Below, piece after piece: positions 1 to 64,000 of a DNA stretch of 64,000 bases. The stretch is from Paracyclopina nana (taxonomy: Eukaryota > Arthropoda > Copepoda > Cyclopoida > Cyclopettidae). The translations under genes and the position numbers were made by a program. Location: assembly GCA_019096065.1 (NCBI GenBank), contig JAGUCH010000001.1, positions 10,044,001 to 10,108,000 on the forward strand. Direction: 5' to 3'. The notes below the pieces were generated by a model. It was not told the origin of the DNA and did no database searches. It saw only the letters and a list, made by a program, of their open reading frames with translations. Numbering within the stretch: the first letter of the stretch is position 1; each line of letters starts with the position of its first letter.

Positions 1-224
1 TTATTAATCAGATTGCGTGCATAGACTGTGCAGTATTGCAATTTTTAAAAATAAATTGCTTCAGCAGTATTGCACAAAAAATTAGTCATTTTTGTTTTCG
101 TGGCCTGATCGGCCTTTTTTTATTCATACTTTAATTCTTGTTTTTGCAATGCTGCATTAATAGTGAATAGTTTTAATTTAAATGTCTTTTAATTTATCAT
201 ATGGAGCAGTATTGATGGAGCCAT

Positions 225-3200
225 TTAGCTGTCCTCTTGTGTCCTTGCTTGGGATTGAAGCTGCTTCTTATTTAACTCCTCAAGTTCCCTCTCGATTTCC
301 TTCTTCCTCTGCATGATTGCATCATACTCCTTCAAGTTTTGTGTCTCAGATGCAATCCTCTTCTTCATTTTCTCATAGACGAGTTGCTGCCGCATTGCTT
401 CTACAGTAGTGGCGTCAGCAAGAGCACCACTTGAGGGTCTGGCGGCCTCCATCAAAGCTTTTTGGACATCAGCATCCGTCACACCTTCTGCATCCTGTAA
501 GAAAAAAGAAATTGGATGTTTATGTAACAGAAGGATGATGAAAAATCAAATGAGATGGGCTTACGGGTGGAATTGGTTGATCGAATGGAGGAACACTTGG
601 TTCAGGATCAGAAGCAGGAGTAATCTCGTCACTGTCAAGGATTCCTCCTTTTTCTAGGACATGAACAGAACTGCATTCAGACTGCTCATTGGTTCCATCA
701 TCCGTTTGCACAGTATCAGAGGTTGATTGCTCAACATCGTCATCGTCTCCTTTGTCGGCATCACTTGTAGACTAAAAAGGGGCGGAGCAGGAAGATGTCA
801 ATCAAATTTGTTAATTAGCAATTTTTGGCGTTAACATTACTTTTTTAGTTGCTGGATCAGCAAAGGCGTTGACATAATCAATCGGGAACTTTCTTGGGCT
901 GGGGTGAAATGGCCTTGGAGCAGGGGCTGGTTGATCCATTGTTGTTCCAGGCGTGCCAACACCGATGAAGCCGGAAAACTCGTTGATGAGGTCGTCCAGA
1001 TTATTTTCGTAACGTTTGCACATAGCCTTATGCAGCGCTGGCAACTACAAAAGCAGAAAATAAAGATTAAAATGAATTTCTTTGGCGAACACGAATAAAT
1101 TCTATCTTATGTTAGGTACGCTGGGCAGTGGCTCATACTCAAGTTCGAAGACGTTTTTGCCTAAGGTGTGTCCAGCAGCTATTATTAGCTTGATCACATC
1201 CTCCACACTCCAAATTCTTCCGGGATGGGGTCCACGGTAGGAGTCATAGACACCTCCACTGCCACCGGCGTTCTCATCATCTTCACTATCACTGTCATCA
1301 GATCCAGTGTCCTTTTTGGAATTCATTGCCTTAAGTGCTGACCGGTATTCTGCACGGGATTTCAATTTTTCGGTGAAGACCTCCAAAGTGTCTGGCTTCA
1401 CTCTGCTATCGACTTCATGCTAACAAGTAAATATACGCCTACTAAATCTTTGCTGCAATAAATTATGATGTACTTATTGAGTTTTCGCCATACATGTCAA
1501 GTGCAATCTCGTACATAGCTTGCACTGCTTCATCGGCATTACCTGTCTTTCTCAAGCCACATCTTATGAAAGATGTTCTTGCATTAGTCATGACCAAGGA
1601 CAGTTTGTCCCTCACAATTTGCATGTTCTCGAATACTTCGTCGGGGCCGATTCGACGCAAATCTTTCAAACGCGGGCACAGTTTGAATTCCAGCACTCTC
1701 ATAAGATTATTAGGAAGCGTCCTTCGCTGGAATGCCACTTTGTCGAGGCTAATAAAATTGATTATCAGTATTACAGCAGTCTGTGAAATGATGCGACACC
1801 GAACTATTAATTAAAAGTTCACACTTACTTGTAAGACTGTTTGAAGACCAGGTGAGCAATGGCGTCAGGAGTGAATATTTTGGTCACCACAGATTTCGCA
1901 ATGTAATGGTCATAAGAATTGACCACGCCATTAAAGAAGGGGAGGATCACTCCAACCAGCAAGTCTTGCACCTGCAAGTTTGAAAAGTAGACGTCCATGC
2001 CTTTCCCCATTAGGTCCCATGGCAATGGACGACTGATTATTCCAATTGCACGAGACCTTGCATCATTGGATGTAGTTACGGCATCCTCGAAGTCTTGCCT
2101 AATTTTAGTTGTCTTGTTGGTAAATCGATCAAGCTTTGCTTTAATATCTTTGCAAATTGCAAGCGAACGCTGAAATGTAATAGCACTACTAAATATTAAC
2201 TGCAATCTTTGTTAAAATGTAATTTTACCTCTCGACCCGTTGGTTTCGTCTTCAGTTCAGCAATGTCTGCCTTATACATTGCCATGAATTCATCCAGTTT
2301 CTTGTCCACATTGTCCAGCCGTGGAGCAATTTCATTGACGTACAACTCCATGAAGACTTTCTTCATCATTGTCTCGAGCTCAAGCTGGAAAATCTTGGCC
2401 TTCAAATCTGTCATTGTTGCAGCTTTCTGCTCTTCCGTCATGTCAGCAAATGGAATTGCCTTCTCCTCATCCTCTTTCGTCAGTGTTGCCACAGGAACAA
2501 ACAGTTCAACCTTTTCCTGAAATAAATATTGGTTTTTTTGTTAACAGTACGTTTCCTCAAAATATAACAACTTACCTCCTCAACGTGCTCCTGACGACTG
2601 GCAGTTTCTTCAGAAGAATTGCTGGACATGGTCAAATCGACAAGGTTAGCGTCATCTTGATCCTTGGGCGGAGCTGGAGTATCATCGGCGGCGGCGCCTT
2701 TGTCTTCGGCACCTTTGTCGGCGCTTTTGTCTGTGGCGTCCTTTTTTTTTGATTGGCGCGTCGCCCAAGCAACATTGCCAGCTGGCTGCGAAAGAGATTT
2801 AGCAGCGCTGCTCTTCTTGCCAATCCCTTTATTCTTGGCAGGGCCAGTTGGCGCCGCTGGGGTTGGTTCCCCTTTTTTAGGCTGCTTCTTTGGCGGAGCA
2901 GTGCCAGTCGAGGCCGATCTACGCTTGGCAGGCGTCACCTTCTTCAGCGGCTCCTTCATCAATTGAGAGCGCTCCTCTTTGAATTTGTCTCCGGATGACA
3001 CTTGGGCCTCTTCCTTTTCATGCTCGCTGCCTCCCGTCTTAGGCAGTGCTGCTCGGCTTTTTGATCTTGTCGAAGCTCCATCCCATTTTGCAAAAATGAA
3101 ATTGCCGTTCGCTTGCTTCTTTGGATAGTTCCAGTAAACCATGGCCTTCTCGCAGTACTTCTGGATGAGATCCATTTTGATGGCCAAGCGTTCTCCAGCA

Positions 3201-3612
3201 TCAACCTTATTGGTGAAGGAACTGTTCAATTCCTTCAAAATTGCTTGGATCCGATTTACCGGCATTCCTGAAAGTTTAAAATGTTGAAATTTTTGTGCGG
3301 CAGCCATTTTTGAAAAGTATGAAAATAGTTACCTTTCTCAATCCTAGCGAATACTGAAAATTCGCGTGTATCCTTTCCTTCTTGGTATTTAAACGTCTTT
3401 CGACGATTGGAGTTACTCAATGATTGAGTCGGATCAAAGTTGATTATTTCCAACAACGTCTTTCCATTCGGCGCCGTCCATGTTAATGGCAAATGGGTCA
3501 TCGGCGGCCCCTCAAAGAGGTACATGACGATCACCTGATCGTAGACAGTCGTGGGTAAGTCGTCTGGAATGTCCATGGCTCCAGAAATCCTAAGGATGTC
3601 GAAGAAATTCAA
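225..3612 (-). CDS. Unknown nine-exon accessory gene of the CACTA-like element
   Basis: I do not recognise this protein. About nine exons can be followed on the minus strand, near 3612-3330, 3269-2577, 2519-2229, 2171-1831, 1748-1478, 1420-1115, 1045-842, 772-566 and 495-225. GT and AG are visible at most junctions, for example donors GTAACT near 3329 and GTAAGT near 1830. The second exon is rich in Lys, Ala and Pro (basic, nuclear-looking). The third and last exons look coiled-coil and Glu/Lys-rich. One exon carries an acidic Ser/Asp tract near 1290. There are no membrane segments. It starts 265 bp from the divergent transposase gene, which suggests shared control and an element-borne role, by analogy with the second gene of plant CACTA elements. 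That role is inference. All exons stay open, unlike the transposase. Confidence 0.6.
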
Positions 3613-3877
3613 TTTGGAAAATTGAGCGACTCTTATCGGCGACGGTTATTTTAACGAGTTGTTGTTTGGCGGAAGAATTTAATTCTTGTCAGAAAACCGA
3701 ATAAAATGGAATACTGCGCAGCAAGGGTAAATGTGACATAAATACTGCAAATGAAATTTTAAGCAAACAATCAATTTTATTCCAATAGAAATTATTTATA
3801 ATTGGCCTTTGATCATTAATTTACAATTTCAATGAATTTAATGTGAAGCATGACGTAAATAAAACGATTTAAAGCAA
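3613..3877. promoter_or_regulatory. Divergent intergenic centre of the CACTA-like element
   Basis: This AT-rich stretch separates the two start regions. It holds two copies of AATACTGC (3710-3717 and 3741-3748), the reverse complement of the GCAGTATT motif that clusters at the element ends. It may serve as a bidirectional promoter with transposase-binding sites. That is inference from position and the repeated motif. Confidence 0.4.
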
Positions 3878-6800
3878 ATGTTACTTTTCTTGCAGGTTGC
3901 ATTAGCAAACAAGCACATGTTCCGAAACGTAAATAAACAAGCGCCATATTGGATCGGAAAATGTTTGACGCTTAGAAATGAATTGGCAAAAAAAGTGAAA
4001 AAGACGTTTCGCAATGAGGGACCGGCAGAGAGGAAACGTCGGCAGCGTGAAAAAGCGAAAGAAGCCGATTTGGAGGCTGAAAAGATAAGGCGAATAATAG
4101 CCAGAGATGAAAGGCTTCGCCAGCAACGTGGCATTTGCAAAAATGATGGGTGAGAAATTGACGCTGTCATGTCCAATTAGCAGTTGTATCAACTAATAAC
4201 ATTTCAAACAACTTCCGGGTCCATCAAATATCACACCTCTATCGCATCTCATGGCGCAACCCTTTGATGTCTCCGACATTAACAAGGAAGATGGACGTGC
4301 CGACAATGACATCCGGAAAAATTTGCTGACTAAACTGTTCCCTCAATTCAAAAAGGTGATTGGCAATGCTGCACCTGTAATTGCTCAGCCGAATCCCGAA
4401 ACGCAACGTTTATTGAACATTTCGAAAATGACGAAGATGAAAGAGCACAGCGATGGTGACTCTGACGAGAACGACGATAATGTCAATGTCTACAGCGAGG
4501 TGTATGACACACAAGAGTTATTCCCGGGTGAGAAACTTGTGGACAATCTGATCAGGCCAAGAAGCAGAGACGACTCCATCCAGACGACGTTGATGCAGCA
4601 CTTGAGCACTTGATTTTTTCTGCTGAAGAAAGTGACTGCTCCGACAATGATTATGACGACCAGGAGGATTTTACAGACACAATGTACATGCGCGAATTGC
4701 AGAGAAAGAAGTTCTTAGCAAGTTCAAGTGATGATGCTCAAAGTGCGCCCGTCTCCGATACTGACAACGAGATGGCTCTTTGCAACAATGGCGAAATTGA
4801 TGATGCAGCCATTGAGCCAGAAGCAATTGTCTCAAATGAAGCTGACTTCAACTACATTGAGCAATCAAAAGAAACTGATTCTGATGACGATGTTGCAGTT
4901 GATAACCAGCATAATGAACTTGTTCAAGCTGAAAGCCAAGCCTTGCATGACCAAGTAAATTGACAATCAAATTATTCCCTATATAACAAAAACTGATTCT
5001 CTCATTATAGCCGGAAAGTGAGTCATTATTGGCCAGCAGACAACACAGGCGTCCATCAGATGCTGATCAAAGTGCCAACAATATACCAAGCGACATTGAT
5101 TGTAATAACAATGTGGAGGAGGAGACGTTTTATGATTGCAACGATCATTTTGAAGACGATGAAGATTTGAACGATGCCGGTGCAACTAATGTTAACAGCA
5201 TCAGCAGTGAAAAGAACATTCACTTAAGGCACATGACAAGAAAGCAGTTTGATGAAGAGTTTGAGAAGGATAGAATGCTTCTAACTGACAATGAACGTGA
5301 TGATGCATTCCATCTGAGATACATGACTGTTGTTAATGCTCTTGGCCTAGAAGAAACTGCTAGTGAGTGCCTCTGGAACTTGATGGTCGCTGCTCAAAAG
5401 AACGCCGCAATAACGCAATTAGATACAAATCGCTTAATCACTTATCCGACAATGTGTAAACGATTTGAGAGTAAAGTGCCAAATGTCAAGATGATATACG
5501 AGTTTTTGGACACTGAGACTAACGAGACTGATATCTACTCAGGTGTGAAATTCCCTAGGAAAAGGTTTCCATGCCCACGCTACAAGCTTATGTCAGAATG
5601 GATGTACACGCCAATTGGGCTCTACTGGTTAAAGGCTAATCGGTAAAAGGCACCCTTTATAAATTCCATTTGCAGTTTGAAAACAAGACTCTAACAGAAG
5701 AAGAGTAGAAGCACCCGTTCGTTGACCTTTTCTTTGATGGTGTGCCATTGACTAAAAGCGGGGATGCACAAATGAACATTCTTTGTGCTAAATTTGACTG
5801 CAAAAAGGTGTACCCCATGGCTGTTCAAATTTATCGCAGAGGAAAAACTACTGAAATGTTAAGTCTAATTGACAGAGTAATCGATGACTGCATCAGTACT
5901 GGCATTTGCTTGAGAAGATTTAATGGCGACACGCCAATGAGGCTCAAATTGAAAGCAGTGGTTGGACACAATGGGTACTTCAGCTGTGAGAGGTGTTTGG
6001 CGATCGGAAAATATGATAAAAGGAAACACAAAATGTCCTATCCAGCCAACAACATGAACTATAAACTTCGAACTATAGAAGAGTGGCGCAACATTGCAGA
6101 ACAGTTGAAGGAAGATCCAAATGCGCTTCCCAAAAAGAAAAAAGAAACGTTACGGGATTCAGGGTTACTCGCCATTGCTACGACTACCATACTTTGACAT
6201 GATTAATGACTGCTGTGTTGATCCCATGCACAATGTCAGCTTAGGCGTTTGCAGGCTGGTCCTCAAATTCATTTTGGAATTTAAAGCAAGTGATAAGAAG
6301 ATGACTGAAGCCGGAAAAAACATTGCGCAACGCTTTGACAAGTACTGGATGCAGCTAGACTTACCTAGCGAATTTAAGAGATGGCCAAGACCAATAGCTG
6401 ATGCATTTATTCACTTCAAAGCGGTGGAATTCATAGCAGTTGCAACAGTGGGCTTCCATGCCATGTATTTGGCCCTTCTAGGTGAAGCTTATAGGGAGAC
6501 AAGAAAGCTGTGGTTGACTTTTGCATGGATAGTGCGCATGGCTTTAATGCCCGATTGTGTGTACCGCAAGAAAATGACGCCAGAAAAGTTGTTTGACATG
6601 TCTAAAAGGTTCTACAACCTTTTCCAAAAGGTTTATGGCGCTGGTGAATGTGTGTTCAATATTCACGCATTTTCACACATTTTCGAAGTGCGTGATCTAG
6701 GAATGCTCAGTAATTTTTCAGCACTGCTATTTGAGAGTTTCTTTTCTTTTGTAAAAAGAATTATCAAACCAAATACTTTGTGATTTGCAAAGCAACTGAT

Positions 6801-7152
6801 GGTGAAGTCTTATATTTCAAGTATGCAGCGCCACCAGTGCGGACATTCAATAAAAATATCTGCTAATGAAGGGCCCAAACGTTCTTGCAATTTAGTTGCA
6901 ACAAAGGATGGCACATTTTTCCTGGTCGTTGACACAACAGAAGATGGTTACTATGCTGAGAAAATCAAAACGCAACCATTGTTTTACCCAGAGGCTCTTC
7001 ATCTAGACATGACTGAGGTAATGGTGAGGCGAATTGTACCTGAAAGCACAAATGAAGAAGCTATTTTTATAAGTGATGAATCAGTGATATGTAAAGCTGC
7101 AATTTTAGAAGATGTTATAATGGCTGTGCCAAACGAAACTTTTATTGTATAA
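3878..7152 (+). pseudogene. CMC (CACTA-like, Transposase_21-related) transposase, interrupted
   Basis: The core runs from about 5200 to 7150. It shows the catalytic and zinc pattern of CMC transposases: first Asp in FFDGVPLTKSG (about 5730-5760), a C-x2-C in SCERC, D-x2-H in VDPMHNVSLGV (about 6215), H-x3-H in HAFSH (about 6665) and Glu in FESFF (about 6735). The motif EFKRWPRPIADAF is also typical of this animal family. Exons upstream (3878-4153, 4251-4613, then to about 4960) are basic and then acidic and less conserved. Odd points: a TAG lies in frame just before the first motif (5707-5709) and the exon ending near 5641 does not join it in phase. The frame slips in the A-rich run near 6130-6150. 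A TGA at 6781-6783 follows the Glu motif. I read it as a recently decayed copy; undetected introns could explain part of this. Confidence 0.75.
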
Positions 7153-7620
7153 TAAACTGCCAATTGTTGTTACTGCAAATTGTTGATTAATTGCGTTTTA
7201 ATGACTTTTTAAAAAATTCATAACAATTAGCGTGACCGTTGATAAAGCAAATAATCATAAGCGCCGCAAATAGCTGGCGGCATCATGTCTATCATAAATT
7301 AAGACAAGGATTACAAAAACATAATTAGCAGTTTTTCGGCAAAAAACTGATTCACTCATGCTCAGCTTTGTTGCATAACGTTTGCAAAATGAATTTTAAG
7401 ACAAGAATAATAAGATTGCATTATTAATTACTGATTAATGCCTGATGCAACACATTATTGCCATAAAAAATAATTACTGCACAGCAGTGGTTGAGCAATT
7501 TTCTGAATTCTAGAAAATATTATTACGTGCGGTAAAAATGGCTGATGCAGTCGTGCAGAAATACTGCTACTCTCATTTTTGGACGACAGTCCTACAGCAG
7601 TCTCGGAGCAGTATTGCACT

Positions 7621-8191
7621 TAAGAACGAAACACTTTGCCAACTCTGTACCATTGTTGACATGATATTAGCATTCCTTTTTATTTTATCAAGCTTCAGAT
7701 TTTTATGAATTCTATGCAAAATGGTTGCTTGACAATGAGGAACAAATTATTTTTCTCCAGATCCCTTAGACTTGAGAATTCTGAAAGGTACTTTCTAAAG
7801 ACACCACTTGTACACCTTGGAATAGTTTAATGGCCCATTTTGCATTAATATATCTGCAATCTTTTGAGATTTGGTGCAATTTTTGTAATCTATACTTATG
7901 TCTTTTTCTTGGTATATTTGGATGTTTTTGATCAAGTGTATTTTTAAAAATCTAATAGTATGACATTTTTCTGTCTAAGGAATGAGTTTCATATGATTTA
8001 TCTAAGTTATGGGGATTGTTACCTGTTTTGAAGTTATGGTGTGATTTCACTTGCTTTTCAATGATGCAAGTTTTTTTGTTAGGAGTGACCCTACTGTGCA
8101 TAAGTTCAAAGAGGTCATTTCAACTTAATTTTGACTCTTGTCTCTTGGGCAGTATGATATTCTGACACCCTTTAATCCCATTATTTGCTAG
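7621..8191 (+). other. Intron sequence of the GH5 gene, no feature seen
   Basis: This is AT-rich DNA with no open frame of note and no repeat shared with the rest of the window. It ends in an acceptor (TTATTTGCTAG, 8181-8191) that opens the first visible GH5 exon. Confidence 0.5.
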
Positions 8192-11100
8192 CTTGGTTAA
8201 AAAATGACAATGTTGGACGAACCATAAAAATCATAGGCAATATCGCACTCATGGCCAAAGAGTGGGTGAACAGCAACATAGTAAGAAAAGAGACTATTTA
8301 TGGGATTGGAGTCTTGAATGAGCCAGCAGGGCAGTATGATCAACTTTGGAGCGAAGTCATGGGGCAGTACTACCCCAAGTCCTACAATAGTGTTCGCCTT
8401 GTTGATGAAGACTTCACAGTTGTCATTGACTCAGCCTTTAGATCAGGGGATAGCTTTTTGCATTACATGCAAAACGCTAACAATTTGGTTCTCGACATGC
8501 ATCACTATCAGGGTTTTGGTGCATATTGGAATAATATGGCAATTGACTTTCCAGATGTTTGGAATAATCACTACAGACACACTTGCCGGGTAATTGCATT
8601 AAATGGCTCATTTTGTTTGTCAGGCCAATTAAGCTCCTAACTTTCAGTGGAAAGTGAACATTGAAAAGCAAACTTTACCAACAATCGTGGCCGAATGGAG
8701 CCTGGCTATTACTGACTGCCAAAAGTACTTGCACAAAGGCTACAACCAACCCTACATAGCTCCTGACGCAGACAAAAACCCAAGGATTTGCAAGTTTTTT
8801 AACAGTGACTTCACCTCGTTTTCTCGGTGAGTGTGCAATCAATTTTAAGCCCAGTTCCTGCAAGGAATATCAGAATGACTTGACTTTTTAGCAGCCCAAA
8901 TTCGGGCCCAAAATGGAAAAGTAAAAAAAACCTCTATATCTCAGCAACAGAGCGTCTCAGCTCACTTCTTTTTGCAGCTATGAATTTGTCTTGACATTCT
9001 CTATCACTTTTATTAGTATTTAAAGTCTATCAGCGCATTTTCTGTTATGAAGTTCTGTACTGCTGAGTGCTCAGCGGTATCTCAGCTTGTATTTCTCTGA
9101 TTTTAAAACTGTTTAGATCTATGGAATCCAGAAACTCCGCTCCGATTTAGATGACTTAGATGATCATCTTTGTCATCTACATTTGCACCGTTTTTGGTCC
9201 AAATATAGATGATTTTTGCTGATTGTCTTCTATATTTGTACCACCAATCTCCTGCACTTACAAGATGTATAAATATAGATAATTTTTTGCTGTCATCTAT
9301 ATTTGGACTAATTTAGATGATTGCAATTAGCTATGATGAGCTACTTTAAAGTTAATATAAGCTGGACCCAAAATATTTTTAAAATATAAGCCCGGTTCCA
9401 ACAAGGAAAATCAGCAAAGTCAGGAGACGTAACTTGACTTTTTAGCATAGTCAGGTCACAGCTAGCTCGCGCGCTCAGCTCAACCTGACTTAACTGGTTT
9501 ACCGTACTATACTATGCTGATATCCCGTGTTGGAACCGGGCTATATTCTGCCTGCCAATTGACCAAACTACATAAAAACCTAAATAAAAAAGATTATAAT
9601 TAAGAGTTTCATAAGAATTTCATAAATAAATTGTACTTTCCAAAATATTACTAAGCTTGATTAATGAAGCATGAGCAAGTAAGCCAAAAAGACCAACTTT
9701 TTAAATGCTTTTTTGGAACAAAAAACATGTGAAATATTGAACTCAAAATGTTTCAAGCTTTTCGGCCCTAAAAAATTAGAGCTATTATTTTAGTTCTTTA
9801 ATAAATTCATGGATTTTCCTTACCATGAAATGAAAAGTAAATATAATTGTTATGATTATTATTACTAGATCAGGTTTTAAAAGAGCGATGGCATTTGCTT
9901 GAGCTTGATTTACGTCTAGATCATCTATATTTGGTCCAGATATAGATGACTGATCCAAGAATCATCTATATTTATACCGCACTAGAGCACAGGCAAGTAG
10001 CAGTCCAAATATAAATGAGGGTTGTCAAAGATCATCTGAAAATGGTACTAATATAGATGACAAAGATGATCATCTAAGCCATCTAAATCATCTAATGCAT
10101 CTATATTTATACAGATCCCTCTCAGCGCATTTTCAGTTACGAAGTTCTGTACTGCTGAGTGCTCAGCGGTATCTCAGCTTGTATTTCTCCGATTTTAAAA
10201 CTGTTTAGATCTATGGAATCCAGAGACTTACCAGAAACTACTTTTACTTTATAGCAAAAGTGATATATCCACTTTTACACCCGCTAATTCTGAACAAAAC
10301 GCTCTATGTTGTTTATAGTACATAGCACTGTACTTAAAACTCGTATTCAATGCCAAAATTCGAAAAATGCTCCGATTTTGGATCTATTTACAGTTTTAGA
10401 ATCTAGAAGCCAAGCTGAACACTTTTTATTTGTAAATCATTCAAGCAACTCAGCCAGAAGTCTCCGTAAAACTCAGCAGTTAGGCTGCTGTTAAGCACTA
10501 AACTTTGGGGCGCGATATCTCCGGTTCTAGACCACCAACGGAGCGTCTCAGCACACTTCAATTTACTGTTTTGAAGACAGGCTGAGCTCCTCCACAAGTT
10601 TATACTTCATTGTCAAGTCCATAAAATGACTTTGGAAAAAGTCGAGTTTTCCCAAGGGGGTAGGTAGCCTTAGAAAAAGTGGCCGATTTTCCAAAGTGCT
10701 CAGATTGAGCTGAAGTATTTATCACAACTCAGCTAGTTCTCTGCTGAGCTGGCTTTTATGCTGAGCATATCTGACTAAATAACTCTGCTGCTGAGCTGCT
10801 GAGCACCAAATCCTTTCGTGTGCTGAGTTATGACATCTAGTAGATCATTTGTACCAAGTCTCAGCCCAATTGGAGAACTCAGCAGAAAAGTGCACTTTTT
10901 CTGGGGGCTCAGCAGCAGTAAACTTTGACGATCGATATCTCAGCAACGGAGCGTCCTAGCTTTGATCTATTTACTGTTCTGAAGTCGTGCTGAGCTCCTC
11001 TACAAGTTTGCATATCATAGCCAAGTCCAAAAGTCCACTTCTAAGTCCGCTTGTTCTGTACTGCTGAGCGTTCAGCGCTATCTCAGCTCATAGTTGTCCG

Positions 11101-14100
11101 ATTTTAAAACTCTTTACAGCTATGGAATCCAGAGACTCAGCAGAACAAACTTTTATATCACAGCAAAGTTGATATTTCCTCTTTTATACCCGCTAATTCT
11201 GAGCTAACGGCCATGTAGTGCATAGTGAATAAGTCTGCCGTTTTGACCGTCTATTCAATGCCAAAATTCGAAAAATGCTCCGATTTTTGATCTCTTTACA
11301 GATTTGAAAATGTGAGATCAAACTGAACACTTTTTATTACATAGTAAACAAGATATCTCAGCTAGAAGCCTCCGTAAAACTCAGCAGTCAGGCTACTATT
11401 TAGCGGTAAACTTTGGTGCGCGATATCTCCGGTTCAAGACCAGATTTCTGGCTCCAATTTGATCCTGTGAAGTCAAGGCAACCTCCTCTACAAGGTTTAT
11501 TAGAAGTCCATGTCCGCATTTCCACGTTAAATCGATCGCCCAAAATTTGACGATACCCGTTTTTTGCGGAAATTTCCGCTTTAGAAGGCTATAATGTCAT
11601 CAAATTCATGAAATAGTCAAAGAAAAGACTAAAAGGAAGACTTAGAAGTAAGAATTCCCCCATTTACAGCTGTTTCAGCCCCAAAAAGACAAAAAATTCT
11701 GGCTAAAAAGGTTGATGAGGTCAGTGAGGTTGATGAGGAGAGTGAGGTAAGTGAGGTTGATGAGGCGAGTGAGGTGAGTGAGGTTGATGAGGCGGGTGAG
11801 GTGAGTGAGGTTGATGAGGCAAGTGAGGTGAGTGAGGTTGATGAGGCGAGTGAGGTGAGTGAGGTTGATGAGGTGAGTGAGGTGAGTGAGGTTGATGAGG
11901 TTAGTGAGGTTGATGAGGTTAGTGAGGTTGATGAGGTTAGTGAGGTTGATGAGGTTAGTGAGGTTGATGAGGTTAGTGAGGTTGATGAGGTTAGTGAGGT
12001 TGATGAGGTTAGTGAGGTTGATGAGGAGAGTGAGGTGAGTGAGGTTGATGAGGCGAGTGAAGTGAGTGAGGTTGATGAGGCGAGTGAGGTGAGTGAGGTT
12101 GATGAGGGGAGTGAGGTGGGTGAGGTTGATGAGGCGAGTGAGGTGAGTGAGGTTGATGAGGCAAGTGAAGTGGGTGAGGTTGATGAGGGGAGTGAGTGTG
12201 ATGAGGTGAGTGAGGTTGATGAGGCGAGTGAGGTAGGTGAGGTTGATGAGATGGATCGAACTTTGATCATCTAGATAAGGTGTCCGACGCTCTACTGACT
12301 GAGCTACCGATTTACTAAGAATTTTGTTGAAAGAAATTTGTTTTAACAATGACATTTGTGCTCTTCTACTAAGCTTAGCTCAGCTTAATAGAAGAGACTG
12401 TCCGACGCTCTACTGACTGAGCTACCGATTTACTAAGAATTTTGTTGAAAGAAATTTGTTTTAACAATGACATTTGTGCTCTTCTACTAAGCTTAGCTCA
12501 GCTTAATAGAAGAGACTCTTTCAGAGATACCAAACAAAACTTGATCTAACACATCTTTTAGCTCCAAAAAGTGCCAAATTCAAAATGCACACTTTTTAAG
12601 TGATTGATTAACACTTTCAGCTACTCTTGCACTACTGAGGGCCTCTCAACCCAAGCGCAGCCCTCAAAGTAATGGATCAAATGCTAAGTCAAGATTGCCT
12701 GGTCTGGTAACTTCATTAACATTTGAAAATTACTTACCATCATATAAAATTGTATATACCGTCTGACCGTTCAAAATTGGACGGTGCACAGTGGGGCAAA
12801 CGAAGTCCAAAAACTCGCATTTTATGAACAGAGCTTAAATTCATTTATATTGATAACATGAATGTAGCATTGCTAAGTGGCTCTTTTGAGAGATCGACTG
12901 GGATCTGGTAACACTTATCTGGTAGCACTAAACTGACGAAATCAAAATATTATTGTTTTTATTATGAAAGCTGAGTTTTGACACTGCGACGACGCACAGA
13001 TTGATGCAGACTTGGAAGTAAGGCTTTGGAGATGGTATATTCTTCAAGATTGTCGACAAAATGCTTTCCTTTTTGTAAAAGTACTTGTGAAAACAGGAAT
13101 AAATTTGATTCATTTGACTAATATGACTTGCACTTTATTGCCGCCAAAAATAAGGCTTTTTGTGAACACTTCTGTTTCCTCTTTCACCAAAATGGATCTG
13201 AAACGGCTTGATCTCCTCAATATGGTGTTGTCTACCAACAAGACTTCCCCAATGGATTCAAAGTTTCCAGAATATGTTAAGACATGCTTGCTGACAAAAA
13301 TAACTAAGAAAAGTGAGGATTTAACCTATGAAGAAAGAGCTGAAGTGAACAAGTTCGTGTCATACTTCTCAGAATGTTTATTGAAGTACTGGAAAAAGTG
13401 TCACAGAATGAAAGACAAAATGGTCACCAAGCATTCTGCATTCTTTGAAGCCAAGATCTCGTTCAGCTTTGACAATAAAGAGGGGGCTGCTGCTCTTCCG
13501 TCAGACATTGGGGATGGGAAATATCCAAAGGTAGATCATAAAAAGACAGCAAGATCATCACCTCCAAAGAAAAAATTGCGCACATCATTTCGTTCTCTGA
13601 GCTTGTCACAGCAGTTTCGTGGAGCAGCACAAGTTCGCACATCGGCAAAGCACGACGGTGCGGTAATTAAAGCAGCAGCACAAAATTTTCGAAGGATGGG
13701 TCATCATGCAGCAGGTTATGTGGTAGATGAGCTACAAGCAGATCCTGAAAAAGGAAAGTTCTTGAAAAGGGCTCTTAAAGATCCTGTTTTACCAGTCATG
13801 ACTGAAGAAGAAGCTCTTTCTGTACTGTTCGATCGTCGTTACTCTCGGATAAGATACAATGAGTACAGAGCTGATGTCAACAACCTTATTGAACTTGCTA
13901 TTAATACTTATGAGATAAAATTACTTACAGCTATAAGTCAATCCAAGCAGCTAAAACTAGGCTTAGGCCATCTGGTATTCATTACTCTGAAGACTGTGTC
14001 ATAGCTCCTCTGCAGCAAACTTTAGAGCACACAGCTTTGAGGATTCTGGAAGATGATGCAACAAATCTAAAGCTACATGACCTCTCCATCCATGCCCCTG

Positions 14101-17100
14101 TAAAGGTCACACTGATTTACAAGTATGGACTTGATGGTTCTCGTGGTCATGGCCAATATAACCAGCTTTGCTCATCACTGGGGGAAGATGGAGCCCTGCT
14201 TGCAAGCCATATGGTGCCACTTCAAATGCTTGCTGAGTGCAATAATAAGACATTGATCTTATACAGCAATGCTCAGGCCAACTCTCCTCAAGCTTGCAGG
14301 CCTCTTTGCTACTGGTTTGTTCCTGAAAATAAGAAAAACTTAGACAAGGAAATTGCTAGGCTCAAAAAGGAAATAGAGGAGCTGATTCCCCTTCAATGGA
14401 CTCCAAATGTCAAAATCCATTTCAAAGGATATTGTGCAATGTGTGATCAAAAAGTTGTCAATGTCCTCATGGATAATCCCAGCTCACAAAATTGTCCATT
14501 TTGCTCTGCCACCCCCACACAAATGTCCAATCCTGAAAGTGTATTTGTGCTCAATCCTGAGGCCTACAACATCATGTGCTTGTCAATTCTCCACTTTGGC
14601 TTAAGATCCTTCGAATTTGTGCTGAATATGGGTTACAACCAGGAGTTCAAGAAATGGCAGTGTCAAAAGATGAACAGAGATTCAAGGAAGAAAATGAAGC
14701 AGAAAATCCATGATCAACTTCTTGAAAAGTTAGGAGTCAGAGTGGGAGAGCCAAGAGATGGAGGATCTGGAACTAGTAACACAGGAAATGTGGCCAGGAG
14801 GTATGGAATGCAAATAAGTAGATTAACTGTTTAAACTAAATTAAAATTGTAGATGTTTTGAAGAACCTGAGTTCCTGGCAGCAATTTGCGATGTGCCTGT
14901 GGATCTTGTGAAGGGTTTGCACCGAATTTGGATTGCTATGGCATGCAATGTCATCTTGGACCCTGTAAAATTTGGTGACATGTGCAAGGAAGTCTTTGAG
15001 ATTTATGTTCAAAACTGTAGCTGGTATAAGATCCCACCTTCAGTCCACAAGATTCTTGAGCACGGAAAAGACATTTTGGAAGCACTTCCACCAACCATAA
15101 GTTGTGGAATGCTCTCTGAAGAGGGCTCAGAGGGTGCCAACAAAGACATAAAGTTTTGGGAGAGGCATCATGCCAGGCAAATGTCACGCCAAAAAAGAGC
15201 TCAAGATGTCTTCAATCGTGCAATGGATCGATCAGATCCCAAAATCTTGGGCCACCTAGTTGAAAAAAAGATGAAAATGCGATCTAAACGACCGATTCCA
15301 CCGGAGATTTTGAAACTCTGTAAAGTTCCAGATGTAGACTCACCTCTCAGTTCAGATGACACTGATGATGATGACAACTCTGAAGATGACGACGACGATG
15401 ATGATGACAATGAAAATGATGATGATGACATCAGTGATGCAGATTAAGCAGGCCAAAATGATTGAAATCTGCCGCCACCTTGGCTAACAAAGTCAACGAG
15501 TTTGTCTCAGTTTCTGCAGCTGCCGGCTGACGCTTATGCGTTCGCAATTCTGATAGCAAAAAAATCACGCAACCTCGTCTTTCAAATTCGTCGCAATAAG
15601 AGCAAAAGGTGCAAAAAGTTGCAAACTTTGCATTAATAAAGTATGATTTTCACACAATTTCTTCTCCAAATTCTTTGATGGAGTTGGTCCGAATCAATCT
15701 GATGATCTACGCTCACAGTTTTTTCCTTGATCACTTTTCCTGCCCATTTTGACACATTTTTCAGTAATAACACATTGCCACATGTCTTTTTAATGTAATT
15801 TTCATATATTTCAAGCAAAAATGACCATATTTGCGGTACTGATCACTCAGCATAAGGGCTCCAAAAAATCAGGCCTTTCAGGCCTATTTTTTAGGCCTAG
15901 TCGATTTCGCGTAAAAATCAAATGCGAGTTTTTGGCATAGAGACGGCTCCACTGTGCGGTGTGGGAATCAAAAGTTTGTACTACAAATTCATGAATTTTG
16001 TGGCTTAATGGGTATCGTTGGAAAGCTTGAACCTTTAGACATCTTTTTTGTTTTCTGACAAAATGAAAAATATTATAGTGAATTCCCCGTGACATGAAAA
16101 AATAAATGACTCACCAGTTTTTTCGTGAAAATTTTCCGGATTACCTTGGTAAAATTGAATTTTCCTGGTTTTTTCCTCCTTAAATTGATTTTTTCTACTT
16201 AAACAAAAAAGATGGAAAAAGGCTCAATCTTTCCAACGCTATCATTTAAAAGTCCTGTATTTCGTGAATATGTGACAAAAAGTTTAGATTCCGGTACCGT
16301 CCAATTTTGAACGGTCACACTGTATATGTAAACAAATTATAAAACAGGCTTACAAAATGTCTGAGCTCATTTTACAAAGAAAAAATCTCGTAGCATTACT
16401 TGGCTCACACAAGCTCGAGCCCGCAAAGTTGCCACTCAATTTTTACTTTACAAAATTTGCTCAGCAATTTTATTAGCTTGTTTTATAAATTGTTTACATA
16501 TATAATTAGATATTATTTTGTGCTGATAAAAGACTGCCAGTATTAGTAGTGATGCAAAAAGACCAATATACTTTAAGTACTGACCAATTAAATCAGTAGA
16601 ATCTACCTTAACTACTGAAAAAGTATACATTTTTATTTAAATGAGCAAATTCGATAGGTCACAGTCCACATACATTAGTGATTGTATTAAGTGATAATTT
16701 AATACTGGTAATTTCAGTAAAAGTGTTAATTGAAAAATCTACATTAAATACTGACCAACTAAATCAGTTGAATCTACCTTTACTTCAATTCAGAAAAAGC
16801 ATATACAATTCTTACTTAAGAACCAAAAAAGGGTTACGCGCATGTGTCCAGCTCCACGAAAAAGGCATAAGTTCAAACCTACTATACAGAGCGTCACAGA
16901 TTCCTTGACTGCCTTTACAGTTATAAGCATGTACTTCTCCAAAACTTATTTTTTTGATTTGCATGATAAGGAAATGTCTCAATGAAAATGTACCACAAGG
17001 AAATGTATCATAGCACTTTGTATCATGGGGAATTGTATCATAGGGAATTGTATCATATGGAATTGTATCATAGGGATATGTATCATAGAGAAATGCATCA

Positions 17101-20100
17101 CAGCACTTTGTATCATAGGGAAATGTATCAAAGCACTTTGTATCATAAGGAAATGTATCATAGCATTTTGTATCATAAGGAAATGTATCATAGCACTTTG
17201 TATCATAAGGAAATATATCATAGCACTTTGTATCAAAGGAAAATGTATCATAAGAAATTGTATCATAGCACTTTGTATCTGGAATCAGCTGCTTGTGGTT
17301 TTTGAGGGGCTAAGGATGAGGTCATTTTAGAACAAGGTCAAGAGATGACCTTGAAGGTCAGCCTTGAGTCACAACCAAGCACATAACATCAGCCAGTCAA
17401 CACTGTCTCTACATTCACACTTAAATTAAAGTAGTAATTCAAACAAACTTTTGATCAGCTGGAATCAGCTGCTTGTGGTTTTTGAGGGGATAAGGATAAG
17501 GTCATTTCATAATAAGGTCACATGACCTTGAAGGTCAGCCTTGAGTCACAACCAAGCACATAAACAAAGTGTTAAGATACAATTCCTTATGATACATTTC
17601 CCTATGATACAAAGTGCTATGATACAAAGTGCTATGACACAATTCTTTATGATACATTTCCTTATGATACAAAGTGCTATGATACATTTCTCTATGATAA
17701 ATTTCCCTATGATACATTTCCCTATGATACATTTCCCTATGATACATTTCCCTATGATACAAAGTGCTATGATACATATCCTTATGATACAAAGTGCTAT
17801 GATACATTTCCCTATGATACATTTCCCTATGATACATTTCCCTATGATACATTTCCCTATGATACATTTCCCTACCCCACAAAACAAAATGAAAAAAAGT
17901 TGTTAAAATATAGGGATTTCGTAGTGTATTGAAATCCCGATTAGTGTCAACTAGTGGCAATAAAAGCGTAACGATATCGCTAAACATATGAATTCGGAAA
18001 TAGGGATGACTAAAAAACAAAGATAAGAGTTATTTTTTGTTTTCAATATGACATACACATTCTATGGATAGCACATGATTGCTGAAAAATTAATATATTA
18101 AAAATTGAAAGATTTATGAATTCTTAAATAAAAGCAATATTTGTTTTTTATTCATCTTTATTCTATATTCTATGGAATAAGTTGGGAATTATTTATTTAT
18201 TTTTAATTGCAAAATCTATAGTGTCTATTTTCTCCCTATTTATTGGAAAAAATTTGTATCCAACTAATATAAATTACCTTTAAGTCATACATGAACTTCA
18301 TACTAAATTACATCTTTTTTGCCTATTTTTGTCAGGACTACTTCTCATAATTAATACACATACTAAAAATAATAATTTATTCTGCAAGCCTGAAATTTAT
18401 AGGCTCACTCCACAATAATGAGTAATGACTCATTTCAAGTATAAATCTTGAAGTCATGAAGAGTTCTGTCATTAAAAAAATAGAGTGGTTTTTAGTGATT
18501 GTTTTACATAGAATAAAATATTGAAATATTCTAAAAATAAGAGGAATAATACTTGCTAACTCAGTTTTAATGTTGCTCCAAACAACATCTATTAATGATG
18601 ATTTTTCAAATCCTAAAACCATTCAAAGTTATTGATAACAACAATTTCACAAATAATTGAATTGCAAGCAGAGCCATCTCTGAACAGTTTACTAAGTTAG
18701 ATTTGAAATTTCTTAAAAATATGGAATAAATACACAATTTCTGTTAAGTCCTAAATGTATTTAGTGGTAATATAGATGGGATCATTTTACTACTGCCAAA
18801 AAAAGCAAAGTCCAAATGAAATAGGTACCTACTAAATCAGGAGAGTGGGGATTAAAAAGTGATAAAATCTACACTTTTTGCTTAGTTGGAAATCATGGAA
18901 ATTGACTGATAGGCTGTACCCATTAATGGCTTTTGTGGCAATTTAGATGGGATTGATTTGCTAATTTGAAAAGAGGCAAAGTCCTAATAAAATAGTTACC
19001 TACGAAACCACAACAGTTGGGAGTTAGAGAGCAATAAATATACAAAAATTCAATTATAAGAAATAATAAAGTAGAAATATAATGGACAAATAAAATAGCA
19101 TATTAAATAGAATTAGTATACATTTCATTCAAACAATTTTCAGTGAAATGTTGGCTTATCAGATGGGATAAAAATACGAGTAAACTTAATCCAAATTGAA
19201 TCAATTAAATAGGCAATTAATTGTAATTAAATAGGGACATTGATTTTTAGAAAATTAAAAAAAAAATATTGATGAATGATTAAATTATATGCTGTAAAAG
19301 TCATATCAATTCGAAAATTAAAGATTGATGAAAATATTTTAAACACTTTGAGTGTGTCAAATTGTCGCCATTTCGAATATTTTAAAATTGAATATCTTAA
19401 AGACTAATTATGATAGAGTGAAAAAAACAACATGCGAGTAATCAATGGACATAGGTGAATTGATGTATATCAAAATTAATCTGTTTGGCCATGATTGAAT
19501 TTCCGAATGGAATTAATCGGGATAAAATACACTTGATTTGGTTTGTGGGTATGATACATTTCCCTATGATACAAAGTGCTATGATACAATTCTTTATGAT
19601 ACATTTCCTTATGATACAAAGTGCTATGATACATTTCCTTATGATACAAAGTGCTATGATACATTTCTCTATGATACATTTCCCTATGATACATTTCCCT
19701 ATGATACAAAGTGCTATGATACATTTCCTTATGATACAAAGTGCTATACTACATTTCACTAGCAACAATATACATGACACATTTTCTTAAAGTATTTTAT
19801 TTAATGACAAACCTTGTTACGGCAAAAATCTTTGTGCACTTTTCCATTAATATGCTACTATGAGACAAATGTTCATGGGACAAAATCTACCCTTGCACCA
19901 GAGCGCATTTTTTTTGAAAGCTGGACACATGCGCATAGCCCAAAAAAGTCATACAGATAAAATGCACAACTTTTTATTAGAGGAAATTCTGAAACTTTGA
20001 ATATCAATTACTTCAATAATATAAATAATATTGGGAAAATAATTACATTGAAGTGTTCTATGGACTTAAAGGAAATTATCTTAAATAATGTTTTTTAAAG

Positions 20101-23100
20101 GGGATGCTATATCAGTTCAATGATGGTGCAATTTGGGTGTATGTCGGAGTTGGCTAAATAGATTTACTTAAAAATTGGCATACATACTGAGAATTGGATT
20201 CTAAGCTACTTTTGCTTAAATAACTTTTTTATTGAATGACTTTTTCTGAATCCTAATAAATAAAAATAATATAGGATTATACACCTCTAGGCTGGAGGAT
20301 AACACGAATTATTATTTAGTGTCAAGTGACAGATCACGAGTGAGCGGAGCGAACGAGTGATTGGCACGAGACACTAAAAAATAATGAGTGTTATCCAACA
20401 GCCTAGAGGTGTATAATCCTATTACTATTAGCTGCCCCCCAACATTTCAAGCATTGGCTAAAATTGAATTTAGGAAAGTTTTTAGGCTTGATTTTTGCAA
20501 TATATGCCTTAAATTTTGCGATTCGCTTTATTCCAGATAGCGAGCGTGAGCTCATCAAAGCTGACCCAGCAGTCTAGCTGTCAACATGCGCCTGTTGCCA
20601 ATGTGTTGGTCGACCACTGCGTCTTGCCACTATGCTGCGCCGGCCTGTACGGCCATGTTATTGCAGCGCTTGCTAGTCGCCAGCTTACTGCATAGTGATG
20701 GAACGAGCCGGGAATTTTCAGCTTGATCAAGCTTCAAGCTTTTTGATAAGTGTTCAAGCCATCCCAAGTTTTGAAAATTATTATTAAGCTTTTTTTAAGC
20801 TCACAATTTCACATTTCAAGCTTTTTTCAAGCTTTTCATTTTTTAGTATTTTAACAAAAAAAATGGGGATTAGTCACCAGCCAAGTAGAAACTTGTTCCA
20901 TCACTATATACTGCAGTAGCTATTTGACCCAGCTCCTATGCATTTTTTTCTCAAATGAATTTATGGCTCAGTGGTAGAGCGTCAGCGTGCTAGCCGGGTG
21001 CCCTGGGTTTAATTCTCACTACCTCTTTCCTTTTTTTCGTTGTTTCGTTGATTCAAATAAAATAGGTGGCGCAAGGATCAAGTGAGGTGTAATGATCATT
21101 ATCCACTTGTAGATGCATAATGTTCATTATCCTCCTCTAGATCAGGCAACAATGAAAAATCATGGAAATTATACGGTCGCAGCTTATGTACTGCTCAGCC
21201 GTCTCAGCTAATAGTAATATTAATTACATAAAAGCTACTTTAAAAATGTTTTGTGCACTTTTTTGTCAAAATTAATTGACATGTTGGATAAATCTAAGTT
21301 TTGAGCAATTTTATTTTAATGATTGTTACCTAATATTGTTTACAAATATCATTTTAAAAAACAGAGTTTGAATTTCCCGCCTAGAGGCATGACACATGTT
21401 TTTGTTTGTTTAGGTGTCCAAAGTCACATTCAAACTCAAAAAACTCAAAAAATTGATTCTTAACATTTTTATCTAATGTTATCTCAACCTTTCCAAAAAA
21501 TTAAATGCAAGCAGCTATATCCCTAATGAAAACAGCCTTTAGGTATTTTTTCTTATTTACTAATTGTAATTGTGAGGCAGTTCAACTTCATTTCATCATA
21601 TTTTTAGTAGCAAAAATGATATTACATGTTGGGAAGTTATTATAAAATAATCCACATAACTTATTTTTTGTAGCTAGTGCAATGCTCCACATTTCAGTTT
21701 GCTTCGCTCTTTTGAAGAGTCAGCAGATTTTGGAGTGCCACCTGGTGATAAGTAATTGAAAAAACTGCAAAAACTAAAAACTAAAAATGTAGCATTAAAA
21801 ACAACTTAAGAACATAATTCATAAAATGTTTCTTAAAGATACTTGTAAAATCAACAGATTAAATAAGTTTTTAAGGGCCACTGACTGGTTCCCTTGAAGA
21901 ATCCATTCAGTAGACACAAGAGCTTTGTGAAAACGTTATGGGCCATTTGGAAGGTCTACCCCTAGGTAGAAACTGTGCCAAAGGGTTTTGCCCTCGGGCC
22001 CCTGGGAGGGGAGATACAGGCCCTCAAAATGATGGTGCAATTTGGGTGTATGTCAGAGTTGGCTAAATAGATTTACTTAAAAATTAGCATACATACTGAG
22101 AATTAGATTCTAAGCTACTTTTGCTTAAATAACTTTTTCCAAATACAATCCTTATTGAAACTATGATTTTTAAAACTCTTTAACTTTTTAAACCACTATT
22201 ATTTCAGTAAATATAACTTTTTAGCTCTTAAGGGCCACTGACTGGCCTCCCTGAAGAATCCATTCAGTAGACCCAAAAGCTTTCTGAAAACGTTACGGGC
22301 CATTTGGAAGGTCTACCCCCAGGTAGTAACTGTGCCAAAGGGTTTTGCCCTTGGGCCCCTGGGAGGGGAGATACAGGCCCTCAAAGTTTGGGGAAATTCT
22401 TATGTTGTAAAACTTTGGACCCCACTCACTGCCATTTGAATCAACTTTTATCTTCCCATTTTTTGTGCATTGTAAGGCCCCCTATGGGTGTCTCAGAGAA
22501 TGGACTAAAAGTTGTTGTCCTGCAAGCCCACTGTGCTCCAGGGGCTGGAATGTGTTTTTAGGAGGTAACTTTGGAGCAAAATTGAGCAACCTTCCCCCAG
22601 TGGAATTTTTTTCTTTTTTTGCACAGAGTCAGCCAAAGATTAGTACTTTCAAATTAAAAAAATACACTTTTTTGTTTGAGGGCAGATATTGTCTGTCAAA
22701 GTTAGCCAATTTTGGCCCTAATAACTTTGTGAAACAGACTTTGAAAATAAGAGCTAAAAATGAAATTTTATTATTATTGGGACACATGAACAATATTTAT
22801 TTCTGTCATTTTTTATTTTGGTAGCATCTTGAGGTACTTCCTTAATAAACACTTTTCATTTTTTGATAATATTGATAATATTTCATACATTTATTTCTGT
22901 CATTTTTTATTTTAAAGTTACCTCCTAAAAAACACATTCCAGCCCCTGGAGCACAGTGGGCATGCAGGACAACAACTTTTAGTTCATGTATTGTATCTCC
23001 CCTCACAGGGGCACGAGGGCAAAACCCTTTGGCACAGTTTCTACCTAGGGGTAGACCTTCCAAATGGCCCATAACGTTTTCAGAAAGCTCTCGGTTCTAC

Positions 23101-23608
23101 TGAATGGATTCTTCAAGGGAGCCAGTCAGTGGCCCTTAAAAACTCATTTAATCTGATGATTTTACAAGTATCTTTGAGAAACATTTTATGAATTTTGTTC
23201 TTAAGTTGTTTTTAATGCTACATTTTTAGTTTTTAGTTTTTGCAGTTTTTTCAATTACTTATCACCAGGTGGCACGCCAAAATCTGCTGACTCTTCAAAA
23301 GAGTGAAGCAAACTGAAATGTGGAGCACTGCACAAGCTACAAAAAATAAGTTATGTGGATTATTTCAATACTAATAATACCAAAAAATTCTTTCATGCAG
23401 CGAATATTTGGCATTTTTGAAGAATTATATGCTGGTGCAGATGGAAGCCTTTGAGTCGGGAGCCGGGTGGTTTTTTTGGACAGCCAAAACCGAGAACCAT
23501 TGTGCTCCTGAGTGGGATTACTTATTTTTGCTTAAAAACGGAATTGCTCCCGCGAATCTGTGTCGAAAGCCCCCCGGTATGTGTGCGCAATATAGCAAGA
23601 AGACTTGA
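8192..23608 (+). CDS. GH5 exo-1,3-beta-glucanase, last three exons with a 14.6-kb intron
   Basis: Exons: 8192-8589, 8648-8826 and 23401-23608 (TGA 23606-23608). The 58-bp intron is GT-AG. The 14,574-bp intron runs from GTGAGT (8827) to TTTCATGCAG (23391-23400), and the phases fit across both. The protein follows yeast EXG1-type GH5 (subfamily 9): VLNEP with the acid/base Glu (8320-8322), LDMHHYQGF, VAEWSLAITDC with the nucleophile Glu (8693-8695), then GWFFWTAKTEN and APEW in the last exon, which match the conserved C-terminal end of the family. The enzyme would release glucose from beta-1,3-glucan, in digestion or against fungi. Start codon, signal peptide and N-terminal half lie upstream of the window, beyond the CACTA-like element. 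The family is best known in fungi, so transfer into an animal lineage is possible. The introns argue against contamination. Its stop is 175 bp from the myosin VIIa stop, in convergent orientation. Confidence 0.87.
9144..10090. mobile_element. Inverted-repeat element with GATGATCATC ends, carrying a nested MITE
   Basis: The left arm starting GATTTAGATGACTTAGATGA (9144) is the reverse complement of the right arm ending near 10090. The arms are about 45 bp and include CATCTTTGTCATCTA. It splits a tandem-repeat unit. A third arm copy starts near 44312. A CCCGGTTCCAAC MITE (9389-9542) lies inside, so it is younger than this element. Confidence 0.65.
9389..9542. mobile_element. CCCGGTTCCAAC MITE, copy 1
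   Basis: It is a 154-bp palindrome-like element that begins AGCCCGGTTCCAAC and ends GTTGGAACCGGGCT, with an internal GAGCTAGCTGTGACCTGACT-type block. Close copies lie at 43795-43931, 46024-46177, 46866-47019 and 47694-48205 (the last split by an insertion). Degenerate ones lie near 29525-29620 and 31890-31984. I see no coding region, so it is non-autonomous. The target duplication is unclear by eye. Confidence 0.85.
11709..12250 (+). repeat. Purine-rich minisatellite, 9-bp base unit in 18- and 27-bp higher units
   Basis: Units are combinations of GTTGATGAG and GTGAGTGAG. The centre (about 11890-12020) is a run of 18-bp units and the flanks use 27-bp units. Because periods are multiples of three, three frames stay open for 160-230 codons. 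These frames are artefacts of the repeat and not genes. Confidence 0.9.
12282..12517. repeat. Perfect 118-bp tandem duplication containing half a tRNA-like core
   Basis: 12282-12399 and 12400-12517 read identically by eye. Each begins GTCCGACGCTCTACTGACTG, the reverse complement of a tRNA D-arm with A box (GGTAGCTCAGTCAGTAGAGC), and ends TTAATAGAAGAGACT. It is the inner end of a repeat arm also seen at 37.2-37.8 and 38.95-40.1 kb. The identity suggests a recent duplication or an assembly artefact. Confidence 0.85.
12782..12786. other. Left 5-bp target duplication (CGGTG) of the Transib element
   Basis: CGGTG stands directly before CACAGTG and again at 15957-15961 directly after CACTGTG. The related element at 55.6-56.0 kb has a single CGGTG here (read on its minus strand, about 55976-55980), which gives the empty site. 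Five-bp, GC-rich duplications are the hallmark of Transib and ProtoRAG elements. Confidence 0.93.
12787..12822 (+). other. Left RSS-like end: heptamer CACAGTG, 13-nt spacer, CCAAAAACT
   Basis: CACAGTG (12787-12793) is identical to the consensus V(D)J heptamer. After 13 nt comes CCAAAAACT, 7 of 9 matches to the consensus nonamer ACAAAAACC. The layout resembles a 12-RSS. Confidence 0.8.
13123..15447 (+). CDS. RAG1-like Transib transposase
   Basis: Exons: about 13123-13862, 13931-14800 and 14853-15447, with GT-AG introns of 68 and 52 bp in phase; about 734 aa from the first in-frame ATG at 13123. An upstream exon is possible because GTAAGG stands at 13016. Against vertebrate RAG1: Asp600 corresponds to the Asp of YGLDGSRGHG (14133-14135), Asp708 to that of MCDQKVV (14445-14447), and Glu962 to the second Glu of EEGSEGANK (15130-15132). 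The zinc ligands C727/C730 match NCPFC and H937/H942 match VHKILEH with the same 5-residue spacing. RPLCYWF, GNVARR and the HARQ after the Glu also fit. The Asp-Asp distance is 104 residues against 108 in RAG1. It would cut and join element ends in the nucleus. The C-terminus is a long Asp/Glu tract (15355-15444). The N-terminal third is basic. I see no RING finger. Confidence 0.9.
15448..15920. other. 3' non-coding part of the Transib element
   Basis: It runs from the stop codon to the right end. I see no other open frame or repeat. Possible polyadenylation signals (AATAAA-like) lie near 15630-15640. Confidence 0.5.
15921..15956 (-). other. Right RSS-like end: heptamer CACAGTG, 14-nt spacer, CCAAAAACT
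   Basis: Read on the minus strand from 15956: CACAGTG, 14 nt, then CCAAAAACTCGCATTT. The spacer differs from the left end in sequence and is one nucleotide longer, while heptamer and A-rich block are the same. Confidence 0.8.
16978..17278 (+). repeat. Minisatellite array A (15-bp unit, TATCATA-based)
   Basis: Units alternate between ATGTATCATAGGGAA-like and TTGTATCATAGCACT-like 15-mers. Open frames across it arise because 15 is a multiple of three. Confidence 0.9.
17279..17568 (+). repeat. Two direct copies of a 105-110-bp unit between inverted arrays
   Basis: 17279-17388 and 17459-17568 both start CTGGAATCAGCTGCTTGTGG (first bases vary) and end in AACCAAGCACATAA. About 70 bp of unrelated sequence separates them. 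Array A abuts the first copy and the inverted array B follows the second. Confidence 0.8.
17570..17875 (-). repeat. Minisatellite array B, inverted relative to array A
   Basis: It has the same 15-bp units as array A but on the minus strand (TATGATACATTTCCC on plus). With array A it forms a large imperfect inverted repeat that could fold into a cruciform. Confidence 0.9.
17880..19540. other. AT-rich intronic filler, no feature seen
   Basis: This is very AT-rich DNA with short open frames only. I see no shared repeats, tRNA-like sequence or coding motif. Confidence 0.5.
19548..19755 (-). repeat. Minisatellite array C, same unit and orientation as array B
   Basis: Plus-strand units read TATGATACATTTCCC and TATGATACAAAGTGC. 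It lies near the right end of the candidate 3.1-kb element. Confidence 0.9.
20118..20229 (+). repeat. 112-bp direct repeat, first copy (second at 22026-22135)
   Basis: The block starting AATGATGGTGCAATTTGGGT and running to GCTTAAATAACTTTTT recurs near 22026-22135 with few differences. The second copy lies inside the foldback element described below. Confidence 0.75.
20270..20426. repeat. 157-bp near-palindrome (foldback MITE)
   Basis: AATAGGATTATACACCTCTA near 20270 pairs with TAGAGGTGTATAATCCTATT ending near 20426. The arms are about 55 bp. The loop holds GAGTGAGCGGAGCGAACGAG, a short GAGCG-type repeat. Confidence 0.75.
20430..20955. other. Unassigned intronic stretch
   Basis: A GC-richer patch (20540-20700) is followed by repeated AAGCTT words. 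I see no open frame or motif that I can name. Confidence 0.4.
20959..21024 (+). repeat. tRNA-like sequence (degenerate, Ala-type A box)
   Basis: GGCTCAGTGGTAGAGC is a good D-arm and A box, and GGGTTTAATTCTC is a weakened B box at tRNA spacing. Acceptor stem pairing is poor, so it is a pseudogene or SINE head and probably not a working tRNA. Confidence 0.5.
21030..21645. other. Unassigned intronic stretch
   Basis: This is AT-rich, with no open frame or clear repeat. Confidence 0.4.
21648..23367. mobile_element. Foldback element with arms of about 370 bp
   Basis: 21650-22020 is the inverse of about 22990-23367. Landmarks on the left are AATCCACATAACTTATTTTT near 21650, GCCACCTGGTGATAAGTAAT near 21740 and AAGGGCCACTGACTGG near 21878; all recur inverted on the right. 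A further direct copy of the GGGCCACTGACTGG block lies at 22226-22385, and a second inverted pair lies at 22495-22590 / 22911-22990. There is no transposase. Confidence 0.8.
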
Positions 23609-23782
23609 TTACCGCCCCTGCAGGGTGCATAATGGGAAAAGTAATGAGAAGCATGCCGCCTAATTATTGTAAATATTGCAGAAAAAAGTCATTCGCTGCT
23701 CATTAATGTAGAGTGATGTTGTATTTATCTTGAGTATGTACTGAACATACATTAATTTATGATATCCGTATTGCACAGTTGT

Positions 23783-26700
23783 TCACTTGACCCTCAAGGA
23801 CTTTTGCTTGTTCATGTTCGTGAGCATCAGCGATATGTAGGAGGTGAGGAGGTCATCCATCTTGTAGCCTAACGATGTTTCGCATAGCAATTTCGAGCCT
23901 CTCACGAGGTTGCCTATCGTCATATGGAAGTAGGTGTTGCCCGAGGACCAATTGGAAATGCGGGTGAAGGGATGCGTGACCAGAACCTCCTACAGTGCGA
24001 GCGAGCTGATAAAAAGGCCATTTTGCTACGCATAATCATCATTACCTTGGACTGCGGGTGGATGAGGCTCACGCCCTGCTTGTTGATGGCCACGAGCAGC
24101 ATTTCAGGATAGTTGGGGTCAGTTGTTTGCTTCACTTCGAAAAAGGCTGAGCCGAAGGTCGGCCACCTGAAAATCACCTTGAGAAAGGCCACTTTGGCGT
24201 CCTCGGGAGACATGCCAGAGTCCTGGTTGTAGCATCGAATAATTTCCCTCTTCCAGTCTGCAGTGGACATTTGCTTGATTAAGTCGGAGGGGACCAGCTC
24301 CCGCAACATTTGCGGCAGCATTTGCAACTCCTGCTTCGACTCGCCAAATTTCACTCGGTAGATGTGGGCAGCCAGAGCGGACGCCTCCTCTTTGGTGCAC
24401 TGGTGGTAGCCTTTGAAAGAAGTATTCTAATTAAACCTCTCCATTCCTCTTTCTTAAGGGCGTTCTCATATCGCATTTTAGTTTAACCAAAACTGATACT
24501 GGTTAGACCAAACTGACTTTTGTCCGGACAAAAGTCAGCATTCTTGTAGCGTTTAGTTTAACCAGAATCAGTGTGGTTTAACTAAAATCAGTTTTGGTTA
24601 GACCAAACTGCGATATGAGAACGCCCTTTAAAGACCGGTCAACATTAGTTCAACTCAATATTATAAGAGAGAGAGGACATCGAATCAAACTGAGATGTAC
24701 GCGTGCGCTCAAAATTCTACAAAGGGCTCTTTTAATTAGCCAACTTTTATTAAGGTTGAGTGATTAAGCATTCGGTTACAATCCGATTTAGCCCTTCACA
24801 TGATGCTCAGCTGCATGTGTCGCTCTATGTCCTCTCTCTCTTATAGGGCGAAACTAGAATTACCATATTTCTGCTAGCGGATTTTAGTTGAAACCATGGA
24901 GGGCTGAGAACTGCCTTGTCTAGGTGGACTCGCAATTAAAATTGGCTGGTTCTCTGAATAGAGGTGCAGTATCTTTTGGTTCTCCTTGGTTCTCTAAACT
25001 ACTTGTAGTTTAAAAGATTTCCTATGCTAAATATACCTATTTTCAAAGCCCTAGATTCAAAGATATTATCAAGTTTTTGAGGACTATTTCTAAAAATTAG
25101 GGACAATTCACTACTTTTGGGCTGGCCTTTTACAATTTTCTTAGCTTTTGCCATGCCAGTACAACAACTATAGCATGGCCATCATGATTACCAGAAAATA
25201 CTTTTTCCTCAATTCATTGCAAGAAATGGCTTATTTGTCAAAAAACTGGCTCTTTTTATTGAACCCACACTAGATGAACTTGTTTGTTTTGAACTCACAC
25301 ATAGTGGAGCTGCAAAAAGTAAGGCTATTTTTTCTTATTCGATCCTTCATGCTCAGGTCTGGATATGATGTGACTCATGATCCAAAATTTCTTGACTTTC
25401 ATGAATCTTGCTCAAAATGGTACCATTCTGTTCCTTGAATCAATTGTACTGTTACAAGCTCAAAAAGAGAGCTTTCTTTGTCATTTTGTTGCCTACAACT
25501 CTAAAAAACTTTTTGTTTACTTTTTGTTCGAAGCGCTATTTTTGCCGCAATTGCTACGCACGCTTACTCGTACGCCAAAGAACCAAAAATTCAGCACCAT
25601 CTATTGCATTTTGTCTGTCTTTTGCTCCCCATAGTATTGAGTTGAACCTGTACAGGGAAATGAGTGGACAATATAATGAAAGGGGCCAATACTTTTAAGG
25701 CCGATTGTAGTTATCTGTCTTGTGACCGTTCCAAAATAGATGCAAAGATGATTCAGCAAAAGGTTACGAAGCTTCCAATTTTTGGAGGCACAAACTCAAC
25801 TAGTTTTTTTCTTGGCGTTAAACAAATTAGGCCAAAAGCTTAGGACTGCACTGGTAGAGACAACTTGAGGTAACATTGTTCTTTCACGTCTGTCAGGGCA
25901 AAGCGAAGGGGCGATAAGAAAAAGGGGAAAACTTAAAAAAAATCTCTCAAGTTCTCATCAGCCTTTGAAAAGATTTCATTTTGTTAAAAGTTTTTCTTTT
26001 TGAAAAAAATTAATTCGTTTTTGCAACGCCCCTACTACCTCAACTTTTTCCCTGTCAATTTGGCTGACCAGTCTTTAGAAAAAACATGGAGAAGTTTAAT
26101 TCTAATAGCTGAAATCGCGTTACGCGCTAGCATGTGTTTTACCTCGGAGCAGTTTGGGCAGCTCTTGATGAAAATGGAAGATGACATCGGCGTTGCGATC
26201 CTTGCTCGGCACGGTGTTGGTCCAGAGCTTCTTCATGAAGAAGACTTGGTACGTGAACTGCGGCGTCGTTCCTGCAATGTTATCAAACGTTATTTATGAT
26301 GAAGCCGGTGCAAAATCGTTACTCACCATCGCGATTCGGCCTAGCTTTCTTGATCCAATCCGTGAGGTGCCTGACAAAGTCGAAGAAGAAGTCGCCCTCG
26401 GGCACTGAAATCACCTTGTCAGCGATCTTGACGAAAAGGCTGAACCCTTCGGCTGACTTGAGGTTTAGTCTTTGGGCAATGCTTGCGCAGAAATCCTTGG
26501 CTCTTGTCGAGGAGTCCACCTCGAAAGCCTCATCGGTGTCGTCGGGGAAGTAGACTTTGTGAAATATTTGCGTCGTTTTGTGCTGGATGGCTTCCACTTC
26601 GACCTGGTGCGGCGGGTACTTGCGTTGACCGTGCCTCAAGGTCTTCTGCAGCCTTTGTCCCGAGTCCAGAGCGATAGGGTGGCGTCGCGTGCGTTGGAAT

Positions 26701-29700
26701 AGCGTGAGCTCCTTCATCAGGGCCTGGCTGCACGCAAAGAGGCCGGTGGCGAGCCACATCAGCTCCCACCCGCGCTCCTCGCTCATCCGGTTCCGGTTGT
26801 CCGTCAACTGCTTCATGATCTGGCAGTAGACCTCGTCGCGCAGAATTTCCTGGGATTAGCTCAATTATACCTGTCTGCTCGACCGCGCATTTTGCAGCGT
26901 AACAGTTACAACTTTTTGACTGCAATTAAGCTTTCACTTTGAGACTTTTGCTTGCTTTACCATAAGCAAAAATAACTTGCTGCCAGTTTTAAGCCACAAA
27001 AGGAAAAAGCAGTTTTTGCTGTTGAGGTTTGGTGAATTTTTGCTTCAAAAGTACCTAATATGCTCCACGCATTACGGCAACTTGCTGAACTCGCAGAGTA
27101 GTGGATTTTGGTGAGAGTCTCTCGTTCTCAAGAACAGCTGAACTTTTTTGGGAAAAACATTGACTGGGGTACGACTTAAACTTGAGCTCCGATCGGAACG
27201 AAAACTTGAGTCGGTAGGAAGGCCAAAAGCCGCATTAAATACAGCATGATGTAATAAGCAGTAGAACAAAATACGTCGTATATACTACCCTAACCTTAAT
27301 TTAGACTTTTTTTGTTGGAGCTGCGTTATGGTTCTACTCTCGTCAATTTACACTGCTCTGGCTGAACTTCACTCTAAAAAAGCTGATCAAGTATATGTGC
27401 ACTCACGTGCTTGAGAGGACCCTCGAAGATCTGGTCCGTCAGCTCGTTGCCCGTGCGGGTCCTCCTCGACGGCAAATCGCCCATGTACTTCAAGATGGCG
27501 TGGAACGTGGAGCATGCCTCCTCGCGCAGCTCGTCCTTGTTCATCAGCTTCTTGAGCAGTGGCAGCTTGATGGGCTCGCGGGAGTGGCGCCAGACTTCGT
27601 CGCCACGCCCGCGGCCCCGGGCCGAGGCCAGCGTCAGCGACTTGGAGGCCGTTCTCTTGGGCGGTGGGCGGAAGTGGTCGATGGCGTAGTCCTCGAGCGT
27701 GTGCGGCTTCTCCAGAGGCTCGCTCCCATTGACGGCAGCCGCCCCGAACAGACGCCGGCCGTGTTCGGACGGGTCCATGGTGAAGAGAGCCTGCCATCAA
27801 ATCAGCCTCAATTCGTACACCAATCAGTGCATGGGATGAGCACTTACCAGAATGTCGTCCGGGGGCCTGTTGAGGCACGGCAGAACGTAGACGGCTTCCG
27901 CAGGAAAGTCCCCTCTCTCCTCGGTCCTCTCGCAAGTGCCCGAGCACCAACCGGAGGTAAGCACGGCCTCGCCGGAAGTGTCGTCGTCCAGCAGAATAAG
28001 ATCGCCCTTCACAAAGTTGAGGAACGTGGAGGATCCTTCGCCTGAAAAAGCAGCATGTGCAAATGCATAATTGGGGCGCTGCGTCTCGTGCATACCTGGA
28101 GCCTTGTAGTCCTGCAGGGCAATCACGAACTTGGATCGCTTCTTCAGCCCCTCCAGAAAATAGACGACGAGGTCTCGAATGTCTTCAGCGTTGGGGCTCT
28201 GGAAAGTGAACTCCTCAGAGCGGATGGTGGCCAAAGTGAAGGTCTGCGCAAATGCCTTGTTGCTCCTGCAAAACGGTGAAACTGAAAAGTTTTCCCTCTC
28301 GCTTCTGGCTAAGTTGCGGTACGGACAGGTTGCATGCGAGCTGGCGCTGCCTATGTGCATGGATAACTGTTCATGCGCGAGTCAGCAACGCTAGCTGCAG
28401 CCATTCTCTTTTCAAGTTGCATGCGCGCTTACTTCTGGCTGGAAACCCCGGTAATTTCGGGGAATGACAGCTCCAGCAGAACCTGCTCCTGGTCGTCCAC
28501 CACGTACACCCCGGTCCAATTGACGGCTATGATCACGTCGTTTTTCGGCAAATTCGGCCCCGAATAGCGGAAAGCCTCATAGAAGCGCGAGAAGAGGAGC
28601 GGCCACTTGTACTTGGCGTAGCTCACCACGTCCTCCTTCACCCTGTGCACGGGAACCTTGTCTTTGACGTAGTAGCTCTAAAAAGGAAACGACAGGGGTC
28701 ACGTTAGCTTCTGCAGCAGCAAACAGCATCATGCCTTCTTGTAAGCCTGCAAAATCAGATGATTCCACATCTCGCCGGCGTTGTCCCTCTGCAGGCAATA
28801 GTCAGGAATGTAGTTCGGGATCAAGCCTTGGAGGCGCTCCTCACTGAGGTCGGCACCGTATTCGATGTAGTATTGCTGGGCCGCGATCATGGCCAAATCC
28901 TCCTCCTTCTCACACCGATACTCTCCGAACTTGACCCCGCGGACGTTCTGCTGGTAGATCAGATTGGTGGCAACCGCGTCCTCGGTCGGATCATGCCAGG
29001 GGCTGCCAAGGTATATAGCGGACATTTTAGCGCATATAGAACAATCTCCTCATTTTATAAGGACTTTTGTCGAGTCCGGTCAGCACAGCTACCCAACGAA
29101 AAATTTTGAGCCTAGTTCAAACGCCAAAATAACGTACCCTCTTTGAAAATTTGTGCGTTTTATCCACTTGGAGTTTATGGCTCTATCTTCTGCGTTTTTG
29201 ATCGCGCTTCTTATTTACTGACGAGGTAGCGATAAGCATGCTCAAAGACGCTTAATAATATGAGCAATGCATATTACGTAATATTGACTTGCTACAAGAG
29301 TAAAATCGAAAACACCAAATTTCCGGTTCACCTTCGATTTTTTTGCATAGGTGTTAAGGCAGTTAATAGGGCGTTCTCATATAACAGTTTGGTCTGACCA
29401 AAACTGATTTTAGTTAAACCACGCTGATTCTGGCTAAGGTAAACACTACAAGAATGCTGACTATTGTCCGGACAAAATTGTCAGTTTGGTCTAACCAGTA
29501 TCAGTTTTGGTTAAACTAAAATGAGAACTGGTTGGGTAATACGGTCAAGTCAGATCGAGATGCGAGCGCGCGAGCTAGCTGTGACCTGACTTGTGCTGAT
29601 TTTGCTTGTTCGAATCGCATGATTTGAAAAATGTGCCAAACGGAAATAGTAATATTAGTGCATACCTGAAAATCTCCTTCCTGAAGAAGAGCCTCCATGG

Positions 29701-32700
29701 GGCGTTCCGCTCCTGAGCCCCCTGTTCCTTGGCGTACTGCTCGCACTGGGAAATGGCGTCAAGGACGTGGTCCCCCCCTGAGCCAAGGGAGGACACTTTG
29801 TCAAACAGGGCAATGTAGAGCGAGAACCCGAACTGGTCCTTGAGGCCAATCTTGTCCGACAGCTGGTTGCACAATTCTCTGGCGGTGGTGGCTGAATCCG
29901 CCAGCAACGTCTTGGTGTTGCCGTCCATGAAAGTGATGGGGAGCATCAAGGGCTTCTTGGACTTGGTCGCCTGAAGTTCGAGCCAGGAGGGCGGCTGGTT
30001 GCGGGTGCCGTTGTTGAAGGTTCGCTTGAGCCGCTCCTCGCAGTAGGGAGCGTAGCCAGGAGGGCCATCGCGGATGAAGGAGCGGAGGTGGCGGACGAAT
30101 CGCTCGGACGGGGCGAAGCAGCCCACGCAGAGGCTGAGCAATATCCAGCCGCGAGCATGGCTGCTCTTGCTCGGGTTGTTGGAGAGCTGCTTGCAAATCT
30201 GGCAGTAGATTTCATCGCGCAGCTCCGCGCGCAGGATGCCGTGGCCGATGATGAAGTGCAACTTTTCCAGGTTCGACGTCGGCCTCGATTCGAGCCAAGA
30301 GTTGTACGAGTCCGCGGTGTACTCCTCCTCCTGCAGTTTCTTCTTGATTTCGTCGCCCATTTTGTTCTTGCGCTTCAAGGTGAGCGACACGAGCTTGTGC
30401 CGGATGGACCTCGGCTGCTTTTCCTTCAGGCTGAAAGGAGGAATTAAAGAGTCTGCGCGCATGCAGTGAAAGGCCCATATATTGCATTACCTCGCGGCCG
30501 CGTTGCTCCCCTCCGCCACCGATGAAGCAGCCAAGGCTTCGGGATTGAGGCCCATAGCTTGCGCCTCTTGGAACTCCTTCGACCGAATAAAGTTCCTGCC
30601 CAGCGTTGCAGTCACTTTCATCATCACGGACGAGTTGTCTTTCTCCATGCTGTGGTATCTTGGCTCGGGGAGGTCACCCATGAAGCGCAAGATCGTTATC
30701 CATAATGCGAGGCTAGCCAGCTGGTCGCCCTGCGTCTGCAGCTGTAGCAGCGAGTGCTTGAGGGGCTTTTTCGAGTATTGATGATTCACGTTGCCCTGCA
30801 GACAATGCACTCGACGTAAGCCACGACAGACCTTTAAAAGCTAGTACCTGAAAATAAGTTGCTGCGAACTTGGGGAACTTGTACTCGGACAAGTCCTCGT
30901 AGTCTTCTGGGGACGTGGGAATGCCAGGAATGATATCCCCGTTTTGCACAATCTTGGGCATCGGAAAGTCTCTGAAAGCGGATGGCGCTTGACTTTCGCT
31001 CACGCTGTCCTGCTGGTTTTCCAGGAAGCCAAACATGTCATCGACGACCGCGGAATCGTCGATGGGTTGATCTGCTCTAAACTGGGCCCGCTCCACTCGC
31101 TCCCGGTTCTTCTTCATCATTTCGCGCTCGCGGGCCTCGTTCTCATGCTCCTGTCGCTCGAAGTCGTCGATTCGCTGCTGGAACTTCCGCTCGGCCTCCT
31201 CCCTGGCCTTCTTTTTGCCGTACTTTTTCTCCAGGGCGCGCGCCTCCTCCTCCTTGAGGCGAAGGGCCTCCTGGATCGCCCTCCGCTCCACCTGCAAGGG
31301 GTCATCTCAATCATGCATACATCTATAAGCGAGGTTCGTACCCTCATTTTACGATAGTCCCGCTGGGCGATCATTCTGCGGACGTGCGACTGTATCTTGA
31401 TGGCGGCCCACCGCCTTTTGGCAGCCTCGCGTCGCACCAAGAAGCCCCTGGACCGCGCCTGGAGTCGCATTATGTGGCCACGCAGGTGCCTGAATCGATG
31501 GCTCAGGATTCGTGAGCGAATTACGGCCTGCAGCCTCAGATACCCGTTTCGCATTCGCCGGTATTTCTGCTGGTAGTAATGGGCTCTGTAGTTTTTCTGA
31601 ATCACGATGGCAGCCGCTCGCATTTTCAGGAACCGGCGCCTAGCATACCACCCTGGAAGCAAGTGTCATCATCGAGCAAGCCTCGAACGCACTGATAAGC
31701 TCACCTCGAATGCATCTTTGAAGCACAAGTATTTTTTTGGTAAGCACTCGGTCTCGCTCCTGCTCAAGATAGAGGTCCTGGGCGTCTTTGAGGAACACCT
31801 TGGTCTTGCCAAGTTGATAATCGGACTTGCCAAGCACCGAGGAGCAAATTTTTGCAGTGGCCCCACGACAATCCTAGAAAAAGGCAACATAGCCCGGTCC
31901 CAACGAGGAATATCAACAACAACGGCAAACCAAATAAGTCAGGTCGAGCGAGCAGTAACCCGACTATGCTAATAGCCCCGTTCCAACAAGGGATTTCAGC
32001 ATATCACATATCGTTTCTTTCGCAAGATTACAATTTTGAGATGAATTAGTTTTGGTCATTAGGACAACTTTTTAACTATGAAACTCCGCTCTAGCAATTC
32101 ACTAACCAGTCTCTTGCCTTAAGATAAAATGTGCCCCTAGCTGGCGTATTTAAGTAGCAGCTATTGAAATACATTCAGAGGCTGTTTAAATACACTTTAT
32201 GCTATGAGCTATTTAAATAGCGTGACTATAAAACTAGCGAAAGACTAAGCCGTAAGGCCGATTTCATATTATCGAAGTCAAGCTAAGGCAAGCTAAGCTA
32301 GGTTCTATCTCAGCAAATACTGAGTGTATTGGCACCAAATTAGGTAGGATTCATCAAAATATCAACCTATAGCTGCGTTCCAAATTTGGTTAAGTTCCGA
32401 GGCCGTTTAGAAGAGGTCATTTTTTAAGAAAAGCTAGGTATCATCTAGCTTGTCTGTTTAGGCAGGTAAAGTCGGCCTATGGAAGGGATCCTCAGATTCA
32501 GATGAAATTTGGTATGGTGGCTTATTATGCTCTTCTTATGAATCCTACCAAATTTGGTGCCAATCGACTCAGTAGTTGCTGAGCTATAAGCCTCAAAAGT
32601 ACCTTGCTTTTTTGAGCTTGTCTTTGTGAAATCGGCCTGTAGTTGTGGGCTACCTAGAGATGCCTTTAGGATTGGCTAAAGCAACTGTGGAAAGAATCCC

Positions 32701-35700
32701 GCTGAATAAATGCGAAAAAACCGGTTTAGCTTAGCTAATTTTACCTTAGCTTAGCTTTTTCCGGCAATATGAGAACGGCCTAAAATATCATTAGCAGGTT
32801 CTCTCGACTGGTTCCCAATGCAACCTTTTGATCGATACCAAGTAACGGTATTTAAATACCCTTGTGTGGTGAAAAGCCAGGTATTTAATTACCTTTCCAC
32901 TACATAAGGGTATTTCGAAAGGTTGCATAACTGACCGACCCGACCATTAGCAGGTGACGCGGCCCGGGTATTTAAATACCCGTCACCTGCTAATGATGAG
33001 AAAACCTGCAAAGGATCGGGCCTAGTTCAACTCAATACTATAAGAGAGAGAGGACATAGAGCGACACATGCAGCTGAGCATCATGTGAAGGTCTAAATCG
33101 GATAGTAACCGAATGCTTAATCACTCAACCTCAATAAAAGTTGGCTAAGTAAAAGAGCCCTTTGTAGAATTTTGAGCGCACGTACGCGTACATCTCAGTT
33201 TGATTCGATGTCCTCTCTCTCTTATATAGTATTGAGTTGAACTAATCGGGCCATATTGTTGTTGAATGTCTTAGTCAGCTCTATATACAGCCTGAGTCGT
33301 CAAATACTTTACACGTTACAAATACTTTTAGATTGAAAGTGTAAAGTATTTGACGACTCAGGCTGTATATAGCACGCCGGTCACATTGGTCAAGACAGAG
33401 CGAGAAGTTAGCGATCACGGACGAACCTTGACTTTGTGGGCTGGAGGGCAGCCGGTGATGAGGAAACGATATCGATCGACAAACTCGTGGAAGGTGTGTC
33501 GAATGGGGTAGCCTGCGCGCCGTATGCGAATTGTCTCCATCATGCCCGAGTACCTGAGCTGGCGACAGCACAGCTCCCTGTCGAACATCTGCAGAGATGA
33601 ATGAATGATTAAACGCAAAAAGGCTGGAGGAGAGTGGACTTGCCAGCGGCTTCTTGAACTCGTTGGGCTTGATGCACCTGACGAAGAAGGGGTTGCACTG
33701 TCCGAGCGTGGTCATGAGGAGCTCGAGCGACTTTTTGAACTGACTCGACAGCGTGGGAGTTCTCTTTCTCGTCTCCGAGCCCATGTTGAGGTCCTCGGCG
33801 AACATGACCTGGAGGAATCGGTTTTTGGAGACGTGCACCAGCTGCAGCAGATCCGCGCTGAACGTGTCTCTGTTCTTCTCGAGGAAGCCCCTGGTGTCGT
33901 AGAAGACAACGCCGGCGAAGTGGTTGAGGCCGAAAGACGTGTTGATGTCCGACTTGGGCTTCAGGTAGTTGCGATTGTTGCCGTGTCCCCGGTGCAGCTT
34001 GTTGAGCATGGTCTGGTCGCTGCCCTTGGGAAACTTGCTCTCCTCGTCGATGAGGGCCATCAGGTTGAGCGGGCGGACGGCGATCAAGTCGAGCGCCTCC
34101 TGGTTATCCACGAACTCGATGTGGTGCCAGTTGATGGCCTCGAGGTTGTACTCCTCCTGCTCTAGCTTGAAAATGTGCTGCACGAAGAACTGCTGGAGGT
34201 TCTCGTTGGCGAAGTTGATGCAGAACTGCTCGAAGGAGTTGGAGTCGAAGTTTTCAAAGCCGAAAATGTCGAGGACGCCGATGGAGCTCCTCTCGAGGTC
34301 GGTGGCGCGGGCGTCCGGCTTGAAGATGGCGGCGTTGATCTTCCTGACGATCCAGACAAACAGCCTGCCGTAGATGCCCTTGGCGAAGGCGTCGCGCACG
34401 TCCTTGCTCTGGTTGGTGTTGAGCGTGGAAACGACGGACTCGCCCTGAGCAAAGATGGTGCGGCTGGTGAGCGCGTCGATGAGCGCCTTCGTGTTGACGC
34501 CGAGGATGGCAGCCACCCGCTCCACGTTGCTCTTGTCGGGGATGTCGGTGGCGTCGAGGTTGTCGATCACCTTGCCCTTGTACTTGATGTTGCCCATGTG
34601 GAGGAGGGCGGCGAGGATCTTGAGGATCTCCCAGATGTCCTGGTCCGACATCATGAGCACCTTCATGGCGGATCGGATGTCGGCAAACTCGGCGGCGTCG
34701 TCACGGCCCTCGCACACCACGCTGCTCCCCCCGCTGAGGTACTTGTAGTCGCTCGCCTCCTTCAGCTCCAGCTTGGCCTTGTGCTCCTTGGAGAGGCCGG
34801 CGAGCATGCAGTAGAAGATGTGGTAGTTGCGCTCCTCCTTGTTCTGGTGAACGATCCGCGACTTTTCCAGCAGGTACTGCTCGATCTTGGCCCCCTCGAT
34901 GACGCCGTTGCGCGTGAAGTGGATGTCGATGTACTTGCCGAAGCGCGAGGAGTTGTCATTGCGCACCGTCTTGGCGTTGCCGAACGCCTCCAGGATGGGA
35001 TTGGCCTCGAGGATCTGCTGCTCGATCCAAGAGTGCTTGCCGGAGATGGCGGCCAAGTACTGCAGGATCAGCTTGGTGCTCTCCGTCTTGCCGGCGCCGG
35101 ACTCGCCGGAGATGACGACGCACTGGTTCTGGCGGGTCCTCCGCATCAGCGAGTAGCAGTTGTCTCCGATGGCGAAGATGTGCGGCGGCAGCTCGCCGAT
35201 CTTCTTCTCCTTGTACAGCTGGATCTGCTCGGCCGTGTAGATGGGCAGGATCTGATAGGGGTTCACGGCCACGAGGATCGACCCCGTGTACGTGTAGATG
35301 AGGTTGTCGTTGTAGCGGATGAGCAGGTTGCGCAGGATGCCGGCCTCGTGCAGGTCGCCCAGGCTGATCATGTCCTCCACGCCCTGCACCGAGGTCGGGT
35401 GCATGGCCTTGATGCGCCGCTCGGGCGTCAGCCACACCTCCTCGCCGTCGTCGTCGATCACCTGGATCCTGCGGCCCTCGGCGGACATCACCCGGGCCCC
35501 GATGGCCACGTCGAATTCTCGCTTCGACACCGGCTCGATCCATATGTAGTCCCCCTGAAACGTACGTATGTAAGCTAGCTACGGCGTAATTTTGCGATGC
35601 ACGCACGGGAATCAGGACTTGCTTCTCGTCCTCCTCCACGCCCATCGAGGCTGCGGGACGTTTCGCTTGCATGACGTGGACTGACTAGCTGCTATCTTAT

Positions 35701-35826
35701 CGGCAGTGGGCTGATGTATTCCGCCGACATTATCATGCACGTACATGTTATATGCGACGTCACTCCCGCTCCGCTGAAGCATGCATAATTGATGTTGGGT
35801 ATACTTACGCGAGTTACGATCACCAT
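23783..35826 (-). CDS. Myo7a: Myosin VIIa (complete, 17 coding exons, two first exons)
   Basis: Unconventional myosin motor of actin-based protrusions and sensory cells. Exons: 35826-35809 (1a) or 35672-35607 (1b), 35554-33644, 33588-33427, 31873-31705, 31652-31342, 31291-30848, 30795-30491, 30430-29666, 29002-28735, 28677-28433, 28265-28096, 28041-27848, 27790-27407, 26849-26327, 26271-26143, 24410-24046, 23989-23783. All phases join. The product is 2189 aa with 1a or 2205 with 1b; human MYO7A is 2215. Domains: motor about 60-735 with P-loop GESGAGKT, switch [10 protein letters not shown] and switch [10 protein letters not shown]; five IQ motifs to about 870; charged helix to 930; MyTH4 about 1000-1235; FERM to 1590; SH3 about 1605-1668; second MyTH4 and FERM to the end. 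Introns starting at 33643 (GCAAGT) and 28734 (GCATGA) use GC donors. Drosophila crinkled is the equivalent gene. Confidence 0.97.
24459..24630. mobile_element. Harbinger-like MITE (AGGGCGTTCTCATAT ends) in a myosin VIIa intron
   Basis: It begins AGGGCGTTCTCATAT and ends with the inverse. It is flanked by TTA on both sides, a 3-bp duplication as in PIF/Harbinger. The interior is palindromic around TTTTGTCCGGACAAAA. A second, more worn copy lies at about 29368-29525 and a fragment near 40415-40430. Confidence 0.7.
24646..25649. mobile_element. GTTCAACTCAAT MITE split by a 784-bp element
   Basis: The left arm TAGTTCAACTCAATATTATA starts at 24646 and the right TIR is cut at CTTATAG (24846), resuming as ATAGTATTGAGTTGAAC (25631-25647). 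The intact relative at 33023-33244 shows the uninterrupted TIR. The inserted piece is 24847-25630 with ATAG on both sides. Confidence 0.85.
24847..25630. mobile_element. 784-bp element with 4-bp ATAG duplication, copy 1
   Basis: It starts GGCGAAACTAG, ends TTTTGCTCCCC and is flanked by ATAG. The second copy at 61050-62283 is also flanked by ATAG and carries a hAT-like insertion. There is no clear long terminal inverted repeat and no open frame, so its class is unresolved. Confidence 0.75.
32262..32782. mobile_element. Inverted-repeat element (AGGCCGATTTCATATT ends) in myosin intron 3
   Basis: Left AAGGCCGATTTCATATTATC pairs with right CAATATGAGAACGGCCTAAA. The subterminal part is rich in AAGCTAAG words. 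Flanking TA or TAA may be a duplication. There is no open frame. Confidence 0.6.
32785..33012. repeat. Nested palindromes with GGTATTTAAATACC cores
   Basis: CATTAGCAGGTGAC (about 32944) pairs with GTCACCTGCTAATG (about 32980) around GGGTATTTAAATACCC. A second GGTATTTAAATACCC lies near 32849, with an outer pair GCAACCTTTTGATC / CGAAAGGTTGC. It probably represents one foldback element in another. Confidence 0.6.
33023..33244. mobile_element. GTTCAACTCAAT MITE, intact copy, 222 bp
   Basis: The terminal inverted repeats are about 35 bp, starting TAGTTCAACTCAATACTATA, and are nearly perfect. TA stands at each end. It lies in myosin VIIa intron 3. Confidence 0.9.
33287..33366. mobile_element. 80-bp palindromic MITE with ACAGCCTG ends at a TATAT site
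   Basis: ACAGCCTGAGTCGTCAAATA is mirrored by its inverse ending CTGT at 33366. It is flanked by ATAT on both sides. It shares the ACAG...CTGT ends and target with the elements at 12758, 39375 and 55621. Confidence 0.8.
35607..35672 (-). other. Myo7a: Alternative first coding exon 1b of myosin VIIa
   Basis: It encodes a 22-residue start ([18 protein letters not shown]...) and ends CCC|GTGCGT in phase 0 with exon 2. The donor is weaker than that of exon 1a. Confidence 0.65.
35809..35826 (-). other. Myo7a: Alternative first coding exon 1a of myosin VIIa (MVIVTR)
   Basis: ATG GTG ATC GTA ACT CGC followed by a consensus GTAAGT donor, phase 0. Joined to exon 2 it gives [14 protein letters not shown], the usual myosin VII N-terminus. 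Confidence 0.75.
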
Positions 35827-36334
35827 CTTGACTCCGTTCACCTCATGACCGGAACTGAGTGAAGCGATGCAACACGCCCTCCTAGCTTCCGGCTTTTCTG
35901 CTTCAAGCGGAAGGACTCTCCGCGAACGTCAACGGGGCAACACTGCATCGTACAGTTAGCGCCAACGGGACACGGACAGCAGCTAGCTGGCGAGATCGCG
36001 CCGCCACTAGCTCTTCTTACCTGGAGCTGCTGCGGCCTGCGGACTACCTGGCGAAACTAGCTCTCTCGCGCCAACCGCAAGCCTCTCGATCTCTCGTTAC
36101 ATGGCACGTTTATTTTCAACAACCTCCATCCTCGTTTCATAAGATGCACAACGGGTAAAAGCCGGGTTTCGCTATACGTGCTTGATCTGACAACGCATCG
36201 CGCGCAAGCACCTACTTCATTGAGGAGGGCAACGCAAACTTTGTAGAAAAAAAGAGAGCCTATCACAGCTATGTAGATGTAAACGGGATGTTAGTACAAC
36301 AAGTTGGCTTTCCGCTGCTAAAGGGTCGTCCGTC

Positions 36335-39300
36335 TCACGTCTCGTCGCGGCTGGAGACGACGGGGGCGGCCGCCACCGCCGGGCCTTCTTCGCCGTGGAT
36401 CAAATGCGACAGCTTCTCCAGGCTCTTCCTCACCTGCAACGGGAAGCGCGGTCATGATGCGCGCAAATGCGACAAATGCTACTATACCGAGGAGATCTGC
36501 TCGACGTTGTCGTCGAGAACTCTTTGTATCTGCTCCTTCGACTCGTCGGCCTCGTTCGACGTCCATTCCACCTTCTTGGGGTAGCGAGATTCCACCTAAA
36601 AGAAAGATGGGCTTTCAGAGCGCTTCCGAGGCCCGCACGCATCGTACCTGTCGTTGCAGCGAATCTATCCTGAAGACCAGGTAAAGGGAGGAGCAGAAAA
36701 GGAAGACGAGAAGGACGACCACGAACACCGAGAGAAGGCTAGATTTTGATACATGGCCCAGAAAGGCCCCTGGCCCGTGAGTGAGGCTCGAACTCCTTCT
36801 CAATGCCGTGGAGTCAGCAGGCCCTGTGCCCAAGGAACAAGTTTTAGTCACGCTTCGTCTTTCATTTCTTATATGTAATGCATCATGAGCGGCGTATAGC
36901 GTCGATAGCATTTCGCATTTGCCATTCAGCATAATTTTTCTTTTTGAATAATTTTTTAAAGGTGAACTTTTTACGGTCTCGCCTCTGAGCTGAGCACAAG
37001 GCGGCGTTCCCGTATGCCTCTTTTTCGTAACTATGCCGTCGCTGGACACGGAAGGATTATTTGTGGCCCCAATGTTTTTCCATTCATAAGTATGACCCCA
37101 ATCGGCAAAATTTCGCGCGGTTAATGCCAATGATTGCAAATATCACGTATTTGTGATAGTATTTGATGGAAAGCAATTTTCGCAGTTAACCAATTCGTCT
37201 CAGTTCATATAACTACACATATATATTATCTATTTATATATGTAAACAATTTATAAAACAAGCTAATAAAATAGCTGAGCAAAAATCGAGTGGCATTTTT
37301 GCGGGCTCGAGCTTGCGAGAGCCAAGTAATGCTACGAGATTTTTACTTTGCAAAATGAGCTCAGATATTTTGTAAGCCTGTTTTATAATTAGTTTAAATA
37401 TATATACGATTTTATATGATGGAAAGTAATTTTCAAATGTTAATGAAGTTACCAGACCATGCAATCTTGACTTAGCATCTGATCCATTACTTTGAAGGCT
37501 TGGGTTGAGAGGCCCTCAGTAAGGCAAGAGTAGTTGAAAGGGTTAATCAATCAATTAAAAATTGTGCATTTTGAATTTGACTCTTTTTGGAGCTTAAAGA
37601 TCTGTTAGATAAAGTTTTATCTGGTATCTCTGATAGAGACTCTACTCTTCTACTAAGCTTAGCTCAGCTTAGAAGAAGAATAAAATGGAATTCTAACAGC
37701 AATTTTTCTAACTGTAATGGTAGCTCAGTCAGTAGAGCGCTGGATTCCTAATCCTGGGGTACAGGGTTTGATCCCCATACATGGCATTTTTTCTCCTTTT
37801 TTCTGCAATCGGATTTAGTCCTTGGACAATGTCATTGTAACAGAGGAGCAACACACCAAGATGATCTGTAGTATAAGGTGAGCTCGTGTCGTAGGTTTAC
37901 TATAGCACTCGGCCAGACTATGCTGTGGTAAGCTTGTAGACTAATTTTAATAGAGCACTGTGGATTATGCATCTTCACATTTAAGAATTTAGCCAGCTAT
38001 TGACTCAAAATGCCAAATGGGCTACGAGTTGGATTTTTTTCTGAACATATCTGGTAGCTCAACAGAAAGAGCGTGAGATTAGCCGGCTTGCCAAGAATTT
38101 CATCGCACCCTCGCGCTATGAAGTAAACTACATTAGCGCCCCCTTCACTTAGACGAAAAACTAAAATAGATTGAGTGATTTCAAGTTACTTGTTACCGTC
38201 AACATTTGCCATACGATATGGGGCTGCAACACACCTTATAAAATACTTTATAATGTGTGTCAATTGATAAAGTTAAACGTCAGAGCTTTTATATATGTGT
38301 AGTAATATGAACTGAGACGAATTGGTAAACTGAATTATACATGCGAAAATTGCTTTCCATCATATAAAAGCTCTGACATTTTACTTTATCAAGTGACACA
38401 CATTATAAAGTATTTTATAAGGTGTGTTGCTCCTCTGTTTGATCATGATATAGGGAACCGTAAACGGTACCATATTTATCCTTCCGGCGAGCTCATAAGA
38501 TTTCAGACGGCTGATCGCTTATTACGCTGCGCCGTCTGAATAAGCAAAATGCCTAATTTTCTTTATTATTTCTTGCAAGGCATAATTTTTACAAGCTTAA
38601 GTAGAGCCTTAGTTTCAAGTAGACCAATTATATTTACATCTTACTGTATTATGAGTGCTATATTTCATGAAAATCCATCTTTTCCTAAAATTCCAGGCTG
38701 GCCTTTGGGCTGGCTTAAGGGCAAGCTAGAGCACTAATTAAAAGTGTTCCCAGATTGACGCATTAAATTTAATTGGCTTTTTTAGCAGGAAGCTGGCTCT
38801 TTTTGACTTTTTTATGCAGTTCACATCTAGTGGCTCATTTGTTGAACGTTTCAACTACGCTCGCGCACTGATGACGTTAAGCCGTCTGAACTAGTTCAAC
38901 TGTATTATTCAGTCCATCTACTGCAGTCAGCTTGACTTCGGGTTCCTATTGTCCAAGAAGTAAATCCCATTGCAGAAAAAAGTAAAATAGGAGAAATAAT
39001 GCCCTGTGCTCGTATGGGGATCGAACCCTGAACATCAAGATTGGGAGTCCAGCGCTCAATTGACTGAGCTACCATTACAGTTAGAATTCCGTTTTATTCT
39101 TTGACTAAGCAGAGCTAAGCTTAGTAGAAGAGTAGAGTCTCTATCAGATATACCAGACGTAACTTGATCTAACACATCTTTTGGCTCCAAAAAGTGCCAA
39201 ATCCAAATGCACAATTTTTAATTGATTGATCAACGCTTTCAACTACTTTTGCACTACTGAGGACCTCTCAACCCTAGCCTTCAAAGTAATGGATCAGATG

Positions 39301-41922
39301 CTAAGTCAATATTGCCTAGTCTGGTAACTTTATTGACATTTGAAAATTACTTTCCATCATATAAAATCGTATATACAGTCTGTTTCAGAGATATCTACGC
39401 ACTTTGAAATCAAAAGTTTGTGTTACGGATTTGATAAATGCTAGACATAATGGATATCGTTGGAAACCTTGAAACTCTGGTCTTCTTTTTTATTAATATC
39501 ACTTTTGATAAAAATTAATTAAGGTTTGGATTAAAAGCCTAAAATAAAAAAGCACTCAAAAATGGCACCCATTTTTTTGATGGCAATGCACACATTTCAA
39601 AATGGTCAAAATTGCGAATTTTGTCGTTTTTTTTTTTTCGATAAAGGATTAATTGTTCTTCTCAGCATTAAAATACTAATGGTTCATCAGTGATTTTGAT
39701 TTTATTATGAAAATGCTTGATTTTAGCTGAATTCAGTAGGTGAAAAATTGCACTTTTGCTCTAAAAAAGTTGCCACGGAAAAATTTAATTTTCTTATCTT
39801 TTTTACTTTTATTTTGGGATTTTCACTGCTACAAAATAGATGGCAAAAGATTCAAGCTTTCCAACGATATCCATTTTGTACCGCATTTCTCAAATCCGCA
39901 ACACAAACTTTTGATTTCAAAGTGCGTAGAATTCTCTGAAACAGGCTGTATATGTAAACAAATTATAAAACAGGCTTACAAAATATCTGAGCTCATTTTG
40001 TTAAGTAAAAATCTTGTAGCATCACTTGCAAAGTTGCCACTCGATTTTTACTTTACAAAATTTGCTCAGCTTTTTTATTAGCTTGTTTTATAAATTGTTT
40101 ACATATATAAAATTATTTTTCAGGTTTCATCTTGACAGCTAAATAGCGAATGCTACTTAATGTTTTTACCTCAAAAAAAGCTCCATAGTCGTCACGTTGG
40201 AAAACTTAATTGTTTACTCCACTTTTGGTAGCGCAATCTGAATATTTTCGCAAGCTTTCATAAAGGTGTGAATTCGCGCCTGCAGGCCGATTGAGGTGAA
40301 GTCTTGCATGCTAGTGTGTTTTCAAGGTAGGATGGAATTCGTGTTTTCACTTAAAAGACAATTGAAAAAAAAAAGAAAAAAAAACATGACTTAGGTATGA
40401 GCAAAAGTCCAATATGAGAATGCCCTTTTAAAAGTCTCTTGTTCTGCATGTAGAGAATTCATGGTGGCGTTTCCGCGGTCATCATCGATTCTTATGTAGT
40501 TCCATCACAAACCTCCTCAGCACACAAAAATAATTGGCTTGGTCGCTATGAAATCTCCTGAAGAGAGAGACTAGCCTAAATTGCTGCCATCGCAACCTCG
40601 CAAATGCACAAGAATAAATAACGATAGAAGACGCAGAAGAGCCATTGGAGCCACTTATCCTCTGACGCTGCAACTTCTTAAGTATCAAACTAACTCTTTA
40701 CAATTGAACCTAGCTTAAGTGGGGACTAGAGGTCACCTGATGAAGGCGCGACGGAGGCCATGATGGGAGCCGTGGTTGCCTGGTAGTAAAGAGTGCCGTT
40801 GTTTTGGCTCATTCGCTTGACAACGTAGGATGTTTCCAGGGTGTTGTTTACCTCGGAGACGCATGGCATCAGGGTCTCATCTCCGGGTGGCTCGGAATCC
40901 GAGCTTTCGTTGATGATGTCGTCGAGCTCCCCGCCATCGTGCGCGTCGGACTGAAATGGTGGCAAATGTTGGAAAGCGGAGCTGGGTTTGCTTGCTGAAC
41001 GTACCGCTTGAAGCATCAAGTCCGTTCTCCCTGCTCCACGGATGGCGCGCTTCCAGATGCTCGTCATGAGCTTGAACGTGGAATCGCGGGACAGGAGCGA
41101 GGCGAATATATGCTTGACATCGTCCTCCGTGCTCACGCCCACCGCGTTCGGAATGATTTTCGCCGTTTTCTCCTTGGTGATTTTCGTCACCGACCGCACC
41201 GGGATTTGCAACTGGAATAGACGCGCGCATAAGCTAAGTGCGTATGGATGCCCCCCAACTACTTCGTACCCTGGTCACGTAGCCGAATACGTTGGAATGG
41301 AAGGCGAAGTAGTTTTCCGTGATGTAGAGGTGTCCTTGCAGCAGGATGTCGCTGACAAGCGCGCACGAGTATCCTGAAAGACGAATGCTAGATGAACGCG
41401 TATCAAAGCGTAATGATGCGCTAGCTCGCAGTACTCTGCAGCACAACTTCCTCTTGCGGCAGTTGCTTGAAGTTCTTGATGAACTTTTTCTGCCTCGACC
41501 GGTTGCCGCTCGTCTGGTGGTGTTGCTGCTCCAAGTCCGACTCCGAGTCGTCACCGGCGGCGGCCACGGCCGCGGCCACCGCAGGGGACACGCCGTGAGC
41601 CGTCAAGTCCCCGCAGCTCGCCTTGCTTCCCGAACTGGACTGATGCCTGAGCCCGCTGAAATGCATGATGAGCATTGAATTGCAGCGGAGACACTTTCGG
41701 TCTACGCGCATCTACCTCTCAAGCTCCGTGGGCTCGTCGTTGACGTAGGGAGTCCGCGTCTCATGGCTCGGCTGCGCTTCCCTGGCTGCCTCGCAAACGG
41801 CCTCGAACGGGTTCACCGAGGTGGAAGAAGTGGATTTGCGTTCGTGTTTCGGACTCCCGGGTGCGGAATGCGACCAAGTGTCGCTGCTGCCTCCTCGACT
41901 GTTGCCCGCCGGCGGCCGCCTG
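36335..41922 (-). CDS. GRAMD2-like GRAM-domain membrane protein (5' end not resolved)
   Basis: Exons from the 5' side: about 41922-41716, 41655-41435, 41373-41270, 41211-41005, 40950-40737, 36823-36648, 36595-36488, 36433-36335. Phases fit and the stop is at 36335-36337. The product shows a Ser-rich N-terminus, a GRAM domain (FKQLPQEEVVLQRYSC, DILLQGHLYITENYFAFHSN, KEKTAKIIPNAV) over exons 2-4, a 70-residue Ser/acidic linker, then one hydrophobic segment (LLSVFVVVLLVFLFC) near the C-terminus followed by a short coiled tail. GRAM plus a C-terminal membrane anchor without a VASt domain is the GRAMD2A/2B layout: an ER protein at contacts with the plasma membrane. The start codon is probably upstream of 41922 and I could not choose it. 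The 3.9-kb intron (40736-36824) is filled by nested transposons. Confidence 0.85.
37710..37790 (+). repeat. tRNA-like core, left arm
   Basis: GGTAGCTCAGTCAGTAGAGC (A box) and GGGTTTGATCCCC (B box) stand at tRNA spacing, with anticodon-loop TTCCTAA. TGTA-ATGG could pair with CCATACA if one base is bulged. It is likely a tRNA-derived SINE head or pseudogene. Confidence 0.55.
37840..38438. mobile_element. Inverted-repeat MITE (ACAGAGGAGCAACACACC ends) split by a MULE-like insertion
   Basis: ACAGAGGAGCAACACACCTT and its inverse at 38438 pair over about 50 bp when the 368-bp insertion is left out. It sits between the two arms of the larger element. Its centre holds a fragment (GCGAAAATTGCTTTCCATCA) shared with 37.16, 55.43 and 60.09 kb. 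Confidence 0.75.
37858..38225 (+). mobile_element. 368-bp element with 10-bp duplication, copy 1 (Mutator-like?)
   Basis: It starts AAGATGATCTG, ends GATATGGGGCT and is flanked by GCAACACACC at 37848-37857 and 38226-38235. The second copy is 47775-48139 in reverse orientation with a 9/10-bp duplication. The ends show no inverted repeat. An internal GGTAGCTCAACAGAAAGAGC resembles a tRNA D-arm. Nine- or ten-bp duplications suggest Mutator-like mobilisation; a tRNA SINE with fixed ends is the alternative. Confidence 0.75.
39003..39085 (-). repeat. tRNA-like core, right arm
   Basis: Read on the minus strand: GGTAGCTCAGTCAATTGAGC and a perfect B box GGTTCGATCCC. It is the counterpart of 37710-37790 with a different anticodon loop (CTCCCAA), so the two arms have diverged. 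Confidence 0.55.
39375..39949. mobile_element. 575-bp element with ACAGTCTGTTTCAGAG ends at a TATAT site
   Basis: ACAGTCTGTTTCAGAGA at 39375 is inverted at 39949 (TCTCTGAAACAGGCTGT), with ATAT at both ends. It shares internal words (GATATCGTTGGAAA) with the MITE family at 12758 and 55621. It interrupts the right arm at the same point as those two. Confidence 0.8.
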
Positions 41923-42199
41923 CTGGAACATGCACGTACACGTGGTGATGGGCGCCTTCAACGACTTGCTTCGATCCCTACCTGGTCGCCTTCCTTCCCA
42001 TCCCCCCTTGGTGATTTGACAGAGGCAAAAGCGGCCGCGGAGGTGCAGGTTGGTCTTCATTGGAGACAACCATAATAGGTGAGAAGGAGTTAAGCTATGA
42101 CTAGTATCGTCATGCCAACGACATGATGGTAAGGTCGGCCTCTGAGGCCTCGATGGTCTCAACCAGAACCGCCGGTGACAGCAGCAGGTTCAAGCTCAC

Positions 42200-43790
42200 T
42201 GCTTTTAATAAGTTTCAGCTGCTGTTTGGCTTTCACTGCCATTCATTGGTGGAAGAGGCCAGGAGGAGCAGCCAGGAGAACGACGCACGGCAAGGCTGGC
42301 TACTGCTGATGGCTTTCTAGGCTTACTTCAGTACTCCTTGTGGTCCTTTCCCCTCGGGCCGAGCGCTTGGAGAAGATGGCGAAGCAAACATTTCAAGCGC
42401 AGAAACCAGACCTTCATCTGCATGGGATGGCAACTACTTATCATCATATCACACATTGATCTAGATAACCCGCCCCATATCTCCGACAAGCAAGCCCTAA
42501 ACGACTGCACTAATGTAAATGATCAGCTGATCAAACAAAATTGTAGAGGTGATAAAAACCCCTGACCCTATGTTTGATCAGCTGACTTACTACAAAGCCT
42601 GCCACTTTGGAGGAAAGCGGATTAGCTTCAAAAGGTCTTTGAACGGTCTTATGTCACAATACCATTAGAGTGCCTCATGTTTTTCCTCAACACCATCAAT
42701 ATGCTCTAAAAATCAAAATATGTATATCGATTTCCGGAATGAGTCGTCAAAAAGGAGTTGGGCGGTTGAGTTCTTACTGAAACTAGCTAGTGTCCAAGAT
42801 TGGGAGCTGTGCAACACCGCCACAATAAATTACGGGAAACCGTACTTTGATCTACGTTTTCAGATCTACTGGGAGTTTATGTTTTACGATCTACGACCAT
42901 ATTTTAAAGATCTAAGGCGGAGTAGCTGGAGACAATTTTGTACCTGTGCTTTAAAGTCTATTGGCGTCTTTTTTAAGATGTACAGTACTATGATCTGTTT
43001 TATAGGGTGTTCTGTTCCGGCCCTGCCTGGCAGGTGCGCTGCGCGCGCACTTGCTCGCTCGGCTGTCATGAGAAGAAGCCGTCCTCTACTCAGCGCCACT
43101 TCCATTTTTGTTGTAAGAATTCAGTGTAAGAAAAGAATTTGAAAAGAATAGAACTATATGTTCCTTTGATTGATTTACTTGTTTGACTCTCTTTTAAGAG
43201 TAGTACTTTTATTTTGTGATACTATGTGTTTTATATATTATGTGTGTGTGGTCTATAGTCTTTAGAAGTACTTGTCTTTGTCAGGATTGATCATTGTCTT
43301 ATTAGAAGTCTGGAGCAAAGCTCCCTTAGCTTAGATTGCATAGCAATTAAGTGAGACAGTCTCATATTTTATTTGGTAGTCTTTATTAGAAGCATCTTAT
43401 GCAGCACTACTGGGACTGAAGTACCATCAGTGTCTTCTGTGTCCTGGATGTCTTCTTGATCTTGATCCTGTTGATCATAGTGCTGTCAGCCAGGCTGTTC
43501 TTCTCAGAATCCTCTTAGGGTCTCCTCACCAGACAGGTTGGAGGAGATTTCACATACGTTGCCGGTCATCCTCACGAGCTCCAAGAGTTCGATCTGCCTG
43601 GGCATATTCCAGAGGGTGACTACAACAGTTCATCTATGCCTCGTTTCCTTTTAAAGGTCCTGGACGAAATCAATTGCTGTTTCATATAAAAAACTTCAAC
43701 ATTCGGTTCACTGCCAACAAGTATTGCACATATTGCTCACCTTTTCACTCTTTCTCTTACAGTCTGAGCTCGCCAGCACTCAATAGCCCG
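42200..43790. other. Intergenic stretch upstream of the GRAMD2-like gene
   Basis: It may contain unresolved 5' exons or promoter of the GRAMD2-like gene (42.0-42.3 kb is GC-richer). Otherwise I see AT-rich sequence and one GC-rich patch near 43015-43080. I can support no further gene. Confidence 0.4.
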
Positions 43791-43794
43791 GTTC

Positions 43795-43931
43795 CAACAT
43801 GGTAAATCAGCATAGTCAGGAGATGTAACTTGACTTTTTAGTATAGTCAGGTCACAGCTAGCTCGCACGCTCAGCTCAACCTGACTTAACTGGTACTATA
43901 CTATGCTGATATCCCGTGTTGGAACCGGGCT
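43795..43931. mobile_element. CCCGGTTCCAAC MITE, copy 2
   Basis: Same ends and interior as 9389-9542, slightly shorter. Directly adjacent to the AAAGGCA foldback element. Confidence 0.85.
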
Positions 43932-44930
43932 AAAGCTAATGATTTTTTCAACTGAACCACCTTGAGTAAGGGTATACTGCCTAAAGGCACCAAGGGCAAA
44001 GGCATTATGATTAAAGGCTCCCTGATAAAAAGCGCGCTGATGAAAGGCATGATGGGCAAAGGCAACATTGGCTAAAGGCACAAATTGTCAAAGGCACTTT
44101 TAAGCAATAAAAAGTAATGCCACTAAACCACAATTGTTCCCTGTGCCACAAAACTCTGGATCATTTGACAGTTATGTTGGACTAAGTTTGCTCTTTAACA
44201 ATTAACCAAGATTCCTTAATCCCCATTTTCAAATCATTCGTCAAATTGCATCAAATTCCCTATTAAGAAACTCGATTGATTCTATTTAAAGTTTGCCAGA
44301 GTCTTCGGGTCTGTATAAATATAGATGACTTAGATGATCATCTTTGTCATCTATATTTGTACTGTTTTCTGTCCAAACATAGAGGATTTTAGCCAAAAGT
44401 CATCTATATTTGTACCGCCAATCTCCTGCACTAACAAGATGTGTATGTAAATATAGATGATATTTTGTTGTCATACATGTATGGACTAATTTAGATGGTT
44501 ACAATCAGCTATGATGAGCTACTTTTAAACTAATGTTAAGCTAGTTTTAGAATTCATGTGAATTCCTCTCCCCAATGCGCATAAGATTTAGTAGTGGCCC
44601 TTTTCAATTTTCCACCTAATTACACTTCCATGTTTCTCCGTTTTCAGTAAACCAAATAAACTGAATTTTTGCACGTGATTTTCATTTTGCTAGGGCTACA
44701 ACTTTTCTTAATAACATTTTTCTAAAATGCTATTTCTGCTGCCAGATTTTTAACAAACCGACAAATTTTGTGATACCATTTCTTTTAGTGCCATTTTAGA
44801 TAAGTTGCCTTTTATCAGTGTTGCTTTTGCCCGCTATGCCTTTAAGCAGTGTGCTTTTTAACAGGGAGCCTTTAATTAATGCCTTTGCCCCAGGTGCCTT
44901 TACCCAGTAGAGCCCTTGAGTAATACGCTG
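43932..44930. mobile_element. Foldback element with degenerate AAAGGCA-repeat arms
   Basis: 43960-44115 contains many AAAGGCA or AAAGGCW words and 44745-44915 contains the inverse (TGCCTTT). Paired landmarks: GGGCAAAGGCA / TGCCTTTGCCC and AAAGGCTCCCTG / CAGGGAGCCTTT. Between them lies an arm fragment (44312-44480) of the GATGATCATC element. Confidence 0.6.
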
Positions 44931-45176
44931 AGTAATATATGCTTGAGTAATACGCTAGTCCTATGATATTTTTTTCCGTTATCTCTTCTGATTTTCGTTG
45001 TTAGAACCGCGATACGATGCTTCGAGTTGTTTATGGGAAATAATTTGATTGATGTGCCTGCAAAGCGATAGTATAATGGTCTACTCATTACAGTGAGGAA
45101 CATGGCTGCCAGCAATCAGGTCGTCCACCTTGGCAGAATACCTCAAAGTGGTTTGCAACAATTAAGAAAACAGCGC

Positions 45177-45503
45177 CTAGGTCATCTGTTTAAATCGAAC
45201 GAGCAGTTTCCAGACCATACAAACATAGTACACAAATGTGCACGGTAAGGTGATGTTGCTGTCCTGGTTCGCTTCTTCTGGTATCTTCTCCACGTTCAGT
45301 AGCACTTCAGGCGGCAAATTAATATTAAATAAGATTATATCTGGGTACACTATTTGTAGGGAAACTTTGTTTATCAAATCCGAGATTCTTCCCCAAGAGA
45401 TAAACATCAAAAAGGCATTACAAAGGCCAAGTAAGAATGCTTTTGTGACCCAACTGAAAGGCGCATGAAAGCATTCATTTAGAGCAAAGAAGAAGCCTAT
45501 CAC
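45177..45503 (-). CDS. Unassigned open frame, membrane-like, doubtful
   Basis: 108 codons with two hydrophobic stretches (FLLGLCNAFLMFISW and LPCTFVYYVCMVW) and a plausible soluble middle. I do not recognise it. It could be an exon of an unknown receptor-like gene or chance in AT-rich DNA. No supporting splice neighbours were found. Confidence 0.15.
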   Translation of the reverse strand: MIGFFFALNECFHAPFSWVTKAFLLGLCNAFLMFISWGRISDLINKVSLQIVYPDIILFNINLPPEVLLNVEKIPEEANQDSNITLPCTFVYYVCMVWKLLVRFKQMT

Positions 45504-45709
45504 AATAACACACCATTGCTATTTTTGTGAGCGCTGCTGTCCAAAATATTGTCAAGGGATCAATTGCCAACGGCCCTCGCTTCGTCAGTTCTGAGGCTTA
45601 TGCTCTCTAGGTTCAGCATTATTTTCAGCTTAAGCGCATGGTAGAGTAATCAATATTTGCTTTCAAAACTCATTTTGGGGTTATACTAAAATGCGCGACA
45701 AGTACGACA

Positions 45710-45910
45710 TTTAATCGTATATATATGTAAACAAAATATAAAACAGGCTTACAAAATGTCAGGGCTCATTTTGAAAAGTAAAAATCTCGTAGCATCACTT
45801 GGCTCTCGCAAGCTCGAGCCCGCAAAGTTGCCACTCGATTTTTACTTTACAAAATTTGCTCAGCTATTTTATTAGCTTGTTTTATAAATTGTTTACATAT
45901 ATAAATAGAT
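45710..45910. repeat. Solo outer arm of the long inverted-repeat element
   Basis: TATATATGTAAACAAAATAT (45719) through CTCGAGC to GTTTACATATATAA (about 45903). The outermost 180 bp forms its own inverted repeat and may move as a MITE by itself. Confidence 0.7.
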
Positions 45911-46023
45911 ATTATTTGTATGAGCAACGGCTGGGTCACAATTACAGCAGTAATTGTATTTAGTGGTAATTAAATATTGGTAAGTTTAATGAATGTGTTG
46001 ATTGAAGAGGTAAGTAAGCCTTT

Positions 46024-46177
46024 AGCCCGGTTCCAATACAGTATATCAGCATAGTGCAGTACGGTAAACCAGTTAAGTCAGGTCGAGCTGAGCGCGCGAG
46101 CTAGCTGTGACCTGACTATGCTAAAAAGTCAAGTTACGTCTCTTGACTATGCTGATTTTCCTTGTTGGAACCGGGCT
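46024..46177. mobile_element. CCCGGTTCCAAC MITE, copy 3 (reverse orientation)
   Basis: AGCCCGGTTCCAATACAG at the left and GTTGGAACCGGGCT at the right. The interior is reversed relative to copy 1. Confidence 0.85.
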
Positions 46178-46397
46178 TTTTTCTGTCGTTATCTGAATTA
46201 CAATTTACTTCTTGGTCGATAACCAGCTGCAGTTTCCAGGTGCGGTTTCCTGACATATAGGTCGCAAATAAATGTGGATGGCGAGCTCTCCAATCCAACC
46301 AATCCAAAAGTGTATGAATTACAAATTACGAATTTACCGTTCACTATGGGTATCATTGGAAAGCTTAAAATTTTAACCATCAGAGGCACAAACACTA

Positions 46398-46787
46398 GGT
46401 GGATCCCACAACATTAGGCAGCTAAGCTTAAGCAAAGCAAGGTAACTTTGATTGCATATTTCTCAGCAACTTCTCAGCTGATTCGAACCAAAATTGGTAG
46501 GATTCATCAGAGTTGCCTTATAATTGTTGTTGTCAAATTTAGTGCAAATCCGAGGCTGCTAAGTGGTACCCAATTTCCCTTTGCTTAACCCAGCTTTGCT
46601 TTGCTTAAAACCAATCTTTTGAATGTGACCTCGGATTTGGACTGAATTAGGCATGAACAATTATAAGGCAACTCTGATGAATCCTACCAATTTTGGTTCG
46701 AATCAGTTGAGAGGTTGCTGAGAAATTCGCAATCAAAGTTACTTTGCTTTTGCTTAAGCTTAGCTGCCTAATGTTGTGGGATCCACC
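46398..46787. mobile_element. 390-bp near-perfect foldback element (GGTGGATCCCACAACATTAG ends)
   Basis: GGTGGATCCCACAACATTAG at 46398 is mirrored at 46787, and pairing continues through most of both halves (TTGGTAGGATTCATCAGAGT / its inverse). TA stands on both sides. Its subterminal AAGCTTAAGCAAAGCAAG words resemble 32262-32782. Confidence 0.85.
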
Positions 46788-46865
46788 TACTGTCAACCAA
46801 AAGGAAGGGAACAAATAGTGGGAGGTACAGGCAGGCGGCCAGTAGAGGTCGTTTCACAGGATAAA

Positions 46866-47019
46866 AGCCCGGTTCCAACAAGGAAAATCAGCATAGTCAG
46901 GAGACGTAACTTGACTTTTTAGCACAGTCAGGTCACAGCTAGCTCGCGCGCTCAGCTCAACCTGACTTAACTGGTTTACTGTACTATACTATGCTGATAT
47001 CCCGTGTTGGAACCGGGCT
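46866..47019. mobile_element. CCCGGTTCCAAC MITE, copy 4
   Basis: 154 bp, almost identical to 9389-9542 by eye. Confidence 0.85.
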
Positions 47020-47693
47020 AAATTCTTCGCCATACTTGGTAAAGAAAATTTCCACCTCATACAAGAGAAGTTTGCTTGCTTGAAGCGCAACTTTTTTCTC
47101 TTTTTGAATGCCGTCTCCGTCGCAATGTAAGAGAGCGCTGCTTTCTTCTCTGCTCCTCAAACTGAGCGATGAGCGCTGCCACTTTGCTCTCGGTAACCGG
47201 TGGATTCAATCCATCTCGGAAAGAAGAAATATCTCTCGTGCACACTTTGCTCAACGATTCTTAAAGGTAATGGGGAAACAAACCTTATAACTCACAGCTT
47301 CGCATAGTTTTTTCTAGCACACACTCAAGTAGTGTTTTAATCTACAACGTATAAGTCGCGTTTTAGCTGATGCGTCTCATGCCATTGTCGGATTAAGTTT
47401 TCAACTTTCACACCTTATGGTTCAGTTATTTTTTATCTAAAATTATCAGCGCGCTCCGCATTTCCTGATGCGTTTTGTTATTCCGACCGAATTATGAGCG
47501 ATTTAGCTTATTACTGATTAATGGCAAGCTTTACAGTGGTGAAACTTATAAATAAATCAAGTCAACCAAACCTCTGCAAAATAATTCTGGCTCATTTTTG
47601 CAATTTTTCTGACAAAAATTATTTTTTTTCTGACAAACCAATCTGTGGGCATGTTGTTTTGTATGCTCTATTTTAAATTGGTCACTAATTACC

Positions 47694-48205
47694 AGCCCGG
47701 TTCCAGCAAGGAATATCAGCATACGGGAAACCAGTTAATTCAGGTCGAGCTGAGCACGCGAGCTAGCTGTGACCAGCCCCATATCGTATGGCAAATGTTG
47801 ACGGAAAAAAGTAACTTAAAATCACTCAATCTATTTTAGTTTTTCGTCTGAGTGAAGGGGGCGCTAATGTAATTTACTTCATAGCGCGAGGTTGCGATTT
47901 GTGCGTGAATTACTTGGCAAGCCGGCTAATCTTACGCTTTTGCTGTTGAGCTACCAGATATGTTCAGAAAAAAATCAAACTCGTAGCCCATTTGGGATTT
48001 TGAGTCAATATCTGGCTAAATTCTTAAATGTGAAGATGCATAAGCCACATTGCTATATTAAAATTTCGTCTAGAAGCTTACTACAGCTGTGCTATAGTAA
48101 AGCTGCGACACGAGCTCACCTTATACTATAGATCATCTTGGCTGTGACCTGACTTTGCTAAAAAGTCAAGTCATGCCTCCTGACTTTTCATTGTTGGAAC
48201 CTGGC
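47694..48205. mobile_element. CCCGGTTCCAAC MITE, copy 5, split by the 10-bp-duplication element
   Basis: Left part 47694-47774 and right part about 48140-48205 together make one MITE. The insertion is 47775-48139, flanked by AGCTGTGACC and GGCTGTGACC. The host MITE is older than the insertion. Confidence 0.8.
47775..48139 (-). mobile_element. 365-bp element with 9-10-bp duplication, copy 2
   Basis: Reverse-oriented counterpart of 37858-38225: begins AGCCCCATATCG and ends GATCATCTT on the plus strand. Internal tRNA D-arm-like sequence is present on the minus strand. Confidence 0.8.
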
Positions 48206-49844
48206 TTCAGAGACCTAAGTCTACTACTCCTGGCAGTAGATTCTATTCGAGCACAGCTGTTTCTACTCCGGTACCGTCACGGTAGTATTTACCGTAGTCT
48301 TGGTATATTCCGGCATCCCACTGTGGCCTGAATATGCAAAACTGTCTGACTGTGCTGATTTTTCTAGTTGGAACCGGGCTAATGTGACTGTCGAAAGCAG
48401 TAGTGGTCAGAATGGTCAGTTTAGCATTGTGAGGTAAACAAATCATGGTCGAGCTGAGCGCGCTGCAAGCTTTCTATGCTGATAAGCGAAGCAATGTGGC
48501 ATGACTGTGCCGATTTTCGTTGTTGGAACTAGGCTTAACTGTCTTTAAATCGGGCTGGTGTTCAAATTCTTCGTGATTCTCACTAAAGACTAAAGCGCTG
48601 GATGTACGTAGTTCACTCGCTGCCTTCTCTAGGCAGTGAGTGACGTCACTGATTAACACGTACATACAGGTCTTTACTAAAGACCAATGTGGGAATCCCT
48701 TTTGATGATTTATACACGCACACATCTAAATGATTAAAAACGGCTGAAATGACGGATTCGTCGGCAGAAGCTTTTTCTGATCCATGGGATCAAAAAAGCA
48801 TTATTATTTATCCCAAGTGGCCGAACTTGTACTTTGCTCTTGTACGCACAGTTTAAGAAATCGGATTAAGTTTTATCTGCTAAAAACCAGGTCTCCGCCA
48901 TGAAGCAGTGCTGGCAATTCTCTGAATCAAGTTACACAGTATTTTGAAAGCTTTTATGTTGTGGGGAGAAGTCATTTCTTGGTTCTGCCCTTCACTTCGC
49001 AATTAAAGCTTCCATGGCTGAAGCACCGACTTTACGCTCAAGTAGCCAGACCTGTCTTTGCTAAGTTGGCAAGACTGTCCAGAAAAAGCCTTGCATTTGA
49101 GCGTAGGAAAATATAGAGGGAGCTTATTTCCTGCGTTTCTGAAAATTCCTCCGCTGATCTTAGGCCTCTGAATGCAGCACCTTTACCATTTGCTTTCATA
49201 TAAAAACTGATGATATTGTAGCATAAAACCAAAACATGAGCAGTCATTTGAAGACATTTGCAAAATGTTAGTGTTTTCAGAGAATTTTCTTTTTGCCAAA
49301 AGCATAGTTCCAATTGATATTGAGTTCTTGGGTGAATATGCCATGCACAAACAGAGATTTTTTACCAAAATTGTTGTTGATAAAAATACTAATAAGTTTA
49401 CTTTCATCATTTTCGAAAATACTCCATAGGTCTCCAGAAAAACTCAAAAATCCTTATTTCCCTTTGCTACGCCGCTGCGTTGATACTAGCTCTATTTTCA
49501 CAATAGGGGGCGCTATTTACCCTCGACGGCAGGGGCTAATGGCTACAGTTTCAATTGTCATGAAGTGAGATGTCGCGGCTTTAGCATTAGTCCGAAACTT
49601 TGCGTTTTCCTCCAATGATAATTGAGCCACGAAAACACGAGTTTAGGTAACGGCGAAAGGAGACATATCACACTCGATCTGCAAGTTGGGCATATCTACC
49701 AGAATGTTGGTCTCGTTTCGTGCCTCAAGTCATGTGGTGCTTCAGATAATTCAGTCAATTTTCTTGACGAGGCCTTGTTGGGAAAATTGGCTTGCTCACT
49801 TCATCTGAGGCAGCTAGAGTTTCGGATTTCAGATTGTTGATTAC
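48206..49844. other. Intergenic stretch upstream of the GPCR
   Basis: Degenerate CCCGGTTCCAAC fragments lie near 48350-48380 and 48430-48535. The rest is unassigned. The last few hundred bases should hold the GPCR promoter and 5' UTR, but no element can be named with confidence. Confidence 0.4.
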
Positions 49845-51442
49845 ATGCAGACAATGGTTGGAAACAGCAGCATGGAAGAGAGTGATGAAATGCGAGAGCG
49901 TTGCGGCAACATGGACTCTGAGTACGTTCGAATCTGGCAGAACTTCCAATGGTGGTGCGAGGGCGTGCTCTTCACTGGCGTTGGCCTGGCTGGTCTGCTG
50001 GCCAACTGCTTTTCAATTGGAATCTTGGCAACCAAAGAAATGAGAAAACACAGCTTCAACCAATTGCTGATTGCACTCTGCGTCTTCGATTTGCTCTTCA
50101 TCGTCGTCTCCATCCCGGTGTATTCGTTCAACCTTTTCCAAATCTTTGTCGGGAACCAGGTGAGCATGTTCGAATTCGGCTTAGCATTATTGAACACGTA
50201 GCATTGTCGTCGTTCTCCAGATATTTAACTACTTGTACGTGCACGTGCTGTATCCGATGTCTCCAGTGACGCTCTGCGCCTCCGTCTACATGACGGTGGC
50301 CCTCACCATCGAAAGATACATGGCGGTCTGCAAGCCGATCCTCTACAGGTACGTTGCATATCATAGCTAGGCCATGGCTCTCCTTAATTCCACGAGCAGA
50401 AACATGAACACCACGATGACGACGGCCCGCCGCGTCTTCATGTACGTCACCCCCGTGGCGTTCGTCTCGATCTGCCTCAACATCCCCAAGTTCATGGAGA
50501 ACCAGGTGAAGGAGACGAACAACTCGACGGAAATCGACTTTGCCGACATGCGACTCAACCCCACCTACATGCTGTACTACACCATCAGCCAGATCTTCCA
50601 CCCCACCCTCACCACGGGCCTCATCCCCATGGGCGCCCTCATCTTCATGAACCTCTCCATTTTTATGGGTACGTAGGTTAGGGTCGATGCTGTGCTGACC
50701 AACGTGAATTAATGTTTAGGCATTCGGAGGACGCAGGCGATGCGAGATCAAAGACGGCAGCCGGCCGCCAACGCCGCTAATGGCCAACAGAGGACTTCAG
50801 AGGCCAACCTGGCAATTGCATTAATGGCGATAGTTGTAATGCACATAGTTTGCCAGGCCCTGCGAGTTTTCCTCGCAGGACTGGCCGTCCACTACATCGG
50901 GGACACTTTGTGGTGCATCAAAGTCGCCGGTGGCTTCGCCCCGCCGCTCTGGACCATGTGCGCCGAGTCCATCTCCTCCCTGCTAATCATGGTCAACTTC
51001 TCAGGTAGTCAGCAACATTTTGACTCAAGCAACAGCCACTTCAGGGCGTTACACTTTAGGCAACTTCCTCATCTACTGCTCCATGCTGGCCCCGTTCAAG
51101 GTGGCTCTGGCCAAGCTGTGCGCGTTTCTCTGCTTCTGGCGCCAGCAGCCTCCAGCTCGCACCTCAGAGATCGATGAGCGAGCGGTGCCCATTGAGCAGG
51201 CCTCGTCTCGCCAGCCAGTTGTGATGAGCTCCAGAGAACTGGTGCCAGGGGAGCCTCCGAGAACGGCCAGGGTGCTCAAGTTGTGGAGCAAACGGCGGAG
51301 GAGTGCATGCGGAGAGGCAAAGAAAGCGGCAAACAAAGAAGAAGAGATCACTTGCAGCCAAGCACTTCCCATGACAGCCCTCAATAACAACGGCGGACGA
51401 CGTGGGCAAGACGTCGAGGTGGAGGTCACCATAGAAGCCTAA
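49845..51442 (+). CDS. Class A (rhodopsin-like) peptide-type GPCR
   Basis: Exons: 49845-50159, 50221-50348, 50400-50668, 50720-51004, 51045-51442. Introns are 40-61 bp GT-AG and the product is 464 aa. Seven hydrophobic segments can be placed: TM1 near 38-60, TM2 72-92, TM3 with IERYMAVC (the E/DRY box), TM4 163-180, TM5 215-238, TM6 starting NLAIALMAIVVMH, TM7 ending NFLIYC in place of NPxxY. The N-terminus has an NSS glycosylation site. The loop before TM6 and the tail are basic and Ser-rich. The NFLIY ending and the long second extracellular loop recall arthropod FMRFamide/myosuppressin receptors; the ligand is inference. An ATG nine bases further in (49854) is an alternative start. Confidence 0.88.
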
Positions 51443-51783
51443 TTCGATCCATCATTAATAATAAAAAGCATCTTCTCCGATGGCATACATAGCCTCCAAT
51501 TGGAAAAGCAAGCAAGATGCCTGCATTCATTCGAGATTCTCTTTTGGCCGCCCTTGGAAGAGGAATTGATCTGAAGATGTTTAATTCTCTGGGGAATAGC
51601 TCGATCTTTCTATGCTGCAGCGAGGCGCACTCGTGTGTGTTGATAATCACTATACTACATATATCCAGCGGGGCTCAGCCCTAATTCAACATACTACGCA
51701 ATGTAGCTTAGCCAGGAAATTGCTCTTCTCTGCGTGGCTAAGCGGTGCACGAATTCGCGAACAAATGCTCAACAGGTTGTATT
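51443..51783. other. Convergent 3' region between GPCR and BBS1
   Basis: 341 bp between two stop codons. AATAATAAAAAGC near 51457 may be the GPCR polyadenylation signal. Nothing else is seen. Confidence 0.4.
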
Positions 51784-54057
51784 TCAAATGACCTCGGAGA
51801 CGGGCATGTTGATGACTGCGGAGAGCACCGGCCTTGCGCTGTATCTGCTTTGCGTCCCATGGCGCACTGTCTGCAGATCCGTTGATTTCGCGGCGTGCTG
51901 CAAGCGAAAATTTCTGCAAGTACGCCGATAAATGCACCCCGGCCATACCTACCTCATCCCTGGTGACGAACACGTGCAGCTGATCAGAAATGCCGAGGTC
52001 CGAAATGCTTTCCACGAGCGTTTCAAAGCTGTACTCGAGTCCGGGGACCAGCATGGGCACTCGAATCATGTTTTGCGACAGCCTGCAAGAATGCGCTCAA
52101 GTTCGGCTTAGGAAAAAAAAGTTTGGCTTACCGGTAGAGCTTGTCGTCGCAGTAGAAGGATATGAGCAAGTAGCGCGAAGGCACGCCCGTCGACGTGTTG
52201 CACAGGCCTATGACGAGCTTGAAGATGGGCCCAAGGCCCAGAACCTGAGCCGACAGCTTGATGGACTCGTCGTCGGTGGCCGACGAAATGGGATTTGAGT
52301 TGGTGCGAAGGGAATGCACAAAGGTGCGCGCAGTCTTCAAGCGGAGAAGGTAAAGGTCGTGCTGGAAAACGCGATGCATCGCTATTCCGTTCTCCCTCTC
52401 TCGGTGGCTTTGGTCCACGAACAATTTGGTCTTCTTGGGAATATTGAATTTGTCGGAGGCCTGGGCAGAAAAAGGGCATCACCATTAAACCCAACCGCGT
52501 GATCCCCTGCACCTACCTTGAGCAAGTGCGGCGCCTGAGCGCTTTCCAGCTTCTCAAAGTGAGCGGTTCGCTTGAGGATTTTCACGGTTAGACTCCCCCC
52601 CGACGTGATCATGACCATGGCCGAGTCCTCGCGGCCAAAGCGTCCAAACTTCATCGCCGAGATCGCCTCGCTCACCCTTCAATTGAAATGCAATAAACCT
52701 GACGTGCTCGCTCGCTACTTTAAAATTGTGGACTCACGAGAAGCAATCCACGACGTGCTTGTCGTTGAGGATGAGCACTTGGCGGTTGGCCAGAGCGACA
52801 GCGGCAAATTGAGCTCCTCTCGAGACAATGTCGACGGGCTCGAGGCAAGTGATGCTAGCCGGCATCTTCTGGAACCAAAGTCGCTTCCCCTTGGACGAAA
52901 AGCTGACCAGGTGATCGTCCATGGTGGCCACCAGGATGCTTTTTTCTCGCCGTATCAGTCCCACAGCCTAGGCACGAACGGTTTGAGCGAAATTTAGGGC
53001 GAATGCATGATTTGAAAGCACCTGACTTTGGAGGGCGGCGAGCACTTTGGCCTGCGGCCAGCCCCGCTTGAGGGCGCAAAGCGTGCCGTTTCGGCAGGCC
53101 ACCACGATTCGGTAATCGACGTCGTAGAGGCCGGAGACGGCCAGCAGCGCCGGAGGAGCGGGTGCTTCCATCGACTCCAAAATGGTGAACGCCTCGGGGT
53201 CGAGCACGTAGATCATGGACGACTCCGTGCCAAGGACCAGGCAACTTACGGCGTTCTCCTCGTCGTGCGACTTCTTCAGGGTGCCGATGCAAGTCACGAC
53301 GGTCTGGCGCTTGAGCGAGAAGCCCCGATGCGCCTCCACGAAGGCCTGCAGCGCGCATTCTCAATTTCAATTCGCAATCGGATGAATTAGCCTACCTGCG
53401 CCTCCGCTCGGTCGCTGATCATCAGCAGCCTCTGGGTTCTGGCCGTCAGCTTCGAGTCGCCGATGTCAGACCTCAGCCCCTGGAGGCCGTCCACCAGGGA
53501 GGCGAGATCGAGGCCGCCATCAGCCGCCAGGGTCGAGGTGGCGGCCCACAAGTCCCGTTCGGCCGAATGAATGTCGAGGGTGGGCAAGGTGAACTTGAAG
53601 TAGGGCCGCATGTTCTTGTAGATGTAAATGTGAGCGCCCGAGGCCACGGCCACCGCCGGGATGCGCGGCTCCGTTTGGTCCATGTGAAAGGCAACCACGC
53701 CGGTGGGCAAGTCGATGATCGTGTTCTCCGACACCTACTCGCAATGCTATCATGCACACGTGCGAACAGTGATGCCTATGCTCACCAGTTGGGTGCCTTT
53801 GTACACTCTCAGTTTCATGTTGTAATTTCCGCTACCCAGGTCGGCTACCACTAATTTGCTGTCTCCATCTCCAGTCAGATCCGACAAGGCGATGCAGCTA
53901 TACGGCGCGGCGGAGAAAGTAATCACGAAATAATGATCTCGTTAATCGGAAACGCGCACCTGGAGAAGGTGTAGATGGAGGCGAGCGGGTCATCATGCGC
54001 CTTCAGCCACCTGTCAGCGCTGGGCCCGCCGGTCAAAAAATCCAGGGTTGTCGTCAT
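51784..54057 (-). CDS. BBS1: Bardet-Biedl syndrome 1 protein (BBSome subunit), complete
   Basis: Exons: 54057-53960, 53897-53786, 53734-53396, 53345-53022, 52967-52738, 52676-52517, 52460-52132, 52082-51953, 51870-51784; nine exons, 602 aa (human 593). Matches along the whole protein: [10 protein letters not shown] near the start, [114 protein letters not shown] and LSAVINMP at the end. It is a beta-propeller plus C-terminal beta domains; in the BBSome it binds ARL6 and cargo for ciliary membrane traffic. In arthropods this implies ciliated sensory neurons. All introns are short (43-67 bp) and GT-AG. Head to head with the SGSM3-like gene, 292 bp apart. Confidence 0.96.
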
Positions 54058-54349
54058 GTCGCCTCCCAAAAATGAATCTATTGCATGCAGGTATCGGAAG
54101 GGAATCCTACCTGGTGGGGAAAGCGCGGCTGCTTTTGCGGAGAAAGCCCGTTTGAAAGTTGGCGCCGAATGCGAGGCGCAGCTGACAGGTTTATCGATCG
54201 CGCTAGGGATGCGTCGAATTGCATGAGGCGGACAGAGCGGTCCGCTGAGCGGCAGCGCCCGGTTCATCTCGCACGTACACTTGTTGTACGTATGCAACGT
54301 TGATCCGCGTAACAGCTGTTGTTGGTGTTAGTTATAGGCTGCAGCGACC
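54058..54349. promoter_or_regulatory. Candidate bidirectional promoter BBS1 / SGSM3-like, with a possible X-box
   Basis: 292 bp, GC-richer than its surroundings, between divergent start codons. GTTGTACGTATGCAAC (54283-54298) is an imperfect palindrome whose right half resembles the RFX X-box half-site. X-boxes are known upstream of many BBS genes. It lies about 225 bp from the BBS1 ATG. No TATA box is evident on either side. Confidence 0.3.
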
Positions 54350-54993
54350 ATGATTCTTCGTCGGTCCAAATCCATGTTTGGCACTGACAAGGTGCCCTTC
54401 TCCGAGCTCGGCTATCTGGATCCCGTGGCATTGAGGAAGCAAAACATGGTCACCTCAGCCGTGGATGACGAAGACGAAGAGGAGCTAGAATCCAGGGGCA
54501 TCACCACGGTTGGCCTTCTTGGGGGCGGTGACAACCCTGAAGGAGTCGTGGATTCGGCTCTCTGCAAGGGCGGGCCCTTCTCGGCGCTGACATCATCCAT
54601 GCGCCCGTGCAAAGGTACCCATTTGATTAGACCATACGCGTCTCTTAACTATAATGGCTCTCCAGAAATGGAAGACGAAGAGGACGGACTGTTCTTCGAC
54701 GAGTTCGGCTTCCGAGTCGATGTCGAGGATGGGCCGGAGCAGAACTCGAGCAAGCTGCTCTCCACCCCTTTCGAGGATAACCCACAACAGCGACTCAAGT
54801 GGCTGGCCCATCTTGAATTTGCACAGACAGCCTCATCCTCCAAGGTGGCTCCGTCGCAGAGAAAAAGCTCCTCCAAAGATGATACAGCGTCAACCATTTC
54901 CAGACAGAAGCAGGGTCAGACCAACGCGATTTGCAATGGACCTCTTGGGTGGGACACTATGGCTGAGGGCATCACGAGGTCACCTAAGCTAAG
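54350..54993 (+). CDS. SGSM3: SGSM3-like (RUN/TBC/SH3 protein), first coding exon only
   Basis: The open exon ends AAGCTAAG|GTAAAT at 54993. Matches to the N-terminus of vertebrate SGSM3 are clear: GGPFSALTSSM, FFDEFGFRV, PQQRLKWLAHLEF and GWDTMAEGITRSPKLR (human: CGPFSALTPSI, YYDEFGFRV, PQRLRWQAHLEF, TWDKIAVSLPRSEKLR). Human SGSM3 continues with TBC, SH3 and RUN domains, none of which are in this window, so the following intron is at least 9 kb. An insert of about 75 residues before GPFSALT is not in the human protein. 54615-54665 (51 bp, GTACCC...CTCCAG) could be a short in-frame intron. Function by family: Rab GTPase-activating adaptor. Confidence 0.85.
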
Positions 54994-55419
54994 GTAAATC
55001 GGGTTGCCGTCACTAAATGAGGCTGATAGTGCTATCGTAGCTCAAAACTACAGCTCAAACTAAAAATTGAAAGGTTACGTTCTTGGTCCTCAGGACGTTT
55101 GCCCTTTTCCTTTTGCCATTTTGGAATTTTGCCATTTTCCCGTTTGCTCACTCGATCGTTTGGCCTTTTGTCCTTTTAGAAGAATCGAGGGTGTACCATT
55201 TTTAATTGGGCTCCATCTTTTTGTCCGATACATTTCATAATGTTGTCAAATGTCCAACACATCCAGTTTGTAAGATGACCGACGGGTGCATTTTTTGCCC
55301 AAAACATGTTGGAACCGGCTTGATGTCGGACATTTCAAAACTAGGCGTGTCGGACAATTTACAACTTGATTTTTGGACAAAAATATTCCCCCTTTTATCT
55401 TTGTAAGCTTCATTTTATA

Positions 55420-56125
55420 TGATGGAAAGCAATTTTCGCATGTATAATTCAGTTTACCAATTCGCCTCAGTTTATTCAACTACACATATATATATATAAT
55501 CATATCGAGTGGCAACTTTGCGGGCTCGAGCTTGCGAGAGCCAAGTGATACTACGAGATTTTTACTTTGCAAAATGAGCTCAGATATTCTGTAAGCCTGT
55601 TTTATAATTTTTTTACATATACAGTCTGACCGTTCAAAATTGGATGGTACGGGAATCTAAACTTTTTGTCACATATTCAATAAATACAGGACTTTTAAAT
55701 GATATCGTTGGAAAGACTGAGCCTTTTTCCATCTTTTTTGTAAAAGTAGAAAAAATCAATTGAAATGGGAAAAAAACGGGAAAATTCAATTTTCCCAAGG
55801 CAACTCAGAAAATTTTCAAGAAAAAAAAACTGATGCATCATTTATTTTTTGCTGTCACGCGGAATATTTTTCATTTTGCCTGAAAACAAAAAAGATGTCC
55901 AAAGGTTCAAGCTTTCCAACGATACCCATTAAGCCTAAAAACTCATGATTTCATAACACAAACTTTTGATTCCCGCACCGTCCAATTTTGAACGGTCAGA
56001 CGGTATATATCATGGAAAGTAATTTTCAAATGTTAATTAAGTTACCAGACCAGGCAATCTCGACTTAGCATCTGATCCATTACTTTGAAGGCTAGGGTTG
56101 AGAGGCCCTCAGTAGGGTGTTGTTA
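55420..56125. repeat. Long-element arm (left-type) split by a MITE at the TATAT site
   Basis: 55424-55620 matches 37.16-37.39 kb and 56005-56125 matches 37.41-37.51 kb. Between them is the MITE 55621-56004. Confidence 0.75.
55621..56004. mobile_element. ACAGTCTGACCG MITE, 384 bp, intact (holds the Transib empty site)
   Basis: ACAGTCTGACCGTTCAAAAT at 55621 and its inverse at 56004; ATAT at both ends. It is a close relative, in reverse, of 12758-16323 without the Transib. TCCCGCACCGTCC near 55971-55983 is the uninterrupted insertion point. Confidence 0.88.
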
Positions 56126-59100
56126 ATTTGGTGTCTATATGATGATACCTGACTTCTCTCGTACAAAGCCACAACTGAGTTTATTTCTCAACCAAGCACT
56201 GTATATACAATGTACTGTCAAGGTGAAATAGCATTGCACATCCTGCAAGGTGAAATAGCATTGCACATCCTGCAAGGTGAAAGTGTGGTTAGGCAGTGCG
56301 GCTCGTACTTTGCTACTATACTACTATATTTACTGAAGGATGACGCGCTAGCGCCATGCATGATGAAGGTTATAAAAACATAATATCCCTCCCAAGCTAA
56401 AGAAAGCTGTTGTTAACAGGGGATGAAGATATAAACAAAACCACCACCAAGTCATAGAAGTTAGAAAGTGTAAAGTCAAACATCAGGTCCTGTCAGGTCA
56501 GGTCAAATAGGAACATGTGACTAAGTCATGTTAAGGCAGACACAATTTTTTCTCAGGTCGGCCCCGGCCAGGCTTGTATTCTGGCGCCCTGGCTGGTAAA
56601 GGCTGGTCTTCTATCAAAACTCGCTGAGCTCTAGCCTGATTGCACCTCAATGAGCTTGTGGGGTCTCGTCCCCCTCGGAAGCTGTCATGGAAACGGTTGA
56701 GTAGTTTCCTTGGAGAACCAGGGTTACTTCTTGACTGCAATTCTGGTGGTTCATCATCTTCAGTGGGTTCATGCACATCATCATGAATGAGTACCTCTTC
56801 TGCAGGTGGGGAGTCTGGTTCTTGCTTAATAGTTGGAATCATTGTTGGCATTGGAGAGGCAAAGTTGGCAGCTGGTTCCTCTGATTTGAGGGGAATGGGT
56901 GCTGGTTGAGGGACTTGCGGATTAAGGATGATAACATCATCATCTTCAATTGTTATGTAGCCTCCCTTTGATTCTGTGTCTGGATGGGCAGGATCTCTTG
57001 AATCTTTGACTGGATGGGCAGGATCTAATAACATAAGGTCCCTCCCATCTTGATCGAATTTTTGGGTTGATTTTCAGAAGTTCTGGGCGATCCAACCAAA
57101 CTAATAACCCTTCCCTAAAGTCTTCTGGCTTGATCTTGGCATCATAGAGCTGCTTGTATGAGTCACGGTAAGATATGTTGCTTTCCATAGCAACTTGATG
57201 GGCAATCTTCATCTGTCTAGCAATTTCACTGATGTAGTCTTCCCCATAATAGGTTTTGTCAACCAGATTTGGATCCATTAATGATGTTCTGGGATGCACT
57301 CCAAAAAGGAGGAAGACTCATTTTCGTTGCCTTACTCACACCACAGTTGTAGGAGAGTTGAAGTGCTGGAAGAAGTGGTTCCCATTCCAAAGGAGAAGAT
57401 GTATCAAGCATCTTCTGCAAGTAACTTATAATGTGCTTATTAATAACTTCAGCAGCCGCATTGCATTGAGAGTGGCTAGGGCTGGTTTTGCACTTGTCTA
57501 TCTGGAGCAGATCATAAAGCGATTGACTCAACTTTGATGTGAATTCTGTCCCTCCATCGGTAATGAGCACAGCTGGCAAGCCAAATCTTGCAATCCATCG
57601 ATTAAAAATGGCCCCAGCAACAGTGTCAGGTTGTTTGTTCTCCAGAGTGACAAACAATGGTCAGTGTATAAAGTAAACGGGTTACCAGTTAAATAAACTG
57701 CAAAGTGATCAATTGCCCATGTGCAGGCTAGCAATTCCAACAAATACGGAGTGTAGTTCTTCTCGTGCTTCTGTAGACCTCTTGAGGCATAACCAATTAC
57801 TCGTGGACTATTATCCTGATATTGTATAAGTACTGCTCCAAGGCCTCCATCATCGGCATCCACAGCACCTTGAGAGGCATCAACATAGAGATGAAAATGA
57901 AGCTGTATTGACCCTTTCCAGGTATAGTGAAAGCTGTGTAGGGTCTTGAAGATGGTGCCAATTGCATTTGGTGAAATCCATGTCGAAGACCAAGCTGCGA
58001 AAACAAACGGGTACCTGATGATCCTATGTCATCCAAACATTCAGAAATAAGAGGGAGTCTGTAGCTAGAGGGCTCTGCTTTAGAATGTAGTCCTCCACCT
58101 GTCTAGAAGGCTTCCCCAAAACATTTTTATCATTTAAGAACACATCATGTACTGGGACAATCTTATCAACACTGAAAATTTGCCCTACAAAAGAACCCTT
58201 GTCTATCTCAATGGGCAATAATCCTGTATTAGTAAACTTAATATTAGCGATTCCTTGTTGATCAGAACGGATGAGGCAATCTTCCTTGCAAAGTTGGGTG
58301 GCATGCTTATTTGGAGACATCCTTCAAAGTGAGCTATGGGCGCATTATCCTGGTTCTTCAGCTGCACAGAAATTGTAGCGACACTTCTGGCCGGTATGTA
58401 CGTCTTCTTCTGAGTTCTCGCCTCAAGTTGGAACTTATTTGCAGAGCGGATTTCCATAGATATGGGATCATAAAACAAGCCGGTAGCATGGATTAGGTCG
58501 ATACCCACAATACCAAATAGTGCGAGTCCCTCGCACACATAAAATGGCCACTTCAACTGTCGGCCTTCTATCATACAGTCTATTTCATAAAGTCCGTTGA
58601 TCCTTAAAGGGTTTCCGGAAGCACAAGTTGCACGAAACATTGGAGCATTTGTAATTTTCTGAGGTCTTAGTTGGGGGGCAATTCTCCTGAATGACATACG
58701 CGATAACAGGGAAAAATTGGAGCCAGTGTCAAACAACATTTCAAAGGTGGCTCCAAGGCTGTGGATTGATACAAAAGGTCATTTGGTATTTTCACTCGAG
58801 GATAGCAGGCTGAAACTTGTGATTGTGTAAAAAAGCTCAACGACCTTGCGACAACCAGTGGTGCGGAGCCCACCCTGGTCGTTTACCAGTTTAAAGTGTT
58901 GGAATGGTAGGAGGCATGAACTTCATTGACCTTCTTTGCCTCTTGCTCTGTTGCTCTTTTACTGCCAGGCCTTGGGTTGTACATGCCCTTAGCAGTATCT
59001 GCTTGCCTGGAAAAGTACTCAGTCTCACGGTGATTCTTCTTGGTGCAATACCAGCAAACCAAGTTGGCTCGTAACTTTCCACTTGCAGGTCCCCACGCTT

Positions 59101-60000
59101 GTCCTCGAGCTTGTCCTCGAGCTCCACTTCCATTTATGAGATTCACAAGTGCTCCTAGTGTCAGAGGCTGATTGTGAGGATTGCTCGGCTTGCTCAACGG
59201 CATGGACTTCGGGAACTGGTACGGTGGCTTTCTTTTCACTTGACAATGAGGCCTCTACACGCTTAGCAACCTTGAAGATTTCCTTAAGGTCCGTGATGTC
59301 ATGCATGATCACCTGCTTCTTGATGGCAGGTAACAGACCTTGAATGAACTTTCGCCGGCATGCGAACACATATGCACTCCTCTTGCACATCTCAATGGCA
59401 GCGTCGTTTGTAGCGTACTCGCCCTCGCCAAGGATGATGAAAGTTTCCATCAGGGTCATGACTCCAGTTTTGACAATCATAGAAATCCCGCACGGATTCT
59501 GATGCCTCCTTCACTAGGCTGTCCTCAATTGCGGATTGTTCCGCCAAAATGGCCTCATGGTGCCAATGATTGAGGAACTCCTTCTTAAACCCCGATACTC
59601 AGCTCCATTTCTTAGGCGCAAATCCCTCTTCCTTTAGGGTGTTGAACCATTGGGCTGCCTTGGCTTTGAGTGCCATGGCAGCGTACATGGCCGTCATTTC
59701 ATCCGTCCACCATTGAGGCTGTCCAGCTGGGATGTTGTCGTTGGCAAGGGCTCTTAAATCGTCGATCTTCCTAGCCCATGCTCGAGCTTGCAGCTTGTCA
59801 ACTGCAGGGTCCCCACTAAATTCGGGTACGTCAATTGCCTTGATATTATGCTGAGCCATGGTGAACAGATATTGTTGAGGAACTGGGGGGGTTTCTGTGT
59901 TATCTTCTTGTGGTGGAGCAGTAGGTTGAATTGTTCCTTCTGATGAAGCCTCTTCGTAATATTCGTCCTCGAAATATTCGTCCTCACTATCAGCCATTTA
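56110..60000 (-). mobile_element. Ty3/Gypsy-type LTR retrotransposon fossil, broken
   Basis: Minus-strand remains in the usual order: gag-like (about 59.99-59.0 kb, with a zinc-knuckle-type Cys/His cluster), aspartic protease-like (DTGS, about 58.7 kb), RNase H-like (about 57.8 kb) and integrase-like core (about 57.6-57.3 kb), then a tail. The RNase H before integrase order fits Ty3/Gypsy. An LTR-like region may lie at about 56.12-56.5 kb; I find no second copy. It is clearly broken, with roughly ten breaks, and looks old. It lies in the presumed SGSM3 intron. Confidence 0.8.
56220..56285. repeat. Short tandem repeat, 27-bp unit
   Basis: AAGGTGAAATAGCATTGCAC occurs twice in tandem with a partial third unit, inside the LTR-like region. 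Confidence 0.7.
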
Positions 60001-60059
60001 AATAGGACACAGCATCACTCACTTTTCATTCCCTCCAGGGCTGCAGGCTATTATATATG

Positions 60060-60240
60060 TGTAGACGATTAGGTAAACTGAATTGTACATGCGAAAATTG
60101 CTTTCCATCATATAAAACAAGCTTACAATTTATCTGAGCTCATTTTACAAAGTAAAAATCTCATAACATCACTTGGCTCTCGCATGCTTGAGCCCGCAAA
60201 GTTGCCACTTGATTTTTACTTCACAAAATATGCTCAGCTC
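60060..60240. repeat. Partial arm of the long inverted-repeat element
   Basis: GCGAAAATTGCTTTCCATCA (about 60090) followed by the CTCGCATGCTTGAGC block. It resembles 39.95-40.08 and 45.72-45.88 kb. Confidence 0.65.
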
Positions 60241-60244
60241 ATCT

Positions 60245-60885
60245 TGCCCTGTCCAAGATGATCTACAATATAACCTGACTTAGCAAGCTGAGCTTCACTT
60301 CTATGGGCTGTCAGACTATACTGTATGGTAACCCTCTCATCAGTATGAGCAATTTCTAGACAATTAGAAATAACTAGAAATAACAATTTCAGAAAAAGTT
60401 ATCAAAATTAGATCAAAAGAGTAGATGAGGAGAGTAGAACTGGTGCTGATAGGAGCCCTTTCTTTTTTAAGGTGCATGCTAGATAATTTAATGACAAACA
60501 GATTTTGTGATTTTATGTCTACATGTTCCGTCTAGAAAAGCCTTACGAGACGGAGCTATCCCCATCAAAAATATGCATATTTTCTGAAAGCCCATGTCCC
60601 AATTAATAATACTTAAACTAAGTGGTTTTATTAGTTATTTATTTCCATTTTAAAATCCGAGGTCAGCTATTGAGCTAATGACCCAATTTTAGGTGCCCTA
60701 GCTCAAAATATATAATTTTATATTCTGTAATACCATTTTTGAGTGCTTTAATGAAGCTACCGGGCTGCCCCGTACCCTATAACATACTGCCTAGTTTTTA
60801 GTTTCTATGTGAATATAACTGGCTCTCGTGTGTTAGCATCCTGTGGTTTGGGAGCAATAAAATATACTTTTTAAAACCATAATTT
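60245..60885. other. Unassigned intronic stretch
   Basis: AT-rich, with no open frame or repeat recognised. Confidence 0.4.
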
Positions 60886-60891
60886 TAGAGG

Positions 60892-60965
60892 TGCTCCTAT
60901 TGCACAATTGTAAGAGCGTTGGGTTGTTAACTCAGCTGTTTGAGGTTCAAATCCCAGCCATGCCT
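60892..60965 (+). repeat. tRNA-like sequence, Asn-type anticodon loop, degenerate
   Basis: The anticodon loop TTGTTAA has a paired stem, and GAGGTTCAAATCCC is an acceptable B box. The D-arm (TTGTAAGAGC) and acceptor stem pair poorly. A pseudogene is likely. Confidence 0.4.
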
Positions 60966-61049
60966 TAATTTTCTCTGATTTCTTCATCTGGCTTAAATTA
61001 TATTAAAATAATAATGTAATAGCAAATAAATAACATGAAGTTTCCATAG

Positions 61050-62283
61050 AGCGAAACTAGAAGAGCCATATTCCTACTAGCTAAAGAACTCCATCGGCTG
61101 AACCCAAGACCTGACAGGCTCTACTTTGCTCTCAGCATATTTGCTTAATTGATACGTAGCGTGGGTCGGAATGCCAAATTTAATGAAACGATGCATTATT
61201 TTTGTAGCAATTTATGCCTTTTTTATCACACTTAATTCTCTTTCATGCATTAACTGCTGGTATATGTGATGTAAATTAAGACAATAATGAATCTTAATAT
61301 TAAAATGAAGGTTTCAATTTAAAATGTAGAAATAAACGTGACCATTTTTAATAAATCACCATCCTGCTTTGGACATATTTTTGATCCCTCATAAATATGT
61401 TTACATTTTACTTTCATTGTACATAAACACTATTTTGAATTTTAGCGCCTTAGCAAACTGAACTCGCACGCCTGTAAATCTGACCCAATAATTCGCCTGT
61501 CAGGTCTTGGCTTCAGCCGATGGAGATCTTTACTACTAGCGGATTTTAGTCGAAGCCATGGTGGGCTGAGAACTGCCTTGTCTAGGTGGGCTCACAATTA
61601 AAATTGGCTGGTTCTCTGATTAGAGGTGCAATATCTTTTGGTTCTCCTTGGTTCTCTAAACTAATTTAAAAGATATGCTATGCTACAGATACCTGTTCAA
61701 AGCCCCAGATTCAAAGATATTACCAAGTTTTTGAGGACTATTTCTAAAAATAAGGGACAGTTCACTACTTTTGGGCTGCCTTTTTCCAATTTTCTTAGCT
61801 TTTTCCATGCCAGTACAACAACTATAGCATGGCCATCATGATTACCAGAAAATACTTTTTCCTCAACTCATTGCATGTAATGGCTAATTTTTTAAAAAAC
61901 TGGCTATTTTTATTGAATCCACACTAGATGAACTTGATTGTTTTGAACTCACATAGAGTTGAGCTCCAAAAAGTAAGGCTACTTTGTCTTTTTCGATCCA
62001 TCATGCTCAGGTCTGGATATGATGTGACTCATGATCCAAAATTCCTTGACTTTCATGAATCTTACTCAAAATGGTTCCATTCTGTTCCTTGAATCATTTG
62101 TACTGTAACAAGCTCAAAAAGAGAGCTCTCTTTGTCATTTCTTCCCCACAATTCTAGAAAACGCTTTGTTTACTTTTTGTTAGAAGCGCTATTTTTTCCG
62201 CAATTGCTACGCACGCTTACACGCACGCCAAAGATCCAAAAATTCAGCACCATCTATTGCATTTTGTCTGTCTTTTGCTCCCT
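61050..62283. mobile_element. 784-bp-type element, copy 2, with a hAT-like insertion
   Basis: It starts AGCGAAACTAG and ends TTTTGCTCCCT, with ATAG at 61046-61049 and 62284-62287. Apart from the 451-bp insertion it matches 24847-25630. Its right flank reads straight into a tRNA-like D-arm. Confidence 0.8.
61082..61532. mobile_element. hAT-like non-autonomous element, 451 bp, with 8-bp duplication
   Basis: TAAAGAACTCCATCGGCTGA at 61082 is inverted at 61532 and the repeats run for about 35 bp. CTACTAGC flanks it at 61074-61081 and 61533-61540. The other copy of the host repeat (near 24870) shows one CTGCTAGC, the empty site. There is no open frame. Confidence 0.9.
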
Positions 62284-62350
62284 ATAGCTCAATGGTTAGA
62301 GCATTGGAATGCTAATCTGACTATCTGAGGTTTGAATCTAGGTAGTCTCT
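62284..62350 (+). repeat. tRNA-like sequence abutting the 784-bp element
   Basis: TATAGCTCAATGGTTAGAGC is a good D-arm and A box, and the anticodon loop ATGCTAA has a full stem. GAGGTTTGAATC is a weak B box. The 784-bp element seems to have landed at the 5' side of this tRNA-like unit. Confidence 0.5.
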
Positions 62351-63330
62351 CTCTTTTTATTTACTTCTTTGGAATTTGGATTAGTACTATGGGATATGAG
62401 GAGCATGAAATTATATTAAATCCCTCAAATTTGATTCCTGGGGCATTTTAAGTATTTAAAATATCCCTCAAAATGCATGGAAAGAACTGCGAAAAAAGAG
62501 CTGAGTCGGATCGGCTAACTATTTTTCATGACCTCGCTGCGCTCAGATGATAAATAGTAGCTCAATTCTCAAATTTTTCCCGGCCGATCAGGGTTTTTCA
62601 TGGGGTCTAACTTTTGCTGAGGGTGGTAGGCATTCATTTTTCTCTAACAGTAACCTTTATAAAATCCCATGTTGGTTGAAATTTCAAGATAAGCTCGACC
62701 TACTAGTTTGGTCCATCATAAAGTGACCCAAGTCAAGTTGCGCTCGCTTGGCGGCTCTGTGGGCCATGGTTTTTAGCTGAATACTGAGACTCAGTTTGAA
62801 CCCTATAGTCCTAGTATCAAATTCAGCTGAGTAACCGACGACAATTGCAAGCAAGGCAAATGTAGTTCGGTAAACTGACACGAGAGCTTTTTGGTGCCGC
62901 TAGTGGTCAGGGGGGCTTATTTGGCTCAAAATTCATTAATATGCTATTTAAAAGCAATTGACTTTTATGGCCTGATTCAGATATTCTTTTCCATACACTG
63001 ATTTTGAATGCGAAAAATGATGTTTTTTCTTCAATTTTCACCGTATACCATACTGAACAAAATTTCGCGAACTCCTCAGCGAGTAATCTGCCCCCCAGAC
63101 CTAGCCCTAGCATAGTAATTAAAGGCTAGACATATCTTATTAAGGGTAGACCCAAACTCTCTCAACCACCCAAAAGTTATACATACTCTGAAAGCTTATT
63201 TATGGGGACTCATGTGGTGTTAAGTTTAAAATACTGGCCTATGGGTTCCCATAAGCTTAAAAAAAATTTGAACAACTTTTGGTTTTATGATGGTTTTCGT
63301 ACCAGATTTATCAAGGACTTTTCTAGTGGG
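62351..63330. other. Unassigned intronic stretch
   Basis: Short open frames only, with no motif or shared repeat seen. Confidence 0.4.
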
Positions 63331-63790
63331 ATGTCTTGACATGTGTAAGCTAATAGTACTATGCCAAAAGGTGTCTTACCTAAATGTCTTGATGTGTCTA
63401 AGCTAAAAGCACTGTACCAAAAGGTGTCTAACCTAAAACGTCTTGGTGTGTCTAAAAAAGGTGTCTAACCTAATATATCTTAATGTGTCTAAGCTAAAAG
63501 TTCTATGCCAAATGGTGTCTAACATTAAACGCACCAGTCTCTAATTTGTGTCTACTCAAAGAGTACTGTGCCAAAAGGTGTCTACATAAAGTATACCAGT
63601 CACTAAAATGTGTCTATGCTAAAAGTGCTATGCCTAAAGGTGTCAAAGGTGTCTAAATTAAAGTATCTTGAATTAATACCAAAATGCAACAATGCCAAAA
63701 GGTGTCTAAACTAAAGCATAGACGTTGTCTAACTTAAGGTAACTTGGCGTGTCTAAGTTAAAATGAATTGACTTTCTAACATAAAACCCC
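63331..63790. repeat. Degenerate tandem repeat (AAAGGTGTCTAA-based)
   Basis: The words AAAGGTGTCTAA, GTGTCTAAGCTAAAA and CTATGCCAAA recur about every 30-60 bp with drift. Confidence 0.7.
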
Positions 63791-63853
63791 CTAAAATACC
63801 GTGTCGCCACCTTGCGGAATTTTGAGTCCCTAATGCTGTACAAGATGGAAAAT

Positions 63854-64000
63854 GAGGCCGCTCAAGACAACAAATTGAGGCCGCTCAAGACTACAAATTG
63901 AGGCTGCTCAAAACTACAAATTGAGGCCGCTCAAGCCTACAAATTGAGGCCGCTCAAGACTACAAATTGAGGCTGCTCAAAACTACTAATTGAGGCTGTT
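63854..64000 (+). repeat. 23-bp tandem array running off the window
   Basis: Six full units of the type GAGGCCGCTCAAGACTACAA plus ATT, then a partial unit at the window edge. Variants GAGGCTGCTCAAAACTAC alternate with the main form. Confidence 0.92.

Follow-up and report, generated by a model that had tools for sequence, protein, structure and literature searches.

Lying within the 64-kb window (the whole stretch of DNA that was analysed), the element described here spans positions 12787-15956 (3170 bp). It is a DNA transposon that carries a single gene between inverted, RSS-like ends. The gene, on the plus strand, comprises three putative exons: exon 1 (13192..13913), an N-terminal region of 240 aa counted from the second ATG of its open reading frame, which we take as the putative start (the first ATG is at 13123); exon 2 (13914..14800), the transposase core, which carries the first two catalytic residues (both Asp) and the Cys pair of the zinc site; and exon 3 (14853..15447), with the zinc His pair, the catalytic Glu, an acidic C-terminal tail (D or E at 22 of the last 33 residues) and the stop. 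The element splits a host repeat (12640..16420, plus strand) that includes a MITE, with ends near 12759 and 16323, inside a longer repeat. The window also contains a myosin VII gene, which fits an animal source.

Ends, target-site duplication and host repeat

The element is flanked by a 5-bp duplication, CGGTG, that is identical on both sides (12782..12786 on the left and 15957..15961 on the right, with no strand assigned), and its two inverted ends each begin with CACAGTGG and have the exact 16-mer CCAAAAACTCGCATTT in common. The left terminal inverted repeat (12787..12822, plus strand) is composed of a CACAGTG heptamer, a 13-nt spacer, the nonamer-like block CCAAAAACT, and CGCATTT; the right one (15920..15956, minus strand) has the same parts with a 14-nt spacer. 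The RSS-like CAC heptamer thus opens both termini as CACAGTG, a motif that, counted together with CACTGTG, occurs six times in the 64 kb. A first-pass annotation of this DNA had described inverted ends and a perfect CGGTG duplication, and both were recovered.

The nonamer-like block agrees with the RSS nonamer consensus at 7 of 9 positions at each element end, in the best-matching register; a 7/9 nonamer at some spacer was also attained by 1005 of 20000 random 60-mers from the window, and the nonamer assignment is therefore not strong on its own. Likewise, chance alone often puts a 5-bp direct duplication on the outer side of an inverted 8-mer: 100 shuffled windows contained 1439 such cases, and the real window 25. 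Six of the real cases, and none from the 100 shuffles, also had a second inverted 12-mer within the first 50 nt; the element has such a 12-mer by way of its shared 16-mer. This positional control replaced one in which shuffles were scored for inverted 16-mers at any place in the element and which told little (an inverted 16-mer turned up in 20 of 300 shuffles). From their sequence, both ends look sound. No second copy of the element's DNA was found elsewhere in the 64-kb window at E 0.001, and among other protein fragments or ends in the window none was convincing (top protein matches at E 0.36 and 0.91, and a top end match of 13 bases).

An uninterrupted relative of the host repeat, as aligned to the joined flanks, lies at 55524..56107 on the minus strand. 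With both CGGTG copies retained, the joined flanks are identical to 56107-55524 in 527 of 614 alignment columns (BLAST), and the relative is without the insert and five bases shorter at the duplication, which bears out the earlier description of an uninterrupted MITE relative with one CGGTG. BLAST places the five-base gap partly within the second CGGTG; removal of one whole CGGTG from the joined flanks leaves a single mismatch adjoining. The similarity extends past the MITE into the longer repeat, which has other copies in the window: one near 37.4 kb matches the longer repeat on both sides of the MITE, with the two parts meeting at the MITE border, and for another, near 45.7 kb, the similarity is confined to the right part of the longer repeat. 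The copy near 37.4 kb has the appearance of a MITE-free site, and the MITE itself was therefore probably inserted into the longer repeat.

The same alignment bears on the suggestion that the element is active or recently so, and does not uphold it. At 86% identity (about 14% diverged), the empty-site sequence is a paralogue, and it demonstrates insertion, not recency: because it is a diverged paralogue, its divergence dates the repeat family and leaves the insertion undated.

The transposase gene and its relatives

Exons 2 and 3 are separated by a GT-AG intron of 52 nt (14801..14852, plus strand) that outscored every other GT-AG intron tried at this join, in a size range of 30-160 nt, for match to HzTransib (491, against 468 for the next best) and whose donor agrees with the consensus at 6 of 9 positions. 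On this sequence evidence the predicted join of the two exons is convincing.

The protein obtained by reading through the frame change near the end of exon 1, with X at that place, matches HzTransib, a Transib transposase whose structure has been solved, at E=1e-54, reaching HzTransib chain position 11, and RAG1L at E=0.0015. Exon 2 alone matches HzTransib at E=1e-25 and exon 3 alone at E=2.6e-21; identity in the core is 33%. A 17-aa stretch near the end of exon 1 is like the N-terminal end of HzTransib, whereas exon 1 alone had no match in PDB up to E 10, and its last 74 aa had a single unrelated match, at E 1.5. In Pfam, the three exons found no transposase family, the only matches being below the curated cut-offs. 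Viral contigs, GTDB genomes and phages yielded no relatives, a search that is little informative, as few animal sequences are expected there.

The catalytic triad of Hztransib is D126, D225 and E436, as stated in passages of a review (PMC6941560); the portion of PMC8230255 consulted gives no catalytic positions for Transib. These three residues fall on D, D and E of the element's protein at a constant offset of 17 (codons at 14133, 14445 and 15130), and all four zinc ligands are kept, the Cys pair at codons 14493 and 14502 and the His pair at codons 15046 and 15061. The RAG1-type DDE triad and zinc-ligand pattern reported earlier are thus present at every position. A separate change is seen at codon 14781, where the element has Thr within a motif otherwise common to it and HzTransib, which has Asp there (chain position 321). 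The idea that this was a lost catalytic Asp was refuted, the equivalent of D225 lying elsewhere and being conserved. RAG1L carries Ala in the same column, in what is a weak alignment, and for this reason the Thr need not be harmful.

The Transib/RAG1-type identity proposed for the element is confirmed by these matches, and on the protein comparison we infer that it is a previously undescribed member of the Transib superfamily. That it might instead be RAG1-like (of the RAGL/ProtoRAG type) we regard as extremely improbable. The enzyme family is the same, and a two-sequence profile built from the element's protein and HzTransib also finds RAG1 (E 4.6e-09) and RAG1L (E 1.1e-08); the HzTransib match of the read-through protein is, however, far stronger than its RAG1L match. 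There is also little space for a RAG2-like gene, as only about 405 and 509 bp of the element lie outside the region from the exon 1 ATG to the stop, and none of the element's listed open reading frames (at least 60 aa), read by eye, resembles one.

The frame change between exons 1 and 2

The element had been called apparently intact, with its gene all open. This holds for exons 2 and 3, which the GT-AG intron joins, but not for exons 1 and 2, whose frames differ with no well-supported intron between them. The frame of exon 1 is open to 14004, exon 2 is open only from 13914 in another frame, and the reading frame shifts near 13912, within a zone (13905..13930, plus strand) that we interpret as a probable frameshift, a weak intron at 13863-13930 being possible.

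As candidate introns we took 21 GT/GC-AG introns that join both frames openly, with donors at 13700-13904 and acceptors up to 13939; their donors agree with the consensus at 2-6 of 9 positions. Scored against HzTransib, the 21 models gave 482-494, exons 2 and 3 alone 491, and plain read-through with X 506, which puts read-through only 15 units ahead of the model that lacks exon 1. The margins between intron and read-through models are small. Since none of the 21 introns scores as high as read-through, a small frameshift between exon 1 and the core is the most likely reading of the sequence. Two shuffle controls bear on the same region. The exon 1 frame is open through 13715-13914, and because no more than 9 in 3000 shuffled versions of this sequence were open, exon 1 is probably coding as far as the frame change. 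The N-terminal match score to HzTransib was attained by 60 of 5000 shuffles, which makes that match a modest argument against an intron.

A first intron of 200 nt at 13715-13914 was judged unlikely: its donor, at 6/9, equals that of the intron between exons 2 and 3, but it deletes both the HzTransib-like stretch and the sequence so rarely open in shuffles, and its model scores no higher than exons 2 and 3 alone. A more serious contender is the 68-nt GT-AG intron at 13863-13930, by which exons 1 and 2 would most likely be joined if the element were intact and potentially autonomous, with the 52-nt intron joining exons 2 and 3. Its size is near that of the second intron, it would restore an open frame, it is within the top two scorers of the 21 (494), and its 68 nt were open in frame 1 in 282 of 3000 shuffles, so that their openness is compatible with an intron; the intact DDE triad and zinc ligands also agree with an autonomous element. 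Yet its donor agrees with the consensus at only 3 of 9 positions, it costs 18 residues that are present at that place in HzTransib, and its model stays under read-through. We consider an intact, potentially autonomous element unlikely on balance, although it is the foremost of the alternatives.

Much less probable still is an error of sequencing or assembly, the true copy having a continuous exon 1-2. In its favour, the frame change is the sole frame problem found over about 2.2 kb of coding region; against it, elsewhere in the window, a 765-aa myosin open reading frame (residues 67-644 match the myosin head) is unbroken, and indel errors are therefore infrequent at least in that stretch. Programmed -1 frameshifting was set aside, as no convincing slippery site was seen by eye; to our knowledge it has no precedent in Transib.

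Proposed origin and comparison with known systems

We hypothesize that a MITE copy entered a longer dispersed repeat, and that a Transib then entered one arm of this MITE by cut-and-paste. By analogy with HzTransib and RAG, the Transib transposase would have bound both RSS-like ends and cut by way of a nick and a hairpin, and joining of the ends to a CGGTG target, staggered by 5 bp, would have produced the duplication. In Hztransib and RAG the cut is made at the element end and the hairpin forms on the flank (passages of PMC6941560), and a 5-bp duplication is described as typical for Transibs in a section of PMC4411706. The frameshifted copy could probably not produce its own full-length transposase; because both ends appear sound, it could still move with enzyme supplied from elsewhere. 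Our preferred reading, which we hold to be probable, is of a Transib in the arm of a MITE within a longer repeat, structurally complete, with one small frameshift in its gene and probably no full-length transposase of its own making, but movable in trans.

A bolder proposal, and one that we think improbable, is that this is a still-mobile Transib whose spacers are both short (12-type; 13 and 14 nt) and whose transposase has an acidic tail built in at its C terminus. Restraint of transposition has been attributed to acidic portions of RAG, and a mobile short-spacer copy, if such it is, could be used to test whether a tail of this kind does so.

The element adds a well-delimited Transib with readable nesting (repeat, MITE, Transib) and RSS-like ends, and helps to catalogue the diversity of transposons related to RAG1, the enzyme that cuts antibody genes; current views are unchanged. 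The first-pass annotation had called such a copy uncommon, which is in part correct. Animal genomes typically contain a single copy, or a few at most, of an autonomous Transib (a passage of PMC4411706), and a near-complete copy is for that reason not an everyday find; yet full-length ones with 5-bp duplications are already published, and complete Transibs are well documented in the excerpts drawn on here from PMC1852546, PMC7764229 and PMC9435367. The first of these describes Hztransib as a full-length 3518-bp insertion with a 5-bp duplication; the second tabulates 40 Transib sequences from Helicoverpa armigera, including 32 full-length copies; and the third speaks of Transib-like proteins, hundreds of them, from metazoans with the exception of ctenophores. 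CNNNG, to which the element's CGGTG conforms, is the duplication form that the text taken from PMC7764229 lists for Transib MITEs of Helicoverpa armigera.

Of the known systems, Hztransib (Helicoverpa zea; PDB 6pqn and others) is like the element in having a transposase gene, inverted ends, a 5-bp duplication and a length of about 3.2-3.5 kb, and in DDE positions and zinc ligands of identical placement. By contrast with Hztransib, to which its core protein bears the 33% identity given above, the element has about 200 aa of extra N-terminal region, the acidic C-terminal tail and the probable frameshift. At least one intron is predicted for the element. With RAG1/RAGL (ProtoRAG) the element shares a related DDE core and an RSS-like heptamer, but the sequence match is weak and no RAG2-like gene was seen by eye in the element. 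Known Transibs encode one protein only, as stated in part of PMC4411706. Finally, Transib ends as summarized in one figure legend (Figure 2 of PMC8355894) have spacers of 20-22 nt or a 12/23 asymmetry. Like them, the element has a heptamer and an A-rich nonamer-like block at each end, whereas its spacers are both short, in a nonamer register chosen by best match. A pair of short spacers would amount to a minor variation on Transib ends.

Sequences surrounding the element and its host repeat

The Transib-type transposon interrupts a MITE (ends near 12759 and 16323) that is itself contained in a longer host repeat (12640-16420), and further copies of this longer repeat are found in the window. 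In the copy at 37305-37514 both MITE-flanking sides are matched and are joined at the MITE border, and this 37-kb copy has the appearance of a site that lacks the MITE insertion; the copy at 45722-45819 matches only the flank to the right of the MITE. A short distance upstream of the host repeat lies a long tandem repeat (11629-12274), in-frame and readable on both strands. Two plus-strand ORFs at 5011-6783 resemble, by eye, a broken DNA-transposon gene; a Pfam search with them at E 0.001 returned no match. On the minus strand, the window also carries a myosin VII-type gene (exons within 26319-35578; motor head, MyTH4 and RA-like domains) and an ORF with a GRAM domain (40726-41274).

CpG content of the element

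The element (12787-15956) is depleted in CpG, with an observed/expected ratio of 0.45 versus 0.79 in the window, and the ratio falls to 0.09 at 14000-14999, within the element; in neighbouring 1-kb stretches it is also widely variable (0.0 to 0.73).

The C-terminal tail of the transposase

The Transib transposase ends in an acidic tail, encoded by exon 3 (14853-15447, plus strand): D or E accounts for 22 of the protein's final 33 positions. The coding stretch of this tail is repeat-like and rich in Asp codons. Acidic residues have also been described in the C-terminal tail of vertebrate RAG1 (PMC7204232).
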